NCBI GenBank assembly: GCA_900142905.1
Contig: FSRV01000001.1
Coordinates: 4,154,001-4,218,000 of the forward strand
Length of the DNA: 64,000 nucleotides
DNA from: Burkholderia sp. GAS332
GTDB taxonomy: Bacteria > Pseudomonadota > Gammaproteobacteria > Burkholderiales > Burkholderiaceae
Reading direction: 5' to 3'
The notes under the pieces were generated by a model. The model searched no databases and was not told the origin of the DNA. It saw nothing but the letters and a program-made list of their open reading frames with translations. This document shows positions 1-64,000 of the stretch, piece after piece. Each line of letters starts with the position of its first letter. Within the stretch, counting starts at the first letter, position 1. The position numbers and the translations under genes are program-made.

Positions 1-1170
1 GCTTCGTTTGCGCAAGCGCGGCAGGATCTGATCGTGCGGCTCGGCCAGGCGTATTTCGACGCGCTCGCCTCTCAGGACAGCCTCGCGATTGTGCGCTCGC
101 AGAAGGCGTCGATCGCGCAGCAGCTTGAATCCGCCAAGCGTTCCTTCGAAGTCGGCAACACGACGATCACCGATACGAACGAAGCCCAGGCTAAATACGA
201 TCAGGCGACCTCGCAGGAAATTGCCGCCCAGAACGATCTCGCGGTGAAGCTGGCAGCGTTGCAGCAGATTGTTGGGCATCCGGTCGAACGTGTGGACGGA
301 CTGGCCGCCGGCGCGCCGCTGCCGCCGCCCGTGCCCGCCGACATCAATCTGTGGGTCGATGCGGCCACTGACGCGAACTATCAGGTCGCGTTGAAGCAGA
401 TCGCGCTGGAAACCGCGCAGCGCGAGACCTCGAAAGCCAAGGCCGGCCATCTGCCGACCGTCGACCTCGTCGCGAGCCGCTCGCGCAGCAGTCTGGGTGC
501 AGCAGGCGCGGGTAACTTCGGTGGCAATTTCGGCGGTGGCTTTGGCAGTGGTGCGAATACGCCGGCACCGGGCACACCGGCGCTCGCTGCGGAACTGGGC
601 AACCTGGGGTCCACCTACACGAACAGCACGATCGGCGTGCAGGTCACGATTCCGATCTTTGCGGGCGGCGCGACGCAAAGCCGTGTGCGTCAAACGCTCG
701 CACTTGAAGACCAGGCTGCCGCCGATCTCGATACGGCTCGGCGCAATGCTGCGCTGTCGGCGCGTCAGGCCTTTCTCGGTGTGATGAGCGGGCTCGCGCA
801 AGTGCGAGCGTTGCAGACTGCCGAGCGATCGGCGAACACCTCGCTTGAGTCGAATCTGCTTGGCTATCAGGTCGGCGTGCGGATCAATATCGACGTGCTC
901 AATGCGCAGGATCAGCTGTTCTCGGCGCGCAGAGATCTGGCGAAGGCGCGGTATGACACGCTGATCAATAGCCTCAAGCTGAAGGCTTCCACCGCGAATC
1001 TCACTGATCAGGACGTGCTGCAATTGAGCGCGCTGCTGTCACCGGTCGACGATGGCTCGTTGACCGCGCTCCCACGCGTGCCGACGGTGCCGCATCCGGG
1101 TGTCGCGGCCAGAGGCGCCGCCGGGAAGCTCGGGCGGCGAGCGTTGCCGAATGCGGCGGCGCCGCTGTAA
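1..1170 (+). CDS. TolC/NodT-family outer-membrane efflux protein (5' end outside window)
   Basis: The reading frame is open from base 1, so the N-terminus, signal peptide and possible lipobox lie to the left. The visible ~390 residues are typical of outer-membrane factors of tripartite efflux or type I secretion systems: long Ala/Gln/Glu-rich helices, the beta-strand segment STYTNSTIGVQVTIPIFAGG around residue 210, and the family phrase RINIDVLNAQDQLFSARRDLAKARYD in the C-terminal repeat. A Gly-rich insert (residues ~165-190) and a Pro/Arg/Ala-rich tail are unusual decorations. The protein would form the trimeric outer-membrane channel of an export pump, but the partner pump genes are not in view. 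Family assignment is firm; substrate unknown. Confidence 0.85.
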   Translation, partial: ASFAQARQDLIVRLGQAYFDALASQDSLAIVRSQKASIAQQLESAKRSFEVGNTTITDTNEAQAKYDQATSQEIAAQNDLAVKLAALQQIVGHPVERVDGLAAGAPLPPPVPADINLWVDAATDANYQVALKQIALETAQRETSKAKAGHLPTVDLVASRSRSSLGAAGAGNFGGNFGGGFGSGANTPAPGTPALAAELGNLGSTYTNSTIGVQVTIPIFAGGATQSRVRQTLALEDQAAADLDTARRNAALSARQAFLGVMSGLAQVRALQTAERSANTSLESNLLGYQVGVRINIDVLNAQDQLFSARRDLAKARYDTLINSLKLKASTANLTDQDVLQLSALLSPVDDGSLTALPRVPTVPHPGVAARGAAGKLGRRALPNAAAPL

Positions 1171-1215
1171 ACCGATTCGCTTCATCTTTTTTCGTTCCCC
1201 GTTTGACCCTCTAAC

Positions 1216-1240
1216 CGCGCAACGTTCCATTCGTTGCGCG
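1216..1240. terminator. GC-rich hairpin downstream of the efflux gene
   Basis: A perfect 9-bp inverted repeat (CGCGCAACG / CGTTGCGCG, 7-nt loop) lies 46 bp after the stop codon. No T-tract follows, so if it is a terminator it is not a classical intrinsic one. Confidence 0.35.
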
Positions 1241-1436
1241 CGTGAGCTGTCTGCCGCTTGTCGCTGTTTTCCGACGCCTGTGACGCATCGCATATCTTCA
1301 GGGCGTTGACCGTCTTCGACCTCCCTGACACCCTCCTTTCATTGCGATCCTTCCGGTCCGCGCCGCAGAATTTTCGTACGGTTTCCTGATCTCTGCCCGG
1401 GCACCATGCTCCGACCATTTTTGGAGGAGCAAGGTG

Positions 1437-1913
1437 ATGAGAATTTTGAAGATCGCGATGCTGGCGGCAACGCTGTTGCCGCTTGCTTCGTATGCGGCTT
1501 TGGGCGGCGCGCCGAACTCCAGTTCATCCTCTCCGTCGATGCTGAGCGCCACGCCAAAGTCTGCCGCCGCTGCAAGCACGGGCGCGGCCAGCACAACCGC
1601 CGCGACGCCCTACTCCGTGCGCGAGTCGCGCGACGCCGACGGCGTCACGATCCGCGAATACGTGCTGCCCAGCAATGTCGTGTTCGCGGTCACTTGGGAA
1701 GGGCCGATACGGCCGGATATGAAGGCGCTGCTCGGCAGCTATTTCCCCAACTACGTAAACGCGGGTGAAAGCCGTGTGCGCGGGCCCGGCCCCATGGTCG
1801 AAGGCAATGACGACTTTCGCGTCGAGTCCGCTGGCCGCCTGGGCCACTTCTACGGCGTCGCCTATCTCCCTCGCCTGAAACCCGCCAGCGTTCGCCCGGG
1901 CGATCTGAAATAA
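1437..1913 (+). CDS. DUF2844-family secreted protein, copy 1
   Basis: A 158-residue protein with an N-terminal signal peptide (basic start, LAATLLPLASYA, cleavage expected near AALGG). The body carries the DUF2844 core: TVRES/SVRES, DxDGVTIREYVLP, NVVFAVTWEGPIRPDM and LLGSYFPNY. The ATG at 1437 (or the GTG directly before it) is supported by GGAGG at 1423-1427. An upstream ATG at 1406, inside a leader conserved with copy 2, is out of frame here. The stop is 25 bp before the DUF3443 lipoprotein, so the two are probably co-transcribed. DUF2844/DUF3443 pairing recurs in Burkholderiales; I know of no proven function. Confidence 0.8.
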   Translation: MRILKIAMLAATLLPLASYAALGGAPNSSSSSPSMLSATPKSAAAASTGAASTTAATPYSVRESRDADGVTIREYVLPSNVVFAVTWEGPIRPDMKALLGSYFPNYVNAGESRVRGPGPMVEGNDDFRVESAGRLGHFYGVAYLPRLKPASVRPGDLK

Positions 1914-1938
1914 GACGGCCACCGAGTTACGGAAAAAT

Positions 1939-3255
1939 ATGAAAACCATTCACAAAACGTTCTGGGCGGCCATGACGGCTACCAGCGTTCTACTTGCGGC
2001 TTGCGGCGGTGGAAGCAGCGAAAGCAACAGTGACGGCAGCTCCATCGGCTGGAACGCAACGCCCGACTGGATCACCCCGCCCAACGGCTCCGGCGGGACC
2101 AGCGGCTCGGGTAACGCCGGCTATACGAGCAACATCAAAACCGACAAGAACAACGCGGTAACAGTTCGCGTCGACAACTCGATGGGCAGCATCAACATGC
2201 TGTACGCCTCGATCCAGGTGTGCGCGCCCGGCACGCAGGGCAAAGGGTCCTGCGTGACCGTCGACCGCATGCTGGTCGACACCGGGTCAACCGGCGTACG
2301 CGTTGCGGCCAGCGCGCTGCAGTCGCTCAATCCCCAGTTGCTCACGCAAGCCGGTGCTCCCGACGACGATACTGGCGCCTTCCCGATCGCCGAATGCATG
2401 ACGTTCGCCTCCGGCTTCACATGGGGCTCGGTCAAGCGCGCCGACATCACGATCGGTAACCGGACGGCGAGCAACATTCCGATCCAGGTGACCGGCGACG
2501 ATGCATTCACCACGCCGGCGGAATGCATTGCGCGCGGTGGGGCCGACCTCAGCACCGCCAAGAGCTTAGGCGCCAACGGTATCCTGGGAATTGGACACTT
2601 CACGCAAGACTCCAAGGATGCGTTGACGAAGGCGGTACCTGGGCTCTACTACTACTGCACGTCGGCGAATTCCTGCGTCAGTACGAGCATGACAGTTGCC
2701 AAGGAGGTGATGAACCCGGTTGCGGCATTCGACGCCGATTACAACGGCGTGGTCATCCGCTTGCCGGCGATTCCAGCGAGTGGCCAGGCGGGTGTCTCCG
2801 GTCAGTTGATATTCGGCATTGGCACCCAGTCGAACAATACGCCGCCGGCCAATGCCAACATCTTTGCGCTCGACGAGTACGGCAATATGACGACCCAGTA
2901 TCACGGCACCGTGCTTAACTGGAGCGCGATCGATAGCGGCACGAATGCGTACCTGTTCCCGGACGACACGATTAACGCGACTTCCGGGTGGTACACGCCA
3001 TCGAGCCCGCTCAACCTGACGGCAACGATGGAGCCCACGAACGGTTCCAGTCCGCCTGTTAGCGTGACTTTCCCGGTCGAGAACGCCCTGAACCTGACGG
3101 CAAGCGGTAATGCTGCGTACAACAACGTCGGTGCGTACTCCCTGCACAGCCGCATGTTCCTCTGGGGCCTGCCGTTCTTCTATGGCCGCAGCGTGTATAC
3201 GGTGATCGGCAACGCCAAGATCGGTAAGCTGACCGGACCGTTCGTCGCGTTCTGA
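1939..3255 (+). CDS. DUF3443-family lipoprotein with pepsin-like motifs, copy 1
   Basis: A 438-residue lipoprotein: signal peptide followed by lipobox LLAAC with Cys22, then a ~50-residue Ser/Gly/Pro linker. The globular part shows, in order, VDTGST (Asp114), GANGILGIG (~211-219), GQLIFGIG (~288-295), AIDSGTN (Asp332) and WGLPFFYGRSVYTV near the C-terminus. These correspond in order and rough spacing to DTGS, DGILGLG, IFGG, DTGT and LGDVFLRxYYTVFD of A1 (pepsin-like) aspartic peptidases. The sequence gives membership of DUF3443 and the motifs; peptidase fold or activity is inference. Several Cys pairs suggest disulfides in the envelope. It is the second gene of a DUF2844–DUF3443 unit that is duplicated immediately downstream. 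Confidence 0.8.
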   Translation: MKTIHKTFWAAMTATSVLLAACGGGSSESNSDGSSIGWNATPDWITPPNGSGGTSGSGNAGYTSNIKTDKNNAVTVRVDNSMGSINMLYASIQVCAPGTQGKGSCVTVDRMLVDTGSTGVRVAASALQSLNPQLLTQAGAPDDDTGAFPIAECMTFASGFTWGSVKRADITIGNRTASNIPIQVTGDDAFTTPAECIARGGADLSTAKSLGANGILGIGHFTQDSKDALTKAVPGLYYYCTSANSCVSTSMTVAKEVMNPVAAFDADYNGVVIRLPAIPASGQAGVSGQLIFGIGTQSNNTPPANANIFALDEYGNMTTQYHGTVLNWSAIDSGTNAYLFPDDTINATSGWYTPSSPLNLTATMEPTNGSSPPVSVTFPVENALNLTASGNAAYNNVGAYSLHSRMFLWGLPFFYGRSVYTVIGNAKIGKLTGPFVAF

Positions 3256-3276
3256 CGATTGGGTGTGTTTTGTTTG

Positions 3277-3305
3277 GGAGGCGGCGTCGCAAAGCGCCGG
3301 CCTCC
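3277..3305. terminator. Hairpin between the two DUF2844/DUF3443 modules
   Basis: GGAGGCGGCG pairs with CGCCGGCCTCC across an 8-nt loop with one bulged base, 22 bp after the copy-1 lipoprotein stop. No T-run follows. It probably separates the two tandem modules. Confidence 0.45.
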
Positions 3306-3433
3306 TATCTCCCGCCACCGTGCAGAATTGGCCGAATCGCATCGATGTTTCCTACTCACGGTTAAGACTTTTCAGAGCCTCTCAATAATCCCCCGCAGGC
3401 AACATGCTCCGACCTGTTTTTTGGAGCAATGTG

Positions 3434-3886
3434 ATGAAACTTGTAAAGATCGTACTGGCCGTGTCGGCGCTTTTGCCGCTCGCGTCGTATGCGGCATTGG
3501 GTGGTGCACCGGGTGCGGGTTCAGCCCCGAAGTCCTTGCTCCAGTCGGCAGCGCCTAATTCCTCTTCTGCATCCACCGGGGCTTATACCGTGCGTGAATC
3601 ATATGACACCGATGGCGTCAGGATTCGCGAATACGTGCTGCCTACCAATGTGGTATTCGCCGTCACGTGGCAAGGGCCGATTCGCCCCGACATGGTTGCG
3701 CTACTCGGCAGCTACTTTCCGAACGCAGCCTCCGCCGGTGCGGGACGCGCGCGCGGCACCGGTCCGTTGATCGAACGCAACGGTGATTTTCAGATCGAGT
3801 CGGCGGGTCGAGCCGGAAACTTCTTCGGCAAGGCCGTTCTGCCGCGTCTCGTCCCCGCGAATGTCCGTGCTGACGATCTGCAGTGA
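3434..3886 (+). CDS. DUF2844-family secreted protein, copy 2
   Basis: A 150-residue paralogue of the gene at 1437. It has the same signal peptide pattern (LPLASYAALGGAP) and core (YTVRESYDTDGVRIREYVLP, FAVTWQGPIRPDM, LLGSYFPN). An in-frame ATG at 3404 would add ten residues, but the corresponding ATG in copy 1 is out of frame and TTGGAGC precedes the GTG/ATG at 3431/3434, so 3434 is preferred. The leader ATGCTCCGACC...TTTTTGGAG is shared with copy 1, indicating that the duplication included the leader. The following lipoprotein gene starts 33 bp after the stop. Function unknown. Confidence 0.8.
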   Translation: MKLVKIVLAVSALLPLASYAALGGAPGAGSAPKSLLQSAAPNSSSASTGAYTVRESYDTDGVRIREYVLPTNVVFAVTWQGPIRPDMVALLGSYFPNAASAGAGRARGTGPLIERNGDFQIESAGRAGNFFGKAVLPRLVPANVRADDLQ

Positions 3887-3919
3887 CGCGGCACATCGAT
3901 TTCACGGAACACAAGAAAC

Positions 3920-5509
<1,590 letters not shown>

Positions 5510-5535
5510 CTTCCAGCAATTGCGCACAAAGTGAC

Positions 5536-5571
5536 ACGTTAGACCGGCGCCACGAGGCGCCGGTCTAACGT
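5536..5571. terminator. Strong hairpin between convergent genes
   Basis: A perfect 16-bp stem (ACGTTAGACCGGCGCC and its complement) with a 4-nt ACGA loop sits between the DUF3443 lipoprotein (+) and the S8 protease (-). It probably terminates transcription from both sides. Confidence 0.75.
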
Positions 5572-5590
5572 CATAATCGTTGCCTTTTGC

Positions 5591-7762
5591 TCACAGCCCG
5601 GTACTCCGATCCGGTATGCCGTTCCAAAATCCAACGTCGTACCGAATGGAGCCATTCAGCGGTGTGATGGATGTCACCATAATGTAAAAGGGCCCATTAA
5701 ACATTTGCACTCGACAGGTCGCGGCCTTCCCCCCAGACATAAGGGATGAGCAATCTGGATCTTCCATTGAAAGGGTGCCGAATCTTCCATCTAGTTTTGC
5801 AACCTCGCCAAGCGATTCAGAGGCTAAGGTGAATTCCATGTACCGGGTCATCGCTGCACGCGGAATTGCCGCCGCGTACGCCACAAAATAGACCTTTTCA
5901 TTAACCTTCGCTCCGAATCTGACGCCATACTGCCAGTAACCGGTTATGTCAGTAACGGTCGGAGGGATCACATCAAAACGACGCGTCAACCTGCTCACAA
6001 CCCCGTTGATATCCGTAACTGTCAATGTGAAATCGTACGTGCCGGGATTATCGAACCACACAGTTGGATTGACTGATTGCGTACTCACCGCTACGGACCG
6101 GCCATCGCCGAAATTCCAGGCCCATGACTTGATTGCCGAGCCCCGAGCAGTGGAAAAATCCGTGCATGTCACCTGCATTAGTTGGTCGCTTTGTGAGCAC
6201 GTAAAATTCGCCGCCACCGGAGTTTTTCCTGACCTGGCTGCAGCCACAGTCGCCACAGCGTCAAGCATGCCCGCGCCACGAGGCTGATCGCGTGCACCAA
6301 CTGGGAACGCGCGCGCGTTTTGCATAAGCAGATTCCGCATTTCTGCCGGCGTTAGAGGCTTGGGTGCAACTGCCTGCGCCAGCGCGATGACGCCGGACAC
6401 GAACGGGGTAGCCATTGATGTACCGGTCAGATATACGTATGCATCGCCCACAGTCGGCGTAGCGGTCCCATAGTTCCAGGTAGACAAGATGTTGGCTCCG
6501 GGAGCCGACACGTCAACGATCGATCCGTAGTTGGCGTCATTCACTCGCGTGCCGTCGGCATTGTGGCCAGAGACAACGATAACGTTAAGACAATTGCCAG
6601 GCTGATAGAAGGCCGCGTTCAGGTTTTCGTTACCTGCTGCGACGACAACCGAAACCCCGCGATTGACTGCATCATTAATTGCGTTCTGGTATGTGCGACT
6701 GCAGGACCCGTTGCCGCCAAGGCTCAGGTTAATAACCTTTGCCGGAAAAGGATTCGCTGGGACGCCATCAACACTGCCTCCTGACGCCCACGTTATCCCG
6801 TCAGCGACATTCGACATTAGGCCGGAGCCGCATCCGTTGAGCACGCGAACTGGCACGACCTTTCCGCCCCACGCGGTCCCTGCCACACCTTTTCCGTTAT
6901 TGGTTACCGCCGCAAGGATGCCTGCCACGTGCGTACCGTGCCAAGTGACAGAACATCTTTCTGTCGTAATGCCAGGATTCGATCCGTTGCCACCCGGATT
7001 GCTACCGGTAAAGTCGTATCCGGGCAGGATATTGGCATCGAGGTCGCTATGACTAGTTACACCGTTATCCAGCATGGCAATCACCACCCCGGAACCATTA
7101 CTAATGTCCCATGCGCGCTCTGCGCGAATGCCGCCAAGTTGATTGTTGGCTCCCTCGTTTGGCGTAAAGCCCCACTGCATTCCGTAGTCCACATCGCTCG
7201 GAATCATGTCGGTGTGCATTTCTGCATCGACTTCGACATACTCAACGTTAGGGTCCGATGCAATGGCGCGCATGAATGCCATCGCGTCCTTACCGTTCAG
7301 CTTGCGCTCGGTTGTCACGACGTCAGCCCCGAGGCCCATGCGGCGTAAATGGCGCACCCTCGCAGGAAAGGCACTCGCCAACCTGTCAAGTCTTGACTTG
7401 ACCGCCGAAGTCGATCGGCGTTCAGCCGTACCGGCCTTGTACTTGACGACGAAACGGTCGTTGGACTCGTCCGACGCCAACCCGCTCGTATTCATTTTCA
7501 GCGACATCGCCAGCGGAACGGTGTTGGACCCGGCGGCACTCGCCGCCGCAGTTACTTCCGCGTTACTTATTGTCGTCGGCGTTGATTTGGATACCGTGTC
7601 ACCTTCACCGTTCCCACCACACGCTGTTAATGCCAGCGAAAGCGAAAAACTGGCAGCGGCCGCCAGCACGCGACGCAACGTTAATTCCGACCAGATCAGG
7701 CCAACTCTATTAATATTTTTATGGAATTCGACCCGAATGGCTTCATGTCTCTTTGCTCGCAT
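5591..7762 (-). CDS. Subtilisin-like (S8) serine protease lipoprotein with PKD domain
   Basis: About 723 residues from the ATG at 7762; a TTG nine codons upstream is also open but less likely. The long N-terminus ends in a lipobox (LALTAC, Cys48). It is followed by an I9-type propeptide (RFVVKYKAG ... MGLGADVVTT ... NVEYVEVD) and an S8 catalytic domain with all triad motifs: AMLDNGV (Asp; DNG rather than the common DTG/DSG), WHGTHVAGI (His), GTSMATP (Ser), plus oxyanion VAAGN. A PKD domain (WNFGDG ... YDFTLTVTD) and a ~120-residue C-terminal region of unknown type follow. It is probably a secreted or surface-anchored protease. It converges on the DUF3443 pair and has no obvious operon partner. 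Confidence 0.9.
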   Translation of the reverse strand: MRAKRHEAIRVEFHKNINRVGLIWSELTLRRVLAAAASFSLSLALTACGGNGEGDTVSKSTPTTISNAEVTAAASAAGSNTVPLAMSLKMNTSGLASDESNDRFVVKYKAGTAERRSTSAVKSRLDRLASAFPARVRHLRRMGLGADVVTTERKLNGKDAMAFMRAIASDPNVEYVEVDAEMHTDMIPSDVDYGMQWGFTPNEGANNQLGGIRAERAWDISNGSGVVIAMLDNGVTSHSDLDANILPGYDFTGSNPGGNGSNPGITTERCSVTWHGTHVAGILAAVTNNGKGVAGTAWGGKVVPVRVLNGCGSGLMSNVADGITWASGGSVDGVPANPFPAKVINLSLGGNGSCSRTYQNAINDAVNRGVSVVVAAGNENLNAAFYQPGNCLNVIVVSGHNADGTRVNDANYGSIVDVSAPGANILSTWNYGTATPTVGDAYVYLTGTSMATPFVSGVIALAQAVAPKPLTPAEMRNLLMQNARAFPVGARDQPRGAGMLDAVATVAAARSGKTPVAANFTCSQSDQLMQVTCTDFSTARGSAIKSWAWNFGDGRSVAVSTQSVNPTVWFDNPGTYDFTLTVTDINGVVSRLTRRFDVIPPTVTDITGYWQYGVRFGAKVNEKVYFVAYAAAIPRAAMTRYMEFTLASESLGEVAKLDGRFGTLSMEDPDCSSLMSGGKAATCRVQMFNGPFYIMVTSITPLNGSIRYDVGFWNGIPDRSTGL

Positions 7763-7789
7763 ATTTCTTATCATCCCTCTTACGGCCAA

Positions 7790-8370
7790 TCAAATTGATC
7801 TGTCTAGTTCTATTTTAGGTTTGGCAGTGCGGCATCAAATTCGACCCCGCATGCCAACCGTCCGCGTGCTTCAACGCACGTCATTTCTATTGCTGCAAGC
7901 TTCTAACAAACGGATTAGCAGCGAAGGCAATCCTGCCCATTACGCTCCTCCATCGAGGGCTCGCACACTACGTTCGCGTAATCACTCGTAAGAAATGAGC
8001 CTAAATATGCCGAGCGGGATGGACAAGCAGGAATCGCTTATTTGTGTGTAGGACGATTTACTCAGCGCGCAGGATGACGGATTGGCACTTGGAGGGATGT
8101 GACGCGAAAGATTAGGTTTCCTCTATAGGAATCCGACAAAGACGGCGCAATTTCTTACGCCTTTTCGTGGTTGCGGTGACTTGCAGCTACTGCGCTGTCA
8201 GTCCGATACGGCTATTGGCGGCGCGTCATTTATGACGGACTGAATGGACGCTCCGTGGCACCGCTTTCCGCCGTACGGCGCGGAAAGTTTTCACGGCTTC
8301 ATCAGAGTTCTCGGGTGCTAATTCCCGTTGTGCCAGAAGGCGAACCGCAGTGCGAGGATCCACATCTTCA
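7790..8370. other. Intergenic region upstream of the S8 protease, no gene seen
   Basis: About 580 bp without a convincing coding frame on either strand. It should hold the protease promoter; I could not assign one. A perfect 8-bp hairpin (CTTTCCGC / GCGGAAAG, 8264-8287) is followed by TTTT and may be the terminator of a lost gene. Confidence 0.5.
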
Positions 8371-8378
8371 CGAATGAC

Positions 8379-8480
8379 CTAGACGCACAGGCAAGCGAAC
8401 ACGAGATAGCTACTGGCAAGGTTGTCGAATCGATTGGGGCCACGCCGGAAATGCTCAACTAATAGCAACCCCTGTTGCCA
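8379..8480 (-). pseudogene. Remnant of an IS5-type transposase C-terminus
   Basis: Reading leftward from about 8480, the frame gives LLLVEHFRRGPNRFDNLAS and then SYLVFACLCV before a stop at 8379. This matches the end of IS5-family transposases (HFRRIATRYDKLASNFLAFVCLAS). No start, DDE residues or inverted repeats were found, so only a short relic remains. Confidence 0.5.
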
Positions 8481-8955
8481 AGCAAGATGGGTTCGACTTT
8501 TTTCCATATCTCTCTGCTCTGTAATATCTCATCAATCTGCGCTTCCTCGATGATGAGCGGAGGCGAGAACGCCAAGATGTCGCCGGTATAACGCGTCAAC
8601 ACGCCCTTCTCGAAGCACAGCACGAAAACATCACAAGCACGCGACCCAGGCGCACCAGCACGCCGCGCCAATTCCACCCACCAGCCCCAGATTGCGCACA
8701 TCGATCACATGCTGCTCGCCGCGCAGCTTGTGAATCGCGTTCTCGAAGATCGGCGCCATCCGCGCAGCGCGTTCGAACAGTTGTTCCCGTTCATGCAGAT
8801 CAATCGTCGCGCAAGCCGCCGCAGCTGCGACCGCATGCCCCGATCCCCTTCGCGCTCGCCAGCAGACGTGGCGCGCTCTTGAACTGACGGTTCGCGGTAT
8901 AGGGCATCCAGAACGCGGACATATCGGGTGTATCGACACTGGCGCGCTCATTCAT
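8459..8955 (-). pseudogene. Decayed class-III aminotransferase (beta-alanine/omega-amino acid:pyruvate type)
   Basis: Three pieces of one gene are recognisable. Codons from the ATG at 8955 (AAGGAG upstream) give MNERASVDTPDMSAFWMPYT, then ANRQFKSAPRLLASAKG. Right after that, at ~8845, the frame shifts and the sequence jumps to the C-terminal part: SGHAVAAAAACATIDLHERE, FERAARMAPIFENAIHKLRG, HVIDVRNLGLVGGI. A second frameshift near 8670 leads to VFVLCFEKGVLTRYTGD and IAFSPPLIIEEAQIDEI-like sequence. Most of the PLP-binding domain, including the catalytic Lys region, is gone (~280 residues). Clearly inactive; it shares its upstream region with urtA. Confidence 0.8.
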
Positions 8956-9079
8956 GTCGCGTCTCCTTGCGTGGGTGGTCTTCCAGTGAAGGCAGAGCAC
9001 GGCACATGCACAAAGGCGCAGCGACCTTGCACCGCCGACGCTCGCTGGCCGATGGACACGCTTCGTTGCGGCGCGGCAC

Positions 9080-9094
9080 GCACCTGAACGATGC
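9080..9094 (+). promoter_or_regulatory. Candidate NtrC site upstream of urtA
   Basis: GCACC-N5-GATGC differs by one base from the NtrC half-site pattern GCACC-N5-GGTGC. It lies ~115 bp upstream of the -24 element, a normal enhancer distance. A single imperfect site, so weak on its own. Confidence 0.4.
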
Positions 9095-9201
9095 GCACGC
9101 CCTGCGCCTGCACCAATTCCGCGCCACGTTACGCATAACTGACGTCTCGCATCACCGCGCCGCAGCACGCACTTCGCGGACTTCAAGTCGAAATTACGAC
9201 A

Positions 9202-9217
9202 TGGCATGTGCCTTGCA
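9202..9217 (+). promoter_or_regulatory. Sigma-54 promoter of urtABCDE
   Basis: TGGCATGTGCCTTGCA matches the -24/-12 consensus TGGCAC-N5-TTGCW with the invariant GG and GC exactly 10 bp apart. It ends 88 bp before the urtA start. Nitrogen-controlled sigma-54 transcription suits a urea transporter. Confidence 0.75.
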
Positions 9218-9305
9218 GTACATAAGCGGCAAGTCATGCGGGATAAGCCCTGCTGGCGGAAATCGACGCCCATAAACATTCACCATCAATGGCAAGGGGA
9301 AACAC

Positions 9306-10604
9306 ATGAAACGTCGTAGTCTGTTGAAGTTCGGCTCCATGTCGGGCGCACTAGCGCTTGCTGGTCAGGTTCCGTTTGCTCAGGCGCAATCGGACAGCGG
9401 TCCGATCAAAGTAGGCGTTCTACATTCCTTGTCAGGCACGATGGCGATCTCGGAGACATCGCTCAAAGACACCGCGCTGATGACCATCGCCCAGATCAAC
9501 GCCAGCGGCGGTGTCATGGGCCGACAGATCGAGCCAGTAGTAGTGGACCCGGCGTCGAACTGGCCGCTGTTCGCCGAGAAGGCACGCCAGTTGATTACCC
9601 AGGACAAGTGCGCCGTCGTGTTCGGCTGCTGGACCTCGGTATCGCGCAAATCGGTGCTGCCGGTGTTCGAAGAACTGAACGGCCTGCTGTTCTACCCGGT
9701 GCAGTACGAAGGCGAAGAAATGTCGCGCAACGTGTTCTACACGGGCGCCGCGCCAAATCAGCAGGCGATTCCGGCAACTGAATACCTGATGAGCACGGAA
9801 GGCGGCGGCGCCAAACGCTTCTTCCTGCTGGGCACCGACTATGTGTACCCGCGCACGACCAACAAGATCCTGCGCGCGTTCCTCAAGTCGAAAGGCGTGC
9901 AGGACGCCGATATCCAGGAGGTCTACACGCCGTTCGGCCACAGCGACTATCAGACCATCGTCGCGAACATCAAGACCTTCTCGCAGGGCGGCAAGACCGC
10001 GGTGATCTCGACTGTCAACGGCGACTCGAACGTGCCGTTCTACAAGGAACTCGGCAACCAGGGGCTGAAGGCGTCCGACGTGCCGGTCGTCGCGTTCTCG
10101 GTCGGCGAAGAAGAACTGCGCGGCATCGATACGAAGCCGCTGGTCGGCAACCTCGCGGCATGGAACTACTTCATGTCGCTGCGCAACCCGGAAAACACCA
10201 AATTCAAGGCGATGTTCGCGGATTGGGTGAAGAAGAACAATCTGCCGGGCGGCAGCAAGCGCGTGACGAATGACCCGATGGAAGCGACTTTCGTCGGCAT
10301 GCATTTGTGGAAGCAGGCCGTCGAGAAGGCAAAGAGCACGGATGTGGACAAGGTGCGTGTGGCGATGATCGGCCAGAGTTTCGCCGCGCCGTCGGGCTTC
10401 ACGCTCGAAATGGACGGCAATCACCATCTGCACAAGCCGGTGATGATCGGCGAAGTGCGCGGCGACGGCCAGTTCAACGTGGTGTGGCGGACCAAGACCG
10501 CGATTCGCGCACAACCGTGGAGCCCGTACATCGCCGGCAATTCGAGCAAGCCGGATGTGGTCAGTTCGATTCCCGCATTCCAGAAGCGCTCGCGGGTTGC
10601 CTGA
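9306..10604 (+). CDS. urtA: Urea ABC transporter, substrate-binding protein
   Basis: A 432-residue periplasmic binding protein of the branched-chain-amide type. The N-terminus MKRRSLLKFG followed by a hydrophobic stretch and AQAQ looks like a twin-arginine export signal. UrtA-typical segments include IKVGVLHSLSGTMAISE, TALMTIAQINASGGVMGR, VVFGCWTSVSRKSVLPVFE and LLFYPVQYEGEE. AAGGGG precedes the ATG. It captures urea or short-chain amides for UrtBC and is the first gene of the five-gene transporter behind a sigma-54 promoter. Length and sequence fit the family. Confidence 0.95.
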   Translation: MKRRSLLKFGSMSGALALAGQVPFAQAQSDSGPIKVGVLHSLSGTMAISETSLKDTALMTIAQINASGGVMGRQIEPVVVDPASNWPLFAEKARQLITQDKCAVVFGCWTSVSRKSVLPVFEELNGLLFYPVQYEGEEMSRNVFYTGAAPNQQAIPATEYLMSTEGGGAKRFFLLGTDYVYPRTTNKILRAFLKSKGVQDADIQEVYTPFGHSDYQTIVANIKTFSQGGKTAVISTVNGDSNVPFYKELGNQGLKASDVPVVAFSVGEEELRGIDTKPLVGNLAAWNYFMSLRNPENTKFKAMFADWVKKNNLPGGSKRVTNDPMEATFVGMHLWKQAVEKAKSTDVDKVRVAMIGQSFAAPSGFTLEMDGNHHLHKPVMIGEVRGDGQFNVVWRTKTAIRAQPWSPYIAGNSSKPDVVSSIPAFQKRSRVA

Positions 10605-10628
10605 ACTGACGGCGACGCAGTAATACGA

Positions 10629-10665
10629 CGGCGCGGCAGCGGCTCTACCGCGCGAGGCCGCGCCG
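10629..10665. promoter_or_regulatory. Intercistronic hairpin between urtA and urtB
   Basis: A perfect 9-bp stem (CGGCGCGGC / GCCGCGCCG) in the 89-bp urtA–urtB gap, without a T-run. Such hairpins often stabilise the upstream mRNA so that more binding protein than permease is made; that role is inferred here. Confidence 0.5.
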
Positions 10666-10693
10666 CCCTGCCGGTTCTTCTTCAAAGGCCATC

Positions 10694-12319
<1,626 letters not shown>

Positions 12320-12320
12320 G

Positions 12321-13505
12321 ATGACATCGGCTACTTCATCGGCTCACGTCGGCGCGGCGAGCGGTGGCGCCTCAGCCGAACGCGAGGCGCAGTCCGGCTT
12401 CGCGCTCGGCTTACCGCCGCGTCCCGCGTTGCTATCGCGCCGCGCATGGCTCGCGCTGATCGCCCTGATTATCGTGTTCGGTCTCGGTGTGCCCTTCGCC
12501 ACGCTGGTGGTCCCCGAAACGAGCGCGTTCCATCTGTCCGCGTATGCGATGACGATCACCGGCAAGTTCATGTGCTACGCGATTGCAGCGTTGGCACTCG
12601 ATCTCGTGTGGGGCTATTGCGGCATTCTGAGCCTGGGACACGCTCTGTTCTTTGCGTTGGGTGGTTACGCGATCGGCATGTACCTGATGCGCTCGATCGG
12701 TCACGAAGGCAAATACGGCAGCGACCTGCCCGACTTCATGGTGTTTCTCGACTGGCACCAACTGCCGTGGTACTGGCAGGGCACGCAGCATCTCGGTTAT
12801 GCGTTGTTGCTGGTGGTGCTGGTGCCCGCCGTGGTCGCGTGGGTATTCGGCTTCTTCACGTTCCGCTCGCGGGTGAAGGGCGTGTATCTGTCGATCATCA
12901 CGCAGGCGATGACGTTTGCCGCCATGCTGCTGTTCTATCGCAATGAAACTGGTTTCGGCGGTAACAACGGCTTCACCGACTTCAAGCGTATTGGCGGTTT
13001 TCCGATTACGCATCCGGGCACGCGCACTGTTCTTCTGCTGATCACATTTGCCGTGTTGATTCTGGCCTTCATCGGCGCACGGGCCATTGTCACGTCGAAG
13101 CTCGGGCGTGTAGTGACCGCGGTGCGTGACGGCGAAACGCGTTTGATGTTCCTCGGCTACAGCCCGCTCGCGTACAAGCTGTTTGTGTGGACCGTGTCCG
13201 CGATTCTGTGCGGGATTGCCGGCGCGTTGTACGTGCCGCAGGTCGGCATCATCAACCCGGGCGAGATGTCGCCGGGCAACTCGATCGAGATGGCGATCTG
13301 GGTTGCAGTGGGGGGACGCGGCACATTGATCGGACCGATCATCGGCGCGTTCGCGGTGAACGGCGCGAAGAGCTTTTTTACGGCGAACTTCCCTGAATAC
13401 TGGTTGTTCTTTCTTGGCCTGATTTTCGTGCTGGTCCCACTGTTGTTGCCGAACGGCATCATGGGGCTGATCGAGATGGTGACGCGCAAGAGGAACCGCC
13501 CATGA
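12321..13505 (+). CDS. urtC: Urea ABC transporter, permease UrtC
   Basis: A 394-residue LivM-type permease with a ~45-residue cytoplasmic N-terminus and multiple membrane helices. Family signatures include WGYCGILSLGHALFFALGGYAIGMYL (~98-124), FRSRVKGVYLSIITQAMT, FGGNNGFTDF, and the loop GIAGALYVPQVGIINPGEM. GGAGG lies just ahead of the ATG, inside the urtB end. The stop overlaps the urtD start (ATGA). Partner of UrtB in urea uptake. Confidence 0.95.
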   Translation: MTSATSSAHVGAASGGASAEREAQSGFALGLPPRPALLSRRAWLALIALIIVFGLGVPFATLVVPETSAFHLSAYAMTITGKFMCYAIAALALDLVWGYCGILSLGHALFFALGGYAIGMYLMRSIGHEGKYGSDLPDFMVFLDWHQLPWYWQGTQHLGYALLLVVLVPAVVAWVFGFFTFRSRVKGVYLSIITQAMTFAAMLLFYRNETGFGGNNGFTDFKRIGGFPITHPGTRTVLLLITFAVLILAFIGARAIVTSKLGRVVTAVRDGETRLMFLGYSPLAYKLFVWTVSAILCGIAGALYVPQVGIINPGEMSPGNSIEMAIWVAVGGRGTLIGPIIGAFAVNGAKSFFTANFPEYWLFFLGLIFVLVPLLLPNGIMGLIEMVTRKRNRP

Positions 13506-14365
13506 ACGAAAACCCGATGGTTCCTGATCTTGCATTACCTGAAGAGCCGGCTGAACGATCGCTAAGCGGCGTCGCCAGCATGGGGCACGCGGTGGTGCCG
13601 GGCGAGATCGATATTTCGCACGGGACGATTCTGTACCTTGAAGACGTCACCGTGAGTTTCGATGGGTTTCGCGCGTTGAATGCGTTGAGTTTGTCGATCG
13701 ACGCAGGTGAACTGCGGTGCATCATTGGGCCGAACGGCGCGGGCAAGACGACGATGATGGATGTCATCACCGGGAAGACCGAGCCGGATTCCGGCAAGGT
13801 TTTTCTGGGGCAGTCAATCGATCTGACGCGGATGAACGAGCCGTCTATTGCACGTGCGGGCATTGGGCGGAAGTTTCAGAAACCTACTGTTTTTGAGCAG
13901 CATCCTGTGTGGGAGAACCTTGAGTTGGCTATGAAGGCTGACAAGGGATGGTGGGCTTCTTTGCGGGCGAGGTTGGATCGTGAGGCGCAAGCGCGGATTG
14001 AAGAGACCTTGGCTTTGATTGGGCTCGAGAGTGAGGCTCGACGGCTTGCAGGCGAGTTGTCGCATGGTCAGAAACAGCGGCTGGAAATCGGCATGTTGCT
14101 GATGCAGCAACCGGCGCTTCTGTTGCTCGATGAGCCTGCAGCTGGCATGACCGATGACGAGACCATGCAATTGGCTGAGCTGCTCAATCACTTGCGCGGG
14201 AGTTGTTCGATGATGGTTGTCGAACACGATATGGAGTTTGTCGCGGCGCTGTCGGGCGAGAAGGGGAAAGTCACAGTGATGGCCGAAGGGCGAGTGCTCG
14301 CTCACGGTACGCTTGATGAGGTGAAAAGAGATGAGACGGTGATCGAGTCTTATCTCGGGCGGTAA
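13502..14365 (+). CDS. urtD: Urea ABC transporter, ATP-binding protein UrtD
   Basis: A 287-residue LivG-like ATPase. Walker A GPNGAGKTT (~residues 77-85), signature LSHGQKQRLEIG (~187), Walker B LLLLDEPAAGM (~207) and switch His in VVEHDMEFV are all present. The ~45-residue N-terminal extension before the ABC fold is longer than in many homologues. The start overlaps the urtC stop by four bases, and the TAA stop shares a base with a possible urtE ATG. It energises urea import with UrtE. Confidence 0.95.
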   Translation: MNENPMVPDLALPEEPAERSLSGVASMGHAVVPGEIDISHGTILYLEDVTVSFDGFRALNALSLSIDAGELRCIIGPNGAGKTTMMDVITGKTEPDSGKVFLGQSIDLTRMNEPSIARAGIGRKFQKPTVFEQHPVWENLELAMKADKGWWASLRARLDREAQARIEETLALIGLESEARRLAGELSHGQKQRLEIGMLLMQQPALLLLDEPAAGMTDDETMQLAELLNHLRGSCSMMVVEHDMEFVAALSGEKGKVTVMAEGRVLAHGTLDEVKRDETVIESYLGR

Positions 14366-14421
14366 TGGCCGCAATCAAACCACGGCCGCAGCAAGCCACC
14401 AGAAATCAAGGATCGACCGAC

Positions 14422-15114
14422 ATGCTAGAAGTAGAAAACCTCAACCAGTACTACGGCGGCAGCCACATTCTTCGTGATGTGAAACTCACCGTGCCTGACG
14501 GCAAGCTCACCGTGCTGCTGGGTCGCAATGGCGTGGGCAAAACAACCTTGCTTCGATGCCTGATGGGCGTCGTCCAAACCAAGAGCGGCTCGATTGCCTG
14601 GCGCGGTGCGCCGATCACCAAGCTGCCGACCTACTCGCGTGTAGAAAAAGGCCTCGCCTACGTCCCGCAAGGCCGTGACATCTTCCCCCGCCTGACAGTC
14701 GAAGAAAATCTGTTGGTCGGCGCTGCCAGCAAAAAAGCCCCGAAGAAAATCCCAGATCGTATCTACGAACTCTTCCCAGTCCTGAAGGACATGCGCAGCC
14801 GCCGTGGCGGCGATCTCTCCGGCGGTCAACAACAACAGCTCGCAATCGGCCGTGCGCTGATGAGCGATCCGCAATTGCTCATCCTCGATGAACCCACCGA
14901 AGGTATCCAGCCCTCGATCATTCAGGACATTGGCCGCACGTTGCGTCAGCTGGTCGAAGAAATGGGCATGACCGTGCTGCTCGTCGAACAGTATTACGAC
15001 TTCGCCAAAGAGATCGCGGATCGGTATTGGGTGATGAGCCGCGGTGAAATCGTCGCGGGTGGTGAAGGCGCCAACATGGATACGGATGGCGTACGTGCAC
15101 TGATCGCCGTCTGA
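14422..15114 (+). CDS. urtE: Urea ABC transporter, ATP-binding protein UrtE
   Basis: A LivF-like ATPase of 230 residues from [20 protein letters not shown], the usual length and start of the family, with AAGGA nine bases upstream. An in-frame ATG at 14365, overlapping the urtD stop, would add 19 residues of non-family sequence. Walker [13 protein letters not shown], signature [15 protein letters not shown], Walker [14 protein letters not shown] and switch [11 protein letters not shown] are intact. It is the last transporter gene, and ureD follows after ~170 bp. Confidence 0.93.
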
Positions 15115-15287
15115 GCGGCACAAACAGTACAAACAGCGCAGCGTGCTATTCTCGCCGCATCCTGTGGCAACGCGGCTCGTCGTTGCCTAACGCTGCGGGC
15201 ACGCTGCGCATTGACGCGTCTGTTGCCGCGTCCGTTACTGTGCCCAATACCGCGCCCAGCCGCTCATTCATTCGCAAGTCCGCTCGT

Positions 15288-16169
15288 ATGTCGCTTCACG
15301 AAAACCACGCTGCACTCGCCACCGCGCAACCGACCGCGCACTCGCAATGGCGTGCGCGCCTCGAACTCGGCTTCGTCAAAGAGGGCGAGCGGACCACGCT
15401 CAAGCATCGGCTGCATGACGGGCCGTTGCGCGTGCAACGGCCGCTCTATCCGGAAGGCCATGCGATCTGCCACGCAGTGATCGTGCATCCGCCGGGTGGG
15501 ATCGCGGGCGGCGATCAACTCGATATCGATGTTGTCGTCGGCGATAGCGCGCACGCTGTGATTACCACGCCCGGCGCGACCAAGTGGTACAAGTCCAATG
15601 GCCGTGCGGCACGGCAGAATATTGCGGTGCGTGTCGGCCCCCAGGCGAAGCTCGACTGGCTACCGCAGAACAATATTGTTTTCGATCACGCCAACGCGAT
15701 GCTGGATTTTTCGCTGACGCTTGGTCAAGGGGCGACCGCAATTGGGTGGGATGCGACTCAACTTGGGCGGCAAGCGGCAGGTGAGCGGTGGTCGACGGGG
15801 CAGTTGCGAGCCGTATCGCGGATCGTTGGGGCGAATGGCGAGGCGCTGTGGCTCGAGCGTGCGAGCCTCAGCGCGGAAGATTCACTGCGGGATGCCGCGC
15901 AAGGGCTTGCCGGGTTTCCTGCGTATGGGACGCTCTGGGCGGTCGGGGCGGCCTGCGATGATGCACTCGCTGAGGTGCTTACTGCCCAGTTGCCGTTTGA
16001 TGATTCGGTGCGGGCGGCGGCTTCCTGTGTCACTGACGGGGTTTTGCTCGTGCGGGCGGTTTCGCGGTCTATGGAGATGCTGCAGCGAGCTTTGACTCAG
16101 TGCTGGCTTCAACTGAGGCCTGTTGTGCATGGGGTTGAGGCTGTTCCGCTGCGAATTTGGTCGACGTGA
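15288..16169 (+). CDS. ureD: Urease accessory protein UreD (UreH)
   Basis: A 293-residue protein from the ATG at 15288; an upstream TTG is open but lies in non-family sequence. Recognised by [66 protein letters not shown] and [12 protein letters not shown]. UreD is the scaffold that binds UreF/UreG on the urease apoprotein during nickel insertion. Normally it directly precedes ureA; here about 5.2 kb of other genes separates them, and a terminator follows it. Confidence 0.93.
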
Positions 16170-16290
16170 GTCGCGCCTCGTCTAGTTCGCTTAGGGTATT
16201 GGCCTCGTCAACCGCGAAATGCGCCGCCCGCACGCAAGCGGTGAACGCGCAGCACTGACTACCACCAGCGGCTACCACACCGCAGCAACG

Positions 16291-16318
16291 AAAAAGACGC
16301 GATTGCTCGCGTCTTTTT
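16291..16318. terminator. Bidirectional intrinsic terminator after ureD
   Basis: A 12-bp perfect stem AAAAAGACGCGA / TCGCGTCTTTTT with a TTGC loop and U-runs in both directions. It ends ureD transcription on the + strand and the leftward immunity/toxin unit on the - strand. Confidence 0.9.
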
Positions 16319-16347
16319 CATGTGCCGATTAGATGGAATAGTGGCAA

Positions 16348-16713
16348 CTAACGAAGTTGGCTCTGCGTCTCTTCGTATGCGTCAATATCGATTATCACGA
16401 ACGAAAAGTAGGTGTCGCGACCTTTCTCCGAGCACATCTCTTGCATGAACTCCAGCGCGGCCTTATTGCACCGCTGCCGAAAGTCATCCCACGCCCGTTG
16501 GATCCTTGGCGAAAAATCCATAATACCGTCAAGGTGAGGGTATGTGGATCCCTGAGTGATGGTGAATGTATCCACGCCAATTATTGCGACATTGGCGTTC
16601 TCGCAGTCGGCGGGAATGCCCAACGCAGCCTCCCCCTCGACGTAAATCTCCGTACCAGCCTCGCCTATCGACGCCGAACGATACTTCTCAAGAATTTTAT
16701 CCTGGATAGTCAT
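16348..16713 (-). CDS. Orphan E5-type immunity protein paralogue
   Basis: A 121-residue protein starting at MTIQDKILEKYRSASIGEAG (GAGG seven bases upstream). It is paralogous to the protein encoded at 17042-17404: both have a central VAIIGVDTF / LAIIGIDGA strand, a helical R-xx-FRQRC/SRKRF segment, and the ending EKGRDTYFSFVIIDIDAYEE versus EKGADTYFSFLVFDAAQYED. The IIGID and C-terminal YFSF patterns resemble the small colicin E5 immunity protein. It follows a broken toxin tail, so it may defend against an E5-like toxin variant this strain no longer makes. Confidence 0.6.
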   Translation of the reverse strand: MTIQDKILEKYRSASIGEAGTEIYVEGEAALGIPADCENANVAIIGVDTFTITQGSTYPHLDGIMDFSPRIQRAWDDFRQRCNKAALEFMQEMCSEKGRDTYFSFVIIDIDAYEETQSQLR

Positions 16714-16870
16714 GCTGGCCTCAGAAGGGTGATTTTCAATTTGGATTGCTGCTGCGTTTCGAAATTTCACAATCGTGCCGCCTACACCATTCCTGACTAC
16801 ATACAGCCTGTCCTCACGTTTGTGCACTGTGGCAGGACCGTCTCGTCTAGTGAGACCCGCCATCATCATT
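16714..16870 (-). pseudogene. Orphan fragment of an E5-like RNase toxin C-terminus
   Basis: In frame with the downstream immunity gene, the sequence reads TRRDGPATVHKREDRLYVVR and NGVGGTIVKF. It aligns with the end of the Rhs toxin domain (ARRDDPATAYIRDDGHYVVR, NDVDGKIVQV). The 5' part is scrambled, there is no start, and the normal stop is lost so the frame runs into the immunity gene. Typical of displaced toxin tips in Rhs loci. Confidence 0.6.
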
Positions 16871-17041
16871 CTGCACCGCCATTCAAACGGCAAACCCTCC
16901 GGGCAAGAAGGTAAACGGCGCGACTGTGAACTGCCCCCGAAAGTGGATAGATATCCAATGCAAGGGCCGTTCATTGCGGGCGCCTTTTTACCATTGCGCT
17001 ATATCTTGAACTGCCTATTTACCGCCGCGCGCGTTGGCAAG

Positions 17042-17404
17042 TTATCGCAGGCGTTGCTGGGAATCTTCGTATTGCGCCGCGTCAAAAACTAAAAACGAGA
17101 AGTAAGTGTCAGCACCTTTTTCGCGGATGAACTCACGCAGACAATTATGAGCGAAACGCTTTCTGGACTCTCTGAATGCTTCCCACGGCATGACGCTTGT
17201 CGGAGATGCGTCGCCAATAGCGTCGAGGTAAAGCTCCTTCTCATTTGACGTTATTCGCGCACCATCGATGCCGATGATCGCTAGTCCGAGCCGGTCGCAA
17301 TGATCAACAAAAAGCAGCGCGTCCGAAGAAGTAAGAAACACCTCGCCGCCGGGCGAAACCTCCGCTCGTGCCAAATACGGGGCGTAGATATCGATACTTG
17401 TCAT
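17042..17404 (-). CDS. Immunity protein for the Rhs E5-like toxin
   Basis: A 120-residue protein starting at MTSIDIYAPYLARAEVSPGG. The AGGAGGT Shine-Dalgarno sits in the 10-bp gap after the toxin stop codon, so translation is tightly coupled to the toxin. The strand LGLAIIGIDG and the end TYFSFLVFD resemble the colicin E5 immunity protein (ILGIDG ... YTAFIITL). Position, coupling and the paralogue next to a second toxin tail all argue for immunity. Expected to bind and block the RNase in the cytoplasm; the function is inferred. Confidence 0.75.
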   Translation of the reverse strand: MTSIDIYAPYLARAEVSPGGEVFLTSSDALLFVDHCDRLGLAIIGIDGARITSNEKELYLDAIGDASPTSVMPWEAFRESRKRFAHNCLREFIREKGADTYFSFLVFDAAQYEDSQQRLR

Positions 17405-17414
17405 CGTACCTCCT

Positions 17415-19856
17415 CTAGAATTTGGACTTCCAGCCGGTGTCGTATCGGTCTGATACCTGCACAATCTTGCCGTCAACGTCGTTGCGCACAACGTAGTGCC
17501 CGTCGTCGCGAATATACGCTGTGGCAGGATCGTCGCGTCGAGCACCGTTGCCATTAGGTATAAATCTATTGTCGCGGGTGGGTATTGTCCTTGACGGATG
17601 TGCGATTGTTGCCTCGACGTCCTCCTGAGTCCATCCACGCTTCTTCATTTGTCCGACGATCTTGTCCTCGTAGACGCTCGAAATTTGATTTGCAGTCGGC
17701 TTGCACAGCTTCGAAATCGCATCAACGCCAGTACGTATCGTTCCGGCGATACCAACTATCCCGAACGGATCGTCATTGTCGGAGGAGATAGCCCACGCCC
17801 AACCCAACGCAGGATTGAACATGCATTCGATACATATCGGTTGCAGCCCCGCTTCTGGCAACGCACCGAGCATGGAGCGGACCCACCCAACCCGATTGGC
17901 GGGTGGCCCCGCCGGGTTCACACCGCTTTCGAGGTTGTTGAGCCACTGGTCTATCTCGTCGCTGGTTATGGGCGTCGCGGCACCTATAAACGTCGAGCCA
18001 CCGTTGTTCTTTGCAACAGTGCCTGTACGGGACACGATTCGCCCATCGGCGGAGTAACCATATTTGACCGTCAGGATCCGATGAAGACTTCCATTCAATG
18101 CGGTCGGATACTCGTAATAAACGAACTGCGTTACCCGCCCTCGGGCGTTGTAGGTGATAAGTGCTTCTCGATTATCGCCAACCAGATGGGTAGCGCGGTG
18201 CGCTGCGTCCCTGCCCATCATGCCCAGCGTCCACCCCGATACTCGATCGGTGGCAAGGCGTAGATTGCCCGTCTCGTCATAGAAGTACAGCCAGTCAGCT
18301 GTCTTGCTTCCGTTGAAATATTCAAGAGCCGCCACCACACGACTTGACGAGTCGTAGCTAACACCTACTGTCCTCTGCTGCCCGGACGCTTTCGCATCGA
18401 ACGCACTTTCACCCGTCGGATCGTTCGTGGCGAATTCGCTGAATCCCGTCACGTTGCCCTGCCCGTCATAGACAAACGCGCGCACCTTCCTGGGTGACGC
18501 GATCATCGAAGGAATCAAGCTCGTCGCGTCGACATATCGTACGGAAGTGACTGTCGTGCTGGACGCATTCCGCACCACCAGACGAACGGCACGGCCTGCC
18601 TCGTCATAGCTGTATTCGTTAGTGCCGCCGGTCGGATTTGTGTCCTTTAGCAGGTTGCCTGATGCATCCCACGTCGTACTAGTCGTGCGGGCGGCGGAGC
18701 TAGTCCCCGTAGGTCGCAGCACGCCTCCGATGGACGAAAAGTTCACCGTCGTAGTGCGCTGGCTGTCCGTAACCGTGGTTTTGCCGCTGCCGTAGCCGAA
18801 CTGCACATTGCGTGCGGTATCCGGGTGACTCACCGCAGTGGCGCGGCCTTGTGCGTCATAAGTCCAGGTGGCGATGCGGGTGCCGGTTTCATCAATCTCA
18901 CCGGTTATCGCGTTCCTGAACCGCGTATCGTCATAGACGTACCGGCGCATGTTGCCGTCAGGCCAGGTCACGGAGACGAGGTTACTGTTCGCGTCATACG
19001 CATACTGCGTCATGCCGCTCAGCGGATCATTCAGGCGTGAGAGACGGCGCTTGTCGTCGTAGTCAAACCGCAGCGTGAGATCGGCGCCTGCACGGGTGCC
19101 GTCGGCATGCTGGGTGATCGCGGTCAGCAGCCCGGTGCTGTCATAGGTCAGCGTTCGGGTGAAGCCGGTTCGGGTCCTCTCGGACAACAGGACACCTTGC
19201 AGCGAATACGATTCGACGATGCCGGTAGTCGGGTCTGAAAGAGTCCAGTTCATCCCGCTTTGCGATAGCACCAGCCCGCTATAGGTCGCCGTGCGCCAGA
19301 ATCCGCCCGACCAGTTAAATGTGAGCGGCTCGCCGTTCGCCCGGTACGCAAGGATCTTCGAAGAACTCCCGCTATTGGCATTCGTCAGGTCCAGCTGGCG
19401 CTGCCAGCTGTGGAACCACACCGGTCCCATCGCGCCGATATTTTTCGCGAGCGGCGTTGAGCGATAGGTTCGCGTGAAAACCACCGGTATATCGTCACCA
19501 CTAACGAAGTCGCTTTCAGTCAGCGTGACAGCACCGCTGCCCGGATAGACCGGATCGGCAACCGGACAGGATTGCTCAGGCTCAGCATTAGGCTGTGGAT
19601 CAGTCCCGGCGCACCATTGCTTGATGAGATCGATGTCGTTAAGACACGAGTAGCCGCCGGGACCGCCAGGCGAGTTACTTGCCACGGTAAGCGCACACGA
19701 TTTGGTGCCTTGTATCGCACCGGATTTTGCGTAGCGGCTGGTGCAGTCGGACGTATAGTCAGCTCTTGCGCCAAACGCGACCAGAAGTAATGCGAATGCG
19801 GCCAGCAGACGGCCAAGGTTGACGACAGCCCCGCGAGAGGGGTTTCTTGATTTCAT
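17415..19856 (-). CDS. Secreted Rhs/YD-repeat protein with colicin E5-like RNase tip
   Basis: An 813-residue protein with a Sec-type signal (LLAAFALLLVAFGARA). A Cys-containing N-terminal region is followed by a DUF6531-like segment (~100-175; SGDDIPVVFTRTYRS), then YD repeats (DANSNLVSVTWPDG, YDEAGRAVRL, YDSSSRVVAALEYFNG). Residues ~730-813 match the colicin E5 nuclease domain: GQMKKRGWTQEDVEATI, RRDDPATAYIRDDGHYVVRN, GKIVQVSDRYDTGW. Colicin E5 cuts anticodons of tRNAs for Tyr, His, Asn and Asp; the same action here is inferred. No PAAR domain and no RHS core/DPxG cleavage motif were seen, so delivery is probably not classical T6SS. The immunity gene is 10 bp downstream. Confidence 0.85.
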   Translation of the reverse strand: MKSRNPSRGAVVNLGRLLAAFALLLVAFGARADYTSDCTSRYAKSGAIQGTKSCALTVASNSPGGPGGYSCLNDIDLIKQWCAGTDPQPNAEPEQSCPVADPVYPGSGAVTLTESDFVSGDDIPVVFTRTYRSTPLAKNIGAMGPVWFHSWQRQLDLTNANSGSSSKILAYRANGEPLTFNWSGGFWRTATYSGLVLSQSGMNWTLSDPTTGIVESYSLQGVLLSERTRTGFTRTLTYDSTGLLTAITQHADGTRAGADLTLRFDYDDKRRLSRLNDPLSGMTQYAYDANSNLVSVTWPDGNMRRYVYDDTRFRNAITGEIDETGTRIATWTYDAQGRATAVSHPDTARNVQFGYGSGKTTVTDSQRTTTVNFSSIGGVLRPTGTSSAARTTSTTWDASGNLLKDTNPTGGTNEYSYDEAGRAVRLVVRNASSTTVTSVRYVDATSLIPSMIASPRKVRAFVYDGQGNVTGFSEFATNDPTGESAFDAKASGQQRTVGVSYDSSSRVVAALEYFNGSKTADWLYFYDETGNLRLATDRVSGWTLGMMGRDAAHRATHLVGDNREALITYNARGRVTQFVYYEYPTALNGSLHRILTVKYGYSADGRIVSRTGTVAKNNGGSTFIGAATPITSDEIDQWLNNLESGVNPAGPPANRVGWVRSMLGALPEAGLQPICIECMFNPALGWAWAISSDNDDPFGIVGIAGTIRTGVDAISKLCKPTANQISSVYEDKIVGQMKKRGWTQEDVEATIAHPSRTIPTRDNRFIPNGNGARRDDPATAYIRDDGHYVVRNDVDGKIVQVSDRYDTGWKSKF

Positions 19857-20242
19857 GAATCTCCCTGTTGTAATACGTCGTTAGAAATGCGTACTAATTC
19901 GACGTTGCATCAGGGATGCATGAATCCCGAATAGGACAATTCGGAAAATTTCAACCACGCAACACATCTTCACAAACAAGCTTAAATCGGAGGCTTCAGA
20001 GCAGGCGCGGCGCTAATCGGCGCACAGACGTCAGCCGCATCGCGGGCATTTAACAGGGGCGGCTCATGCCGTTAGCTCATAAGTGGTTCCACCGCTCGAT
20101 CGTGGCTGTGGTGCATCTGAAGTCCGTGCCCTCGCACATCCGACGTGAGTGACCAAGGCCCTCATACTTCCGGCGGCGCTATGCGCGCTGTTGCGGTACC
20201 CCATTCATGTGGCGGCTGTCTTTCGCCGTTGTAAGCCACAAA
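19857..20242. other. Intergenic region between Rhs gene and solute-binding protein gene
   Basis: The AGGGAG ribosome site of the Rhs gene lies at its left edge. No convincing gene was seen in this stretch; the NtrC-like and sigma-54 signals to its right are listed separately. Confidence 0.5.
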
Positions 20243-20282
20243 TGCACTACTTTGATGCGCACAATTGCCCGACGGCGGTGCA
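20243..20282 (+). promoter_or_regulatory. Two candidate NtrC sites upstream of the solute-binding protein gene
   Basis: TGCACT-N5-GATGCG (20243-20259) and TGCCCG-N5-GGTGCA (20266-20282) each resemble the TGCACC-N5-GGTGCA dyad. Their centres are 23 bp apart, about two helical turns, and they lie 42-81 bp upstream of a sigma-54 promoter. Confidence 0.5.
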
Positions 20283-20323
20283 CGAAGCCGCATTTCGCCC
20301 CTCCCGCCCATGCTGCACCGGCA

Positions 20324-20338
20324 TGGCACACACCTTGC
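20324..20338 (+). promoter_or_regulatory. Sigma-54 promoter of the solute-binding protein gene
   Basis: TGGCACACACCTTGC is an excellent -24/-12 match with GG and GC 10 bp apart, 72 bp before the ATG. It may also feed ureABCEFG downstream, since no terminator was seen before ureA. Confidence 0.8.
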
Positions 20339-20410
20339 GTCGAAATCCCCCACGATGCTGCCGCGCCCTGACGGCAGCCGACCGCTTCTCGCTACCACCG
20401 CTCACATCAC

Positions 20411-21214
20411 ATGAACCGATCGACCCTTCGCCCCGCGCGTCGCGCCTGGCTCGCCGCACTGCTGCTCTCGCCCGTCCTCGCCATCCATGCGCCCGCCGCT
20501 CACGCGGATACGCTCGACAACATCGCCAAAGCCGGTGTGCTCAAAGTCGCGGTTCCGGAAGACTATCCGCCGTTCGGTTCGGTCGGCGCAGATATGAAGC
20601 CGCAAGGCTATGACATCGATACCGCCGCGATGCTCGCGAAGTCGATGAACGTGAAGCTCGAACTCGTACCAGTCAACAGCGCGAACCGCATTCCGTATCT
20701 GCAAACAGGTAAGGTCGATCTGGTGATCTCGTCGCTCGGCAAAACGCCTGAACGCGACAAAGTCATCGATTTTTCGACGGCCTATGCGCCGTACTATCAG
20801 GGCGTGTTCGGTCCCGCCGATATCAAGGTCACGGGTCCCGCCGATCTCACCGGCAAGACGGTCGGCGCCACCCGCGGCGCGCTCGAAGAAATCGCCCTCA
20901 CACAGATAGCGCCGAACGCGACCATCAAGCGCTTCGAAGACAACAACGCGACCATCGCCGCGTTTCTCTCGGGTCAAGTGCAACTGATCGCCGCCGGCAA
21001 TATCGTCGCCGCCGCCATCAATGCGAAGAATCCGCCGCGTCGTCCGGAACCTAAGTTCGTTATAAAGGATTCACCATGTTTCGTCGGCATGAACAAGAAT
21101 GAAAGCCGGCTGCTGGCGAAGGTCAACGCCGCCATCGCCCAAGCGAAGGCGGACGGCACGCTCAACACGATGTCGAAGAAATGGTTCGGCGCGCCCTTGC
21201 CGTCCAACCTGTAA
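20411..21214 (+). CDS. Amino-acid-type ABC transporter substrate-binding protein
   Basis: A 267-residue periplasmic binding protein (SBP_bac_3 type) with a cleavable signal ending AAHA. Family features: AGVLKVAVPEDYPPFGSVG, GYDIDTAAMLAKSMNVKLEL, GKVDLVISSLGKTPERDKVIDFS, and the C-terminal ADGTLNTMSKKWFG. No cognate permease or ATPase gene is adjacent. It lies between ureD and ureA behind a sigma-54 promoter, so it probably takes up a nitrogen source; the ligand cannot be read from the sequence. It is complete and shows no sign of decay. Confidence 0.88.
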   Translation: MNRSTLRPARRAWLAALLLSPVLAIHAPAAHADTLDNIAKAGVLKVAVPEDYPPFGSVGADMKPQGYDIDTAAMLAKSMNVKLELVPVNSANRIPYLQTGKVDLVISSLGKTPERDKVIDFSTAYAPYYQGVFGPADIKVTGPADLTGKTVGATRGALEEIALTQIAPNATIKRFEDNNATIAAFLSGQVQLIAAGNIVAAAINAKNPPRRPEPKFVIKDSPCFVGMNKNESRLLAKVNAAIAQAKADGTLNTMSKKWFGAPLPSNL

Positions 21215-21386
21215 GCGGGTCGTTAATTCAGCTTCATATCTTTGTAAGCTGATCTGGCAGTAAGCTTGTCGCGGTTCGTTTCGCGTCGCATTTCGAGCGG
21301 CCGCGATGGCGCACAACGAAGCGCGACCCCCATCGCATCCGACGCCGGTCCTGGCTGGGCCCGGCGCAACCTTACGCACACATCCG

Positions 21387-21689
21387 ATGAAGCTGACACC
21401 TCGCGAGAAGGACAAGCTGCTGATCTTCACCGCCGCGCTGCTCGCCGAACGGCGCCGCGCTCGCGGCCTCAAACTGAACTACCCGGAAGCGATCGCCTTT
21501 ATCAGCGCCGCGCTGATGGAAGCGGCCCGTGACGGCAAGACGGTCGCCGAGGTCATGCACTACGGCACCACACTGCTGACGCGCGCCGATGTGATGGAAG
21601 GCGTGCCGGAAATGATCCCCGACATCCAGGTCGAAGCCACGTTCCCCGACGGCACCAAGCTCGTCACCGTTCACCACCCGATCCCCTAA
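21387..21689 (+). CDS. ureA: Urease gamma subunit
   Basis: From [20 protein letters not shown] this gives exactly 100 residues, the standard length of UreA; an earlier in-frame ATG at 21306 would add 27 unrelated residues. Signatures: [59 protein letters not shown]. Forms the (alpha beta gamma)3 urease with UreB and UreC in the cytoplasm. First gene of the ureABCEFG run. Confidence 0.96.
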
Positions 21690-21707
21690 TCACGTAAGGG
21701 CAGCCCC

Positions 21708-22013
21708 ATGATTCCCGGCGAACTCCTCATCGACGACGGCGAACACGAACTCAACGCGGGCCGCACCACCATCACGGTGGTCGTGTCGAATACCGGTGAC
21801 CGGCCGGTGCAGATCGGTTCGCACTATCACTTCTATGAAGTGAATGAAGCGCTCTCCTTCGATCGCGAAGCGGCACGCGGCTTCCGCCTGAACATCGCGG
21901 CGGGTACCGCCGTGCGCTTCGAGCCCGGCCAGGAACGCACGGTCGAACTGGTCGAACTGGCGGGTGACCGCATCGTCTACGGCTTCAACGGCAAGGTGAT
22001 GGGCAAGCTGTGA
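21708..22013 (+). CDS. ureB: Urease beta subunit
   Basis: A 101-residue UreB, starting [18 protein letters not shown] with GGTVRFEPG-type sequence ([21 protein letters not shown]) and the end [11 protein letters not shown]. Starts 18 bp after ureA, with AAGGG ahead of the ATG. Structural subunit of urease; the length is standard for the family. Confidence 0.96.
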
Positions 22014-22065
22014 CACCCCTTCGGGCGCCCGCTCTGACCGACCTGCTCATTTCCGGATCCACACC

Positions 22066-23772
22066 ATGACATTACGTATTGGCCGCCGCGCGTACGCGGA
22101 AATGTTCGGCCCCACGACCGGCGACCGCGTGCGCCTCGCCGACACCGAACTGCTGATCGAAGTCGAACGCGACTTCACGACCTACGGCGAAGAAGTGAAG
22201 TTCGGCGGCGGCAAAGTGATTCGCGACGGCATGGGCCAGTCGCAACGCGTGCATGCCGACGTGGTCGATACGGTCGTGACGAATGCGGTGATTCTCGATC
22301 ACTGGGGCATCGTCAAGGCCGACATCGGCATTAAGAACGGCCGCATCGCCGCAATCGGTAAAGCGGGCAACCCGGACATCCAACCGAACGTGACGATCGC
22401 GATCGGCGCATCCACCGAAGTGATCGCGGGCGAAGGCCTGATCGTGACGGCGGGCGGTATCGACACACACATTCACTTCATCAGCCCGCAGCAGATTGAA
22501 GAAGCGCTGGCGAGCGGCGTGACGACGATGCTCGGCGGCGGCACCGGTCCGGCAACGGGCACGAACGCGACGACGTGTACACCGGGTCCGTGGCATCTCG
22601 AACGCATGCTGCAAGCGGCCGATGGTTATCCAATGAATATTGGCTTCCTCGGAAAGGGCAATGTGAGCCAGCCGCAACCTGCACTTGAACAGATCGCCGC
22701 GGGTGCGATCGGTTTGAAGCTGCACGAAGACTGGGGTTCGACGCCTGCTGCGATCGACAACTGTCTCTCTGTTGCCGACGATACCGACACGCAGGTCGCG
22801 ATCCACACGGATACGCTAAACGAAGCGGGTTTTGTCGAAGCAACGGTGGCTGCGTTCAAGGGCCGCACGATCCACACGTATCACACGGAAGGCGCAGGCG
22901 GCGGCCACGCGCCGGACATCATCAAGGTGTGCGGCGAAGCGAACGTGCTGCCCTCCTCCACGAATCCGACGCGTCCGTACACCGTCAACACGCTCGAAGA
23001 GCATCTCGACATGCTGATGGTGTGCCACCACCTGGACCCGTCGATTGCGGAAGATATTGCCTTTGCCGAGTCGCGTATCCGTCGCGAGACCATCGCCGCC
23101 GAAGACATCCTGCATGACCTCGGCACGTTGTCGATGTTGTCGTCGGATTCGCAGGCGATGGGGCGCGTGGGGGAAGTCATCATCCGCACGTGGCAAACCG
23201 CGCACAAGATGAAGGTGCAACGCGGCGCGCTGCCTGAAGACAACGCGCGGCACGACAACTTCCGCGCGAAGCGTTACGTCGCCAAATACACAATCAACCC
23301 GGCCATCACGCACGGGATCTCGCATGAAGTCGGCTCGATCGAGCCGGGCAAGTGGGCGGATCTGGTGTTCTGGGAGCCGGCGTTTTTCGGCATCAAGCCG
23401 TCGTTGATTCTGAAGGGCGGCATGATCGCGATGGCGCAAATGGGTGACCCGAACGCGTCGATTCCAACACCGCAACCGGTCCACTATCGCGAGATGTTCG
23501 CGACGCGTGGCGGTGCGCTGGGACGCACGTCCCTGACCTTCGTTTCGCAGATGGCCGCCGATGCGGGCGTCGGCGAACGCTATGGCCTGAACAAGCGTAT
23601 CGTTGCCGTGAAGAACTGCCGCACCATCACGAAGGCCGACATGATTCACAACGCGTGGCGCCCGGCGATCAGCGTCGATCCGGAAACCTATCAGGTGATC
23701 GCCGACGGTCAATTGCTGACCTGCGAGCCGGCCACCGTGCTGCCGATGGCGCAACGTTACTTTCTGTTCTAA
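22066..23772 (+). CDS. ureC: Urease alpha (catalytic) subunit
   Basis: A 568-residue catalytic subunit hydrolysing urea to ammonia and carbamate. Nickel-binding HxH is in [10 protein letters not shown] (His135/His137), the carbamylated Lys in [10 protein letters not shown] (Lys218), and the active-site His loop in [15 protein letters not shown]. All expected catalytic motifs are present and the length is standard. The stop is three bases before ureE. Confidence 0.97.
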
Positions 23773-23775
23773 GCC

Positions 23776-24450
23776 ATGCGCACTATCGACAAACTGATCG
23801 CTCCGCATCTGAAGCTCGCACCCGTGCTGGTGAAGCGTGCGCCGACCTTGACGCTCGCCTTCGACGACCGTCGTAAGAGCCGTCTCGCCGCAACGCTCGA
23901 TAACGGCGAGGAAATCGCGCTGCTGTTGCCGCGCGGCACCGTGCTGCGCGACGGCGATGTGCTGGTCGCCGACGATGGCGGCCTGGTACGCGTGGTCGCC
24001 GCGCCCGAAGCGGTGCTGGTTGTCCGCGCGAAAGACACGTTGACGCTGACCCGTGCGGCCTATCACCTCGGCAATCGTCACACGCCGGTCGAAGTCGGCG
24101 CGGATTATCTGAAGCTCGAATACGATCCGGTGCTGGCCGATATGCTGAAGCGCATCGGTGCCAGCGTGGATCAGGTGACGATGCCGTTCCAGCCGGAATC
24201 CGGCGCGTACGGCGGCGGTCACAAGCATGGTCACGACGAGAGCTTCGCGGAAGACTATGCGCTCGCCCAGCAGGTATTCGACGAGCATCATGGGCATGAG
24301 CATTCGCACGATCATGAGCATGGACATAGCCATGCGCAGGGTCATGAGCATGAGCATGAGCACGACCACTCGCACGATCATAACGACGGCGATCACGTCC
24401 ACGACGAATCGTGCGGCCACGGACATCATCACCACCATGCGCATCGCTGA
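23776..24450 (+). CDS. ureE: Urease nickel metallochaperone UreE with long His-rich tail
   Basis: A 224-residue UreE. The N-terminal peptide-binding and metal-binding domains ([52 protein letters not shown]) occupy about 145 residues. The remaining tail is dominated by His-Asp/Glu/Gly repeats with about 28 His, ending [11 protein letters not shown]. It delivers Ni(II) to apo-urease; the tail is longer than in many homologues and suggests nickel storage. ureF starts 14 bp inside its end. Confidence 0.95.
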
Positions 24451-25117
24451 ACTCACGGCGCTGCTGCATCTTGCGTCACCGGCCCTACCGATCGGCGCGT
24501 TCAGCTACTCGCAAGGTCTCGAAGCCGCGATCGAAGCGCAACTCATCACCGATGCCGATTCGGCCCGCGACTGGATCGCGAGCGGTTTGACCGATGTGCT
24601 CGCGCGTGGCGAGCTGCCGTTTCTTGCGCATCAGATGGAGCGCTGGCGAGCGCGTGATGCAGACGGCCTAAAAGAAGCAAACAGCGAATTCCTGGCAAGC
24701 CGTGAGTCTGCGGAACTCAGACGTGAGACGGAACAGATGGGCTGGTCGCTACGGCAGTTGTGCGTGTCGCTCGAATGGGGCGACGCCGAACGGCGCACGA
24801 CGCTGGCATCGCTCAAGCCCCTGGCCCAACCCACGGCGTTCGCTTTCGCCGCTTTCGCACACGATGCAGCGCCGGACGCCGCGCTCGCCGCTTATGCATT
24901 CAGTTGGGTGGAAAATCAAGCCGCCGCCGCATTGAAGGCCGTGCCGCTCGGCCAACTTGCGGGACAACGCATCATCGTCGCGTTACGCGAGCCGATCGAC
25001 GCCGCCGTCACGCGCGCTTTGGCCACGCCACCCGAAAACATCAATACCTTCGCGCCGCAATTGGGCATCCTGTCAGCGCGTCACGAGTCGCAGTATTCGC
25101 GGCTCTTTCGCTCTTAA
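24437..25117 (+). CDS. ureF: Urease accessory protein UreF
   Basis: A 226-residue all-helical UreF from [20 protein letters not shown], overlapping the ureE end by 14 bp in another frame. Signatures: [80 protein letters not shown]. It bridges UreD and UreG and gates GTP-dependent nickel insertion. A longer upstream frame through the His-repeat region is out of frame with ureE and not coding. Confidence 0.94.
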
Positions 25118-25128
25118 ATCGATCCATC

Positions 25129-25773
25129 ATGAACGCACCTCATCACCCGCCTGTCCGCACAAAAAAACTGCCGCCGCTGCGCGTGGGCGTCGGCGGCCCG
25201 GTCGGCTCGGGCAAGACCACGCTGCTCGAAATGCTCTGCAAGGCGATGCGCGAGCAGTACGACCTCGTGGCGATCACCAACGACATCTATACGAAAGAAG
25301 ATCAGCGCCTGTTGACCGTGGCGGGCGCATTGCCGGCCGAACGGATCATGGGCGTCGAAACGGGCGGTTGCCCGCATACGGCGATTCGTGAAGACGCATC
25401 AATCAACCTCGAAGCCGTCGACCGCATGCTGACGCGGTTTCCCGATGCGGACATCGTGTTCATCGAATCGGGCGGCGATAATCTCGCCGCGACGTTCAGC
25501 CCGGAACTGTCCGACCTGACGATCTACGTGATCGACGTGGCGGGCGGCGAGAAAGTTCCGCGCAAAGGCGGCCCGGGCATTACGAAATCGGATCTGCTGG
25601 TGATCAACAAGACCGACCTCGCGCCGATGGTCGGCGCGAATCTCGATGTGATGGCTTCGGATGCCAAGAAGATGCGCGGCGAGCGTCCCTTCGTGATGTG
25701 CAACCTGAAGGCGCTCGACGGACTGGATGTGGTGGTGAAGTTTATCGAGAAAAAGGGGCTGTTGAAGGTCTGA
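25129..25773 (+). CDS. ureG: Urease accessory GTPase UreG
   Basis: A 214-residue SIMIBI GTPase starting [21 protein letters not shown]-loop [13 protein letters not shown], metal/GTP motif [32 protein letters not shown] and base-recognition NKTDLAP are intact. Dimerises with nickel and drives urease maturation with UreD/F. Starts 11 bp after ureF; last gene of the urease run. Confidence 0.97.
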
Positions 25774-25777
25774 GGCC

Positions 25778-26527
25778 TTACTCGCCCGGATGGCATTCAA
25801 GCAGGAATGCCATCATTTCGGATCCATCTTTCGACAGATAGAAGCGCACCATCTTCTCGTTGAAGTCGCCCGCGCGCTGCGCTGGCACGCTGATCGCATC
25901 GATACCGTTCGACATCAACACGCCATTCATCATGAAGCGTGACGTGCGCTTGTTGCCATCGAAGAAGAATTGCTGCAACGCGCCGAACAGGAAAAAAGCG
26001 CAAGCTCTCTCGAAGGCGTTGGAAACCTGATCGGTCAGTGCGCGTGTGCCTGCGGCAAAAACCCGGTTGAGTTCAGGAGCGCCGGGCAAGGTCGGCAGCG
26101 GGGTATGTCGCCCCGCTTCTCCCAACGCTACGTCGGGCGTGTATCGCGTTTCCTCTCCTTCGCCACGGAACACGCCCCACTCAAGCGCCTCGTTACGCGC
26201 CACAAGGCGATGCAGGTCGCAAAACGTCGTTTTGTCGAGCGCAAATCTGCCGTTCTGCACGATAGCAAGCAGATGTTTCGAACTCTCCGCCAAGTTCAAA
26301 ATCTGCTCCTGATCGGAAATCTTCCGGCCGCCGACAGTTACGCCATCGAGCAGCGTCTTTACCTCAGGAAACGTGAACGGATTGCCCTCAAGCACGCTCG
26401 CATCCCAAACAAACTCAGGCAGCATCCGATGAAAACGGAAGCACACTCGCTTAGTGGAATGGGTCGGCAAATCCTGCGGAATCGCAGCGCGATCCCATTG
26501 AAAACCGAGGTCAGTAAAGAGCGTCAT
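25778..26527 (-). CDS. Fic-family protein lacking the catalytic His
   Basis: A 249-residue protein from MTLFTDLGFQWDRAAIPQDL; the upstream extension is non-family. The Fic core has the helical bundle and a motif reading QFFFDGNKRTSR, where the family consensus is HPFxDGNKR. The catalytic His is Gln186 (CAA, one base from a His codon) and the Pro is Phe. The anion-binding DGNKR is intact. An N-terminal ASVLEGN (~43-49) resembles the inhibitory SSxIEGN motif of class II Fic enzymes. AMPylation activity is therefore doubtful. Convergent with ureG, 4 bp apart, without a visible terminator. Confidence 0.8.
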   Translation of the reverse strand: MTLFTDLGFQWDRAAIPQDLPTHSTKRVCFRFHRMLPEFVWDASVLEGNPFTFPEVKTLLDGVTVGGRKISDQEQILNLAESSKHLLAIVQNGRFALDKTTFCDLHRLVARNEALEWGVFRGEGEETRYTPDVALGEAGRHTPLPTLPGAPELNRVFAAGTRALTDQVSNAFERACAFFLFGALQQFFFDGNKRTSRFMMNGVLMSNGIDAISVPAQRAGDFNEKMVRFYLSKDGSEMMAFLLECHPGE

Positions 26528-26654
26528 GGCAGCAGTGGAAAAAGCGTTTCGAATCAGAAGGCGGTCAATGCGCGCGCCCGATGTTCGCAGAATATATGAT
26601 TTATTGGCGCACAAGCCGATAAGACAAGCGCCACATTTCACGGTACTCGAACGA

Positions 26655-27968
26655 CTACTCCGGCAACAACGCCATCAACACATCGACGGTCCGCGTCGTC
26701 GCGCCACGATGGCGCGCGGCAAACGCCGAGGCCGCGCCGCCCATCGCCATCCGCCTTGCCTTGTCGCCGAAGAGCTCGCGCAGCGCTCGCGCCAGATCAG
26801 CCGGATCTTGCACCTGCACCGCCGCACCCGCCGCGACCGCATCCGCCGTGGCTTGCGTGAAGTTGAACACATGCGGCCCGATCAGCACCGGCACGCCGAC
26901 CGCACATGCCTCAATCAGATTCTGCCCGCCCAGCGGCAGCAAACTCCCGCCGATAAACGCCAGATCCGAAGCGGCGTAGTAAGCGCCCAACTCACCCATC
27001 GAATCACCGAGCAGCACGTTCACACCTGACGCCAAAGCAGGCACTCCGCCGCCCGCGCCTGAGCCCGCCGACGCTACCGCCGCGCTCGGCGCCCACATAG
27101 AACGCCGCTCAAGCCGCAAGCCAGCTTTCTCGACCAACGCCGCCACTTCGTTAAACCGTTGCGGATGACGCGGCACCAGGATCAGCAACGCGTCGTCGAT
27201 GCCGAGCGCCGCGAATGCCTGCAGCACCAGCTCCTCTTCGCCTTCGCGCGTACTCGCCGCGACCCACACGGGCCGCGTGCCGATCGCCGCGCGCCACGCA
27301 TGACCCCGCGCCGCCAGTTCCGGCGGCGTGCTCATATCGAACTTCAGATTGCCGAGCACCGCGACATTACGCGCACCGAGTGCGGTCAGCCGCTCCGCAT
27401 CCGATGGACTCTGCGCCAGTACCCGCGCAAATCCGCCAAACACGTCCTTGGTGGCATGCCCGAACTTGGCCGCGCGCTTAAACGAGCGCGCCGACATCCG
27501 CGCATTGGTCAGCACGAGCGGCACGTCCGCGCGACGGCATTCGTCGATCAGCGTCGGCCACACTTCGGTTTCCATCACCAGACCAAGCGACGGCCGCCAC
27601 GCCCGCAGAAACCGCCGCACCGCGTGCGGCATGTCATACGGCAGATAGCTGCGCAATACACGGTCGCCGAAAATTTCCTCGCCAGTGGCGCGGCCGCTCG
27701 GCGTCATATGCGTCAAAAGAATCCGCGCGTCGGGCCGCGCCTTCATCAGCGCGTCGATGAGCGGTTGCGCGGCGCGCGTCTCGCCCACCGACACCGCGTG
27801 CACCCAGATCAGCGGCGCATTGTCTTCTGGCAACCGGCCGCGCGAGTAGCCGAAACGCTCGGCGATATGCTCGCGATAGCCCCGCTCCTTGCGCGACCGG
27901 ATCAGCAAGCGCAGCACGGCGAGCGGCGCGACGATCCACCAGAGCCCGTTATAAACCGCCCTCAGCAT
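26655..27968 (-). CDS. waaA: Kdo transferase (lipid IV-A 3-deoxy-D-manno-octulosonic acid transferase)
   Basis: A 437-residue GT30 enzyme anchored by an N-terminal hydrophobic segment. Signatures: ERFGY, APLIWVHAVSVGETRAAQPL, LLTHMTPSGRATG, SYLPYDMPHAVRRFL, METEVWPTLI, VLTNARMSARSF, GNLKFDM and GGSLLPLGGQNLIEA. Transfers Kdo from CMP-Kdo to lipid IV-A at the cytoplasmic face. The Kdo hydroxylase gene lies just upstream in the same direction, as expected for Burkholderia core-LPS loci. Confidence 0.95.
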   Translation of the reverse strand: MLRAVYNGLWWIVAPLAVLRLLIRSRKERGYREHIAERFGYSRGRLPEDNAPLIWVHAVSVGETRAAQPLIDALMKARPDARILLTHMTPSGRATGEEIFGDRVLRSYLPYDMPHAVRRFLRAWRPSLGLVMETEVWPTLIDECRRADVPLVLTNARMSARSFKRAAKFGHATKDVFGGFARVLAQSPSDAERLTALGARNVAVLGNLKFDMSTPPELAARGHAWRAAIGTRPVWVAASTREGEEELVLQAFAALGIDDALLILVPRHPQRFNEVAALVEKAGLRLERRSMWAPSAAVASAGSGAGGGVPALASGVNVLLGDSMGELGAYYAASDLAFIGGSLLPLGGQNLIEACAVGVPVLIGPHVFNFTQATADAVAAGAAVQVQDPADLARALRELFGDKARRMAMGGAASAFAARHRGATTRTVDVLMALLPE

Positions 27969-28044
27969 CGGGACTCCGCGCGCTCAGGCGCGAATCCAAA
28001 TGCAAAAGCGAGTTTCACAGCGCGATCGAAAACGACAGCGGCGC

Positions 28045-28929
28045 TCAAACCAGCGCCCTGCCCTTCAGGCGCTCGAGAATGCCGAGCGGTGCGCAATCCG
28101 GCTGCGCCATCGCCTTGACCGGCAGGAAGAAGGTCTGCTCCAGCATGAACTGGCCGGACATCACCGCATGCGAAGTCTGGTCGGAGAAACACACCCACAC
28201 GCTGCCCGGCGGAAACGGCATGGTCTCCTGCGGGCTCGACTTCTGATACTCGAGATCGGCCTTCATGCCGTCGTGCAGATTCAGCATCAGATGGTCATAT
28301 TCGCTGCGCGGCGATTTGGTCACGTGCAGCAAGTTCAGCAGCCACGCGGAACCCGGCATCTGCGGTTTGATGCGCGGCAGGAAGCGCTTGGCCATGTCCT
28401 CGAACGGTTCGCCGACACGCCAAACGCGCGGTGCACCATGCGGATTGACGTTGGTGAACACGCGCAGGATGCGCTCGCCATAGTTCGGCCGCGACGGAAA
28501 GGCATCGACGTGCAAACGGCTATCGTCCTTACGCCAGGACGTCTCGCGCCCTTCCACTTGATGCAGCCGCAGGCTCGTCGGCGCGACGCGCAGTCTGCCG
28601 TTGTATTCGGGAAAGAGCCCATCGACCAACGTCCGTGCGTTGGACTGATAACGCGCGACCAGCGCGCGCACCGCCGATTGCGTGACCGCGTCGCCGGCCA
28701 CGCCATGCAGCGCGCCGCCGTTCGGCTCAAGACTGATGTTCTTACGGCTTGGATCGGCCAGTGCGGGATCGAGCAACGCCTGTTCGCCGCCTTCGATCGC
28801 AAAGCGCAGATTCGGGAAATACAGCACCTTGCCGCGTTCGACGCCGGCCAGCAGCATCTCGCGCGGCACGGACAGATTGCGTCCGTGCCAGTCAGCGTTC
28901 GCTACTTCGATGATCTGGGTTTCGTTCAT
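28045..28929 (-). CDS. kdoO: Kdo 3-hydroxylase (Fe(II)/2-oxoglutarate dioxygenase)
   Basis: A 294-residue Kdo_hydroxy-family protein. The iron-binding HxD is visible in SRLHVDAFPSRPNYGERILR, with supporting motifs YFPNLRFAIEGGEQALLDP, NPHGAPRVWRVG and a distal SDQTSHAVMSGQFMLEQTFF providing a His. It converts Kdo in lipid A-linked inner core to Ko, a modification known from Burkholderia. Located between waaC and waaA, all leftward. Confidence 0.9.
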   Translation of the reverse strand: MNETQIIEVANADWHGRNLSVPREMLLAGVERGKVLYFPNLRFAIEGGEQALLDPALADPSRKNISLEPNGGALHGVAGDAVTQSAVRALVARYQSNARTLVDGLFPEYNGRLRVAPTSLRLHQVEGRETSWRKDDSRLHVDAFPSRPNYGERILRVFTNVNPHGAPRVWRVGEPFEDMAKRFLPRIKPQMPGSAWLLNLLHVTKSPRSEYDHLMLNLHDGMKADLEYQKSSPQETMPFPPGSVWVCFSDQTSHAVMSGQFMLEQTFFLPVKAMAQPDCAPLGILERLKGRALV

Positions 28930-28982
28930 GGTCGCCCTTGAAAACGGATGGAGCGTAAGGCGAAGCGTGCCGCGTTACACCA

Positions 28983-29978
28983 TTAGAGCAGGCCGAATCC
29001 GGCCAGCGCGGACTTGACTTCTTGCAGCGTGGGCGGCTTGCCGGCCGTGCCGAGATTGACGACGTTCGGTGACCAGTAGCCGCCGGTACGCCACGCGGTG
29101 GAGAAATTGTACAACTCGACCGTCGGCCGCTTCAGCGCTGCCGCAATGTGAACTAGACCTGTGTCAACGCCGACGGTCGCGGCGGCGCCGTCGATCAGGC
29201 CGACCACCGCCGGCAACGACAGCTTGGGCGGCACGATGGCCGCACCGCCGAATTCCTTCGCCAGACGCTCGCTGGTGACGCGCTCTTCCTCGCTGCCCCA
29301 CGGCAGCACGATCGACGCGCCGCGCCGCACCAAAGACTGGCCGAGTTCGATCCACGCGGTATCGGGCCACTGCTTGTCGGCGCGCGAGGTGGCGTGCACG
29401 AACACCACGTAAGGCACCGGCAGGTTCAGATTCGCCTCCGACAACGCCAGCGCCGCGCGCCCGGTGTCAATGCCGAAGTCGATATCGTCGGTGGGTTGCG
29501 GCTGCGGATCGTTCAGCGCCGCGGCCACCAGTTGGCGCGTTCGCTCGACCACATGGGTGCGTGGCTCGATCGGCACCCGCTTGTCGTAGAAGAAGCGCAC
29601 CGGCCATTCGAAGCCCGCGCCTTCGGTACGGTTGGCGAGGCCGACCAGCGGCCCGCGAGCCATGCTCGCGACCCACGCGGTCTTGATGAGCCCCTGGCAG
29701 TCGATCACGAGGTCGTAGTGCTCAGCCGCGAGCGCGCGGCGAAACGCGCCGATCTCGCGCCAGTTGTCGACCGACAGGATGCGCTTGCGCCAGCGCCGCA
29801 GCGATACGGGAATCGCCCGCCGCACGCCGCTGACCAGCTCCACGAGCCCGACGAAGCTTTCTTCGACGAGCCAGTCGATCTGGGCCTCGGGATGGCGGCG
29901 TCGGATGTCGGCGATCACCGGCATGTTGTGAACGACGTCGCCCAATGACGACACCCTCACGATTAGTATCTTTTGCAC
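28983..29978 (-). CDS. waaC: LPS heptosyltransferase I
   Basis: About 331 residues from GTG at 29978 (MQKILIVRVSSLGDVVHNMP); a TTG two codons earlier is also possible and neither has a strong ribosome site. GT9 signatures: IDWLVEESF, YDLVIDCQGLIKTAW, VFVHATSRADKQWPD, GVDTGLVHIAAALKRPTVELYN. Adds the first L-glycero-D-manno-heptose to Kdo. Followed by kdoO and waaA. Confidence 0.93.
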   Translation of the reverse strand: MQKILIVRVSSLGDVVHNMPVIADIRRRHPEAQIDWLVEESFVGLVELVSGVRRAIPVSLRRWRKRILSVDNWREIGAFRRALAAEHYDLVIDCQGLIKTAWVASMARGPLVGLANRTEGAGFEWPVRFFYDKRVPIEPRTHVVERTRQLVAAALNDPQPQPTDDIDFGIDTGRAALALSEANLNLPVPYVVFVHATSRADKQWPDTAWIELGQSLVRRGASIVLPWGSEEERVTSERLAKEFGGAAIVPPKLSLPAVVGLIDGAAATVGVDTGLVHIAAALKRPTVELYNFSTAWRTGGYWSPNVVNLGTAGKPPTLQEVKSALAGFGLL

Positions 29979-30141
29979 GCTCAAGTGTGGGAAAACCGGC
30001 TATCCGGCCCGAAGTGCGTTGAGAGAGCCCCCAAACCTGTCGCTTCGCGCCAGGCCCCCCGAGGGGGGTGAGAAAACTTGGGGCGGCCCGGCGTTTTCTC
30101 ACGAGGATCGCAATTCTATCCCGCCACAGGTAAATGGCATG

Positions 30142-30179
30142 AAAAAACGCGGCGCGGTAAGTGAAACCCGCGCCGCGTT
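30142..30179 (-). terminator. Intrinsic terminator after the phosphomannomutase gene
   Basis: A 12-bp perfect stem (AACGCGGCGCGG / CCGCGCCGCGTT, 10-nt loop). On the - strand the stem ends in TTTTTT, so it terminates the leftward phosphomannomutase gene. Confidence 0.9.
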
Positions 30180-30225
30180 CGACGGCAGCCGCGGTTCACG
30201 AAGAACCGCGCCGCCGTTTGAGCCT

Positions 30226-31620
30226 TTAGAACGGCAGCTTCGCGTCCGGCTTCTCCGCCATGATCACGCGGCGGAAGTCTTCCTGGATGCGTTTAAGCGC
30301 TTCGTCGCTATCGGCTTCGAAACGCATGACCACCACCGGCGTAGTGTTCGACGAACGCGCGAGGCCAAAGCCGTCCGGGTACTCGACACGCAGGCCGTCG
30401 ATCTTCACGATGTCGTCCGCGCCGGTGAACTTCGCGTTTTGCTGCAAACGCGCGATCAGTTCGAAGTTTTCGCCTTCTTCGAGCTTCAATTGCAGTTCCG
30501 GCGTGGAATTCGAGTTCGGCAGCGAGTTCAGCAGCTTGCTCGGATCTGCCACGCGCGTGAGGATTTCGAGCAGGCGCGCGCCCGTGTACAAACCGTCGTC
30601 GAAGCCGTACCAGCGGTCCTTGAAGAACACGTGGCCGCTCATTTCGCCTGCCAACGGCGCGCCAGTTTCGCGCAGCTTCGCCTTGACCAGCGAGTGGCCG
30701 GTCTTCCACATCAGCGGCTCGCCGCCCTTCTCCTTGACCCACTTGGCCAGATTGCGCGTGCACTTCACGTCGTAAATGATCTGCGCGCCCTTGTTGCGCG
30801 ACAGCACTTCTTCGGCGAACAGCATCAACTGGCGGTCCGGATAGATGATCTGGCCGTCTTTGGTGACAACGCCCAGGCGGTCGCCGTCGCCGTCGAATGC
30901 GAAGCCGATTTCAGCGTCCGATTCCTTCAGCGCGCGGATCACGTCCTGGAGGTTTTCCGGGTGAGCCGGGTCCGGGTGATGGTTCGGGAAGTTGCCGTCG
31001 ATCTCGGTGAACAGCTCCACCAGTTCGCAGCCGAGCTTCTTGAAGAGCTTCGGCGCGAGACCGCCCGCCACGCCGTTGCCGGTGTCGACCACGATCTTGA
31101 TCGGGCGCGCGAGCTTGACGTCGCTGGCGATGCGATCCAGATACGCATCGGCAATGTCGTACTCGGTGTACGTGCCGCTACCGTCAGCGAAGTTTTCGTC
31201 GACGATGCGCTGATGCAGCGCGAGGATCTGCTCGCCGTAAATGGCCGCACCGCGCAGGACCATCTTGAAGCCGTTGTAATCAGGCGGATTGTGGCTGCCC
31301 GTCACGACGATGCACGAATCGACGCGGCGTTCGCCGCCGTCGAGCTGCAACGGCACGCTGGCCGCGAAGTAGCCGACCGGCGTCGGCACCATGCCGACGT
31401 TGACCACGTCGACGCCGGCCGCACGCAGACCGTCTGACAGTGCCTGGATCAGCTCGGGACCCGAGAGGCGCCCGTCACGCGCGACCACCACGGCGTCGCC
31501 GCCTTGCGCCCGCACTTCGCTGCCGAAAGCGCGACCGATCGAACGCGCTGCGTCGGCGTCGAGCGTCTTGCCGATTACGCCGCGAATGTCATACGCCTTG
31601 AAAATAGATTTGGAGATCAT
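30226..31620 (-). CDS. manB: Phosphomannomutase/phosphoglucomutase (AlgC/ManB type)
   Basis: A 464-residue alpha-D-phosphohexomutase. FKAYDIRGVIG start, phosphoserine loop VVTGSHNPPDYNGFK, metal loop FAFDGDGDRLGV, sugar-binding GEMSGHVFF and the C-terminal phosphate loop RSSNTTPVVVMRFEA are all present. Makes mannose-1-phosphate for GDP-mannose, feeding ManC at 54322 and the surrounding LPS/EPS genes. Divergent from the flippase gene to its right. Confidence 0.93.
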   Translation of the reverse strand: MISKSIFKAYDIRGVIGKTLDADAARSIGRAFGSEVRAQGGDAVVVARDGRLSGPELIQALSDGLRAAGVDVVNVGMVPTPVGYFAASVPLQLDGGERRVDSCIVVTGSHNPPDYNGFKMVLRGAAIYGEQILALHQRIVDENFADGSGTYTEYDIADAYLDRIASDVKLARPIKIVVDTGNGVAGGLAPKLFKKLGCELVELFTEIDGNFPNHHPDPAHPENLQDVIRALKESDAEIGFAFDGDGDRLGVVTKDGQIIYPDRQLMLFAEEVLSRNKGAQIIYDVKCTRNLAKWVKEKGGEPLMWKTGHSLVKAKLRETGAPLAGEMSGHVFFKDRWYGFDDGLYTGARLLEILTRVADPSKLLNSLPNSNSTPELQLKLEEGENFELIARLQQNAKFTGADDIVKIDGLRVEYPDGFGLARSSNTTPVVVMRFEADSDEALKRIQEDFRRVIMAEKPDAKLPF

Positions 31621-31734
31621 GTTGGCTCACTTGCGTGCAATGGAAAATTTTGACCGGCGCATCGCCGAGAGATCGGTAAAACAGTCTGCTGAACCGAGCG
31701 ATGCGCCCTTGCCGGAAGCGATCCGGTTCCAACT

Positions 31735-31740
31735 TATAAT
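31735..31740 (+). promoter_or_regulatory. Candidate -10 box upstream of the rightward polysaccharide genes
   Basis: A perfect TATAAT in the divergent 31621-31909 region, without a good -35 at normal spacing. Suggestive only. Confidence 0.25.
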
Positions 31741-31909
31741 TGCGCCTTTCGGACATACCCTAATAGATTCCCATTCTAATGCTTAGACGCCCACCTTTTG
31801 TAAAGTTGCCGCGACAGTCGGCCTGCGGATGGGCGATCGCGCAGCTTGGCGCCGCGCAAACTGCGTCGCGCGCGCAACCGGTTCAACCGCATTGGCGAGC
31901 GTCGACCGG

Positions 31910-33172
31910 ATGCTGACGCTCAAACGCTTCGCCAACCCCGACGTCACACGCGCCTTCACCAATATCGTCTGGCTCGGGCTGGAGCGGCTCACGCAAATCG
32001 GCGTGGCGATCGTGATCAGCGGCATGCTGGCGCGCTACTTCGGGCCGGATACCTTCGGCAAATGGCAGTACGCGAACACGCTGCTGCTGGTGCTTTCGCC
32101 GATCACCTGGGTGTGCGGCGCGGAAATTCTGGTTCCCACTATCGTCAACCGGCCGCCGGCTCAATTGGGCACGGTGCTCGGCAGCGCCTTCACACTGCGC
32201 TTTTCGGTGTCCGTCGCAGCGCTGCTGCTTACCTGGCTCGGCATCGCGTTGCACTTCTTCGACCCGCTGGTGGGCGCCATGCTCGCCGGTCTTGCGGTGA
32301 CGATGCTGTTTCGCGAACCGTTCGTCGGCGTGATCAACGCGTGGCTGCAAAGCATGACGTACAGCAAGCCGCAGCTGCTCACCAGCATGAGCACCGCGGT
32401 GCTGAAGGCCTGCTTCGTCTATCTGCTGGTGCGCGCGGCGGCAACGCCCGCGCGCTTTGGCTGGCTGTGGGCCGCCGAATCGGCGTTGATCGGCGCGGTT
32501 CTGCTGATCTATTACATCCGCCGGCATGGCGGCAAGCTCGGCTGGCACCTCGACCGCTCGCTCTTCAAGCACTTCGCGACCGCGGGCACGGTGTTCTGGC
32601 TCGGCCTGATCTGTATGTATCTGTTCCTGAAACTGGACAGACTGATGCTCGAGCGGGCGATTTCCTTCGCCGACCTCGGCCGCTATTCCGCCGCGCAGCA
32701 GTTGAACGAAAACTGGATCACGCTCGCGCTGATGCTCGCTCAGACGATCGCGCCGGCCTTTATCTACCGCGTGCAGGACGCCGCGCAATTGCGCCGCAAC
32801 GTGTGGCGGCTCACCGCCATGACCGCCGCGCTGATGGTGAGCGGCGCGATCGTGCTGGATCTGCTGGCGGGTTTCATCATCCGCCGCGTGTTTGGGCCGG
32901 ACTTCGAAGGCGCCATCGAGATTTTCCGCTGGGCCGTGTGGCTTTCCGTGCCGGCCGGCATCGAAGCGATCGGCAATCTGATCGTGCTGAAATATCAGGC
33001 CAAATTCGTGCTGCTCTCGAAGTGGCTGCTGGCGCTGGCCGTGGCGTTCGTCGTCAATCTGCTGACGATTCCGCGGCTTGGCGCTTACGGTGCGCTGGTG
33101 GGTCTGGCGGCTGGTTATCTCGCCGCCGCATCAGTTAATCTTTATTACATTCGTTTCAAATTGCGCCCATGA
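31910..33172 (+). CDS. Oligosaccharide flippase (Wzx-like, MVF/PST family)
   Basis: About 420 residues from MLTLKRFANPDVTRAFTNIV; an ATG at 31829 would add 27 residues of atypical sequence. Some 12 membrane helices with the PST-family opening (LERLTQIGVAIVISGMLARY, FGPDTFGKWQYA) and late repeats (AVWLSVPAGIEAIGNLIVL). It probably flips an undecaprenyl-linked O-unit or core oligosaccharide. The stop overlaps the following glycosyltransferase start (ATGA). Confidence 0.85.
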   Translation: MLTLKRFANPDVTRAFTNIVWLGLERLTQIGVAIVISGMLARYFGPDTFGKWQYANTLLLVLSPITWVCGAEILVPTIVNRPPAQLGTVLGSAFTLRFSVSVAALLLTWLGIALHFFDPLVGAMLAGLAVTMLFREPFVGVINAWLQSMTYSKPQLLTSMSTAVLKACFVYLLVRAAATPARFGWLWAAESALIGAVLLIYYIRRHGGKLGWHLDRSLFKHFATAGTVFWLGLICMYLFLKLDRLMLERAISFADLGRYSAAQQLNENWITLALMLAQTIAPAFIYRVQDAAQLRRNVWRLTAMTAALMVSGAIVLDLLAGFIIRRVFGPDFEGAIEIFRWAVWLSVPAGIEAIGNLIVLKYQAKFVLLSKWLLALAVAFVVNLLTIPRLGAYGALVGLAAGYLAAASVNLYYIRFKLRP

Positions 33173-33999
33173 CGAATTCATCCGCCGCCGCGCATAGTGC
33201 CCTCGACGACGTCGCCGTCCTGATGCCCGCGTACAACGGCCAGGCCGACGTCGATCTCACGCTGGCCTCATTCAGCGAAAGCGCGCCGGTCCACGTTCTG
33301 ATCGTCGACGACGGCAGCACGCCGCCGATCGTCGCACCGGCGATCCCGAACATGGAAATCGAAGTGCTGCGTATGCCGCAGAACGGCGGCATCGAACGCG
33401 CACTGCAAACCGGCATCGATGCGCTTGCGCAGCGCGGCTTTCGCTACGCAGCACGCATCGACGCGGGCGATCGCAGCGTGCCGCAACGGCTCGCCAAACA
33501 ACGCGTGTTCATGGAATTGCATCCGCAGGTGGCCGGCCTCGGCATGTGGACGCAGGTCGTCACGCGTGAAGGCAAGCCGCTTTTCATGCTGACGCCGCCG
33601 GCCGAGCCGAATGAGATCCGGCGTCTGCGCTTCTTCCGTTCATGCCTCGCGCATCCTTCGATGATGCTGCGCATCGACGCGGTCCGTGCAGTCGGCAACT
33701 ATCGCGCGGCCTATCCCTCCGCCGAAGACCTCGATCTGTTCGTGCGTCTGATGGAGCGCTACAACTGCGCCAATCTGCCGGAGCTCGGGCTCTACTACGA
33801 ACTCAACGAAGGCGGCATTAGCGCGACCAAACGCCGCCGCCAAGTCGGCTCAACGCTGCGGCTGCAATTGCGCTACTTCAACGCCGCCAATCTGTACGAC
33901 TGGCTGGGTCTCGCCAAAAATCTGCTGCATCTCGTCACACCTTACCGCGCATTGCAACGGATCAAACGCACGTTGCTCGCGCCGCGTGCAAGCCACTGA
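33169..33999 (+). CDS. Glycosyltransferase family 2
   Basis: A 276-residue GT2 enzyme with the GT-A pattern: VAVLMPAYNGQADVDLTLAS, VLIVDDGSTPPIV, nucleotide/metal segment ARIDAGDRSVPQRLAKQ, then FFRSCLAHPSMMLR and AEDLDLFVRLM. Predicted cytoplasmic. Translationally coupled to the flippase, so probably part of the same glycan pathway; donor and acceptor unknown. Confidence 0.88.
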   Translation: MTNSSAAAHSALDDVAVLMPAYNGQADVDLTLASFSESAPVHVLIVDDGSTPPIVAPAIPNMEIEVLRMPQNGGIERALQTGIDALAQRGFRYAARIDAGDRSVPQRLAKQRVFMELHPQVAGLGMWTQVVTREGKPLFMLTPPAEPNEIRRLRFFRSCLAHPSMMLRIDAVRAVGNYRAAYPSAEDLDLFVRLMERYNCANLPELGLYYELNEGGISATKRRRQVGSTLRLQLRYFNAANLYDWLGLAKNLLHLVTPYRALQRIKRTLLAPRASH

Positions 34000-34050
34000 T
34001 TCTGTTGCCCCGTCATTCACTCCGTCATTCACCGTCGAGCCCGTTCCCGC

Positions 34051-35199
34051 ATGAAGCCTGCCTTGAAATCGACGCCCGCGCTACGCATTACACTGGTCTG
34101 TAACACCGCCTGGGCAATCTATACGTATCGGCAAGGGCTGATCCGCATGCTGGTCGGACGCGGGGTCGACGTGACGGTGCTCGCGCCGCGCGACCGCACG
34201 TTCGACCTGCTCACGGCGATGGGATGCCGCTGCATCGAATTGCCGGTGGCGTCCAAAGGCACCAATCCGCGCGACGACCTGCGCACACTTTTGTCGTTGT
34301 ATCGTTTGTATCGAAGCATTCGCCCGCATGTCGTGTTCCACTACACAATCAAGCCGAACATCTACGGCTCGGTTGCCGCGAAACTGGCGGGCGTGCAGTC
34401 GGTGGCGGTAACGACCGGGCTCGGCTACGTGTTCATCCAGCAGAGCCGCGCCGCGCAAGTGGCCAAAAAACTGTACCGTTTCGCGTTCCGCTTCCCGCGC
34501 GAAATCTGGTTTTTGAATCGCGACGACCAGGCCGCGTTCATTGAGCAGAATTTGCTGGTGCATCCCGAGCGTGCGCGTCTTTTGCATGGCGAAGGCGTCG
34601 ATCTCGAACAGTTCGCCTTCACGCCACTGCCGGAGCGGGCGGAATTCAAGTTCGTGCTGATCGGGCGGCTCTTGTGGGACAAGGGTGTGGCCGAATATGT
34701 CGAAGCCGCGCGGCGTTTGCGTGAACGTTACCCGCAGGCGCGGTTCCAATTGCTCGGGCCGGTCGGCGTCGACAACCCTAGCGCGATCACACGCGAAGAA
34801 GTGGCCGCGTGGGAGCAGGAAGGCGTCATCGAGTATCTGGGCGAGGCGCACGACGTACGGCCCTTCATCGCCGATGCAGACTGCGTCGTCCTGCCGTCCT
34901 ATCGCGAAGGCGTGCCGCGCACGCTGATGGAAGCGTCTGCGATGGGCCGGCCGATTGTGACGACGGATGTGCCCGGCTGCCGCGAGGTGGTGGCGGACGG
35001 CGTCAATGGATTGCTGTGCGAAGTGCGCAATGCAGAGAGTCTCGCGGCAAAGCTGGCGCACATGCTCGACATGAGTGGCCCCGAGCGCCGCGCAATGGCT
35101 GAACGCGGCCGACAGAAAGTCGCGCAAGAGTTCGACGAACGCGTCGTCGTCGAAACGTATAAGGACCTGGTGCAGAAAATGACGGGCGTTTTACTTTAA
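34051..35199 (+). CDS. Glycosyltransferase family 4
   Basis: A 382-residue GT-B enzyme. N-terminal LRITLVCNTAWAIYTYRQGL and RPHVVFHYTIKPNIYGSVAA, and C-terminal FKFVLIGRLLWDKGVAEYVEAA, DCVVLPSYREGVPRTLMEASAMGRPIVTTDVPGCRE (the EX7E region of GT4). Family motifs resemble N-acetylgalactosaminyl/galactosyl transferases next to galE, but the donor is not certain. galE starts 12 bp downstream. Confidence 0.88.
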   Translation: MKPALKSTPALRITLVCNTAWAIYTYRQGLIRMLVGRGVDVTVLAPRDRTFDLLTAMGCRCIELPVASKGTNPRDDLRTLLSLYRLYRSIRPHVVFHYTIKPNIYGSVAAKLAGVQSVAVTTGLGYVFIQQSRAAQVAKKLYRFAFRFPREIWFLNRDDQAAFIEQNLLVHPERARLLHGEGVDLEQFAFTPLPERAEFKFVLIGRLLWDKGVAEYVEAARRLRERYPQARFQLLGPVGVDNPSAITREEVAAWEQEGVIEYLGEAHDVRPFIADADCVVLPSYREGVPRTLMEASAMGRPIVTTDVPGCREVVADGVNGLLCEVRNAESLAAKLAHMLDMSGPERRAMAERGRQKVAQEFDERVVVETYKDLVQKMTGVLL

Positions 35200-35211
35200 C
35201 GGAGCAACAGG

Positions 35212-36234
35212 ATGAGCACGAAGGGTACGATTCTGGTAACGGGCGGTGCAGGATTTATCGGCTCGCACACATGTGTCGAACTGCTGAACGGCGGCTACGA
35301 CGTCGTGGTAATCGACAATCTCGTGAACAGCAATCGCGAATCGCTGCGGCGCGTGGAGACGATCACCGGCAAGGCCGTGAGCTTCTACGAAGCCGACGCG
35401 CGTGATGAAGCGGCGCTCAACCGTATTTTCGACGCCCACCCGATCACCGGCGCGATTCACTTTGCCGCGCTGAAGGCGGTGGGCGAATCGGTTGCCAAGC
35501 CGATCGAGTACTACAGCAATAACGTCGGCAGTTTGCTGACGCTGCTCGGCGTGATGCGCGATCGCAACGTAAAGCAGTTCGTGTTCAGCTCATCGGCGAC
35601 AGTGTATGGCGTGCCGAAGAGCTCGCCGATCGATGAATCGTTTCCGCTGTCGGCCACCAATCCTTATGGACAGTCGAAGCTGATTGCCGAGCAGGTTTTG
35701 CGTGATCTGGAAGTGGCGGATCCTTCCTGGCGGATTGCGACGCTGCGCTATTTCAATCCGGTTGGCGCGCATGAAAGCGGGTTGATTGGGGAGGATCCGG
35801 CAGGGATTCCGAATAACCTGATGCCGTATGTGGCGCAGGTCGCGGTGGGTAAGCTGGAGAAGCTGCGGGTGTTTGGCGGCGACTATGAAACGCCGGATGG
35901 CACGGGGGTGCGGGACTATATCCACGTCGTGGATCTGGCGCGCGGGCATCTGGCTGCGCTGGATGCGCTGGTTAAGCGGGATGCCAGTTTTGTGGTGAAT
36001 CTTGGGACGGGCCAGGGATATAGCGTGATCGATGTCGTGAAGGCGTTCGAGAAGGCTTCCGGGCGGCCTGTGCCTTATGAGATCGTGGCGCGGCGGCCGG
36101 GTGATGTGGCTTCGTGTTTTGCGGATCCGGCAGCGGCTTTGAATGTGCTTGGCTGGCGCGCGGAGTTTGGAATCGAGCGGATGTGTGCGGATCATTGGCG
36201 GTGGCAGGCCGGCAATCCGCACGGATTCGCCTGA
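35212..36234 (+). CDS. galE: UDP-glucose 4-epimerase
   Basis: A 340-residue extended SDR. NAD-binding TGGAGFIGSHTCVELL, substrate region [26 protein letters not shown], catalytic YGQSK (in [14 protein letters not shown]), [12 protein letters not shown] and [26 protein letters not shown] precedes the ATG. Interconverts UDP-Glc/UDP-Gal. A truncated second copy lies at 53555-54070, on the far side of the EPS block. Confidence 0.96.
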   Translation: MSTKGTILVTGGAGFIGSHTCVELLNGGYDVVVIDNLVNSNRESLRRVETITGKAVSFYEADARDEAALNRIFDAHPITGAIHFAALKAVGESVAKPIEYYSNNVGSLLTLLGVMRDRNVKQFVFSSSATVYGVPKSSPIDESFPLSATNPYGQSKLIAEQVLRDLEVADPSWRIATLRYFNPVGAHESGLIGEDPAGIPNNLMPYVAQVAVGKLEKLRVFGGDYETPDGTGVRDYIHVVDLARGHLAALDALVKRDASFVVNLGTGQGYSVIDVVKAFEKASGRPVPYEIVARRPGDVASCFADPAAALNVLGWRAEFGIERMCADHWRWQAGNPHGFA

Positions 36235-36261
36235 GTCGATTGCGGAATCGCCTGGAGCGTG

Positions 36262-36366
36262 TTAGGCACTTTGAAGTACTGGCACGGCATGAACGAGCAT
36301 GAGCATTGCGAAGACCACGAAATGAAGCCCGGCAAGGGTTTCGGGCAACCGTCTCATGCTCGGCCC
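36262..36366 (-). pseudogene. Short relic, possibly an IS transposase C-terminus
   Basis: The frame reads SGPSMRRLPETLAGLHFVVF then AMLMLVHAVPVLQSA and a stop at 36262. The phrase RLPETLAGLHFV-FA-LML resembles ends of some Burkholderia IS5-like transposases as I remember them, but I cannot confirm it. It sits exactly at the galE edge of the EPS block. Confidence 0.3.
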
Positions 36367-36373
36367 ACTTGGG

Positions 36374-37594
36374 TCACAGCTCCTCCATGCCCACACCCGA
36401 AGTGACGGGATCATTCATCACATCAGCACCCCGCAGGACCGAGCCCCTCAGGACACCGGAGATTGCTTTCTCCATTGCGCCTGCCGACAAGACCGTCCCT
36501 GCGGCGACCATCGCACGATCGATTACCGCGCGCTTCCGGTTAAATGTCTCTTTCGCGACCGCCAGCCAAGCCGCTACCGACTGTACGTCAGGGGTAGTGA
36601 CACATATCGCGTCAGCGATCTCCGCTATTCCCATTTCAGGAATCGGTGTCGATATGACAAGCCGGCCGGCCGCAACATATTCAATGACCTTGAACGGGAA
36701 AATACCGTTCGCCATCTTCTCGATGGACGAGTGGATATTGACCAGAACGTCGCATTCCGAGATCAGCCTGAACAAGGTCGGATCGTCAACCCGGCCATGG
36801 AAATGCAACCTGTCACATTCTTCTGCGAGCTTCCGAAACTCTTGGGACAATGGTCCGACACCGCAGACGGAAAAGACAAACTCATCCGAGCTCGACCTGA
36901 TGAGGTCGAGCAGCACATCGGCACCCTTTTCAATACTGAGCCCGCCGAAATATCCGACCACCACCGAGGCGTCCGCCCGCTTCGAAAACGCCGGTCGTGT
37001 TTGACACGCACTCAACAGCCCTGCCGCCACGATACCTGGACACATGACAACAGGGCACCCACTGCGCCGCCTTTCGAGCGACGACAGATTTGAGTTAACC
37101 GCGAGACACAACGCCGGCTCAGGAAGAAAATAGCGCCACGCAAAGAAATCCATAAGCGGCTTCGGATGCCACGAACGACGAGACAGCAACCAGTCTTCGA
37201 ACTCGAAGATCAGCTTCGCGCCGAATCGTCGCGTCAGTTCTCGCGCAAGCATCGATTCGAATACATACGCGTTATAAATCCACACTGCGGTCGGATTCCC
37301 CAGCGATGCAAGTTCCTCGCTCACGGCGCCAATTTCCAGCAAGTTCAATAGCTTTCCGACAGGACGCCTTGGATAGGTGCGGAGAGTAATTTCATGGATC
37401 GATGCGTCGCCGACGCGTATTCTCCGTTGCTGGCGTTTGCTCCAGCCCTTGGTCGCGTGCGCGGTATTGATAAGAACGACCTCATCTGAAAGGCGAGCAG
37501 CCAAAGACAGGAAGAATTCGATCTTCCGCGTTGCGCCCAGACCCCGCCCTTCGTTGCCTTGCACGGGATTATATGGAGCTATAAAAACCAGCAT
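36374..37594 (-). CDS. Glycosyltransferase (GT1/GT4-like)
   Basis: About 406 residues from MLVFIAPYNPVQGNEGRGLG; GGAG six bases before this ATG (37594) decides it over two upstream in-frame ATGs. GT-B fold: glycine-rich N-terminal loop, LIFEFEDWLLSRRSWHPKPL, then VVVGYFGGLSIEKGADVLLDL, SVCGVGPLSQEFRKLAEE, FPFKVIEYVAAGRLVISTPI. Leftmost gene of the leftward EPS block. The intergenic region upstream has only a poor match to the repeated EPS promoter element. Confidence 0.82.
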   Translation of the reverse strand: MLVFIAPYNPVQGNEGRGLGATRKIEFFLSLAARLSDEVVLINTAHATKGWSKRQQRRIRVGDASIHEITLRTYPRRPVGKLLNLLEIGAVSEELASLGNPTAVWIYNAYVFESMLARELTRRFGAKLIFEFEDWLLSRRSWHPKPLMDFFAWRYFLPEPALCLAVNSNLSSLERRRSGCPVVMCPGIVAAGLLSACQTRPAFSKRADASVVVGYFGGLSIEKGADVLLDLIRSSSDEFVFSVCGVGPLSQEFRKLAEECDRLHFHGRVDDPTLFRLISECDVLVNIHSSIEKMANGIFPFKVIEYVAAGRLVISTPIPEMGIAEIADAICVTTPDVQSVAAWLAVAKETFNRKRAVIDRAMVAAGTVLSAGAMEKAISGVLRGSVLRGADVMNDPVTSGVGMEEL

Positions 37595-37811
37595 GATTTT
37601 CTCCATGTAGCACTTAATTCGCACACCGAATTGTATGCAAAAAAATTGGCTTCCTTCCGGTTTTCCGATGGATCCGGTGCGAAGTCATTCGGAGGCGCTG
37701 ACTTCCCCCATATCCTTGGATGAATCAGCGCGCCTTACTTAAATGGTCCCCTAGCAATTTCGTCGGCGACTAGCGCAATTTTCTGCACATTGCCTCACAT
37801 CTTTTTTGACT

Positions 37812-40085
37812 CTATATGCGGTGGTCGGATAACCATTTCGTATGGCGATCCTGACTTATGTTTTTGCCATAGTTATAGGAATCCTCATAGCCGTTGTGAT
37901 ATCCAATCTTTCTGGATGGAACGTCCGTGAACAGAATTCCTCCAATGGATACGCCACTGTGACGCAGCCGTTTGATGGTATCTGCCATTTCCGGAATACT
38001 GTGGCGCCCATGGCGCGCCACGAGCAATGTCGTCCCCGCGAACTGTCCGATCAAACTCGCGTCCGTGACCGCGAGTACCGGTGGTGTATCAATGATGACG
38101 GCGTCATATAGCGTCGATGCCCGCCCCAGCACGTCCTTCAAGCGTGGGCTTATCAGCAGATCCGCGGGGTTTTCAGGCATCTCGCCGCGAGGGATCAAAT
38201 CGACTCCCTGCGCCACGTTCCGTATCAGGACATCCTCCACATCAGCCCCGCCCAGAAGCTCGCACAGACCCGGGTTGCGGTCCACATTGAACGAGGCATG
38301 CAGGTTTCCCTGCCGCATGTCGGCGTCGATCAGAAGCACGCGCTTACCGCCAGCCGCCATGACCGCCGCAAGGTTGACGGCCATGAACGACTTGCCGACG
38401 CCCGGACGTGACCCCGTGATCATGACAATGTTGTTCGAGGCAATGTTGTCGAACGAGTGCAAAGCGGTCCGCAGGCTTCGCATGCCTTCAATGGCGGCGT
38501 CATTCGGAGCGAGGATCGCAAGAACGTGCGGGCCGGGGACGCCGCGTCGAGCTTTCTCCTGGAGACGCAGTTGCTTGTTGCTGTGTGGAACGACAGCACA
38601 AACGCCAACCCCGAGCGCCCTCTCCATCTCGTCCGAACGCTCTACGCCGCCATACAGCGCCCGCCGAAGGAAGGCGTACGCAACGCCCGCTCCAAGTCCG
38701 ACCAAAGCAGAAAGCGCGACGACCATCTTCCATTTTGGCTTAATCGGTTTCTCTGGCGCGATCGCGTAATCCACCACTCGAACGTTGCCGGCGTGGCCAG
38801 CCTTTACAACCCGTAGTTGCTCGGCACTGTTCAGGAGATTCGTGTACAACTGCGTGTTGACTTGCACATCGCGCATCAACCGCAGTGCCGTCTGTTCCAT
38901 ATCGGGCAAGGCCGCGATGCGCTTGCTCAACGCATCCTGCTCCTGCTGCGACAAGACGATCTTCGCATTCAGGGCATCGAGTTGCGGAAAACCACCCCGA
39001 TAATGATGACTCAGGTCTTCTCGCTCTCCTAAAAGATTGTTCGTGATGTTTTCCCTATCGACCATCTGCTGCAGCAGCAAACGGCTCTCGGTGCTCAAAT
39101 CAACCGTGCCCTTACTGTTTCTAAAGGCGTTGTACCGCTCCTCCGCGCCCTCCATCTCGTGCCGCAGTTTCGGCAACTGCTCGTCAAGGAAAGAGAGTGA
39201 GTGCTCGGCGTCCGCCGATCGTCGGGCTACGTCCTGGGCTACATATTGTTCAGCGATGGCATTGACGACGTTGGCAACGAGTGTCGGATTCGTCCCGTCC
39301 AGGGAAAGGCCGACGACACCCGACTGCTTCGTTTTTTCGGAGATTACGAGCGCGTCCTGCAGGCGCTGTATTGTTTCGAGTGGCGAATCGGCGACCAGCT
39401 TAAACTCCGTGCTCGCGCGCGCCGTCAACTCGCTGATCAGCAAGCTAATTGTCTCGTGCTCCAACGACGCGGTCAATTCTTGTCCAATTCTGCCGTGTCC
39501 AAGCATCTGTCCGTCGGGGCCGATAAGATCGAATGATGCATTCGGCTGTGCAACGACCATGAATTTGCGTCCGAACAACTTTGACTTCGGTGGCAGCTTG
39601 AAGATCGACACTTTTATGTCTTCGCCGCCCCACGCAAACGAACCGAGACCAAGAAATGAATTTGCCGGTCCCACGCCGTCATAGAGTCCCGCCAGCCATC
39701 GACCAACTACTGGAAAATAACGAGGCTCGACAATGACATCCAGACCAAGCTGTGTAACGGCGCCGCCTACAACAAGACGCGAGCGGATCAGTTCCATCTC
39801 CGCGTCGGAGGTCGCCTTCGCCTTGGTGTCGAATATCGCGGCGAGCTGTCCGAGCGCCTCCTTGTCCGACGAGGCGGCCGTATCGGCGTTGGTCTCTATC
39901 TGAATCAATACATCTGCGCGATACACTGGCTGCGCGATCGTCGCATATAGCGCTCCTAGGCAAGATATTGTCAGCACGACAATGAGAATTGAACGCCACG
40001 ATTCGAGCACGACGTACAAATAATCGGACAGGAGGGTCCCCTCCGACTTCGCTGCGTCGTACGGGATTGGTGTTATGACAGCCAT
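37812..40085 (-). CDS. Wzc-like polysaccharide co-polymerase and tyrosine autokinase
   Basis: 757 residues from MAVITPIPYDAAKSEGTLLS. Wzz domain with two membrane helices (~WRSILIVVLTISCLGALYAT and ~WKMVVALSALVGLGAGVAYA), a long coiled-coil periplasmic part, and a cytoplasmic BY-kinase: Walker A GSRPGVGKSFMAVNLAAVM, A' LLIDADMRQG, Walker B AVIIDTPPVL. A Tyr cluster near the end (IGYHNGYEDSYNYGKN) is the expected autophosphorylation site. Controls EPS chain polymerisation and export. No wza or wzb partner is in the window. Its upstream region carries one copy of the repeated element. Confidence 0.93.
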   Translation of the reverse strand: MAVITPIPYDAAKSEGTLLSDYLYVVLESWRSILIVVLTISCLGALYATIAQPVYRADVLIQIETNADTAASSDKEALGQLAAIFDTKAKATSDAEMELIRSRLVVGGAVTQLGLDVIVEPRYFPVVGRWLAGLYDGVGPANSFLGLGSFAWGGEDIKVSIFKLPPKSKLFGRKFMVVAQPNASFDLIGPDGQMLGHGRIGQELTASLEHETISLLISELTARASTEFKLVADSPLETIQRLQDALVISEKTKQSGVVGLSLDGTNPTLVANVVNAIAEQYVAQDVARRSADAEHSLSFLDEQLPKLRHEMEGAEERYNAFRNSKGTVDLSTESRLLLQQMVDRENITNNLLGEREDLSHHYRGGFPQLDALNAKIVLSQQEQDALSKRIAALPDMEQTALRLMRDVQVNTQLYTNLLNSAEQLRVVKAGHAGNVRVVDYAIAPEKPIKPKWKMVVALSALVGLGAGVAYAFLRRALYGGVERSDEMERALGVGVCAVVPHSNKQLRLQEKARRGVPGPHVLAILAPNDAAIEGMRSLRTALHSFDNIASNNIVMITGSRPGVGKSFMAVNLAAVMAAGGKRVLLIDADMRQGNLHASFNVDRNPGLCELLGGADVEDVLIRNVAQGVDLIPRGEMPENPADLLISPRLKDVLGRASTLYDAVIIDTPPVLAVTDASLIGQFAGTTLLVARHGRHSIPEMADTIKRLRHSGVSIGGILFTDVPSRKIGYHNGYEDSYNYGKNISQDRHTKWLSDHRI

Positions 40086-40226
40086 AAAATTAAACTCGCT
40101 TTTCGAATTCTGGAGAACGCAACCCAGCATCAACGCATGCACCTTATCCAGCTCAGATGGACACGATATTCTCGTTGCGCCCCCGATACCTTTCCCAAGC
40201 CCAAGCCACGCAAACATCCCCTCGAA

Positions 40227-40285
40227 AGCTTAGGCATTGCAATGCACACGACCCAACGGCTGACGAATATTGGCAAGACCTTGGC
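40227..40285 (-). promoter_or_regulatory. EPS repeated promoter-like element, copy upstream of wzc-like gene
   Basis: Core 40260-40285 (+ strand CTGACGAA, then TATTGGCAAGACCTTGGC) matches the copy at 47743 in about 22 of 31 ungapped positions. A -10-like box (CTAAGCT on the - strand, 40227-40233) lies 26 nt downstream. About 140 nt ahead of the start codon. Confidence 0.6.
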
Positions 40286-40308
40286 GGTCCCGCGACACCA
40301 CCCTACGA

Positions 40309-41514
40309 CTAATCTGTAGCCGCCTGATCGTGCTGCAGCGATCCACGCGTCATCGCCGTGCGCCCCACTATGTCCACGTAGCTTTGAGCGACCCTCTCGA
40401 TATGGAACCGGTTGTTGAAACACGCCAACGCATTGAATCGCATCGCCGCTTTGGTTGCCGCCGGCGTGGACGCCCACTTTCTCAGGAGGCGGCTTACCCC
40501 CGCTTGGTCATCGCTGTCCGCGAACCCGGCTTGATCCGCGACCACCTCCTCCCAGATCGCCACCTTTTTCGTGATAAGTACAGGAACACCGCACCCAAGC
40601 GCCTCAGCAACCGAGACGCCAAAGTTCTCCTGATGCGACGGCAAAACAAGTACGTCTGCGGATCGCATCAACGACCATTTCACCGCCCCGGTAACCATGC
40701 CGGGCCAGGAAATCCCGGAGCCAATGCTGAGCTCTTCCGCTCGCATCTTCAGCATTCCCGCGAGAGCGTTATCGTCGGGGCCCGCAATGACCACCCGATA
40801 ATTCTTGCACTCACTTCCGAGATCGGAGTAAGCGCGGATCAGCAAGTCGCAGCCCTTCTTCTCGTGGATCCGTCCAATATAAAGAATGATATTTTTCCGC
40901 TCCCCGTCTTCATTTTCCAGCGCCCGATTCGCTTGTTCGCCTTCCCCAGGCTGGGCATAATCGGTGGGTGGCGGGGCAGTCCCGTATACCATCACGGCTT
41001 CCCTGGATTTGTAGAATGGGAACGCCGACTGAGCCAATACCCTTTCGCTCTCGGATGTGAAGATGACGTTCTGCGCGCCTTTGAGCAAGTGACGTTCAAC
41101 GAGCATCCAATAGGCGAGCTTCTTGACCCACTTTCCGGGGTACGCTTTATTAAACCAAGGGTCCATCATTCCATGCGGCACCACGAAATAGGGAATGCCC
41201 TGGCCGCGCAACGCGAACAGGACAGCCAGGCCGTGGAATTGCCATAGGCCGTTCACCACGACCGCGTCGTAGTCTCTCGCCGCAGTCTTCAACCACGGCA
41301 CCAGCCGGACATTCAACGAATATTTGCCACCACGATGCCCAAGACGGACGACGCTTCCGAATGCCCCGTCGTCTGCACCCGCTCCGGCCGGATCGAGGCA
41401 AACGACATCGAGACGATGCCCCACCGTCTTCAAATGTGCAGAGAGTCTCGTCAGGGCCTCAATAGGACCGCCGCTACGAGGATGTGCCGAAGCAATTACA
41501 TGAAGAATTCTCAA
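40309..41514 (-). CDS. Glycosyltransferase family 4
   Basis: A 401-residue GT-B enzyme: LRILHVIASAHPRSGGPIEA, VVVNGLWQFHG, VPHGMMDPWF, IILYIGRIHEKKGCDLLIRA, WPGMVTGAVKWSLMRSADVL, LPSHQENFGVSVAEALGCGVPV. The start codon is TTG (41514) with AGGAG seven bases ahead; no ATG gives a better start. Builds part of the EPS repeat unit; sugar unknown. The 170-bp upstream region lacks a clear copy of the repeated element. Confidence 0.87.
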   Translation of the reverse strand: MRILHVIASAHPRSGGPIEALTRLSAHLKTVGHRLDVVCLDPAGAGADDGAFGSVVRLGHRGGKYSLNVRLVPWLKTAARDYDAVVVNGLWQFHGLAVLFALRGQGIPYFVVPHGMMDPWFNKAYPGKWVKKLAYWMLVERHLLKGAQNVIFTSESERVLAQSAFPFYKSREAVMVYGTAPPPTDYAQPGEGEQANRALENEDGERKNIILYIGRIHEKKGCDLLIRAYSDLGSECKNYRVVIAGPDDNALAGMLKMRAEELSIGSGISWPGMVTGAVKWSLMRSADVLVLPSHQENFGVSVAEALGCGVPVLITKKVAIWEEVVADQAGFADSDDQAGVSRLLRKWASTPAATKAAMRFNALACFNNRFHIERVAQSYVDIVGRTAMTRGSLQHDQAATD

Positions 41515-41684
41515 GGTACACTCCTGCCTGCTTTAGTTTGTCGCGCCGTCACCGAGAACAAGTCTGCGATGCGGTCAGGCGTTCATGTCTGCGTTGAGTT
41601 GGTCGCCACTAACGGCATCAGCAACCAATCGACTGACTTCATATCGGCCCGATGCGGTTACGGCAGAAGGTCAGCCAGTGGGCG

Positions 41685-42134
41685 CTACCTGTGCGGCTCG
41701 AAGCGCACCTTGTCGAGCCCCCCGAGATACGGTCCCTGCTTGACCTCGACAAACGACGCATCCTCCAGTACCTCGAACCCATGACCGCCCGAGGCAAGCA
41801 GGATCACGTCGCCTGCACCAAGCGTGCGGCTCGTGAGGTAAGTCCGATCCGGAGCATAAAAATCGACACGCAGGCGTCCACGTTTTACAAAGAGCACCTC
41901 TTGCGTGTACTCGACTTGCCGCATGATGTGATTGTGGACATGTGCCGGAATGACCGTGCCGCGCGGATGTTCTATGTAGGCGAGCTGCTGGGAGAAATTA
42001 TCAGGGGTGAAGAAATTCACTCCACCCTTTGAATAGGAATCTGGAAGGATCATCGCCAGCATCGAGCCCTCGTGAGAAATCACTTCGGGATCTGCACACT
42101 CGATCGTTTCGCTGTCCAATGATTGCAACGCCAT
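41685..42134 (-). CDS. Small cupin-domain protein
   Basis: 149 residues from the ATG at 42134, which has AGGAG eight bases upstream; earlier in-frame ATGs do not. Cupin motif 1-like GTVIPAHVHNHIMR and motif 2-like GAGDVILLASGGHGFEVLED frame VLFVKRGRLRVDFYAPDRTY. Resembles uncharacterised cupins found in polysaccharide loci. It might bind or isomerise a nucleotide sugar, but no function is proven. A decayed second copy of its 3' end is at 50653-50756. Preceded by a repeated element. Confidence 0.7.
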   Translation of the reverse strand: MALQSLDSETIECADPEVISHEGSMLAMILPDSYSKGGVNFFTPDNFSQQLAYIEHPRGTVIPAHVHNHIMRQVEYTQEVLFVKRGRLRVDFYAPDRTYLTSRTLGAGDVILLASGGHGFEVLEDASFVEVKQGPYLGGLDKVRFEPHR

Positions 42135-42250
42135 TTGAAGGTCTCCTAATTTTCGTTGATCGCTTTCTTGCGTATTCGCCATCGATCCGCGCGTGGTCTC
42201 GCATTGAACGCGGCTCGCCGCGCGAAACACACATCCGATCCGACTGACGA

Positions 42251-42310
42251 AGCATAGTCACCAGTCAAAGCAATACGAAAGCGCTGACCGAAAACAGCAT
42301 GATGTTGGCC
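42251..42310 (-). promoter_or_regulatory. EPS repeated promoter-like element, copy upstream of cupin gene
   Basis: Core 42284-42310 (+ strand CTGACCGAAAACAGC then ATGATGTTGGCC); -10-like CTATGCT on the - strand at 42251-42257, 26 nt from the core. The whole unit, not just the core, resembles the copy at 50778-50837. About 115 nt ahead of the start codon. Confidence 0.65.
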
Positions 42311-42429
42311 GACTGACCGTCTCCCTGCAGTATCAATCTACGCCATTGATAGTATGCCGAATCAATTATCAACACTCTCGTCAGACACTCTCTCGACCCG
42401 GTGACCACGCCCTCAGGACGCGCGTGTAA

Positions 42430-43806
42430 TCACCCCGTCCATATGGAACTCCCCCAACACATTTTTCTCGCCTGGAACCGCTCGATTGCTTCGTGCAGGG
42501 TTGCAAGCCTCCCGGCGTCCCCAAGCGCTTCAATGCGCTGCCTGCCTCTCTCGATCAACTGCATTCGAAATTCCGGTTGCGTCATGATCTCGTGAAGACC
42601 ATCCGCCATGCTGCCCGGATCATTCAGGTCCAGCAGCACGCCAGCGTCCCCGACCTGATCCCGCAACGCCGTGAGGTCCGAATACAGAACGGGCACGCCT
42701 AGCTTGAACGCCTCTAGCGGTGGCAAATTGGTCGGGCCAAAATATGTCGGCATCACCAACGCCACTGCTTGGCGGTATAGATACGGAATTTCGTCATCGG
42801 GAACGAACCCGGTGAACACGACTCTGTCGTCGAGGCCGAGGTCCGCCGCGATGGAATGCACGTAGGTCTTGTTACCGAAGTCGCGCCCGGAGAAGACGGC
42901 ACCCAAACGAATACCGAATTTATCTTCCAGACTCCGCAGGCCGCGAAGCAAGTAGACGTGATTCTTATGAGGCCAGAATTGCGCCGGGTAGTAGACGTAG
43001 TCGCTTGTCAGCTGATACTTCGCTTTGATATCGATGTATCCCTGCGCGTACTCGTCATCCGACAGCAATATTCCGACAGCCGGCGAGAACGGTACTACGT
43101 GCACCCGGTCACTGTCGATGCAATACCGTCTCACCACGTTGTCTTTCCCGGCAACCGAGTCGACGAAAATGCCGGACGCTTTCTTGAGCGCCGATTGATA
43201 GAGTATTTCCCGGCGCTCGAACTCCCTCCTGATCCGCACCTCCGGGAACTCGACCTCATCGCGATGCGAAAGATCCCAGACAGTGAACAGGTAGTTGAAA
43301 TGCTCCGTGAGCAGCGCGAGTTGCGAGGGATTCGTAAAGTACACCAAGTCAGCCTTCAGCGTGCCGAGGAAGCGATCGATCGCATTCAGCTTCGCGGGAT
43401 TGTTCAGCACGCTAAATGGCGCCATATGCGTAAGCTTTACCCGCAGGCTCGTCGCAAGCCGCCTCCACCGCCTCATGGGAAAATACACCGCCTCGATCCC
43501 GCTTCGACGCAGGTCTTCCACGGATGATTCACGTGTTGTCACGAACACGACGTTGCAAAGACTGGCAGGCAGCTTCTTTACAAGGAGCGCGGCGTTCTTC
43601 GCCTGCTGATAGCCTCCTCCGGCGAGGCTGTCTTGTTCGAGGAATACCACCAGCCTGACCGGCCGGGTCAGATTGCGGCTCGGGGGCGTTCTCGTCTCAA
43701 GTGTCTGGCCGCTACGGGTTTCGAGTTCGCACGCAACTGTCGCTAGAGACGCTACTGAAGCGTCCGTCATCCGCGGCGCCCAACGAGAACGAATGTAATT
43801 CAGCAT
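42430..43806 (-). CDS. Glycosyltransferase family 4
   Basis: A 458-residue protein with a ~50-residue N-terminal extension, then VRLVVFLEQDSLAGGGYQQA and the C-terminal donor domain: YYPAQFWPHKNHVYLLRGLR, LDDRVVFTGFVPDDEIPYLY, MPTYFGPTNLPPLEAFKLGVPVLYSD. The FWPHKNH and GPTNLPPLEA motifs are typical of mannosyltransferase-like GT4 enzymes. AGGGA is five bases ahead of the ATG. Stands alone behind its own promoter element, consistent with a separate transcript. Confidence 0.87.
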   Translation of the reverse strand: MLNYIRSRWAPRMTDASVASLATVACELETRSGQTLETRTPPSRNLTRPVRLVVFLEQDSLAGGGYQQAKNAALLVKKLPASLCNVVFVTTRESSVEDLRRSGIEAVYFPMRRWRRLATSLRVKLTHMAPFSVLNNPAKLNAIDRFLGTLKADLVYFTNPSQLALLTEHFNYLFTVWDLSHRDEVEFPEVRIRREFERREILYQSALKKASGIFVDSVAGKDNVVRRYCIDSDRVHVVPFSPAVGILLSDDEYAQGYIDIKAKYQLTSDYVYYPAQFWPHKNHVYLLRGLRSLEDKFGIRLGAVFSGRDFGNKTYVHSIAADLGLDDRVVFTGFVPDDEIPYLYRQAVALVMPTYFGPTNLPPLEAFKLGVPVLYSDLTALRDQVGDAGVLLDLNDPGSMADGLHEIMTQPEFRMQLIERGRQRIEALGDAGRLATLHEAIERFQARKMCWGSSIWTG

Positions 43807-44201
43807 GTTATCCCTGAGATGAAGGCAAAAAACATGTTTGATTTGATGACGTCGGCTTGCCGTTCCTTTCTAGTTCCCCGCAGCAAGCTACGACGCCCAG
43901 TTTGCTGTAAGGTCTTCAAGATCGCGCACCCTCACCCTGTTCAGCGTCGTCGCCCCTACCAGCATAGTCAGCACCGCCGCGACCAGGAAAATTGGTGACC
44001 GATAACGGCAAGGTGTTGGCTGCCTGTTGGGGTTGGGCACCGCAACGCGCCCGCGTTCTAGATCCCGGCATCCAGGATCGTCCAAGAGGATGCTCGTTCC
44101 TTTCGTTATACTAATGTTTTTTAAACGAAAAATAATAGAAGGCTGTCATCAACGAATCAAAGCACGAAGTGGCCGGCTGTCGCTATCCATCGCGGCGCCG
44201 T
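43807..44201. other. 395-bp intergenic region with a promoter element
   Basis: Contains the repeated element (43961-44020). The right half is AT-richer (around 44100-44140) and has no recognisable gene. Confidence 0.5.
43961..44020 (-). promoter_or_regulatory. EPS repeated promoter-like element, copy upstream of GT4 gene
   Basis: Core 43995-44020 (+ strand GTGACCGATAACGGC then AAGGTGTTGGC); -10-like CTATGCT on the - strand at 43961-43967, 27 nt from the core. About 155 nt ahead of the ATG at 43806. Confidence 0.65.
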
Positions 44202-46241
44202 TCACGGGTTTGTGGCGCACGCGCCTTCGTCAGTTCGAGGACCGGCATGCCTCGGCGGTAGTGCGTCAAAAGCGGGTGGCCGCGGACGAAACGCGGCGGG
44301 TAAATCAAAGTCCTTTAGGCGAGGCCTACGCTCGGAAAATTGAAAGACATCGGTTCGGTCGACACACACGTTCTCCGTTGACTTCGGCAAGAATCGCTTA
44401 TTCAGAAAGCCAGGGCCTGAAAGGACCACGCATCCGCTCCTAATCATCAAGTTATTGCTCAACTCGTTATATTTAGGCGCGCCCACATCGTCCACGAGAA
44501 TGTTGCGAAGATTGGGATATTTCCCATAAGCATCCCCCTGATAGGGAACAGCATGCAAGGCCATCCTCAACTGTCCCTTCGGATCGGTTACCGCGTCGGC
44601 CTGCCACGTCAAACCGCGGTCGTCGATGCTGATGGGAGGCACACTGTCGACAAACAGGTTTTCTTCTACGGCGGTGTCTCGTCCGCCACCGACGTAGACC
44701 GCATTGGGAACCTTGTAGAAAACATTTCGTTGGACGGTTGTGCCGCTCACCATGTCGTCGAGGTACACACCCCGCGCATCTGACGACCCCTCGCCTACGT
44801 TGTGCAGAAAATTGCCGACGATCGCGTTACCGCGCTCCGTCCAGTCACGCCCCAGATAGATCGCACCGGCATCGCTGGTACTTTTCACCACGTCATGGAT
44901 GTCATTGAACCTGACGACGTTGTCGTTGCCGTCGATCATGATCGCAACGTGAGGGGCATCGTAAATGCGATTACGCTCAGCGACGTTGCCCACACCCGCC
45001 AGGCGTATTCCGGGCCGGTAGGTGGTGTTCCACAGATTAAAATCGTAAATATCGTTGTCCTTTGCCACCAGGTTGCCAGGGGTTAGCGTTTTGCGATCTC
45101 CGCCGGAAAGGTACACCCCCCCATCTCCAACATCGTGGATCCGGTTGCCGGCAACCTCGATGTTTTTGCCCGTCGCGTCAATCGCCCGTCCCCCAATGCC
45201 CCGGATCTCCGCGTTGCGGATCTGCACGCTCTGCGAGTCGCGGATGACGATCGCCGGACCTCGTGCTAGCTTGAAATTCAAACCGGTCAGATCGATATGG
45301 CTCGCACCCTCGATCCTTAGCAGCGTTTCCGCGTCAGATACCTCGGCGTGCGAGAGATCGCTGGACGGAGGCCAGAAATAGATTCGCTGGTTTGCTGCAT
45401 CTAAAACCCAGTCGCGTGGAGATACCAGTTGTGACAGCACGTTCTGAATAAAAAATCTTTGCCCGGTGCGCATGGAGAAGGCCGGCGTGCCGCCCAACTC
45501 GAACGAGTCCGTACGACCATCAGTTACCGTCACCGGCAGCGCTTCCATCGACCAGTCGTAGTACCAATAGCCTACTGCCCACGCCCCCCGTCCCAGGATG
45601 AAGCCGGCGGGCAGAGGCTGGTCCGCCACGAATTGCTGGCCAGTCTTGCCCTTCACTGCTGCGATATGGGCATAGTCAGATTTTGGCCAACGCGCAAGCG
45701 GCATTCGCTCGCCATTAAAATAGAGTTCCGTGTTTGCGACCTCCGGTTCCGCACCCCAACCGTGGCGCTCCAGGTCGTGCAACACGAGCCCACTGCCCGA
45801 AAGATCGAGAACACGGACCGCAATCCTCGAGGCACCTGTCAACTCGCCGGCTTCGCCTGGCCTGAGTGTCCGAAACCCGGCAAGCGGTTTCCCGCCGCTG
45901 ATCCACACCGTGCCCGGATGAATGGCATAGATGCATAGCGGGGCATTGGGCGAACCGGATGCCCCAGCGGGAATCACGATTGGACTCGACACGCGATACA
46001 CCCCATCCACGATCGCAATGGCAATGGGTGTTGACGAGAAGCCTGGCTTCCTCCGGAACGCGATAACGCGCCTTACCGCTTCTCCAAGGTCCGCAAGCGG
46101 GCCGTTGGAACTGCCAATATTCAGTGACCGGCCAGAGGCCAGATTGCTGCCGTCGGGCGCGACATAAAGCTTAAAAGCGTTGGCGTATTCGGCACACAAA
46201 ATCATCAACGCGGTGCTCAGGATAATGAACGCTTTCCTCAT
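44202..46241 (-). CDS. Exported right-handed beta-helix protein (polysaccharide lyase/epimerase-like)
   Basis: A 679-residue protein with signal peptide (IILSTALMILCAEYANA). An N-terminal beta-rich region (FKLYVAPDGSNLASG, GTVWISGGKPLAGF) is followed by parallel beta-helix coils from ~residue 330 (SVQIRNAEIRGIGGRAIDAT, IEVAGNRIHDVGDGGVYLSG, NVVRFNDIHDVVKSTSDAGAI). It probably acts on the EPS in the periplasm, as lyase or epimerase do in other clusters; the catalytic residues are not identifiable. Its ATG overlaps the wzy stop, so the two are coupled. Confidence 0.8.
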   Translation of the reverse strand: MRKAFIILSTALMILCAEYANAFKLYVAPDGSNLASGRSLNIGSSNGPLADLGEAVRRVIAFRRKPGFSSTPIAIAIVDGVYRVSSPIVIPAGASGSPNAPLCIYAIHPGTVWISGGKPLAGFRTLRPGEAGELTGASRIAVRVLDLSGSGLVLHDLERHGWGAEPEVANTELYFNGERMPLARWPKSDYAHIAAVKGKTGQQFVADQPLPAGFILGRGAWAVGYWYYDWSMEALPVTVTDGRTDSFELGGTPAFSMRTGQRFFIQNVLSQLVSPRDWVLDAANQRIYFWPPSSDLSHAEVSDAETLLRIEGASHIDLTGLNFKLARGPAIVIRDSQSVQIRNAEIRGIGGRAIDATGKNIEVAGNRIHDVGDGGVYLSGGDRKTLTPGNLVAKDNDIYDFNLWNTTYRPGIRLAGVGNVAERNRIYDAPHVAIMIDGNDNVVRFNDIHDVVKSTSDAGAIYLGRDWTERGNAIVGNFLHNVGEGSSDARGVYLDDMVSGTTVQRNVFYKVPNAVYVGGGRDTAVEENLFVDSVPPISIDDRGLTWQADAVTDPKGQLRMALHAVPYQGDAYGKYPNLRNILVDDVGAPKYNELSNNLMIRSGCVVLSGPGFLNKRFLPKSTENVCVDRTDVFQFSERRPRLKDFDLPAAFRPRPPAFDALPPRHAGPRTDEGACATNP

Positions 46242-47524
46242 GAAACGCTCGAGGCCGTAACGACTTGGGGGGCGGCCCTGCCCAGGGTTTCATCGGCGGC
46301 CTCCGCAGGGAAGGCGATGGTCCTCGCGCTCACGGGGCGCGAAGCGCTCCGGGTCTCAAACTGTCCTTTATAGAGAAGCAAAGCCAAGGAGATCAATATG
46401 ACTTTGTCATACATGAATATCGCCCCATTGAACTGCATCGACAGCACAAGGAGTACGATCTCGGCAAAGCTGTTTCGAGCGAAAAGAATAGCCAGTACCG
46501 CAAACCCGCCAACGCCATATAGCAGGAACATATTGATCAACGCGTTGTCACTTGCACCAGCCGTGAACCCTGCCGCCGCCGCGAAGTCGCCCCTGACCAC
46601 GTATGAAAGAGACTCGGAAGGGACACCGAAGATATAGCCTTTTTCAAGCATTTGACCCATCGCCAGGAACGGGTATATCAGTCGAATACGACCCGACTCG
46701 TCCGAGCCATACATCAATGCCTCCAATCTGTCGCCTAGCAGAACCGCCGCACCGACCAGGAACGCAAGACCGAGAAGCATGATGCCGACGTTTCTGGACA
46801 ACGCTTTCCAATTGGTGACAAGTAGCACAGCAATGAGCGCGGCAATTCCCGATGCCGTTTGGGCAAGCAAGGCGATCACCATGCCGACTACCACGAAGCA
46901 TGTTCTTTCGGCTCGATTCGTGGACATGACTTTTTGACTTGCGAACACCAGACATAAGATGACGAAACCTAGATAGGAAGGCTCCGCATAAGTCGCGGCC
47001 GGGCGTATTAGCGTGAGGACACCATGCTCCGCGCCAAATTTCAGCCAGCAATCTGCCGATGTGCCGCAGTTCGCGAGACTGATGGGTTTAGGCAGCAGGT
47101 TATAGGGTAAAAAGAACCTGCCGCTGCGAGCAGTGTACAGATCGATGGCCTGCAAGGCCGTGATCAGAAGGAGACCCAAAATGATGATCCACAGCGCACG
47201 CCTGATTCGTACATGAGCCGCTTGATCGAACCTCGGTTTTATGTTCTTGAATGCGACAAGGATAAAAAGACAAAGCGCTTCCCTGCCCGCGCGGACCAGC
47301 ATGTCGAACGAAATTCCACCCGGAGCAAAAATGATCGGCACGACGAGGAACACCGCACCGGCCAGCGCGAGACCCAAGGAAAGAAGCGTCAAATTTCTGA
47401 GACCGTAAATAAGCGCCACGACGAAACACGCGCCCGCGACCGACAAGTGGACGGTATATCCAATCTGCAACGTGAATACGCACACTATCGCGAGGAAAAA
47501 GTGCACGAGGTTCAGCTTGACCAT
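46238..47524 (-). CDS. O-antigen/EPS polymerase-like membrane protein (Wzy)
   Basis: 428 residues from MVKLNLVHFFLAIVCVFTLQ (AGGAA seven bases upstream; an earlier in-frame ATG lacks this). About 11 membrane helices and a large periplasmic loop (RSGRFFLPYNLLPKPISLAN, CGTSADCWLKFG) followed by RPAATYAEPSYLGFVILCLV, which fits Wzy topology. Expected to polymerise lipid-linked repeat units. Coupled to the downstream beta-helix gene. Assignment rests on topology and context. Confidence 0.75.
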   Translation of the reverse strand: MVKLNLVHFFLAIVCVFTLQIGYTVHLSVAGACFVVALIYGLRNLTLLSLGLALAGAVFLVVPIIFAPGGISFDMLVRAGREALCLFILVAFKNIKPRFDQAAHVRIRRALWIIILGLLLITALQAIDLYTARSGRFFLPYNLLPKPISLANCGTSADCWLKFGAEHGVLTLIRPAATYAEPSYLGFVILCLVFASQKVMSTNRAERTCFVVVGMVIALLAQTASGIAALIAVLLVTNWKALSRNVGIMLLGLAFLVGAAVLLGDRLEALMYGSDESGRIRLIYPFLAMGQMLEKGYIFGVPSESLSYVVRGDFAAAAGFTAGASDNALINMFLLYGVGGFAVLAILFARNSFAEIVLLVLSMQFNGAIFMYDKVILISLALLLYKGQFETRSASRPVSARTIAFPAEAADETLGRAAPQVVTASSVS

Positions 47525-47826
47525 TTTATTTCCTGGTCGATTCGATGGGAAGTTCTCCGAACAGATCTTCAAGCATCGTCGCCGCCGGTTTGGCACCGGG
47601 CACGCGAAGCGGCATGGAAAAACAGGTGACGGGCCTGGCCGCATAGGGGCTATCACTTGACAATGCAAATAATCCTATTCATCGACCCAAGGTGCATAAG
47701 GTCATCATGATCGTATGCTGCGGTTCTGCGCCAGGATATCCACTGACCGATATCGACAAGGTGTTGGCCGACCGTCTCCGACAAGCCAGGTTCCCTCCAT
47801 TCGCGTGGTATGCCGACGGCCGCGCA
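47525..47826. other. 302-bp intergenic region upstream of the wzy-like gene
   Basis: Holds the repeated element at 47711-47768. No other signal or gene recognised. Confidence 0.5.
47711..47768 (-). promoter_or_regulatory. EPS repeated promoter-like element, copy upstream of wzy-like gene
   Basis: Core 47743-47768 (+ strand CTGACCGATATCGAC then AAGGTGTTGGC). The -10-like position has a weaker box (CATACGA on the - strand, 47711-47717) 25 nt from the core. About 190 nt ahead of the ATG at 47524. Confidence 0.6.
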
Positions 47827-49308
47827 TTAGGAGACTCGTGTCTGTGGTTCGGCGAGCGCTCCATCGGCTGCCCCATCGATCGCCGAAACGTGCCGGAATA
47901 TCTGCTTTCTGAAGAACACCATAAAAATCGCATAATCGGCGAACAAGCTCGCGAACACGGTTGACCAGACCACCCATGCCACCGACCCGAGCGCATTCAG
48001 CAAGATGATCTTCAGCGGCAGCGCCGTGGCGCAAAACAGCCCGACTGCAAACAGTTGCGATCTCAGCTCTCCCATGCCGTTCATAAAGATCGCAAAAGCA
48101 CTTCCGAAGGAGTCGAGGACGACCCAGACTGCCACCGCGCAAAGTAGCAGCGCAGGCACTTGCAGACGCGCCCCTATCCAGAGGTGCAGAAGCCACGGCG
48201 ACGCTAGAAGTATCGTGCCGCTCATCAGCAACGCAAGCAGACTGACAGCGGACAGCGAGATCTTGAGCGTGTTCAGGATGAACAGCCGATCCCCCCTCGC
48301 TTTCGCGTCCGCGTAGAGTCCCCACAGGGGTCCTGTCAGCATCGCTACTGTCACGGGCACGAATTGGAATAGCCGCTGTGCGATTGCAAGCCGGGCTACT
48401 TCGGACGCACCCAGGATGTGCGACACGATCAGCGCGTCGCTTCCCCACCCGCACATTGCTCCTATCTGCAACGCAAAGAACACCCAGCCGGAGCTCAGGA
48501 GCACTTTCCAGTCATGCCACGCAGAAGTACTCCTGTCCGGACGAAAGGAAAAGATTTTCTCCCGGTACAACCGTATCAACAATAACAACGAACCGAAAAC
48601 CTGCATGCCATAGGTTGCACCAATCAGATAAGGGATCGGCGCGTGGTACCTGGCACACGCAAACAGCAGGGGCAGTGCGCACAGATATCCAATCGAAGAG
48701 GCAATATGAGGCTCCCATGCGCGCTGCAAGCCTTGAAAGACCTTTCTGACGCCGCCTAGCGGAATGTTTGCGCAAAAGAGCGCGATGAAAACAAGAACTG
48801 ATGTTTGCGCCTCGTGCGCGGCCATCTGTGATCGGATCTTGATGACCCTGTGAAGCCCGACGACGCTCAGTGCGCCGGCGAGGACCAAAGCCGCGAGCAC
48901 GCCGATAGCAATCAGCAACCACACTCCGCGACTGACGATCGTCTGCAGCCTCCAGCGCTCGTCCGTCGATTTCGCATGAGCGACGAGATTGACCAAGCCG
49001 TTTCCCACGCCCAGATCGAGCAGGGAGAGCATGGCGGCAAGACTCGAAATGGTCATCCAGACGCCAAAGCGCTCCTGACCCAGGTAGGGAAGTGTCAATG
49101 AAACAGAACACAGGAGGACCATCAATCCCAACGCGGCGCTCACGGCGTTGAAAACCATCGAACGTCCAGCGCGTATATACCGGTCCTTGTCCCGCTCACT
49201 CGATGCACTGCCCCCCTGTGGAAACAAGCGCGATCGAACAATCGACCCGACCCGCCGGATCATCGCCGAGACCGCTCCTCGAGAGCACGATGGGTCGATG
49301 CGCGACAT
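47827..49308 (-). CDS. EPS flippase (Wzx-like)
   Basis: A 493-residue PST/MATE-like flippase with ~12 helices. Signatures: VSLTLPYLGQERFGVWMTIS, LDLGVGNGLVNLVAHA, SSGWVFFALQIGAMCGWGSD, ILGASEVARLAIAQRLFQF. AGGGAG precedes the ATG by five bases. It translocates the EPS repeat unit. Second flippase of the window (the first, at 31910, lies in the LPS-type gene group). Only a degenerate, gapped match to the repeated element lies upstream (49346-49371). Confidence 0.87.
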   Translation of the reverse strand: MSRIDPSCSRGAVSAMIRRVGSIVRSRLFPQGGSASSERDKDRYIRAGRSMVFNAVSAALGLMVLLCSVSLTLPYLGQERFGVWMTISSLAAMLSLLDLGVGNGLVNLVAHAKSTDERWRLQTIVSRGVWLLIAIGVLAALVLAGALSVVGLHRVIKIRSQMAAHEAQTSVLVFIALFCANIPLGGVRKVFQGLQRAWEPHIASSIGYLCALPLLFACARYHAPIPYLIGATYGMQVFGSLLLLIRLYREKIFSFRPDRSTSAWHDWKVLLSSGWVFFALQIGAMCGWGSDALIVSHILGASEVARLAIAQRLFQFVPVTVAMLTGPLWGLYADAKARGDRLFILNTLKISLSAVSLLALLMSGTILLASPWLLHLWIGARLQVPALLLCAVAVWVVLDSFGSAFAIFMNGMGELRSQLFAVGLFCATALPLKIILLNALGSVAWVVWSTVFASLFADYAIFMVFFRKQIFRHVSAIDGAADGALAEPQTRVS

Positions 49309-49449
49309 GTCGGCTCCCTAGCAGGAGAGGGTCGCGTCACACCGGCCGGCCAGAAAATGAAAGGTGCGAGCCGGCCAGTTCGTTCTACAGATGAAAAAGT
49401 GCATATCAGGACATGTCGTTGTATTTCGAATAGGGTCGACCTACGTTCA

Positions 49450-50565
49450 TTAGAGCGATTCCATTAGTTGTCTGACCGCGCCGACCACGCGGTCCTGCTT
49501 TTCATCTGTCAGCGCAAGTCCGCTCGGCAAATAGAATCCGCGCCGGCCCATGCGCTCCGCTATTGGATAACGCTCGTCGGTGAAGAGTCCCATCTTTCGA
49601 AACACCGGCTGTTCGTGCATGGGCCAAAAGAAAGGTCGCGTGTCTACGCCCAGTTCGGCCAGGTGCGCGCGGGCTTCGTCCCCGCTTAAGGGGATATCGT
49701 CCTTCAGGATCAAGCCATAAACCCAAAAGATACTTTCACCGTAAGGTTCAGATGGCGGAGATAGTTCGAGCCCCGCCACGTCATGCAGCAGACGACCGTA
49801 CCTGTGCCCGATTTGCCGCTTTCGAAGCGTATGCCTCGTGAGACTTTCCAACTGGGCAAGTCCAACGGCAGCTTGAAGATTGCTCATCCTGTAATTCCAA
49901 CCCAGCTCCTCATGGATGAACCGCCGTTTCGGCATGAAGCAAAGGTTGCGCAAACTCTTGGCCCGCGCATGGAGCGCCTCGTCGTTGCACAACACCATGC
50001 CGCCTTCTCCCGTCGTGATGTTCTTGTTCGAATAAAAGCTAAGACAAGAGATAGCACCGAAGCTTCCGCAAGGGCGGCCTTTGTATGTCAGGCCGATAGC
50101 TTGCGCGGCGTCTTCGATGATCGGAATCCCGTATCTGGATGCGAGTTCGATAACTGGGTCCATATCCACTGGCAGCCCGAAAATATGGACCACCATGATT
50201 GCTCGTGTACGGGGAGTAATGGCGCCTTCGATCTTCGTCACGTCCATATTCCACGTCACGGGATCGGAATCGACCAGCACCGGCTTCGCGCCGGCTTTTA
50301 CCACCGCGGCCGCACAAGAGATGATCGTGTGGGCGGGCAGTATCACTTCGTCTCCAGGTCCGATCTTCAAACTCGCTACGGCTATGTCGAGCGCAGCTGT
50401 CCCGTTCGCGACGGAAACTGCGTAGCGGCGGTTCATCTGTTCCGCCATTCCATTTTCGAATTTTTCTACAAACGCCCCGTCCGCGGAAATCCATCCGCTG
50501 ACTATGCATTCGCCCAAATACCGCGCCTCGTTACCGTCAAGCAGCGGTTCATTAACAGGTATCAT
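49450..50565 (-). CDS. Sugar aminotransferase, DegT/DnrJ/EryC1/StrS family (perosamine-synthase-like)
   Basis: 371 residues from MIPVNEPLLDGNEARYLGEC; upstream ATGs add ten atypical residues. PLP features: YAVSVANGTAALDIAV, GPGDEVILPAHTIISCAAAV, IPIIEDAAQAIG, and SFYSNKNITTGEGGMV with the catalytic Lys. FMPKRRFIHEELGWNYRMSN is close to GDP-perosamine synthases. That would fit GDP-mannose from ManC, but no GDP-mannose dehydratase gene is in the window, so the substrate is uncertain. Confidence 0.85.
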   Translation of the reverse strand: MIPVNEPLLDGNEARYLGECIVSGWISADGAFVEKFENGMAEQMNRRYAVSVANGTAALDIAVASLKIGPGDEVILPAHTIISCAAAVVKAGAKPVLVDSDPVTWNMDVTKIEGAITPRTRAIMVVHIFGLPVDMDPVIELASRYGIPIIEDAAQAIGLTYKGRPCGSFGAISCLSFYSNKNITTGEGGMVLCNDEALHARAKSLRNLCFMPKRRFIHEELGWNYRMSNLQAAVGLAQLESLTRHTLRKRQIGHRYGRLLHDVAGLELSPPSEPYGESIFWVYGLILKDDIPLSGDEARAHLAELGVDTRPFFWPMHEQPVFRKMGLFTDERYPIAERMGRRGFYLPSGLALTDEKQDRVVGAVRQLMESL

Positions 50566-50652
50566 CCTCAATCCCCTATCCATCATTCGCACCATTCATT
50601 TTGTTTGGGCCAGGATCGCAGCGATGCTATCCAAGGGAATCCAGGCGCACCC

Positions 50653-50756
50653 TGTCACGCCCCCGAGATGCGACTCCTGCTTGACTTCGACGAACGACGC
50701 ATCCCCGCGTATCTCCAGGCCATGACCGCCCGCGCCGGGCATGCGGCCCCGCACCA
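50653..50756 (-). pseudogene. Remnant of a second cupin gene (3' end)
   Basis: The leftward frame gives AGGHGLEIRGDASFVEVKQE then SHLGGV. It aligns with GGHGFEVLEDASFVEVKQGP YLGGL at the end of the intact cupin. It lies between a repeated promoter element and the aminotransferase gene and now forms part of that gene's leader. Confidence 0.75.
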
Positions 50757-50777
50757 TAGGTCAAGTCAGCCTGAGTG

Positions 50778-50837
50778 AGCATAGCTACCAAACCAACGTA
50801 ATACAAAAAGGCTGGCCGAAAATGGCATGGTGTTGGC
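50778..50837 (-). promoter_or_regulatory. EPS repeated promoter-like element, copy upstream of cupin relic/aminotransferase
   Basis: Core 50812-50837 (+ strand CTGGCCGAAAATGGC then ATGGTGTTGGC); -10-like CTATGCT on the - strand at 50778-50784, 27 nt from the core. About 210 nt ahead of the aminotransferase ATG. Similarity to the copy at 42251 extends along the whole unit. Confidence 0.65.
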
Positions 50838-51327
50838 TGACGTGCCGGACACCCAATGGATAGCGCGAAATCTATCTCGCGTTTGCGATGTGAGGTGCGA
50901 GCACCCCGTCGGTATCGACCTGTTCGTTATCGAAGAAGCGGTAAGCCGCCTTGAGTTCAGCGGCGTCCATCTAGCGTAGGAACGAACACTTCGGTGTGCT
51001 GGCAAGCCTCCGGGTTAACGATACAAGTAGGCTCGTCAGACGGGTGTCGCCCAGATTCGCCGCACCGAATTCGATGTCGCCCTGGTCAGCCTGACTGGCG
51101 GTCGAGGGGCTTGCGGACATGTATGTCCTTCCACAGCTTGCCGGTGCTGCGGATCTCGTCATGCCTTCGAAGCGTGGTCCAATGTTGTCGGGCGGCAGAC
51201 CGGTAATTGCGACTGCGAATGAAGGCACCGAGTTATGGAGCGCCGTCAACTCGGTCGGCGTCGCGCTGGAGCCAGGCTAAACCCACGTAGGCGGCAAGCC
51301 ACCGAACCGTCTCACGTTCTTCATGCG
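50838..51327. other. Degenerate region between aminotransferase and regulator genes
   Basis: No intact gene. The right part holds a glycosyltransferase relic on the + strand (listed separately); the rest (50838-51100) is unassigned. Confidence 0.5.
51107..51280 (+). pseudogene. Remnant of a WcaI-type glycosyltransferase C-terminus
   Basis: The rightward frame reads GLADMYVLPQLAGAADLVMP, SKRGPMLSGGRPVIATANEG, TELWSAVNSVGVALEPG and then TAA. It resembles the donor-domain end of colanic-acid-type glycosyltransferases (LPQ..GAADLVMPSKLTGMLASGRPVVATA). Nothing upstream continues the frame. Oriented opposite to the current EPS genes, so it belongs to an older arrangement. Confidence 0.7.
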
Positions 51328-52323
51328 TCAGCTCTTTCGTTGACTCCGCGCCCGGAACTCGGTAGGCGACATCGAGAGCTCTTTACGGAAAAGCTTCGAA
51401 AGCCTCTCTCCGTTGCTAAGACCGGTTCTGCGAGCGATCTTATCCACCGGAAGATCGCTATTCGCGAGCATCTTGCACGTGAGGTCGAGACGCGCACGAA
51501 GAAGGTACTTTGACGGCGTGACACCGATCTCCCGTTTGAACAGACGCAGAAAATTGCGCTCACTCATCGAAGACGTCCGCGCCGCATCGCCCACTGATAT
51601 TGGCTTTGCGCAGTTCTGGACAAGCCAGCGGGCCGACGCACGCGCTTTCTCGTCGAGCGTTGTTGCATCCATCTCTCCGATCGTGAAGGCCAGCGAGTGG
51701 TGGCCGCCCGAACCGAGACGGTCCGCCACGCGCACGGCCAACTCCGCGCCCAGATCCGTCTTGAGCAGTGCGAGCGAGGTCATCAAAGCTTGGTCGCGAT
51801 CATGCTCCGGAGCGCTCGCGGATGAAGACTTGAGATGAATGTCCTGCTGCATGGAAGGCCAATCGCGCCGTGCCACGCCGGCGGCCGACAAGACCATATG
51901 ACCATTCCCGATCGCCGTGACGCTGACGCTTCTTGCACAAGCCAATCGCAACAGATCAATGAGGTTGTCGTCGGCGGAAGCGCGCGCGACACCACTTCCA
52001 CCGGGAATGAAGAGGATGTCGAGACGATCGAAGTGACGCGCGGCCAACCGCTCTGTCCAGACAGACATTGATGACGAGCACGTTACCGCGCCCCCGCGAG
52101 CCGAGATGAGATTCACGCGGTACGTAAGTGAATTACTGGAACTTTTCGATTGCAACTCATTAGCGACATGCAGAGCTTCGGCAAGCGTATCCGCGGAGGG
52201 CAACGAAAAACCGTCGTACAGAACAATCGCAACATCCTTCACCACGTTCGAACGTTGCACGGGACGAGTGCTCTCTCTCGGACAGTCCGTTGGCACGAGC
52301 ACGTGGGATGAGGTCTGCGTCAT
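51328..52323 (-). CDS. GlxA-type AraC-family transcriptional regulator
   Basis: 331 residues: an N-terminal DJ-1/PfpI-like domain (DVAIVLYDGFSLPSADTLAEA, DILFIPGGSG, VSVTAIGNGHMVLSAAGV) and a C-terminal AraC double helix-turn-helix (ISVGDAARTSSMSERNFLRL FKREIGVTPSKYLLRARLDL, then PVDKIARRTGLSNGERLSKL FRKEL). The nucleophile elbow Cys of active PfpI proteins is replaced (AIGNGH), as usual in regulators. GGAG seven bases before the ATG. The only regulator in the EPS block, so a candidate activator of the repeated element; not proven. Confidence 0.88.
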   Translation of the reverse strand: MTQTSSHVLVPTDCPRESTRPVQRSNVVKDVAIVLYDGFSLPSADTLAEALHVANELQSKSSSNSLTYRVNLISARGGAVTCSSSMSVWTERLAARHFDRLDILFIPGGSGVARASADDNLIDLLRLACARSVSVTAIGNGHMVLSAAGVARRDWPSMQQDIHLKSSSASAPEHDRDQALMTSLALLKTDLGAELAVRVADRLGSGGHHSLAFTIGEMDATTLDEKARASARWLVQNCAKPISVGDAARTSSMSERNFLRLFKREIGVTPSKYLLRARLDLTCKMLANSDLPVDKIARRTGLSNGERLSKLFRKELSMSPTEFRARSQRKS

Positions 52324-52583
52324 GGAGTCTCCAGTTTGTTAAATTTTTATTCGTCACACGGAAAGATGACAGGACTGCTATGTGTCGGTATACTTCGAAT
52401 TTTGCGTTCCTAAGTTATTCAATGCGCATTTTAGTGGCAATACTACAGGCAGAAAAAAGATACGTCGAGATGATAATCACGTCATAAATTCATCTGAAAA
52501 TTACCGCATTCTTTTTGAATGACGAATGGCATCAACCTTCGCAGACATTCGGCATCCAAACGACTGAGGAAAGATGCAACGAA
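52324..52583. other. Upstream region of the regulator gene
   Basis: AT-rich compared with its surroundings (especially 52370-52510), no gene seen. Likely contains the regulator promoter. Confidence 0.4.
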
Positions 52584-52905
52584 TACGAAGGCATCGACAG
52601 CGACGACCGCTTTCAGGCCAAACGCATCGTCGTCCGCCCTGGCGCGCAACTGAACCTGCAGATGCAGGCATCACCGTGCCGAGCACTGGGTGGTGGTGAA
52701 AGGCACAGCACTCGTCACGAACGGTGGCGACGAAATCACCCTGACAGAAAACCAATCGACCTATATTCCACTTGGAATCACGCACTGCCTGAAGAACCCA
52801 GACAAGATCCCGCTCGAATTAATCGAAGCGCAATCCGGCGCCTACCTCGGTGAAGATGACATTGTGCGATTCGAAGACATGTATGGGCGTACGGAGAAGG
52901 CATAG
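52584..52905 (+). pseudogene. Truncated, frameshifted second copy of the manC 3' end
   Basis: Matches the last ~105 codons of manC (YEGIDSGDRFQVKRIVVRPG versus YEGIDSDDRFQAKRIVVRPG). A net +1 base near 52667 (ATGCAGGCATC for ATGCATCATC) breaks the cupin His cluster. In the new frame the rest is nearly identical: [20 protein letters not shown] and [21 protein letters not shown], then TAG. No start; not functional as ManC. Confidence 0.9.
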
Positions 52906-52944
52906 CGCTCATATTCGGGGGCGAGTCATTGAGATCCGAGCGCT

Positions 52945-53139
52945 CTAATCCGCCACCCGAAACACCGCGACTGCATCACGCAACGCAATCGCGTGCTCTT
53001 CCAGAGACTTCGCCGCCGCGGCGGCTTCTTCAACGAGCGCTGCATTGTGCTGGGTAACTTCGTCGATCTGCGAGACCGCCTTGTTGACCTGCTTCATACC
53101 ATCGCTCTGTTCGAGTGCCAACGCCTCAATCTCACTCAT
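52945..53139 (-). pseudogene. Second copy of a chemoreceptor gene 3' end
   Basis: The last ~65 codons of the chemoreceptor at 55792-57342, almost identical (EIEALALEQSDGMKQVNKAV and [20 protein letters not shown]). Homology stops abruptly at 53139. It lies 39 bp from the manC relic with the same spacing as the intact manC–chemoreceptor pair. Confidence 0.9.
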
Positions 53140-53229
53140 AACCGATAGCCCGGGGCGCGGTCGTATGCGCGCCCCAAGCCTATGCGCGCGTCTCACTAAG
53201 CGCACTGGGTTCAGGCGCGATGCCACCCA

Positions 53230-53429
53230 CACTGCCATGTCCCGGTGCCATGCAAAATCTCCGACGAACCCGCGACAGCGACTCGGAATCCGCCCATTGC
53301 AGACTCGGGAAGCTGAATAGAGAAGCCGGCGTCCGAAGTCGGATAGCCGGCCTCGGTGAGGTCCGGCCGGTAACCACCGGTCAAGCTGCTTGCAACAACA
53401 CGGTCGCCGACGCAGATTTCTACCAGCAC
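53230..53429 (-). pseudogene. Possible fragment of a glycosyltransferase-associated domain
   Basis: The leftward frame reads VEICVGDRVVASSLTGGYRP, DLTEAGYPTSDAGFSIQLPE. It resembles the small beta domain (VEVLDGGRVVA...YRPDLxxAGxGDGxHGFxxxLP) attached to some surface-polysaccharide glycosyltransferases. Short and isolated; assignment tentative. Confidence 0.4.
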
Positions 53430-53454
53430 TTTTTTTCAGGGTGGTTCAGATTGA

Positions 53455-54072
<618 letters not shown>

Positions 54073-54321
54073 TGATTGCTCGACGGCGGAGTCAGAGAAT
54101 CGCCAGACAGGGATTCCGTCGCCGTCGATTGCGCGTCAATGAATGGCACTCATCGATCGGGCACGCTCTCCGGCAGCAGCGCGCTCGTGCCGTTGGCATG
54201 GCATGCAACGCGCACGGGCGCGAAAGTATCCATGAGCAATGCCGCGCCCCAACGGCACGTTGATGCCCGCGCTAACATACACATCTGCGAATACAAAAAA
54301 TCTTAGACAGGGAATGAGACC

Positions 54322-55752
54322 ATGTACATTCATCCAGTGATTCTTTGCGGCGGAAGCGGTACCCGACTGTGGCCAATGTCCCGGGGTGGATACCCGAAGC
54401 AGTATCTCAGGTTGACCGGCGAAAACACGTTGGTTCAACAAACTGCATTGCGCCTGGGAGGTATCAAGAACGTTGCCGCTCCCATCGTCGTCACGAATAA
54501 TGAACAGCGCTTTCTGGTCGCCGAACAGTTTCGACAGGTAGATATTGAACCGGCATCGATCATCCTGGAGCCTGTCAGCCGTAACACCGCGCCTGCCATT
54601 GCAGTTGCCGCGCTGGCAGCGATGCGCGAATCCCCGGAATCCCTCCTGCTCGTTCTGCCATCGGATCACGTGATTACCGGCGAAGCAGCGTTCGTCGAGG
54701 CAATCGAAGCCGCGGCTCAGATCGCCAAAGAGCGGTATCTGGTCACCTTCGGTATTACACCAACCGAGCCGCACACTGGCTATGGCTACATCCGTGCAGG
54801 TGCGCATCTTGACGGAAATACGCATGCGTTCGTAGTGGATGCATTCGTCGAAAAACCGGACGAGGCCACGGCGCAGCGTTTCCTTGGTGAAGGCGGCTAC
54901 TTCTGGAACAGCGGCATGTTCATGCTGCAGGCTTCGACCTTCATGGAAGAACTGCGTCATTACGAGCCAGAAATCGCCGCGCAGGCAGAACTTGCACTCA
55001 ATGGGGCGCAGCTCGACAACGACTTCACTCGTCTCGACGCTCAAACCTTCGCCTCCTGCCCGAACGTTTCGATCGACCACGCTGTGATGGAGAAAACAAA
55101 ACGCGCTGCGGTCATTGCCACAACGAACCTCGGTTGGAACGATATCGGCTCGTGGACAGCGCTTGCCGACATCGCGGAACACGATGGCCAGGGTAATTCG
55201 CTTCTCGGCGACGTCCTCACCGAAGCGATGAGCAACTCATATGTTCGCGCGGAGCATCGCCTGGTGGCCGCCATCGGCCTCGATAACGTCGTCATCGTCG
55301 AGACCGCTGACGCCGTACTGGTCGCCCATCGGGACCAGGTTCAGGACGTCAGGAAAATTGTTGCCCGGTTAAATGCGGCGGGCCGCCACGAGTCAGTCAC
55401 GCATCGTCGTGTGGCACGTCCCTGGGGCTCGTACGAGGGCATCGACAGCGGCGACCGCTTCCAGGTCAAACGCATCGTCGTCCGTCCTGGCGCACAGCTG
55501 AGCCTGCAGATGCATCATCACCGTGCCGAGCACTGGGTCGTCGTAAAGGGCACAGCACTCGTGACGAACGGTGACAATGAGATCATCCTTACAGAGAACC
55601 AGTCGACCTATATTCCACTGGGAATCACGCACCGCCTGAAGAACCCGGGCAAGATCCCGCTCGAACTAATCGAAGTGCAATCCGGCGCCTATCTCGGTGA
55701 AGATGACATTGTGCGATTCGAAGACACGTATGGGCGTGCGGAGAAAGCATAG
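54322..55752 (+). CDS. manC: Mannose-1-phosphate guanylyltransferase / mannose-6-phosphate isomerase
   Basis: A 476-residue bifunctional type II PMI/GMP. The nucleotidyltransferase part has ILCGGSGTRLWPMSRGGYPK, VVTNNEQRFLVAEQ, LVLPSDHVI, FVEKPDEATAQRFL and WNSGMFM. The C-terminal cupin isomerase has [38 protein letters not shown] and [14 protein letters not shown]. It makes GDP-mannose for the EPS. Its 3' end is duplicated at 52584-52905. Confidence 0.96.
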   Translation: MYIHPVILCGGSGTRLWPMSRGGYPKQYLRLTGENTLVQQTALRLGGIKNVAAPIVVTNNEQRFLVAEQFRQVDIEPASIILEPVSRNTAPAIAVAALAAMRESPESLLLVLPSDHVITGEAAFVEAIEAAAQIAKERYLVTFGITPTEPHTGYGYIRAGAHLDGNTHAFVVDAFVEKPDEATAQRFLGEGGYFWNSGMFMLQASTFMEELRHYEPEIAAQAELALNGAQLDNDFTRLDAQTFASCPNVSIDHAVMEKTKRAAVIATTNLGWNDIGSWTALADIAEHDGQGNSLLGDVLTEAMSNSYVRAEHRLVAAIGLDNVVIVETADAVLVAHRDQVQDVRKIVARLNAAGRHESVTHRRVARPWGSYEGIDSGDRFQVKRIVVRPGAQLSLQMHHHRAEHWVVVKGTALVTNGDNEIILTENQSTYIPLGITHRLKNPGKIPLELIEVQSGAYLGEDDIVRFEDTYGRAEKA

Positions 55753-55791
55753 TGCTCATATTCGGGGGCGAGTCATCGAGATCCGAGCACT
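55751..55791. terminator. Hairpin between convergent manC and chemoreceptor genes
   Basis: AGTGCTC (55751-55757) pairs with GAGCACT (55785-55791). In the relic copy the same positions read AGCGCTC (52904-52910) and GAGCGCT (52938-52944), so pairing is kept by compensatory changes. Short stem and long loop; probably a weak bidirectional terminator. Confidence 0.45.
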
Positions 55792-57342
55792 CTAATCCGC
55801 CACCCGAAACACCGCGACTGCATCACGCAATGCAACCGCGTGCTCTTCCAGAGATTTCGCCGCCGCGGCGGCTTCTTCAACGAGTGCTGCATTGTGCTGG
55901 GTCACTTCGTCGATCTGCGAGACTGCCTTGTTGACCTGCTCGATACCGTCGCTCTGTTCGAGTGCTGACGCCTCAATCTCATTCATGACGCCCGTGACGC
56001 GTTGAACCGCGTCCATCGCTTCGTGAATCGTCTTCTGTGCGTCGGACACGAGCGATGCCCCCTGCGCTACCTTGGTGGCCGATTCGCCGATCAATTCCTT
56101 GATCTCCTTCGCAGCCGAGCCGGAGCGCTGCGCGAGGCTACGCACTTCCGAAGCAACGACGGCAAAGCCGCGGCCCTGTTCCCCCGCGCGGGCTGCCTCG
56201 ACGGCAGCGTTCAAGGCGAGGATGTTGGTCTGAAACGCGATCCCCTCGATCATGCCGATGATCTCGGCCACCTTACGCGACGACTCCGTGATCCCATCCA
56301 TCGTCTCGGTGACGCGCGACACCACTGCGCCACCACGCGTCACCGTATCCAACGCACCCTGCGCCAACCGGTTCGCCTGCTTCGCGTTGTCGGCGTTCTG
56401 CTTCACCGTTGCTGAGAGTTGCTCCATGCTCGCCGCGGTTTGCTGAAGTGCCGCTGCTTGCTGCTCGGTGCGCGACGACAGGTCGGCGTTGCCTGAGGCG
56501 ATCTCATTCGCACCTTGCGTAATCGCCGTCGTACTGCCCCGCACCTTCGCCACCGTCTCCACGAGGCCGTCGCGCATCTTCGTCAGCGCGCTTAGTAACT
56601 GGCCCATCTCGTTGCGCGATCTGCTTTTGATTGCGATCGTCAGATCGCCCGCGGCAATGCGCTCGAAGTGTTTGATGGTCGCATTGACCGGCTTGATCAC
56701 CGCCGCCGACAAGCCGACACGCGCCATCACCCCGATCACGATGGCAATCACCCCGATCCCCGCGAACAGCAGCGTCGCCAGTTGGAAACGCTGCGCCGCC
56801 GTCTCGGCCTGCTTGCGCTGGCTGTCCATCTGCAAGCGCTGCAGCGCGTCGATGGACTTCGAATAGGTCGCGTAAAAGGCGTTCGCCGTTTCACCCTGGA
56901 TGTTGCGGAAGGTGTTGAAGTCAAAGTCGGTGAGCGCCTTGAATTCCGGTTCGATCGCCTTATCGACGAGCGCGCTACGCGCCTGCTCGACGTTCTGCGC
57001 GAGCTTCTTCTCGTCCTCGCTCGCGAACGGGCCGGCCATGTAACTGCCGAAGTCATTGTTCGATTCGACCAGCACCTTATGCGCGGCCGGCAACAAGTCG
57101 TCAGTCTGCTTGCCGACGCTGAAGAGCGTCTGATAGGAGCCGAGCGCGAGCTGCACTTGCAGCAGCTTCTCCGAGCTCGCCTTCAGATGCGACAGTGCAA
57201 CGGCGCTGTGCTGAGTCTCGTCGAGACTGCTATTCGCGAGCTTGAGCGCGCCATAGCCGACGCCGATCACGGTCAGCAGAAAAGCGACAAACACGCTGAT
57301 GACGAGCGTCAGGCCACCGCGAATGGTGATGTTGTTTAGCAT
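55792..57342 (-). CDS. Methyl-accepting chemotaxis protein
   Basis: 516 residues from [20 protein letters not shown] (CGGAGA upstream). Two membrane helices flank a ~150-residue four-helix periplasmic sensor (Tar-like). HAMP region [25 protein letters not shown] (~215-265) and the signalling hairpin [41 protein letters not shown] are present. The CheR/CheB pentapeptide tail is not evident (ends AVFRVAD). Likely a chemoreceptor for an unknown attractant. Its 3' end is duplicated at 52945-53139. Confidence 0.93.
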
Positions 57343-57576
57343 TGGGTCTCCGGAACGTCTTATTGATCGGCGGCGAACCCCGCGATGCATCGGCGACCGT
57401 CCTTTCGCCGGCAACTTACACTTCGCCGCATCTAGGTTAACGGCCTTCCGGGGACCTCGTTGTATAGGTGAAATCCATGACAGGCATGGCTTTGCGGGCG
57501 GTTAAAGCTCCACTATCTGGGATTTTCGCCTGCGTGGCGCAAACGCTGCTTTTCAGGACGGTCTGCGTTTCGTTTG

Positions 57577-57582
57577 TATAAT
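57577..57582 (+). promoter_or_regulatory. Candidate -10 box of the WecA/MraY-like gene
   Basis: TATAAT 28 bp before the ATG at 57610, with no strong -35. It also overlaps an alternative TTG start (57574), which argues for the ATG. Confidence 0.4.
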
Positions 57583-57609
57583 TCGGCGTCTTCGCTCAGG
57601 CCCACTTTC

Positions 57610-58710
57610 ATGCTTAGTTTTGCGCTCGGCTTTCTCGTTTCACTGCTGATCACGCTGTTGATCGTGCGCTATGCGCATCTGCATGAAAAATTCTCCACCG
57701 ATACCGATCTGGCCGGCGTGCAGAAATTCCATGTGCGCCCGGTGCCGCGCATCGGCGGCGCCGGGATTCTGGTCGGGCTGATCGTGTCCGCCGTGCAGCT
57801 GCATCATGCCTATCCGGCTGTGTCGGGCGGCATTCTGGGGTTGATCGCGTGCGGCATGCCGGCGTTCGGCTCGGGATTGGTCGAGGATCTGACCAAGCGC
57901 GTCTCGCCGCTCGCGCGGCTCGTCTGCACGATGGCCGCCGCCGCCCTCGCCTATTTCCTGCTGGATATCGCTGTCACGCGCATCAGCGTGCCGCCGCTTG
58001 ATTTTCTGCTCTCGTATGCGGTGATCTCGTGCGCGGTCACCGTGCTGGCCGTCGCGGCGCTCGCCAATGCAATCAATATCATCGACGGCTTCAATGGCCT
58101 CGCATCGATGGTTGCGTTCATGATGTTCGCGTCGCTCGCTTATGTGGCGTTCCAGGTGTCCGATCCGATCGTGCTGTCGGCATCGTTCATGATGATGGGC
58201 GCGGTGCTCGGTTTCTTCATCTGGAATTTTCCGGCGGGGCTGATTTTCCTCGGCGACGGCGGCGCGTACTTCATCGGCTTCATGCTCGCCGAGCTGTCGA
58301 TCATGCTGGTGATGCGTAATCGTGATGTGTCGGCGTGGTATCCGGTGCTGCTTTTCATGTACCCGATCTTCGAGACCTGCTTCTCGATCTACCGGAAGAA
58401 GTTTATTCGCGGGATGTCGCCGGGGATTCCCGACGGCGTGCATCTGCATATGCTGGTTTATAAGCGGCTGATGCGCTGGGCGGTCGGCGCCAGAACGGCG
58501 CGAGAACTGACGCGGCGGAACTCGCTGACCTCGCCTTATCTCTGGTTGCTATGTCTGATCGCAGTCGTGCCGGCGACGTTGTTCTGGCGGCATACGCTGC
58601 ATCTGTTCTGTTTTGTGGTGGTGTTTGCGGCGACTTATGTATGGCTCTATGTGAGCATTGTGCGGTTTAAGTCGCCTAGGTGGATGGTGGTGAGGAAGGG
58701 GAAGCACTAA
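57610..58710 (+). CDS. WecA/MraY-like undecaprenyl-phosphate sugar-1-phosphate transferase
   Basis: About 366 residues from MLSFALGFLVSLLITLLIVR. Polytopic membrane enzyme with PNP-transferase signatures: KFHVRPVPRIGGAGIL, ANAINIIDGFNGLASM, FIWNFPAGLIFLGDGGAYFI and the cytoplasmic basic loop GMSPGIPDGVHLHMLVYKR. It primes O-antigen or EPS synthesis by loading a HexNAc-phosphate on undecaprenyl phosphate. The window holds a second, WbpL-like, member at 62320. Confidence 0.92.
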   Translation: MLSFALGFLVSLLITLLIVRYAHLHEKFSTDTDLAGVQKFHVRPVPRIGGAGILVGLIVSAVQLHHAYPAVSGGILGLIACGMPAFGSGLVEDLTKRVSPLARLVCTMAAAALAYFLLDIAVTRISVPPLDFLLSYAVISCAVTVLAVAALANAINIIDGFNGLASMVAFMMFASLAYVAFQVSDPIVLSASFMMMGAVLGFFIWNFPAGLIFLGDGGAYFIGFMLAELSIMLVMRNRDVSAWYPVLLFMYPIFETCFSIYRKKFIRGMSPGIPDGVHLHMLVYKRLMRWAVGARTARELTRRNSLTSPYLWLLCLIAVVPATLFWRHTLHLFCFVVVFAATYVWLYVSIVRFKSPRWMVVRKGKH

Positions 58711-58798
58711 GTAAGGCGCATAAAATCGGCGCTTTGTTTGCGTGAAAGCGGCAAACGCGAATATCATCGGCGCACTCATTCATAGCAGGGGTTCCGTC

Positions 58799-59092
58799 AT
58801 GAAGTGGAAAGCCTATCTTTTCTCGTTCGGTGCGTTGGCAGTCAGTCTGCCGGCGTTCGCCAACACTGCATCGGACAATATCGTTTGGAGCACCAGACCG
58901 GTGGCTGCGGTGAGTACCCAGCCGGAATGCACGGCCTACACACATAGGCAAGTGAGCGACTCGGTTGACACAGCGTCGGATCCGCTGACGAAGACGTTGA
59001 AGGTGGTGGGGACAATTGCGGCACTGTCGGCCGTGGCGGTGGCGACCAAGGCCACGAGTACCATGGCGCCCAATCCTTGTAGAGGCTTTTGA
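58799..59092 (+). CDS. Small exported protein of unknown function
   Basis: 97 residues from MKWKAYLFSFGALAVSLPAF with AGGGG eight bases upstream. A signal peptide (cleavage near AFA-NTA) is followed by a ~70-residue mature protein with two Cys (PECTAY, APNPC) and a hydrophobic stretch KVVGTIAALSAVAVATKAT that could be a membrane helix. No family recognised. Followed by a strong terminator. Confidence 0.6.
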   Translation: MKWKAYLFSFGALAVSLPAFANTASDNIVWSTRPVAAVSTQPECTAYTHRQVSDSVDTASDPLTKTLKVVGTIAALSAVAVATKATSTMAPNPCRGF

Positions 59093-59130
59093 TTTCCTCT
59101 GCTAGTTGGCAATGTGTATGGCGGTGACAG

Positions 59131-59156
59131 AAAAGGCGCTCTATGAGCGCCTTTTT
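59131..59156 (+). terminator. Intrinsic terminator
   Basis: AAAAGGCGCTC / GAGCGCCTTTT, 11-bp stem with a TAT loop and trailing T-run, 39 bp after the small exported protein gene. Confidence 0.9.
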
Positions 59157-59262
59157 CAATACAAGATCAATGTGCGACGGGAACCTCCGTTGAGCCCACT
59201 GTTCGCCTCGTAAGCTTGGCGGATAATGTGACGAAATACTGCTGAACCGCCAAGGAAACTCT

Positions 59263-60123
59263 ATGAACGAAGTAGTGCTGCCCGCAGATTTCGATGCCGA
59301 AGAATATCTCGACCTCAATCCAGACGTCCGCAAGGCCGGGATGGACGCAGCTGAACACTATTTGTCCTACGGCCATTCCGAAGGGAGGTCCTACAAAAGG
59401 CTTTCACCAATTCTGCGTCCCAAATTAGATCGACCATATGAATTTGACGGCCTCTTCTCAACGCACAACCACGACTTCATGGATTCGCCTGCGTTCAAAG
59501 ATGCTTACGATCGAGGCGTGGCGGCTTCATCGGCTGATTATCAATGGTACTGGCGCGTCCACATCGGACTATGGGCAGCGCGATCGGCAGCTCGCCTTGA
59601 GGGTGATTTTGTTGAGTGCGGCGTGAATCGTGGCTTTTTAAGTTCTGCGATCATGCATGCCCTGAACTGGGACTCGACCGGGCGCATGTTCTATTTACTT
59701 GATACGTTCATGGGTCTCGATGAACGCTATGTTTCGGACCTAGAAAAAGAAGGCGGAGTACTCGAGAAAAATAAGAAAGAGCTCGAAAACGGCTTCTATA
59801 CCAACAATCTGCCGCTCGTCGAACAAAACTTCGCAGAATGGCGTAACAAAAAAATTGTCGCTGGGAGCATTCCCGAGACTCTAGGCGAAATTCAGTCAAG
59901 CGCAATTGCTTTCTTGCATATCGATCTAAACTGCAGCCCCCCCGAGGTGGCAGCGATCGAATCCATGTGGGCGCGCATACCCACTGGAGGTATCGTCCTG
60001 CTAGACGATTATGCTTACTATGGCTACCAGCCCCAAAAGGAAGGAATGGACATCTGGGCTGCGGCCAACGAGGTCCCGATTGCCAGCCTTCCTACGGGCC
60101 AAGGGCTGATTGTGAAAGCGTGA
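59263..60123 (+). CDS. TylF/MycF-like SAM-dependent methyltransferase with N-terminal NPDV module
   Basis: A 286-residue protein. Residues ~8-45 (FDAEEYLDLNPDVRKAGMDA then EHYLSYGHSEGRSY) form the short module often fused to polysaccharide-acting enzymes. The rest fits the TylF family: RLEGDFVECGVNRGFLSSAI (SAM loop), FYLLDTFMGLDERY, IAFLHIDLNCSPPEVAAIES with the metal Asp, and GGIVLLDDYAYYGY. It probably O-methylates a sugar of the surface glycan. AAGGA seven bases before the ATG. Stands alone. Confidence 0.82.
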   Translation: MNEVVLPADFDAEEYLDLNPDVRKAGMDAAEHYLSYGHSEGRSYKRLSPILRPKLDRPYEFDGLFSTHNHDFMDSPAFKDAYDRGVAASSADYQWYWRVHIGLWAARSAARLEGDFVECGVNRGFLSSAIMHALNWDSTGRMFYLLDTFMGLDERYVSDLEKEGGVLEKNKKELENGFYTNNLPLVEQNFAEWRNKKIVAGSIPETLGEIQSSAIAFLHIDLNCSPPEVAAIESMWARIPTGGIVLLDDYAYYGYQPQKEGMDIWAAANEVPIASLPTGQGLIVKA

Positions 60124-60331
60124 GTGCGTTCTCTTTCTCTACCAAACATCACGTGTTTCTACATTGAGAAGTGCTCCTTTCGCATTCGGGGCCGGTATTT
60201 TCCCGCGAAGGACATCGACAAAAGATCGGCTGTTGCACTCCGAGAAGACAGGTAGGTGCATGGAGAGCATCGCGCCGAAAAATTAATATCCCTGCACGGC
60301 GTTTGCAACTACTTCCCGCTCGACAAACGAA

Positions 60332-60361
60332 AATGCCGTTCTGGCTTAACTGAACGGCATT
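60332..60361 (-). terminator. Terminator after the WbpM-like gene
   Basis: AATGCCGTTC / GAACGGCATT, 10-bp perfect stem. On the - strand it is followed by TTTTC, serving the leftward WbpM-like gene. Confidence 0.6.
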
Positions 60362-60420
60362 ACGCTCCAAGGTGATTTTTTTCATGCATGAGTCAGCGAC
60401 TGGAGTTACCACTGAGTGCA

Positions 60421-62316
60421 CTAGGAAGCCCGCGTGACGGGTGTAACGTTGCGGACACTACGCAACGCCGCCGCAGTGGCCGGTTGATATTCCGGCACCC
60501 AGCGGCGCAGGTCGCGGCGTACCTCGTCGTCGCTTAATACGCGATGCTGCATAAGCCACGGCAGCAACTTGTCCAACAGATCATCCGACACTTCACGCGC
60601 ACGTGCGGTCCGCAATTTAGGATGCGGCGTGCGTGTCGTCGTTTCGTCGCAAGCCAGTAGCTCTTCGTAAAGCTTTTCGCCAGGCCGCAGACCCGTAAAC
60701 ACGATCCGAATCTGCTCCTCGCTAAAGCCGTACAAGCGAATCAAGTCGCGAGCCAGGTCGACGATCTTCACCGGCTCGCCCATGTCGAGGATAAAGATCT
60801 CGCCGCCATGCCCCATGCTCGACGCTTGCAACACGAGCTGCGACGCTTCCGGGATGGTCATGAAGAAGCGCGTAATCTCGGGGTGCGTCACGGTGACGGG
60901 GCCGCCCTTCGCAATCTGCTGCTGGAACTTCGGAATGACACTGCCGGCGCTACCGAGTACGTTCCCGAACCGAACTGTCTCGAACTGTGTACGCGAGCTA
61001 GTCTGCTGCAATGCCTGACACGCCATTTCCGCCAGACGTTTGCTCGCCCCCATGACGTTAGTCGGATTGACAGCCTTGTCGGTCGAGATCAGAACGAAAT
61101 GCTTTACATCATGACGAATCGCCGCGCGGCCCACCCGATAGGTGCCGAGCACATTATTGCGCACGGCCTGCCATGCGTTCTGTTCTTCCATTAGCGGGAC
61201 GTGTTTATACGCGGCCGCATGAAATACGATATGCGGCGTGTGGCGCGACATAACCTGATCGAGCAGCAGCGAGTCCTTGGCATCACCGATGACCGGAATC
61301 ACCGACACGCCCGGAAAACGCTCGTTCAACTCTTCAGTAAGCCGATATATCGCGAATTCAGACAAATCATAAGCAATGAGTTGAGCCGGCTGGAAGCGCA
61401 AGATCTGGCGGCACAATTCTGAGCCGATAGACCCGCCTGCGCCGGTGACCATCACTATCTTGTCATGCAGCAGTGCTTCTACGTGGGGTGTATCGATAAT
61501 GATCGGATCACGGCCCAGCAAATCTTCGAGGTCGATCTGTCGCACGCGCGATAGAAACGCCTGGCCTTGCGTGACGTCGGTTAGCGCAGGCAGCACGAGC
61601 GCTCGTACGCCGGCGCGTACGCATAGCGTCGCTACACGCCGCTGCACATCCACCGTGGCGGAAGGAATGGCAATGATTGCGTATTCGGTCTTCAGCGTCT
61701 CGGCCAATTGCGGCAATTCGCTTATCGAACCGAGCACTTTGTAGCCATAGATCTCACGTCCGTGCTTGGAAACATCGTCGTCGAGCAGGCCGACAAGACG
61801 CCATTCGCTCGAACGCGACAGCTCGCGAGCGAGACTCGCACCCGCGTTGCCTGCCCCCAGCACGATCACTGGCTTGCCTTGCGCGACAAGCCCACCGTAA
61901 AGATAGAACTCTTTGGTCGCACGATACAGCGCGCGGGATCCACCCATCGCGAGGAATAAGAATAGCGGCGACACCACCAGCACCGAGCGCGGCACGATCG
62001 GCATAGGTTGGATCAGCACCGAAACAACCATGGCGACAAGCGCCCCAGCGATGACTGCTTTCGATATACGTACGAGGTCCGGCAAGCTCGCAAAGACCCA
62101 CATGCCGCGGTATAGGCCGAAGATACGGAACATGACGCCGTAAGTCGGCAGGACCCAGAGGAGCGAATGCATCGCCCCGACCCTGAAGTCTTCAGGGACC
62201 ACGCCATTGAAGCGGATGATGTAGGCGATCAGCCAAGCGGCGGCGACCGCGCACAAGTCGAAAAGGAAAGCGCTGAAAGACAGCCACGTGGCCTTGTTTC
62301 TTAGCATCAGCGTCAT
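60421..62316 (-). CDS. wbpM: Membrane-bound UDP-sugar 4,6-dehydratase (WbpM/CapD type)
   Basis: A 631-residue protein: four N-terminal membrane helices, a Rossmann-like linker (VIVLGAGNAGASLARELSRS) and an SDR domain with MVTGAGGSIGSELCRQILRF and FHAAAYKHVPLMEEQNAWQA. The active-site region is FVLISTDKAVNPTNVMGASK, where Met replaces the usual SDR Tyr, as in WbpM. Catalyses UDP-GlcNAc 4,6-dehydration for QuiNAc/FucNAc-type sugars. Last gene of the leftward cassette, 3 bp after the WbpL-like gene. Confidence 0.93.
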   Translation of the reverse strand: MTLMLRNKATWLSFSAFLFDLCAVAAAWLIAYIIRFNGVVPEDFRVGAMHSLLWVLPTYGVMFRIFGLYRGMWVFASLPDLVRISKAVIAGALVAMVVSVLIQPMPIVPRSVLVVSPLFLFLAMGGSRALYRATKEFYLYGGLVAQGKPVIVLGAGNAGASLARELSRSSEWRLVGLLDDDVSKHGREIYGYKVLGSISELPQLAETLKTEYAIIAIPSATVDVQRRVATLCVRAGVRALVLPALTDVTQGQAFLSRVRQIDLEDLLGRDPIIIDTPHVEALLHDKIVMVTGAGGSIGSELCRQILRFQPAQLIAYDLSEFAIYRLTEELNERFPGVSVIPVIGDAKDSLLLDQVMSRHTPHIVFHAAAYKHVPLMEEQNAWQAVRNNVLGTYRVGRAAIRHDVKHFVLISTDKAVNPTNVMGASKRLAEMACQALQQTSSRTQFETVRFGNVLGSAGSVIPKFQQQIAKGGPVTVTHPEITRFFMTIPEASQLVLQASSMGHGGEIFILDMGEPVKIVDLARDLIRLYGFSEEQIRIVFTGLRPGEKLYEELLACDETTTRTPHPKLRTARAREVSDDLLDKLLPWLMQHRVLSDDEVRRDLRRWVPEYQPATAAALRSVRNVTPVTRAS

Positions 62317-62319
62317 ACC

Positions 62320-63342
62320 TCAGTTATCGGACAGTGTTGATTGGAAACGACGCCAGCGCATATCAACTAAAGCGCCTGCTGCGCAGAGAACGACGATCCA
62401 AACGGCGAGCACACACGATTGAAAAATCGCAGAGCGGCCAAGTGCACAAATAGCAAACATTATGCCAGCTACCATTAGTACGTACCACGTCAAAGCTGTC
62501 CTGGCGTGCCCGATCCCGGAGCGCACCATACGTTGATAGTAGTGCTCGCGGTGCGCCTGCCAAAATTTTTCGCCACGAAGCAGTCGGCGTGCGAGCGTGA
62601 TTGAGGCATCCGCGATGAACGGCGCGAACACGAGGATTGGGAACCAGACCGGCCACACACCGCCGCGCCAGCCCCAATAACCGAGTGCGCCAGCCAGGAA
62701 GCCCAGTGAGATCGATCCAGCATCACCAAGAAAAATGCGTGCCGGGTGGAAATTAAACAACAGGAAGCCGAACGCTGCGCCTGAAATCGCCGCTGCAGAC
62801 CACGCGAGTTCTGGCAAGGGGTGGTCGCTAAGCAGCGCCCCTGCCGCATAACCCGCGAAGCCAAACAGCGCCATGCCGCCCGCCAGACCGTCTGCGCCGT
62901 CCATGAAATTGTAAAGATTAACCAGCCATATCATCAAAAAGGCAAGAATTACCAAAACCCACCAGGGAGCATCGGCGGGAAAGAGCACAACCAGCCCGAT
63001 CACGGCGACCAGATGCGCGGCGAACCTGACTCGTGCCGACAATCCGCGTCGGTCGTCGATTTGCGAAACCGCGGCCAGGAAAGCGGCACCAAGAGCAGCA
63101 CACCACAAGCTCGGCGCCAGTAGCAATGTCGCCGCGACTGCTACCGGCACGATGCCCCAACCGCCAACCCGCGGCGTAGGTCGCACGTGCAGAGAACGGT
63201 CGTTTGGAACGTCAGTGGCAAGCCGCCAGGCCAAGCCCGTTTTCAGTAATACGAATAGGATCGCGCCGCATAGACAGACGGCAGCCAACGCAACAACGGC
63301 GAGGACCGTCCATTGGGAAATCAACAAATCTTGCATCTGCAT
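62320..63342 (-). CDS. wbpL: WbpL-like undecaprenyl-phosphate HexNAc-1-phosphate transferase
   Basis: 340 residues from MQMQDLLISQWTVLAVVALA, beginning 8 bp after the stop of the epimerase gene; the long upstream open frame is not family sequence. Membrane enzyme with DRSLHVRPTPRVGGWGIVPV, VNLYNFMDGADGLAGGMALF, FNFHPARIFLGDAGSISLGF and QAHREHYYQRMVRSGIGHAR. Initiates O-antigen assembly, typically with FucNAc or QuiNAc made via WbpM/WbpV. Confidence 0.92.
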   Translation of the reverse strand: MQMQDLLISQWTVLAVVALAAVCLCGAILFVLLKTGLAWRLATDVPNDRSLHVRPTPRVGGWGIVPVAVAATLLLAPSLWCAALGAAFLAAVSQIDDRRGLSARVRFAAHLVAVIGLVVLFPADAPWWVLVILAFLMIWLVNLYNFMDGADGLAGGMALFGFAGYAAGALLSDHPLPELAWSAAAISGAAFGFLLFNFHPARIFLGDAGSISLGFLAGALGYWGWRGGVWPVWFPILVFAPFIADASITLARRLLRGEKFWQAHREHYYQRMVRSGIGHARTALTWYVLMVAGIMFAICALGRSAIFQSCVLAVWIVVLCAAGALVDMRWRRFQSTLSDN

Positions 63343-63350
63343 CGGCGGGC

Positions 63351-64000
63351 TCAATGGGTCGAACGATACCAGTCTGCCGTCGCCGCCAGCCCATCGTCCA
63401 TAGAAAACGGCGGCTGCCAGCCAAGCACGTCGCGAATGTGCGCCGTTTCGACTCGCAAGCTGCCGATCAGCCGACTCACCTGCTCTGAGCGGCCAGTCAG
63501 ACGGCCCGCCGCTCCCAGCCAGCTCGCCGGCACCGGTAGCAGCCGTGAGGGCTTGCCTAGGTGGAGCGCAAGCGAACGCGCCAACTCCGCAACGGTTGGA
63601 GCATTGGCGTCGGCAACGTGAAAGCATCCGCGCGTTGCTTGTGGGTCGAATGCACAACGCACTAGTGCGTCTGCCAGATTGCCGACGTACAACAGACTGC
63701 GACGAGCCCCAATCGCGCCAATCGGTAGCGGTACGCCTTGCCAGACAGCGTCCATCAGGCGGAGGAAATTGGCGCGCACTTGCGGCCCATACACAAGCGG
63801 CGACCGTACAACGACCACGTCCAACCCCGTCGCATCGCCAAACCGAACGAGCGCATCCTCGGCCTCTCGCTTCGAACGGCCGTACGCATCCTCGGGAGAG
63901 GGTGCGTCGCTCTCGCACAGCGGCTTACCATTGTCCCGCTCCGCCACGGCCTTAATGCTGCTTAAGAACAGAAAACGTCGCGCGCCATGTTGCTGCGCGG
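63351..64000 (-). CDS. NAD-dependent sugar epimerase/dehydratase (WbpV-like), 5' end outside window
   Basis: The frame stays open to base 64000, so the N-terminal Rossmann fold is cut off. Visible: RRFLFLSSIKAVAERDNGKP, DAYGRSKREAEDALV with catalytic YxxxK, VVRSPLVYGPQVRANFLRLM, RSLLYVGNLADALVRCA and VLGWQPPFSMDDGLAATADW. Gene order epimerase–WbpL–WbpM matches the O-antigen end of Pseudomonas-type clusters, supporting a UDP-FucNAc/QuiNAc C4 reduction/epimerisation role. Confidence 0.87.
   Translation of the reverse strand, partial: AQQHGARRFLFLSSIKAVAERDNGKPLCESDAPSPEDAYGRSKREAEDALVRFGDATGLDVVVVRSPLVYGPQVRANFLRLMDAVWQGVPLPIGAIGARRSLLYVGNLADALVRCAFDPQATRGCFHVADANAPTVAELARSLALHLGKPSRLLPVPASWLGAAGRLTGRSEQVSRLIGSLRVETAHIRDVLGWQPPFSMDDGLAATADWYRSTH

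Follow-up and report, generated by a model that had tools for sequence, protein, structure and literature searches.

A promoter-like element that occurs five times in an exopolysaccharide locus of Burkholderia sp. GAS332 is probably the operator of a family of GATase1/AraC activators dedicated to exopolysaccharide, joined to a sigma-70-type −10 box; the activator would replace the −35, and several transcription units would be switched together. An earlier note on this DNA had described an activator-dependent promoter repeated through the one locus. The core, the −10 spacing, the unconserved −35 region and intergenic recurrence in other species support that description; new here are a candidate regulator gene (51328–52323), a 21-bp direct repeat within the element, and the recurrence in relatives.

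Five copies in the exopolysaccharide locus

The window, the whole 64,000-nt stretch that was analysed, carries five ungapped cores, at 40260, 42284, 43995, 47743 and 50812. All are intergenic and on the minus strand, with the coordinates and the single orientation that the earlier note had given. In the gene direction the core reads GCCAACAYCWTGYCRWTWTCGGYCAG; the weakest copy is 40260. The −10-like box claimed for each copy is indeed present, beginning 27, 27, 28, 27 and 28 nt past the 31-mer core (copies in coordinate order). All five lie upstream of a leftward gene, 102–247 nt from its predicted start, genes and start codons being estimates of a simple codon model made for the analysis.

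40227–40290, minus strand: copy 1, core 40260–40290, −10 box TAAGCT at 40227–40232; before wzc, perhaps gt0 too
42251–42314, minus strand: copy 2, core 42284–42314, −10 box TATGCT at 42251–42256; before the cupin gene 41685–42182, perhaps gt1 too
43961–44025, minus strand: copy 3, core 43995–44025, −10 box TATGCT at 43961–43966; before gt2 (42430–43806)
47710–47773, minus strand: copy 4, core 47743–47773, −10 box TACGAT at 47710–47715; before the wzy-like gene (46238–47524) and the beta-helix gene (44202–46241)
50778–50842, minus strand: copy 5, core 50812–50842, −10 box TATGCT at 50778–50783; before a cupin-gene remnant and degT

The genes of the locus are as follows.

36374–37606: gt0; no copy of its own in the window
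37812–40130, minus strand: wzc, polysaccharide tyrosine kinase/chain-length protein (Pfam GNVR, WZC_N, Wzz)
40309–41433, minus strand: gt1, glycosyltransferase (Pfam); no copy of its own in the window
41685–42182, minus strand: cupin-like protein; weak WbuC similarity below the NCBIfam cut-off, no Pfam match
42430–43806, minus strand: gt2, glycosyltransferase (Pfam)
44202–46241, minus strand: right-handed beta-helix protein (Pfam)
46238–47524, minus strand: putative polymerase, wzy-like; named from context, no Pfam or NCBIfam match
47827–49308, minus strand: wzx, flippase (Pfam Polysacc_synt); no copy of its own in the window
49450–50595, minus strand: degT, sugar aminotransferase (Pfam)
50635–50736, minus strand: cupin-gene remnant between copy 5 and degT (tblastn, 53% over 34 aa)

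The idea of a switch distributed to nearly every gene or gene pair stands in part: five copies do run through the locus, but gt0, gt1 and wzx are without one in the window. Among eight related loci, only two have a site at wzx, a point against the operator reading. The wzy-like product is 49% identical to that of L073:8187–9533, a gene likewise preceded by a site.

When a matrix was built from any four copies, the held-out fifth ranked first among all positions on both window strands, scoring 20.9–32.6 against 14.3–15.6 for the best other window position. The pattern with up to 3 mismatches had only 4 matches in the 10.4-Mb genome, every one in the exopolysaccharide locus, and its reversed control had 0; the motif is thus not scattered through the genome, a check that the earlier note had proposed. 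Copy 40260 was absent from these matches because its sequence is too divergent. A 15-base pattern with 2 mismatches was useless, with 1,016 own-genome matches against 346 in the control. Rfam at gathering scores gave nothing at the sites, its sole window match being 5_ureB_sRNA at 22219–22504.

The copies might be a mobile or duplicated repeat of no regulatory meaning, and one pair does look that way: 42284 and 50812 have 65% spacer identity and both precede cupin-like sequence, so at least one copy may have arisen when a promoter was duplicated along with its gene. Otherwise spacers and flanks differ between copies. A mobile repeat, which the earlier note had named as a possible refutation, was rejected because only the core and the −10 are alike, and we consider this reading extremely improbable, also in light of the core identities given below.

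Architecture of the element and recurrence in relatives

For gt2, only distant relatives were found in 58 other genomes, the best at 37% over part of its length; related clusters were therefore sought through the AraC protein instead. The 79 loci picked by AraC similarity alone held 124 matches of at least 16 bits; eight column-permuted matrices each gave 0–4, and the reversed matrix gave 7. Sites of at least 20 bits, window copies counted, were intergenic in 57 cases and in genes in 5, although 86% of the sequence is coding.

The window pattern was also searched in 143 related genomes, yielding 50 matches. Thirty of these were examined: 17 were intergenic, all with a −10 box (TANNNT) at 26–28 nt, and 13 were in genes, none with such a box. 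The intergenic matches precede AraC-family regulator genes (7), manC (9) and a gene beside such a regulator (1), and they reduce to some five types of promoter rather than 17 separate cases. Over 144 genomes including its own, the true pattern had 54 matches and the reversed pattern 1.

From intergenic sites of at least 17 bits, 73 in all, we derived a set of 47 non-redundant sites that includes the five window copies. In its refined form the element comprises two directly repeated TCSGYCA half-sites at a period of 21 bp, located shortly upstream of the −35 position. Period 21 scores 17.9 and the next-best shift 9.6; a secondary 11-bp periodicity scores 9.2. A −10 box TANNNT lies at 26–28 nt in 41 of the 47 sites. 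Positions 36–41 carry at most 0.11 bits, bearing out the earlier view that the −35 region is unconserved. The second repeat is conserved at positions 24–30, and its overlap with positions 36–41 requires a 17-bp half-site, the length that holds for AraC. The sites are alike in the core and the −10 alone, and a CAA is conserved.

A GG-N10-GC spacing in some copies, for example 42284, raised the alternative of a sigma-54 promoter in the core, with −10-like boxes that occur by coincidence, and sigma-54 consensus sequences are described in bce promoter regions of B. cenocepacia H111 (PMC7378592). The G at position 5 that the GG pair requires is present in only 13 of the 47 sites, however, and a sigma-54 promoter would account for neither the second repeat and the conserved CAA nor the −10 spacing. 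We rejected this very unlikely reading, as most sites do not keep the GG.

The 41 sites with a −10 were used to build a model, R1. At E ≤1e-4, R1 was found in at least 47 of 144 genomes of the genus and at least 2 of 300 across the order, one of the 2 being the GAS332 genome itself; the E-values are rough, and the searches scored part of the first-look candidates (150 of 3788 in one search, 36 per genome for most genus genomes, 17 among those listed order-wide). Because sites next to araC genes contributed to both R1 and the refined matrix, the genus count and the two AraC tests below are partly circular.

That the similarity reflects chance or codon bias has next to no probability. Its one foothold is the 13 in-gene matches lacking a −10; against it stand the leave-one-out ranks, the reversed and permuted controls, and the rarity of R1 across the order. 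These controls, with the dissimilar flanks, led us to reject both chance and a mobile repeat.

Core identity was 0.78 when sites of one gene were compared across loci and 0.635 when sites of different genes within a locus were compared, a difference reached in 0 of 500 label permutations; we allotted 44 sites to genes manually, treating cupin and degT as one class, and the permutation ignores relatedness. A site thus stays with its gene on average, but the window does not follow this cleanly: 43995, 42284 and 47743 are as similar to each other or to other genes' sites as to their counterparts, and 40260, before wzc, is nearest to gt2 sites of other loci. As far as sequence can tell, the predicted switch of this exopolysaccharide locus recurs before exopolysaccharide and regulator genes of many relatives.

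A candidate AraC-type regulator

Beside the five copies lies the gene of a candidate regulator.

51328–52323, minus strand: AraC family, GATase1 type, 331 aa; Pfam DJ-1/PfpI and tandem HTH (HTH_18)

Both AraC-type and DJ-1/ThiJ-type PDB chains matched it by sequence. Five close family members of its product occur in the same genome, after which identity drops to 27%. The nucleophile cysteine is missing (AIGNGH, against SVCTGS in the aligned ThiJ-family chain 3mgk), so the DJ-1-like domain would fit a sensing rather than an enzymatic role. Candidate signals for it would be sugar nucleotides, nitrogen limitation and plant exudate, given that nitrogen limitation and germinated seeds induced a bce operon in P. 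phymatum (PMC7378592). AdpA of Streptomyces is likewise an AraC protein with a DJ-1/PfpI-type N-terminal domain. Its DNA-binding domain matches by sequence (3w6v), and the helix MSRRTFDRRFR is similar to MSERNFLRRFK; the helix comparison left out rows L152 and L154. The AdpA box, TGGCSNGWWY (PMC8653842), has TGGCS in common with the first half-site here when the latter is read as its reverse complement. AdpA differs in being a master regulator of low DNA specificity, whereas the present element has few sites, close to exopolysaccharide and araC genes.

Among 21 mapped clusters around relatives of the regulator, 16 have at least two such promoters and 5 have none. Co-location was examined in 40 of the 144 genomes: the 20 with the best sites besides the GAS332 genome, and 20 of the 21 genomes with a best R1 E above 0.05. 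An AraC relative (E ≤1e-30) was present in 20/20 best-site genomes and 10/20 poor-site genomes. In 18 of the 20 best-site genomes it lay within 1 kb of the best site, which in 16 stood 128–142 nt ahead of the matching stretch of an araC gene; in 2 the contig with the site had no AraC match. Of the 79 araC genes, 51 are preceded by a site no more than 400 nt away, whereas five permuted controls gave 0.

Autoregulation does not hold for the window type, since no site of at least 20 bits lies upstream of the window araC gene or of 13 related genes of its type (L066, L069–L079, L081). In L076–L079 and L081, whose AraC proteins are 61–69% identical, no site of at least 18 bits was found near predicted gene starts. 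Lower thresholds in these five site-poor loci gave one plausible site, scoring 24.4, in L077. Both results weigh against the AraC reading.

These window-type genes count in favor of another reading, that the element is an activator operator bound by some other regulator, such as OmpR or NtrC, with the AraC genes merely co-regulated targets. So do the AraC relatives in half of the poor-site genomes and the 11-bp periodicity. So far the response regulators linked to cepacian biosynthesis are OmpR and NtrC, their direct binding being given as unknown (PMC8231446). On the other side, strong sites precede exopolysaccharide and araC genes, the AraC subfamily is in every best-site genome, and the 21-bp repeat agrees with the GATase1-AraC binding mode. 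OmpR and NtrC are, moreover, broad regulators. We judge this reading unlikely, if the most serious of the alternatives.

Known systems and a proposed mechanism

The nearest likeness is to CdhR of Pseudomonas aeruginosa, a footprinted GATase1-type AraC regulator that binds direct repeats GGTCGC with a 15-bp spacer; its sites are described as very similar to those of GbdR, SouR and ArgR, and CdhR, which like GbdR is of the GATase1 type, enhances its own expression (PMC5806209). The repeat period there, 6+15 = 21 bp (PMC5806209), is that of the window element, and activation there matches the role proposed here. The systems differ in half-site (GGTCGC there, TCSGYCA here), in targets (carnitine and related catabolism there, exopolysaccharide here), and in position: the CdhR site is around or beyond −112 from the start (PMC5806209), and the second repeat of the window element stops ∼5 bp short of the −35 position. 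Because its half-site differs, the element may be likened to GATase1-AraC operators in how it would work, but it should not be called a CdhR/GbdR site.

E. coli araBAD, too, has a pair of adjacent half-sites at its promoter, araI1–araI2, in a 17+4+17 bp geometry that overlaps the −35. Arabinose-bound AraC occupies I1 and I2 and recruits RNA polymerase (PMC4760080). Half-site sequence, effector domain and targets all differ from those here. The layout of one operator repeated before many units of a functional region that encodes its own regulator is known from the nod boxes of rhizobia, with a LysR regulator. The nod boxes are alike in that layout and differ in regulator and sequence.

OmpR, NtrC with sigma-54, quorum sensing, BerA/BerB and an H-NS-like protein act on Burkholderia exopolysaccharide genes, and the parts of that literature drawn on here mention no such motif or GATase1-AraC protein (PMC7378592, PMC5552954, PMC8231446, PMC3502180). 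Searches on exopolysaccharide regulation among openly licensed papers found no description of the motif, and the earlier note knew of none.

The repeat, the −10 spacing, the recurrence before exopolysaccharide and regulator genes and the co-location with regulators were all seen in sequence comparison. We propose that each copy would comprise an activator operator and a sigma-70-type −10 box. A GATase1/DJ-1-type AraC-family activator would occupy the two TCSGYCA halves side by side, the second half-site perhaps extending into the −35 position; by binding there it would recruit RNA polymerase, standing in for the missing −35. Several transcription units of one exopolysaccharide cluster would then be turned on together. 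The likeliest activator in the window locus would be the AraC protein 51328–52323; its paralogs would run sister exopolysaccharide loci, many apparently with the same operator before their own gene.

More tentatively, at somewhat less than even chances, exopolysaccharide-dedicated GATase1-AraC activators, a family not described in the papers searched, may govern several polysaccharide loci of Paraburkholderia/Caballeronia relatives, the clusters being assembled from promoter-carrying cassettes, each with its operator. With a defined operator, a family of candidate regulators and a set of listed target promoters, the regulation question becomes directly testable. In these bacteria exopolysaccharide is important for symbiosis, for biofilm and for colonising plants. 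If the cassette reading is true, a gene module would stay in the regulon even when it is moved, inverted or imported, which would explain how polysaccharide clusters are reshuffled without loss of co-regulation.

Copies of the element in the window

We verified all five copies of the promoter-like element, each a 31-mer core followed by a -10 box and named by its core start, in the window sequence.

Copies of the element and the genes behind them
40260, minus strand, ahead of wzc
42284, minus strand, ahead of a cupin-like gene
43995, minus strand, ahead of the glycosyltransferase gene gt2
47743, minus strand, ahead of a wzy-like gene and a beta-helix gene
50812, minus strand, ahead of degT

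In the gene direction the copies read GCCAACAYCWTGYCRWTWTCGGYCAG. Their -10 boxes, in coordinate order, are TAAGCT, TATGCT, TATGCT, TACGAT and TATGCT, starting 27 or 28 nt past the 31-mer in all five cases. With a matrix built from four copies, the held-out fifth topped every position on both window strands (20.9–32.6 vs 14.3–15.6 for the next best). The copies are real, as the earlier note had described them, down to the -10-like box, the intergenic placement and the common orientation toward leftward genes (5/5 for each). Its further claim that nearly every gene or pair has its own copy stood for these five units, but gt0, gt1 and wzx have none within the window.

A pattern allowed up to three mismatches was run over the strain's own genome (10,416,547 bases in three contigs). 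Rather than the random scatter that would have counted against the earlier note, we observed four matches, every one in the window's locus, and none with the reversed pattern; copy 40260, which has more than three mismatches, was missed.

Anatomy of the element

The consensus of 47 non-redundant intergenic sites is TCSGCCAACATCTTGCCRWWTTCSGTCA, and apart from the -10, information outside the conserved letters is at most ∼0.3 bits. TANNNT lies at 26–28 nt in 41 of the 47 sites, any other offset occurring at most twice, and positions 36–41, the expected place of a -35 hexamer, show no conservation. Self-comparison gave its highest score, 17.9, at a shift of 21 bp, ahead of 9.6 at 1 bp and 9.2 at 11 bp; this is the period of a direct repeat, TCSGYCA, at positions 3–9 and 24–30. 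AraC half-sites are 17 bp; if those of the element are too, we infer that they would span 3–19 and 24–40, the second extending into the -35 region.

Sites of CdhR, as described in excerpts of one study, are GGTCGC direct repeats separated by 15 bp, closely like those of GbdR, SouR and ArgR (PMC5806209). The 21-bp period is common to CdhR sites and the element, but the letters are unlike, GGTCGC vs TCSGYCA. Because the half-site letters differ, we do not class the element as a CdhR/GbdR site; by analogy it would function like CdhR-type and AraC operators. AdpA offers another likeness: it is matched by sequence (3w6v), and the TGGCS of the AdpA box, given as TGGCSNGWWY in the excerpts seen, recurs in the reverse complement of the element's first half-site (PMC8653842).

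The manC promoters of eight loci (L037, L041, L043, L049, L050, L052, L055 and L060) contain the palindrome GCCAACATGTTGGC in the core, one letter off in L043, and seven of them also match the element on the opposite strand. The same promoters carry a TGCACTGCA stretch overlapping their -10/start region and resembling what we take to be the box of the PHB regulator PhaR. In S. meliloti, according to an excerpted report, PhaR connects PHB with exopolysaccharide (PMC12542648).

Association with AraC-family genes

Run alone on 144 genus genomes, the window-copy pattern matched in 43, with 50 matches outside the own genome (tallied from the table); the reversed control matched once. Thirty of the 50 were inspected. 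All 17 intergenic matches carry TANNNT at 26–28 nt (chance expectation ∼1.3%), vs 0 of the 13 inside genes. Genes following the 17 were AraC-family (7), manC (9, confirmed at L049) and a methyltransferase gene adjoining an AraC gene (1, L056); they represent about five promoter types, many being one promoter in related species. Identity to the window's AraC protein (51328–52323, minus strand), calculated for three of the seven, was 40–44%.

For model R1, built from the 41 sites having a -10, we scored 150 of 3788 own-genome candidates. Among these, E <1e-3 was reached by the five window copies, themselves R1 training members, and by one site on the second contig (L210:2786). The latter, the strongest scored outside the window (46 bits), precedes a 792-aa YjbH-type exopolysaccharide gene, with two AraC paralogs ∼25–28 kb away. 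At E ≤1e-4, R1 matched in 47 of the 144 genus genomes (tallied from the table) and in 2 out of 300 sampled from the whole order, of which one is the own genome and the other a family member. An AraC relative (E ≤1e-30) was present in 20/20 best-site genomes vs 10/20 poor-match genomes. The best site lay 128–142 nt before the first matched AraC residue in 16 of the 20 best-site genomes and within 1 kb in 18; in G164 and G153 the contig bearing it yielded no AraC match.

Querying with five aligned AraC proteins and retaining the best 80 of 431 relatives, we obtained 79 loci, which belong to Paraburkholderia, Caballeronia, Trinickia, Cupriavidus or to records under the name Burkholderia. The five-copy matrix found 124 matches of at least 16 bits there; its reversed form found 7, and eight column permutations 0–4 apiece. 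Over these loci, the window, own-genome flanks and the loci of genome G124, sequence that is 86% coding, sites of at least 20 bits were 57 intergenic and 5 genic, and those of at least 16 bits 109 and 24. The refined matrix, trained in part on the same AraC-anchored loci it scored, placed a site within 400 nt upstream of 51/79 AraC genes vs 91/1137 other predicted genes; its five permuted controls placed none before AraC genes. By AraC identity, such sites preceded 4/19 genes at 53% or above (L069–L087) and 47/60 of the rest.

The own genome has five close family members (100, 44, 43, 43 and 40% identity), followed by a fall to 27%. The recognition regions MSERNFLRxFK and LPVDKIARRxG are mostly common to the family, some rows departing slightly. 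One paralog (L159), with an upstream site of 36.8 bits, immediately precedes manC, a sugar transferase gene, one further gene and a wzc gene. Two at L160 (sites of 27.3 and 20.9) adjoin wzc and sugar genes named rml-type from the sequence start alone. The fifth (L158) has no site of at least 10 bits. At 20 bits or more, no site stands ahead of araC in the window or of 13 relatives of this type.

The DJ-1-like domain of the window's protein reads AIGNGH where SVCTGS stands in the aligned ThiJ-family chain 3mgk, and the usual cysteine is therefore absent. Four contigs carry two distinct AraC paralogs ∼20–25 kb apart (L069/L085, L071/L087, L073/L080, L075/L083); the first type has no site before its own gene, and the second has one in L080, L082, L083 and L087 and none in L085 and L086. 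In excerpts of a B. cenocepacia study, the AraC-family BCAM0835 was grouped with cepacian genes among quorum-sensing-affected genes (PMC3502180).

Gene cassettes and the operator reading

We mapped 21 loci (L065, L066, L069–L087) at a threshold of 18 bits. At least two transcription units bear a site in 16, and none does in L076–L079 and L081, whose AraC proteins are 61–69% identical to the window's and which are almost devoid of recognisable sites; all of these except L076 contain wzc-like genes in the visible stretch. Gene order and strand vary among loci. Sites precede cupin-gene orthologs in 7/7 loci, gt1 orthologs in 4/6 and gt2 orthologs in 5/6, the sixth standing behind a site-bearing AraC gene. 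wzc has a site in L066, L071, L073 and L084 and none in L077–L079, L081, L159 and L160; wzx has its own in 2/8 loci.

Among 44 hand-assigned sites, core identity was 78% for the same gene across loci vs 63.5% for different genes within a locus, a contrast reached by 0/500 label permutations in a statistic that ignores kinship of loci. Copy 50812 clusters with cupin/degT sites, the other four copies not with their counterparts. In L066, L080, L085 and L087, cupin and degT stand side by side behind a single site. Copy 50812 and degT are separated in the window by a cupin remnant, and the intact cupin gene at 41685 has its own copy.

A composite remnant occupies window 52584–53142 and 53548–54079: 559 bp are 91% identical to 55432–55989 (ends of manC and the adjoining chemoreceptor gene), and of the neighbouring stretches, one of 452 bp shares 93% and one of 91 bp 89% identity with segments of the galE-like gene region (35494–36243); the cluster has been reshuffled by way of duplicates. 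Window 22219–22504 (minus strand) matches Rfam 5_ureB_sRNA (111 bits).

Excerpted papers name sigma-54, NtrC, OmpR, quorum sensing, BerA/BerB and an H-NS-like protein as exopolysaccharide regulators (PMC7378592, PMC5979394, PMC10475733, PMC5552954, PMC3502180, PMC8231446). The limited part of the openly licensed literature covered held no such motif and no GATase1-AraC regulator, a weak absence.

The putative link between regulator and site is a correlation in place and presence. Against the operator reading stand the missing upstream sites at window-type araC genes, the nearly site-free loci at 61–69% identity and the rarity of own sites at wzx. This reading draws its odds from period, spacing and co-location, and treating the -35 overlap as inference did not alter them. 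The earlier note was right, we judge, about the type of element, an activator-dependent promoter, and our preferred reading makes it the operator for a family of GATase1/AraC-type activators dedicated to exopolysaccharide loci.
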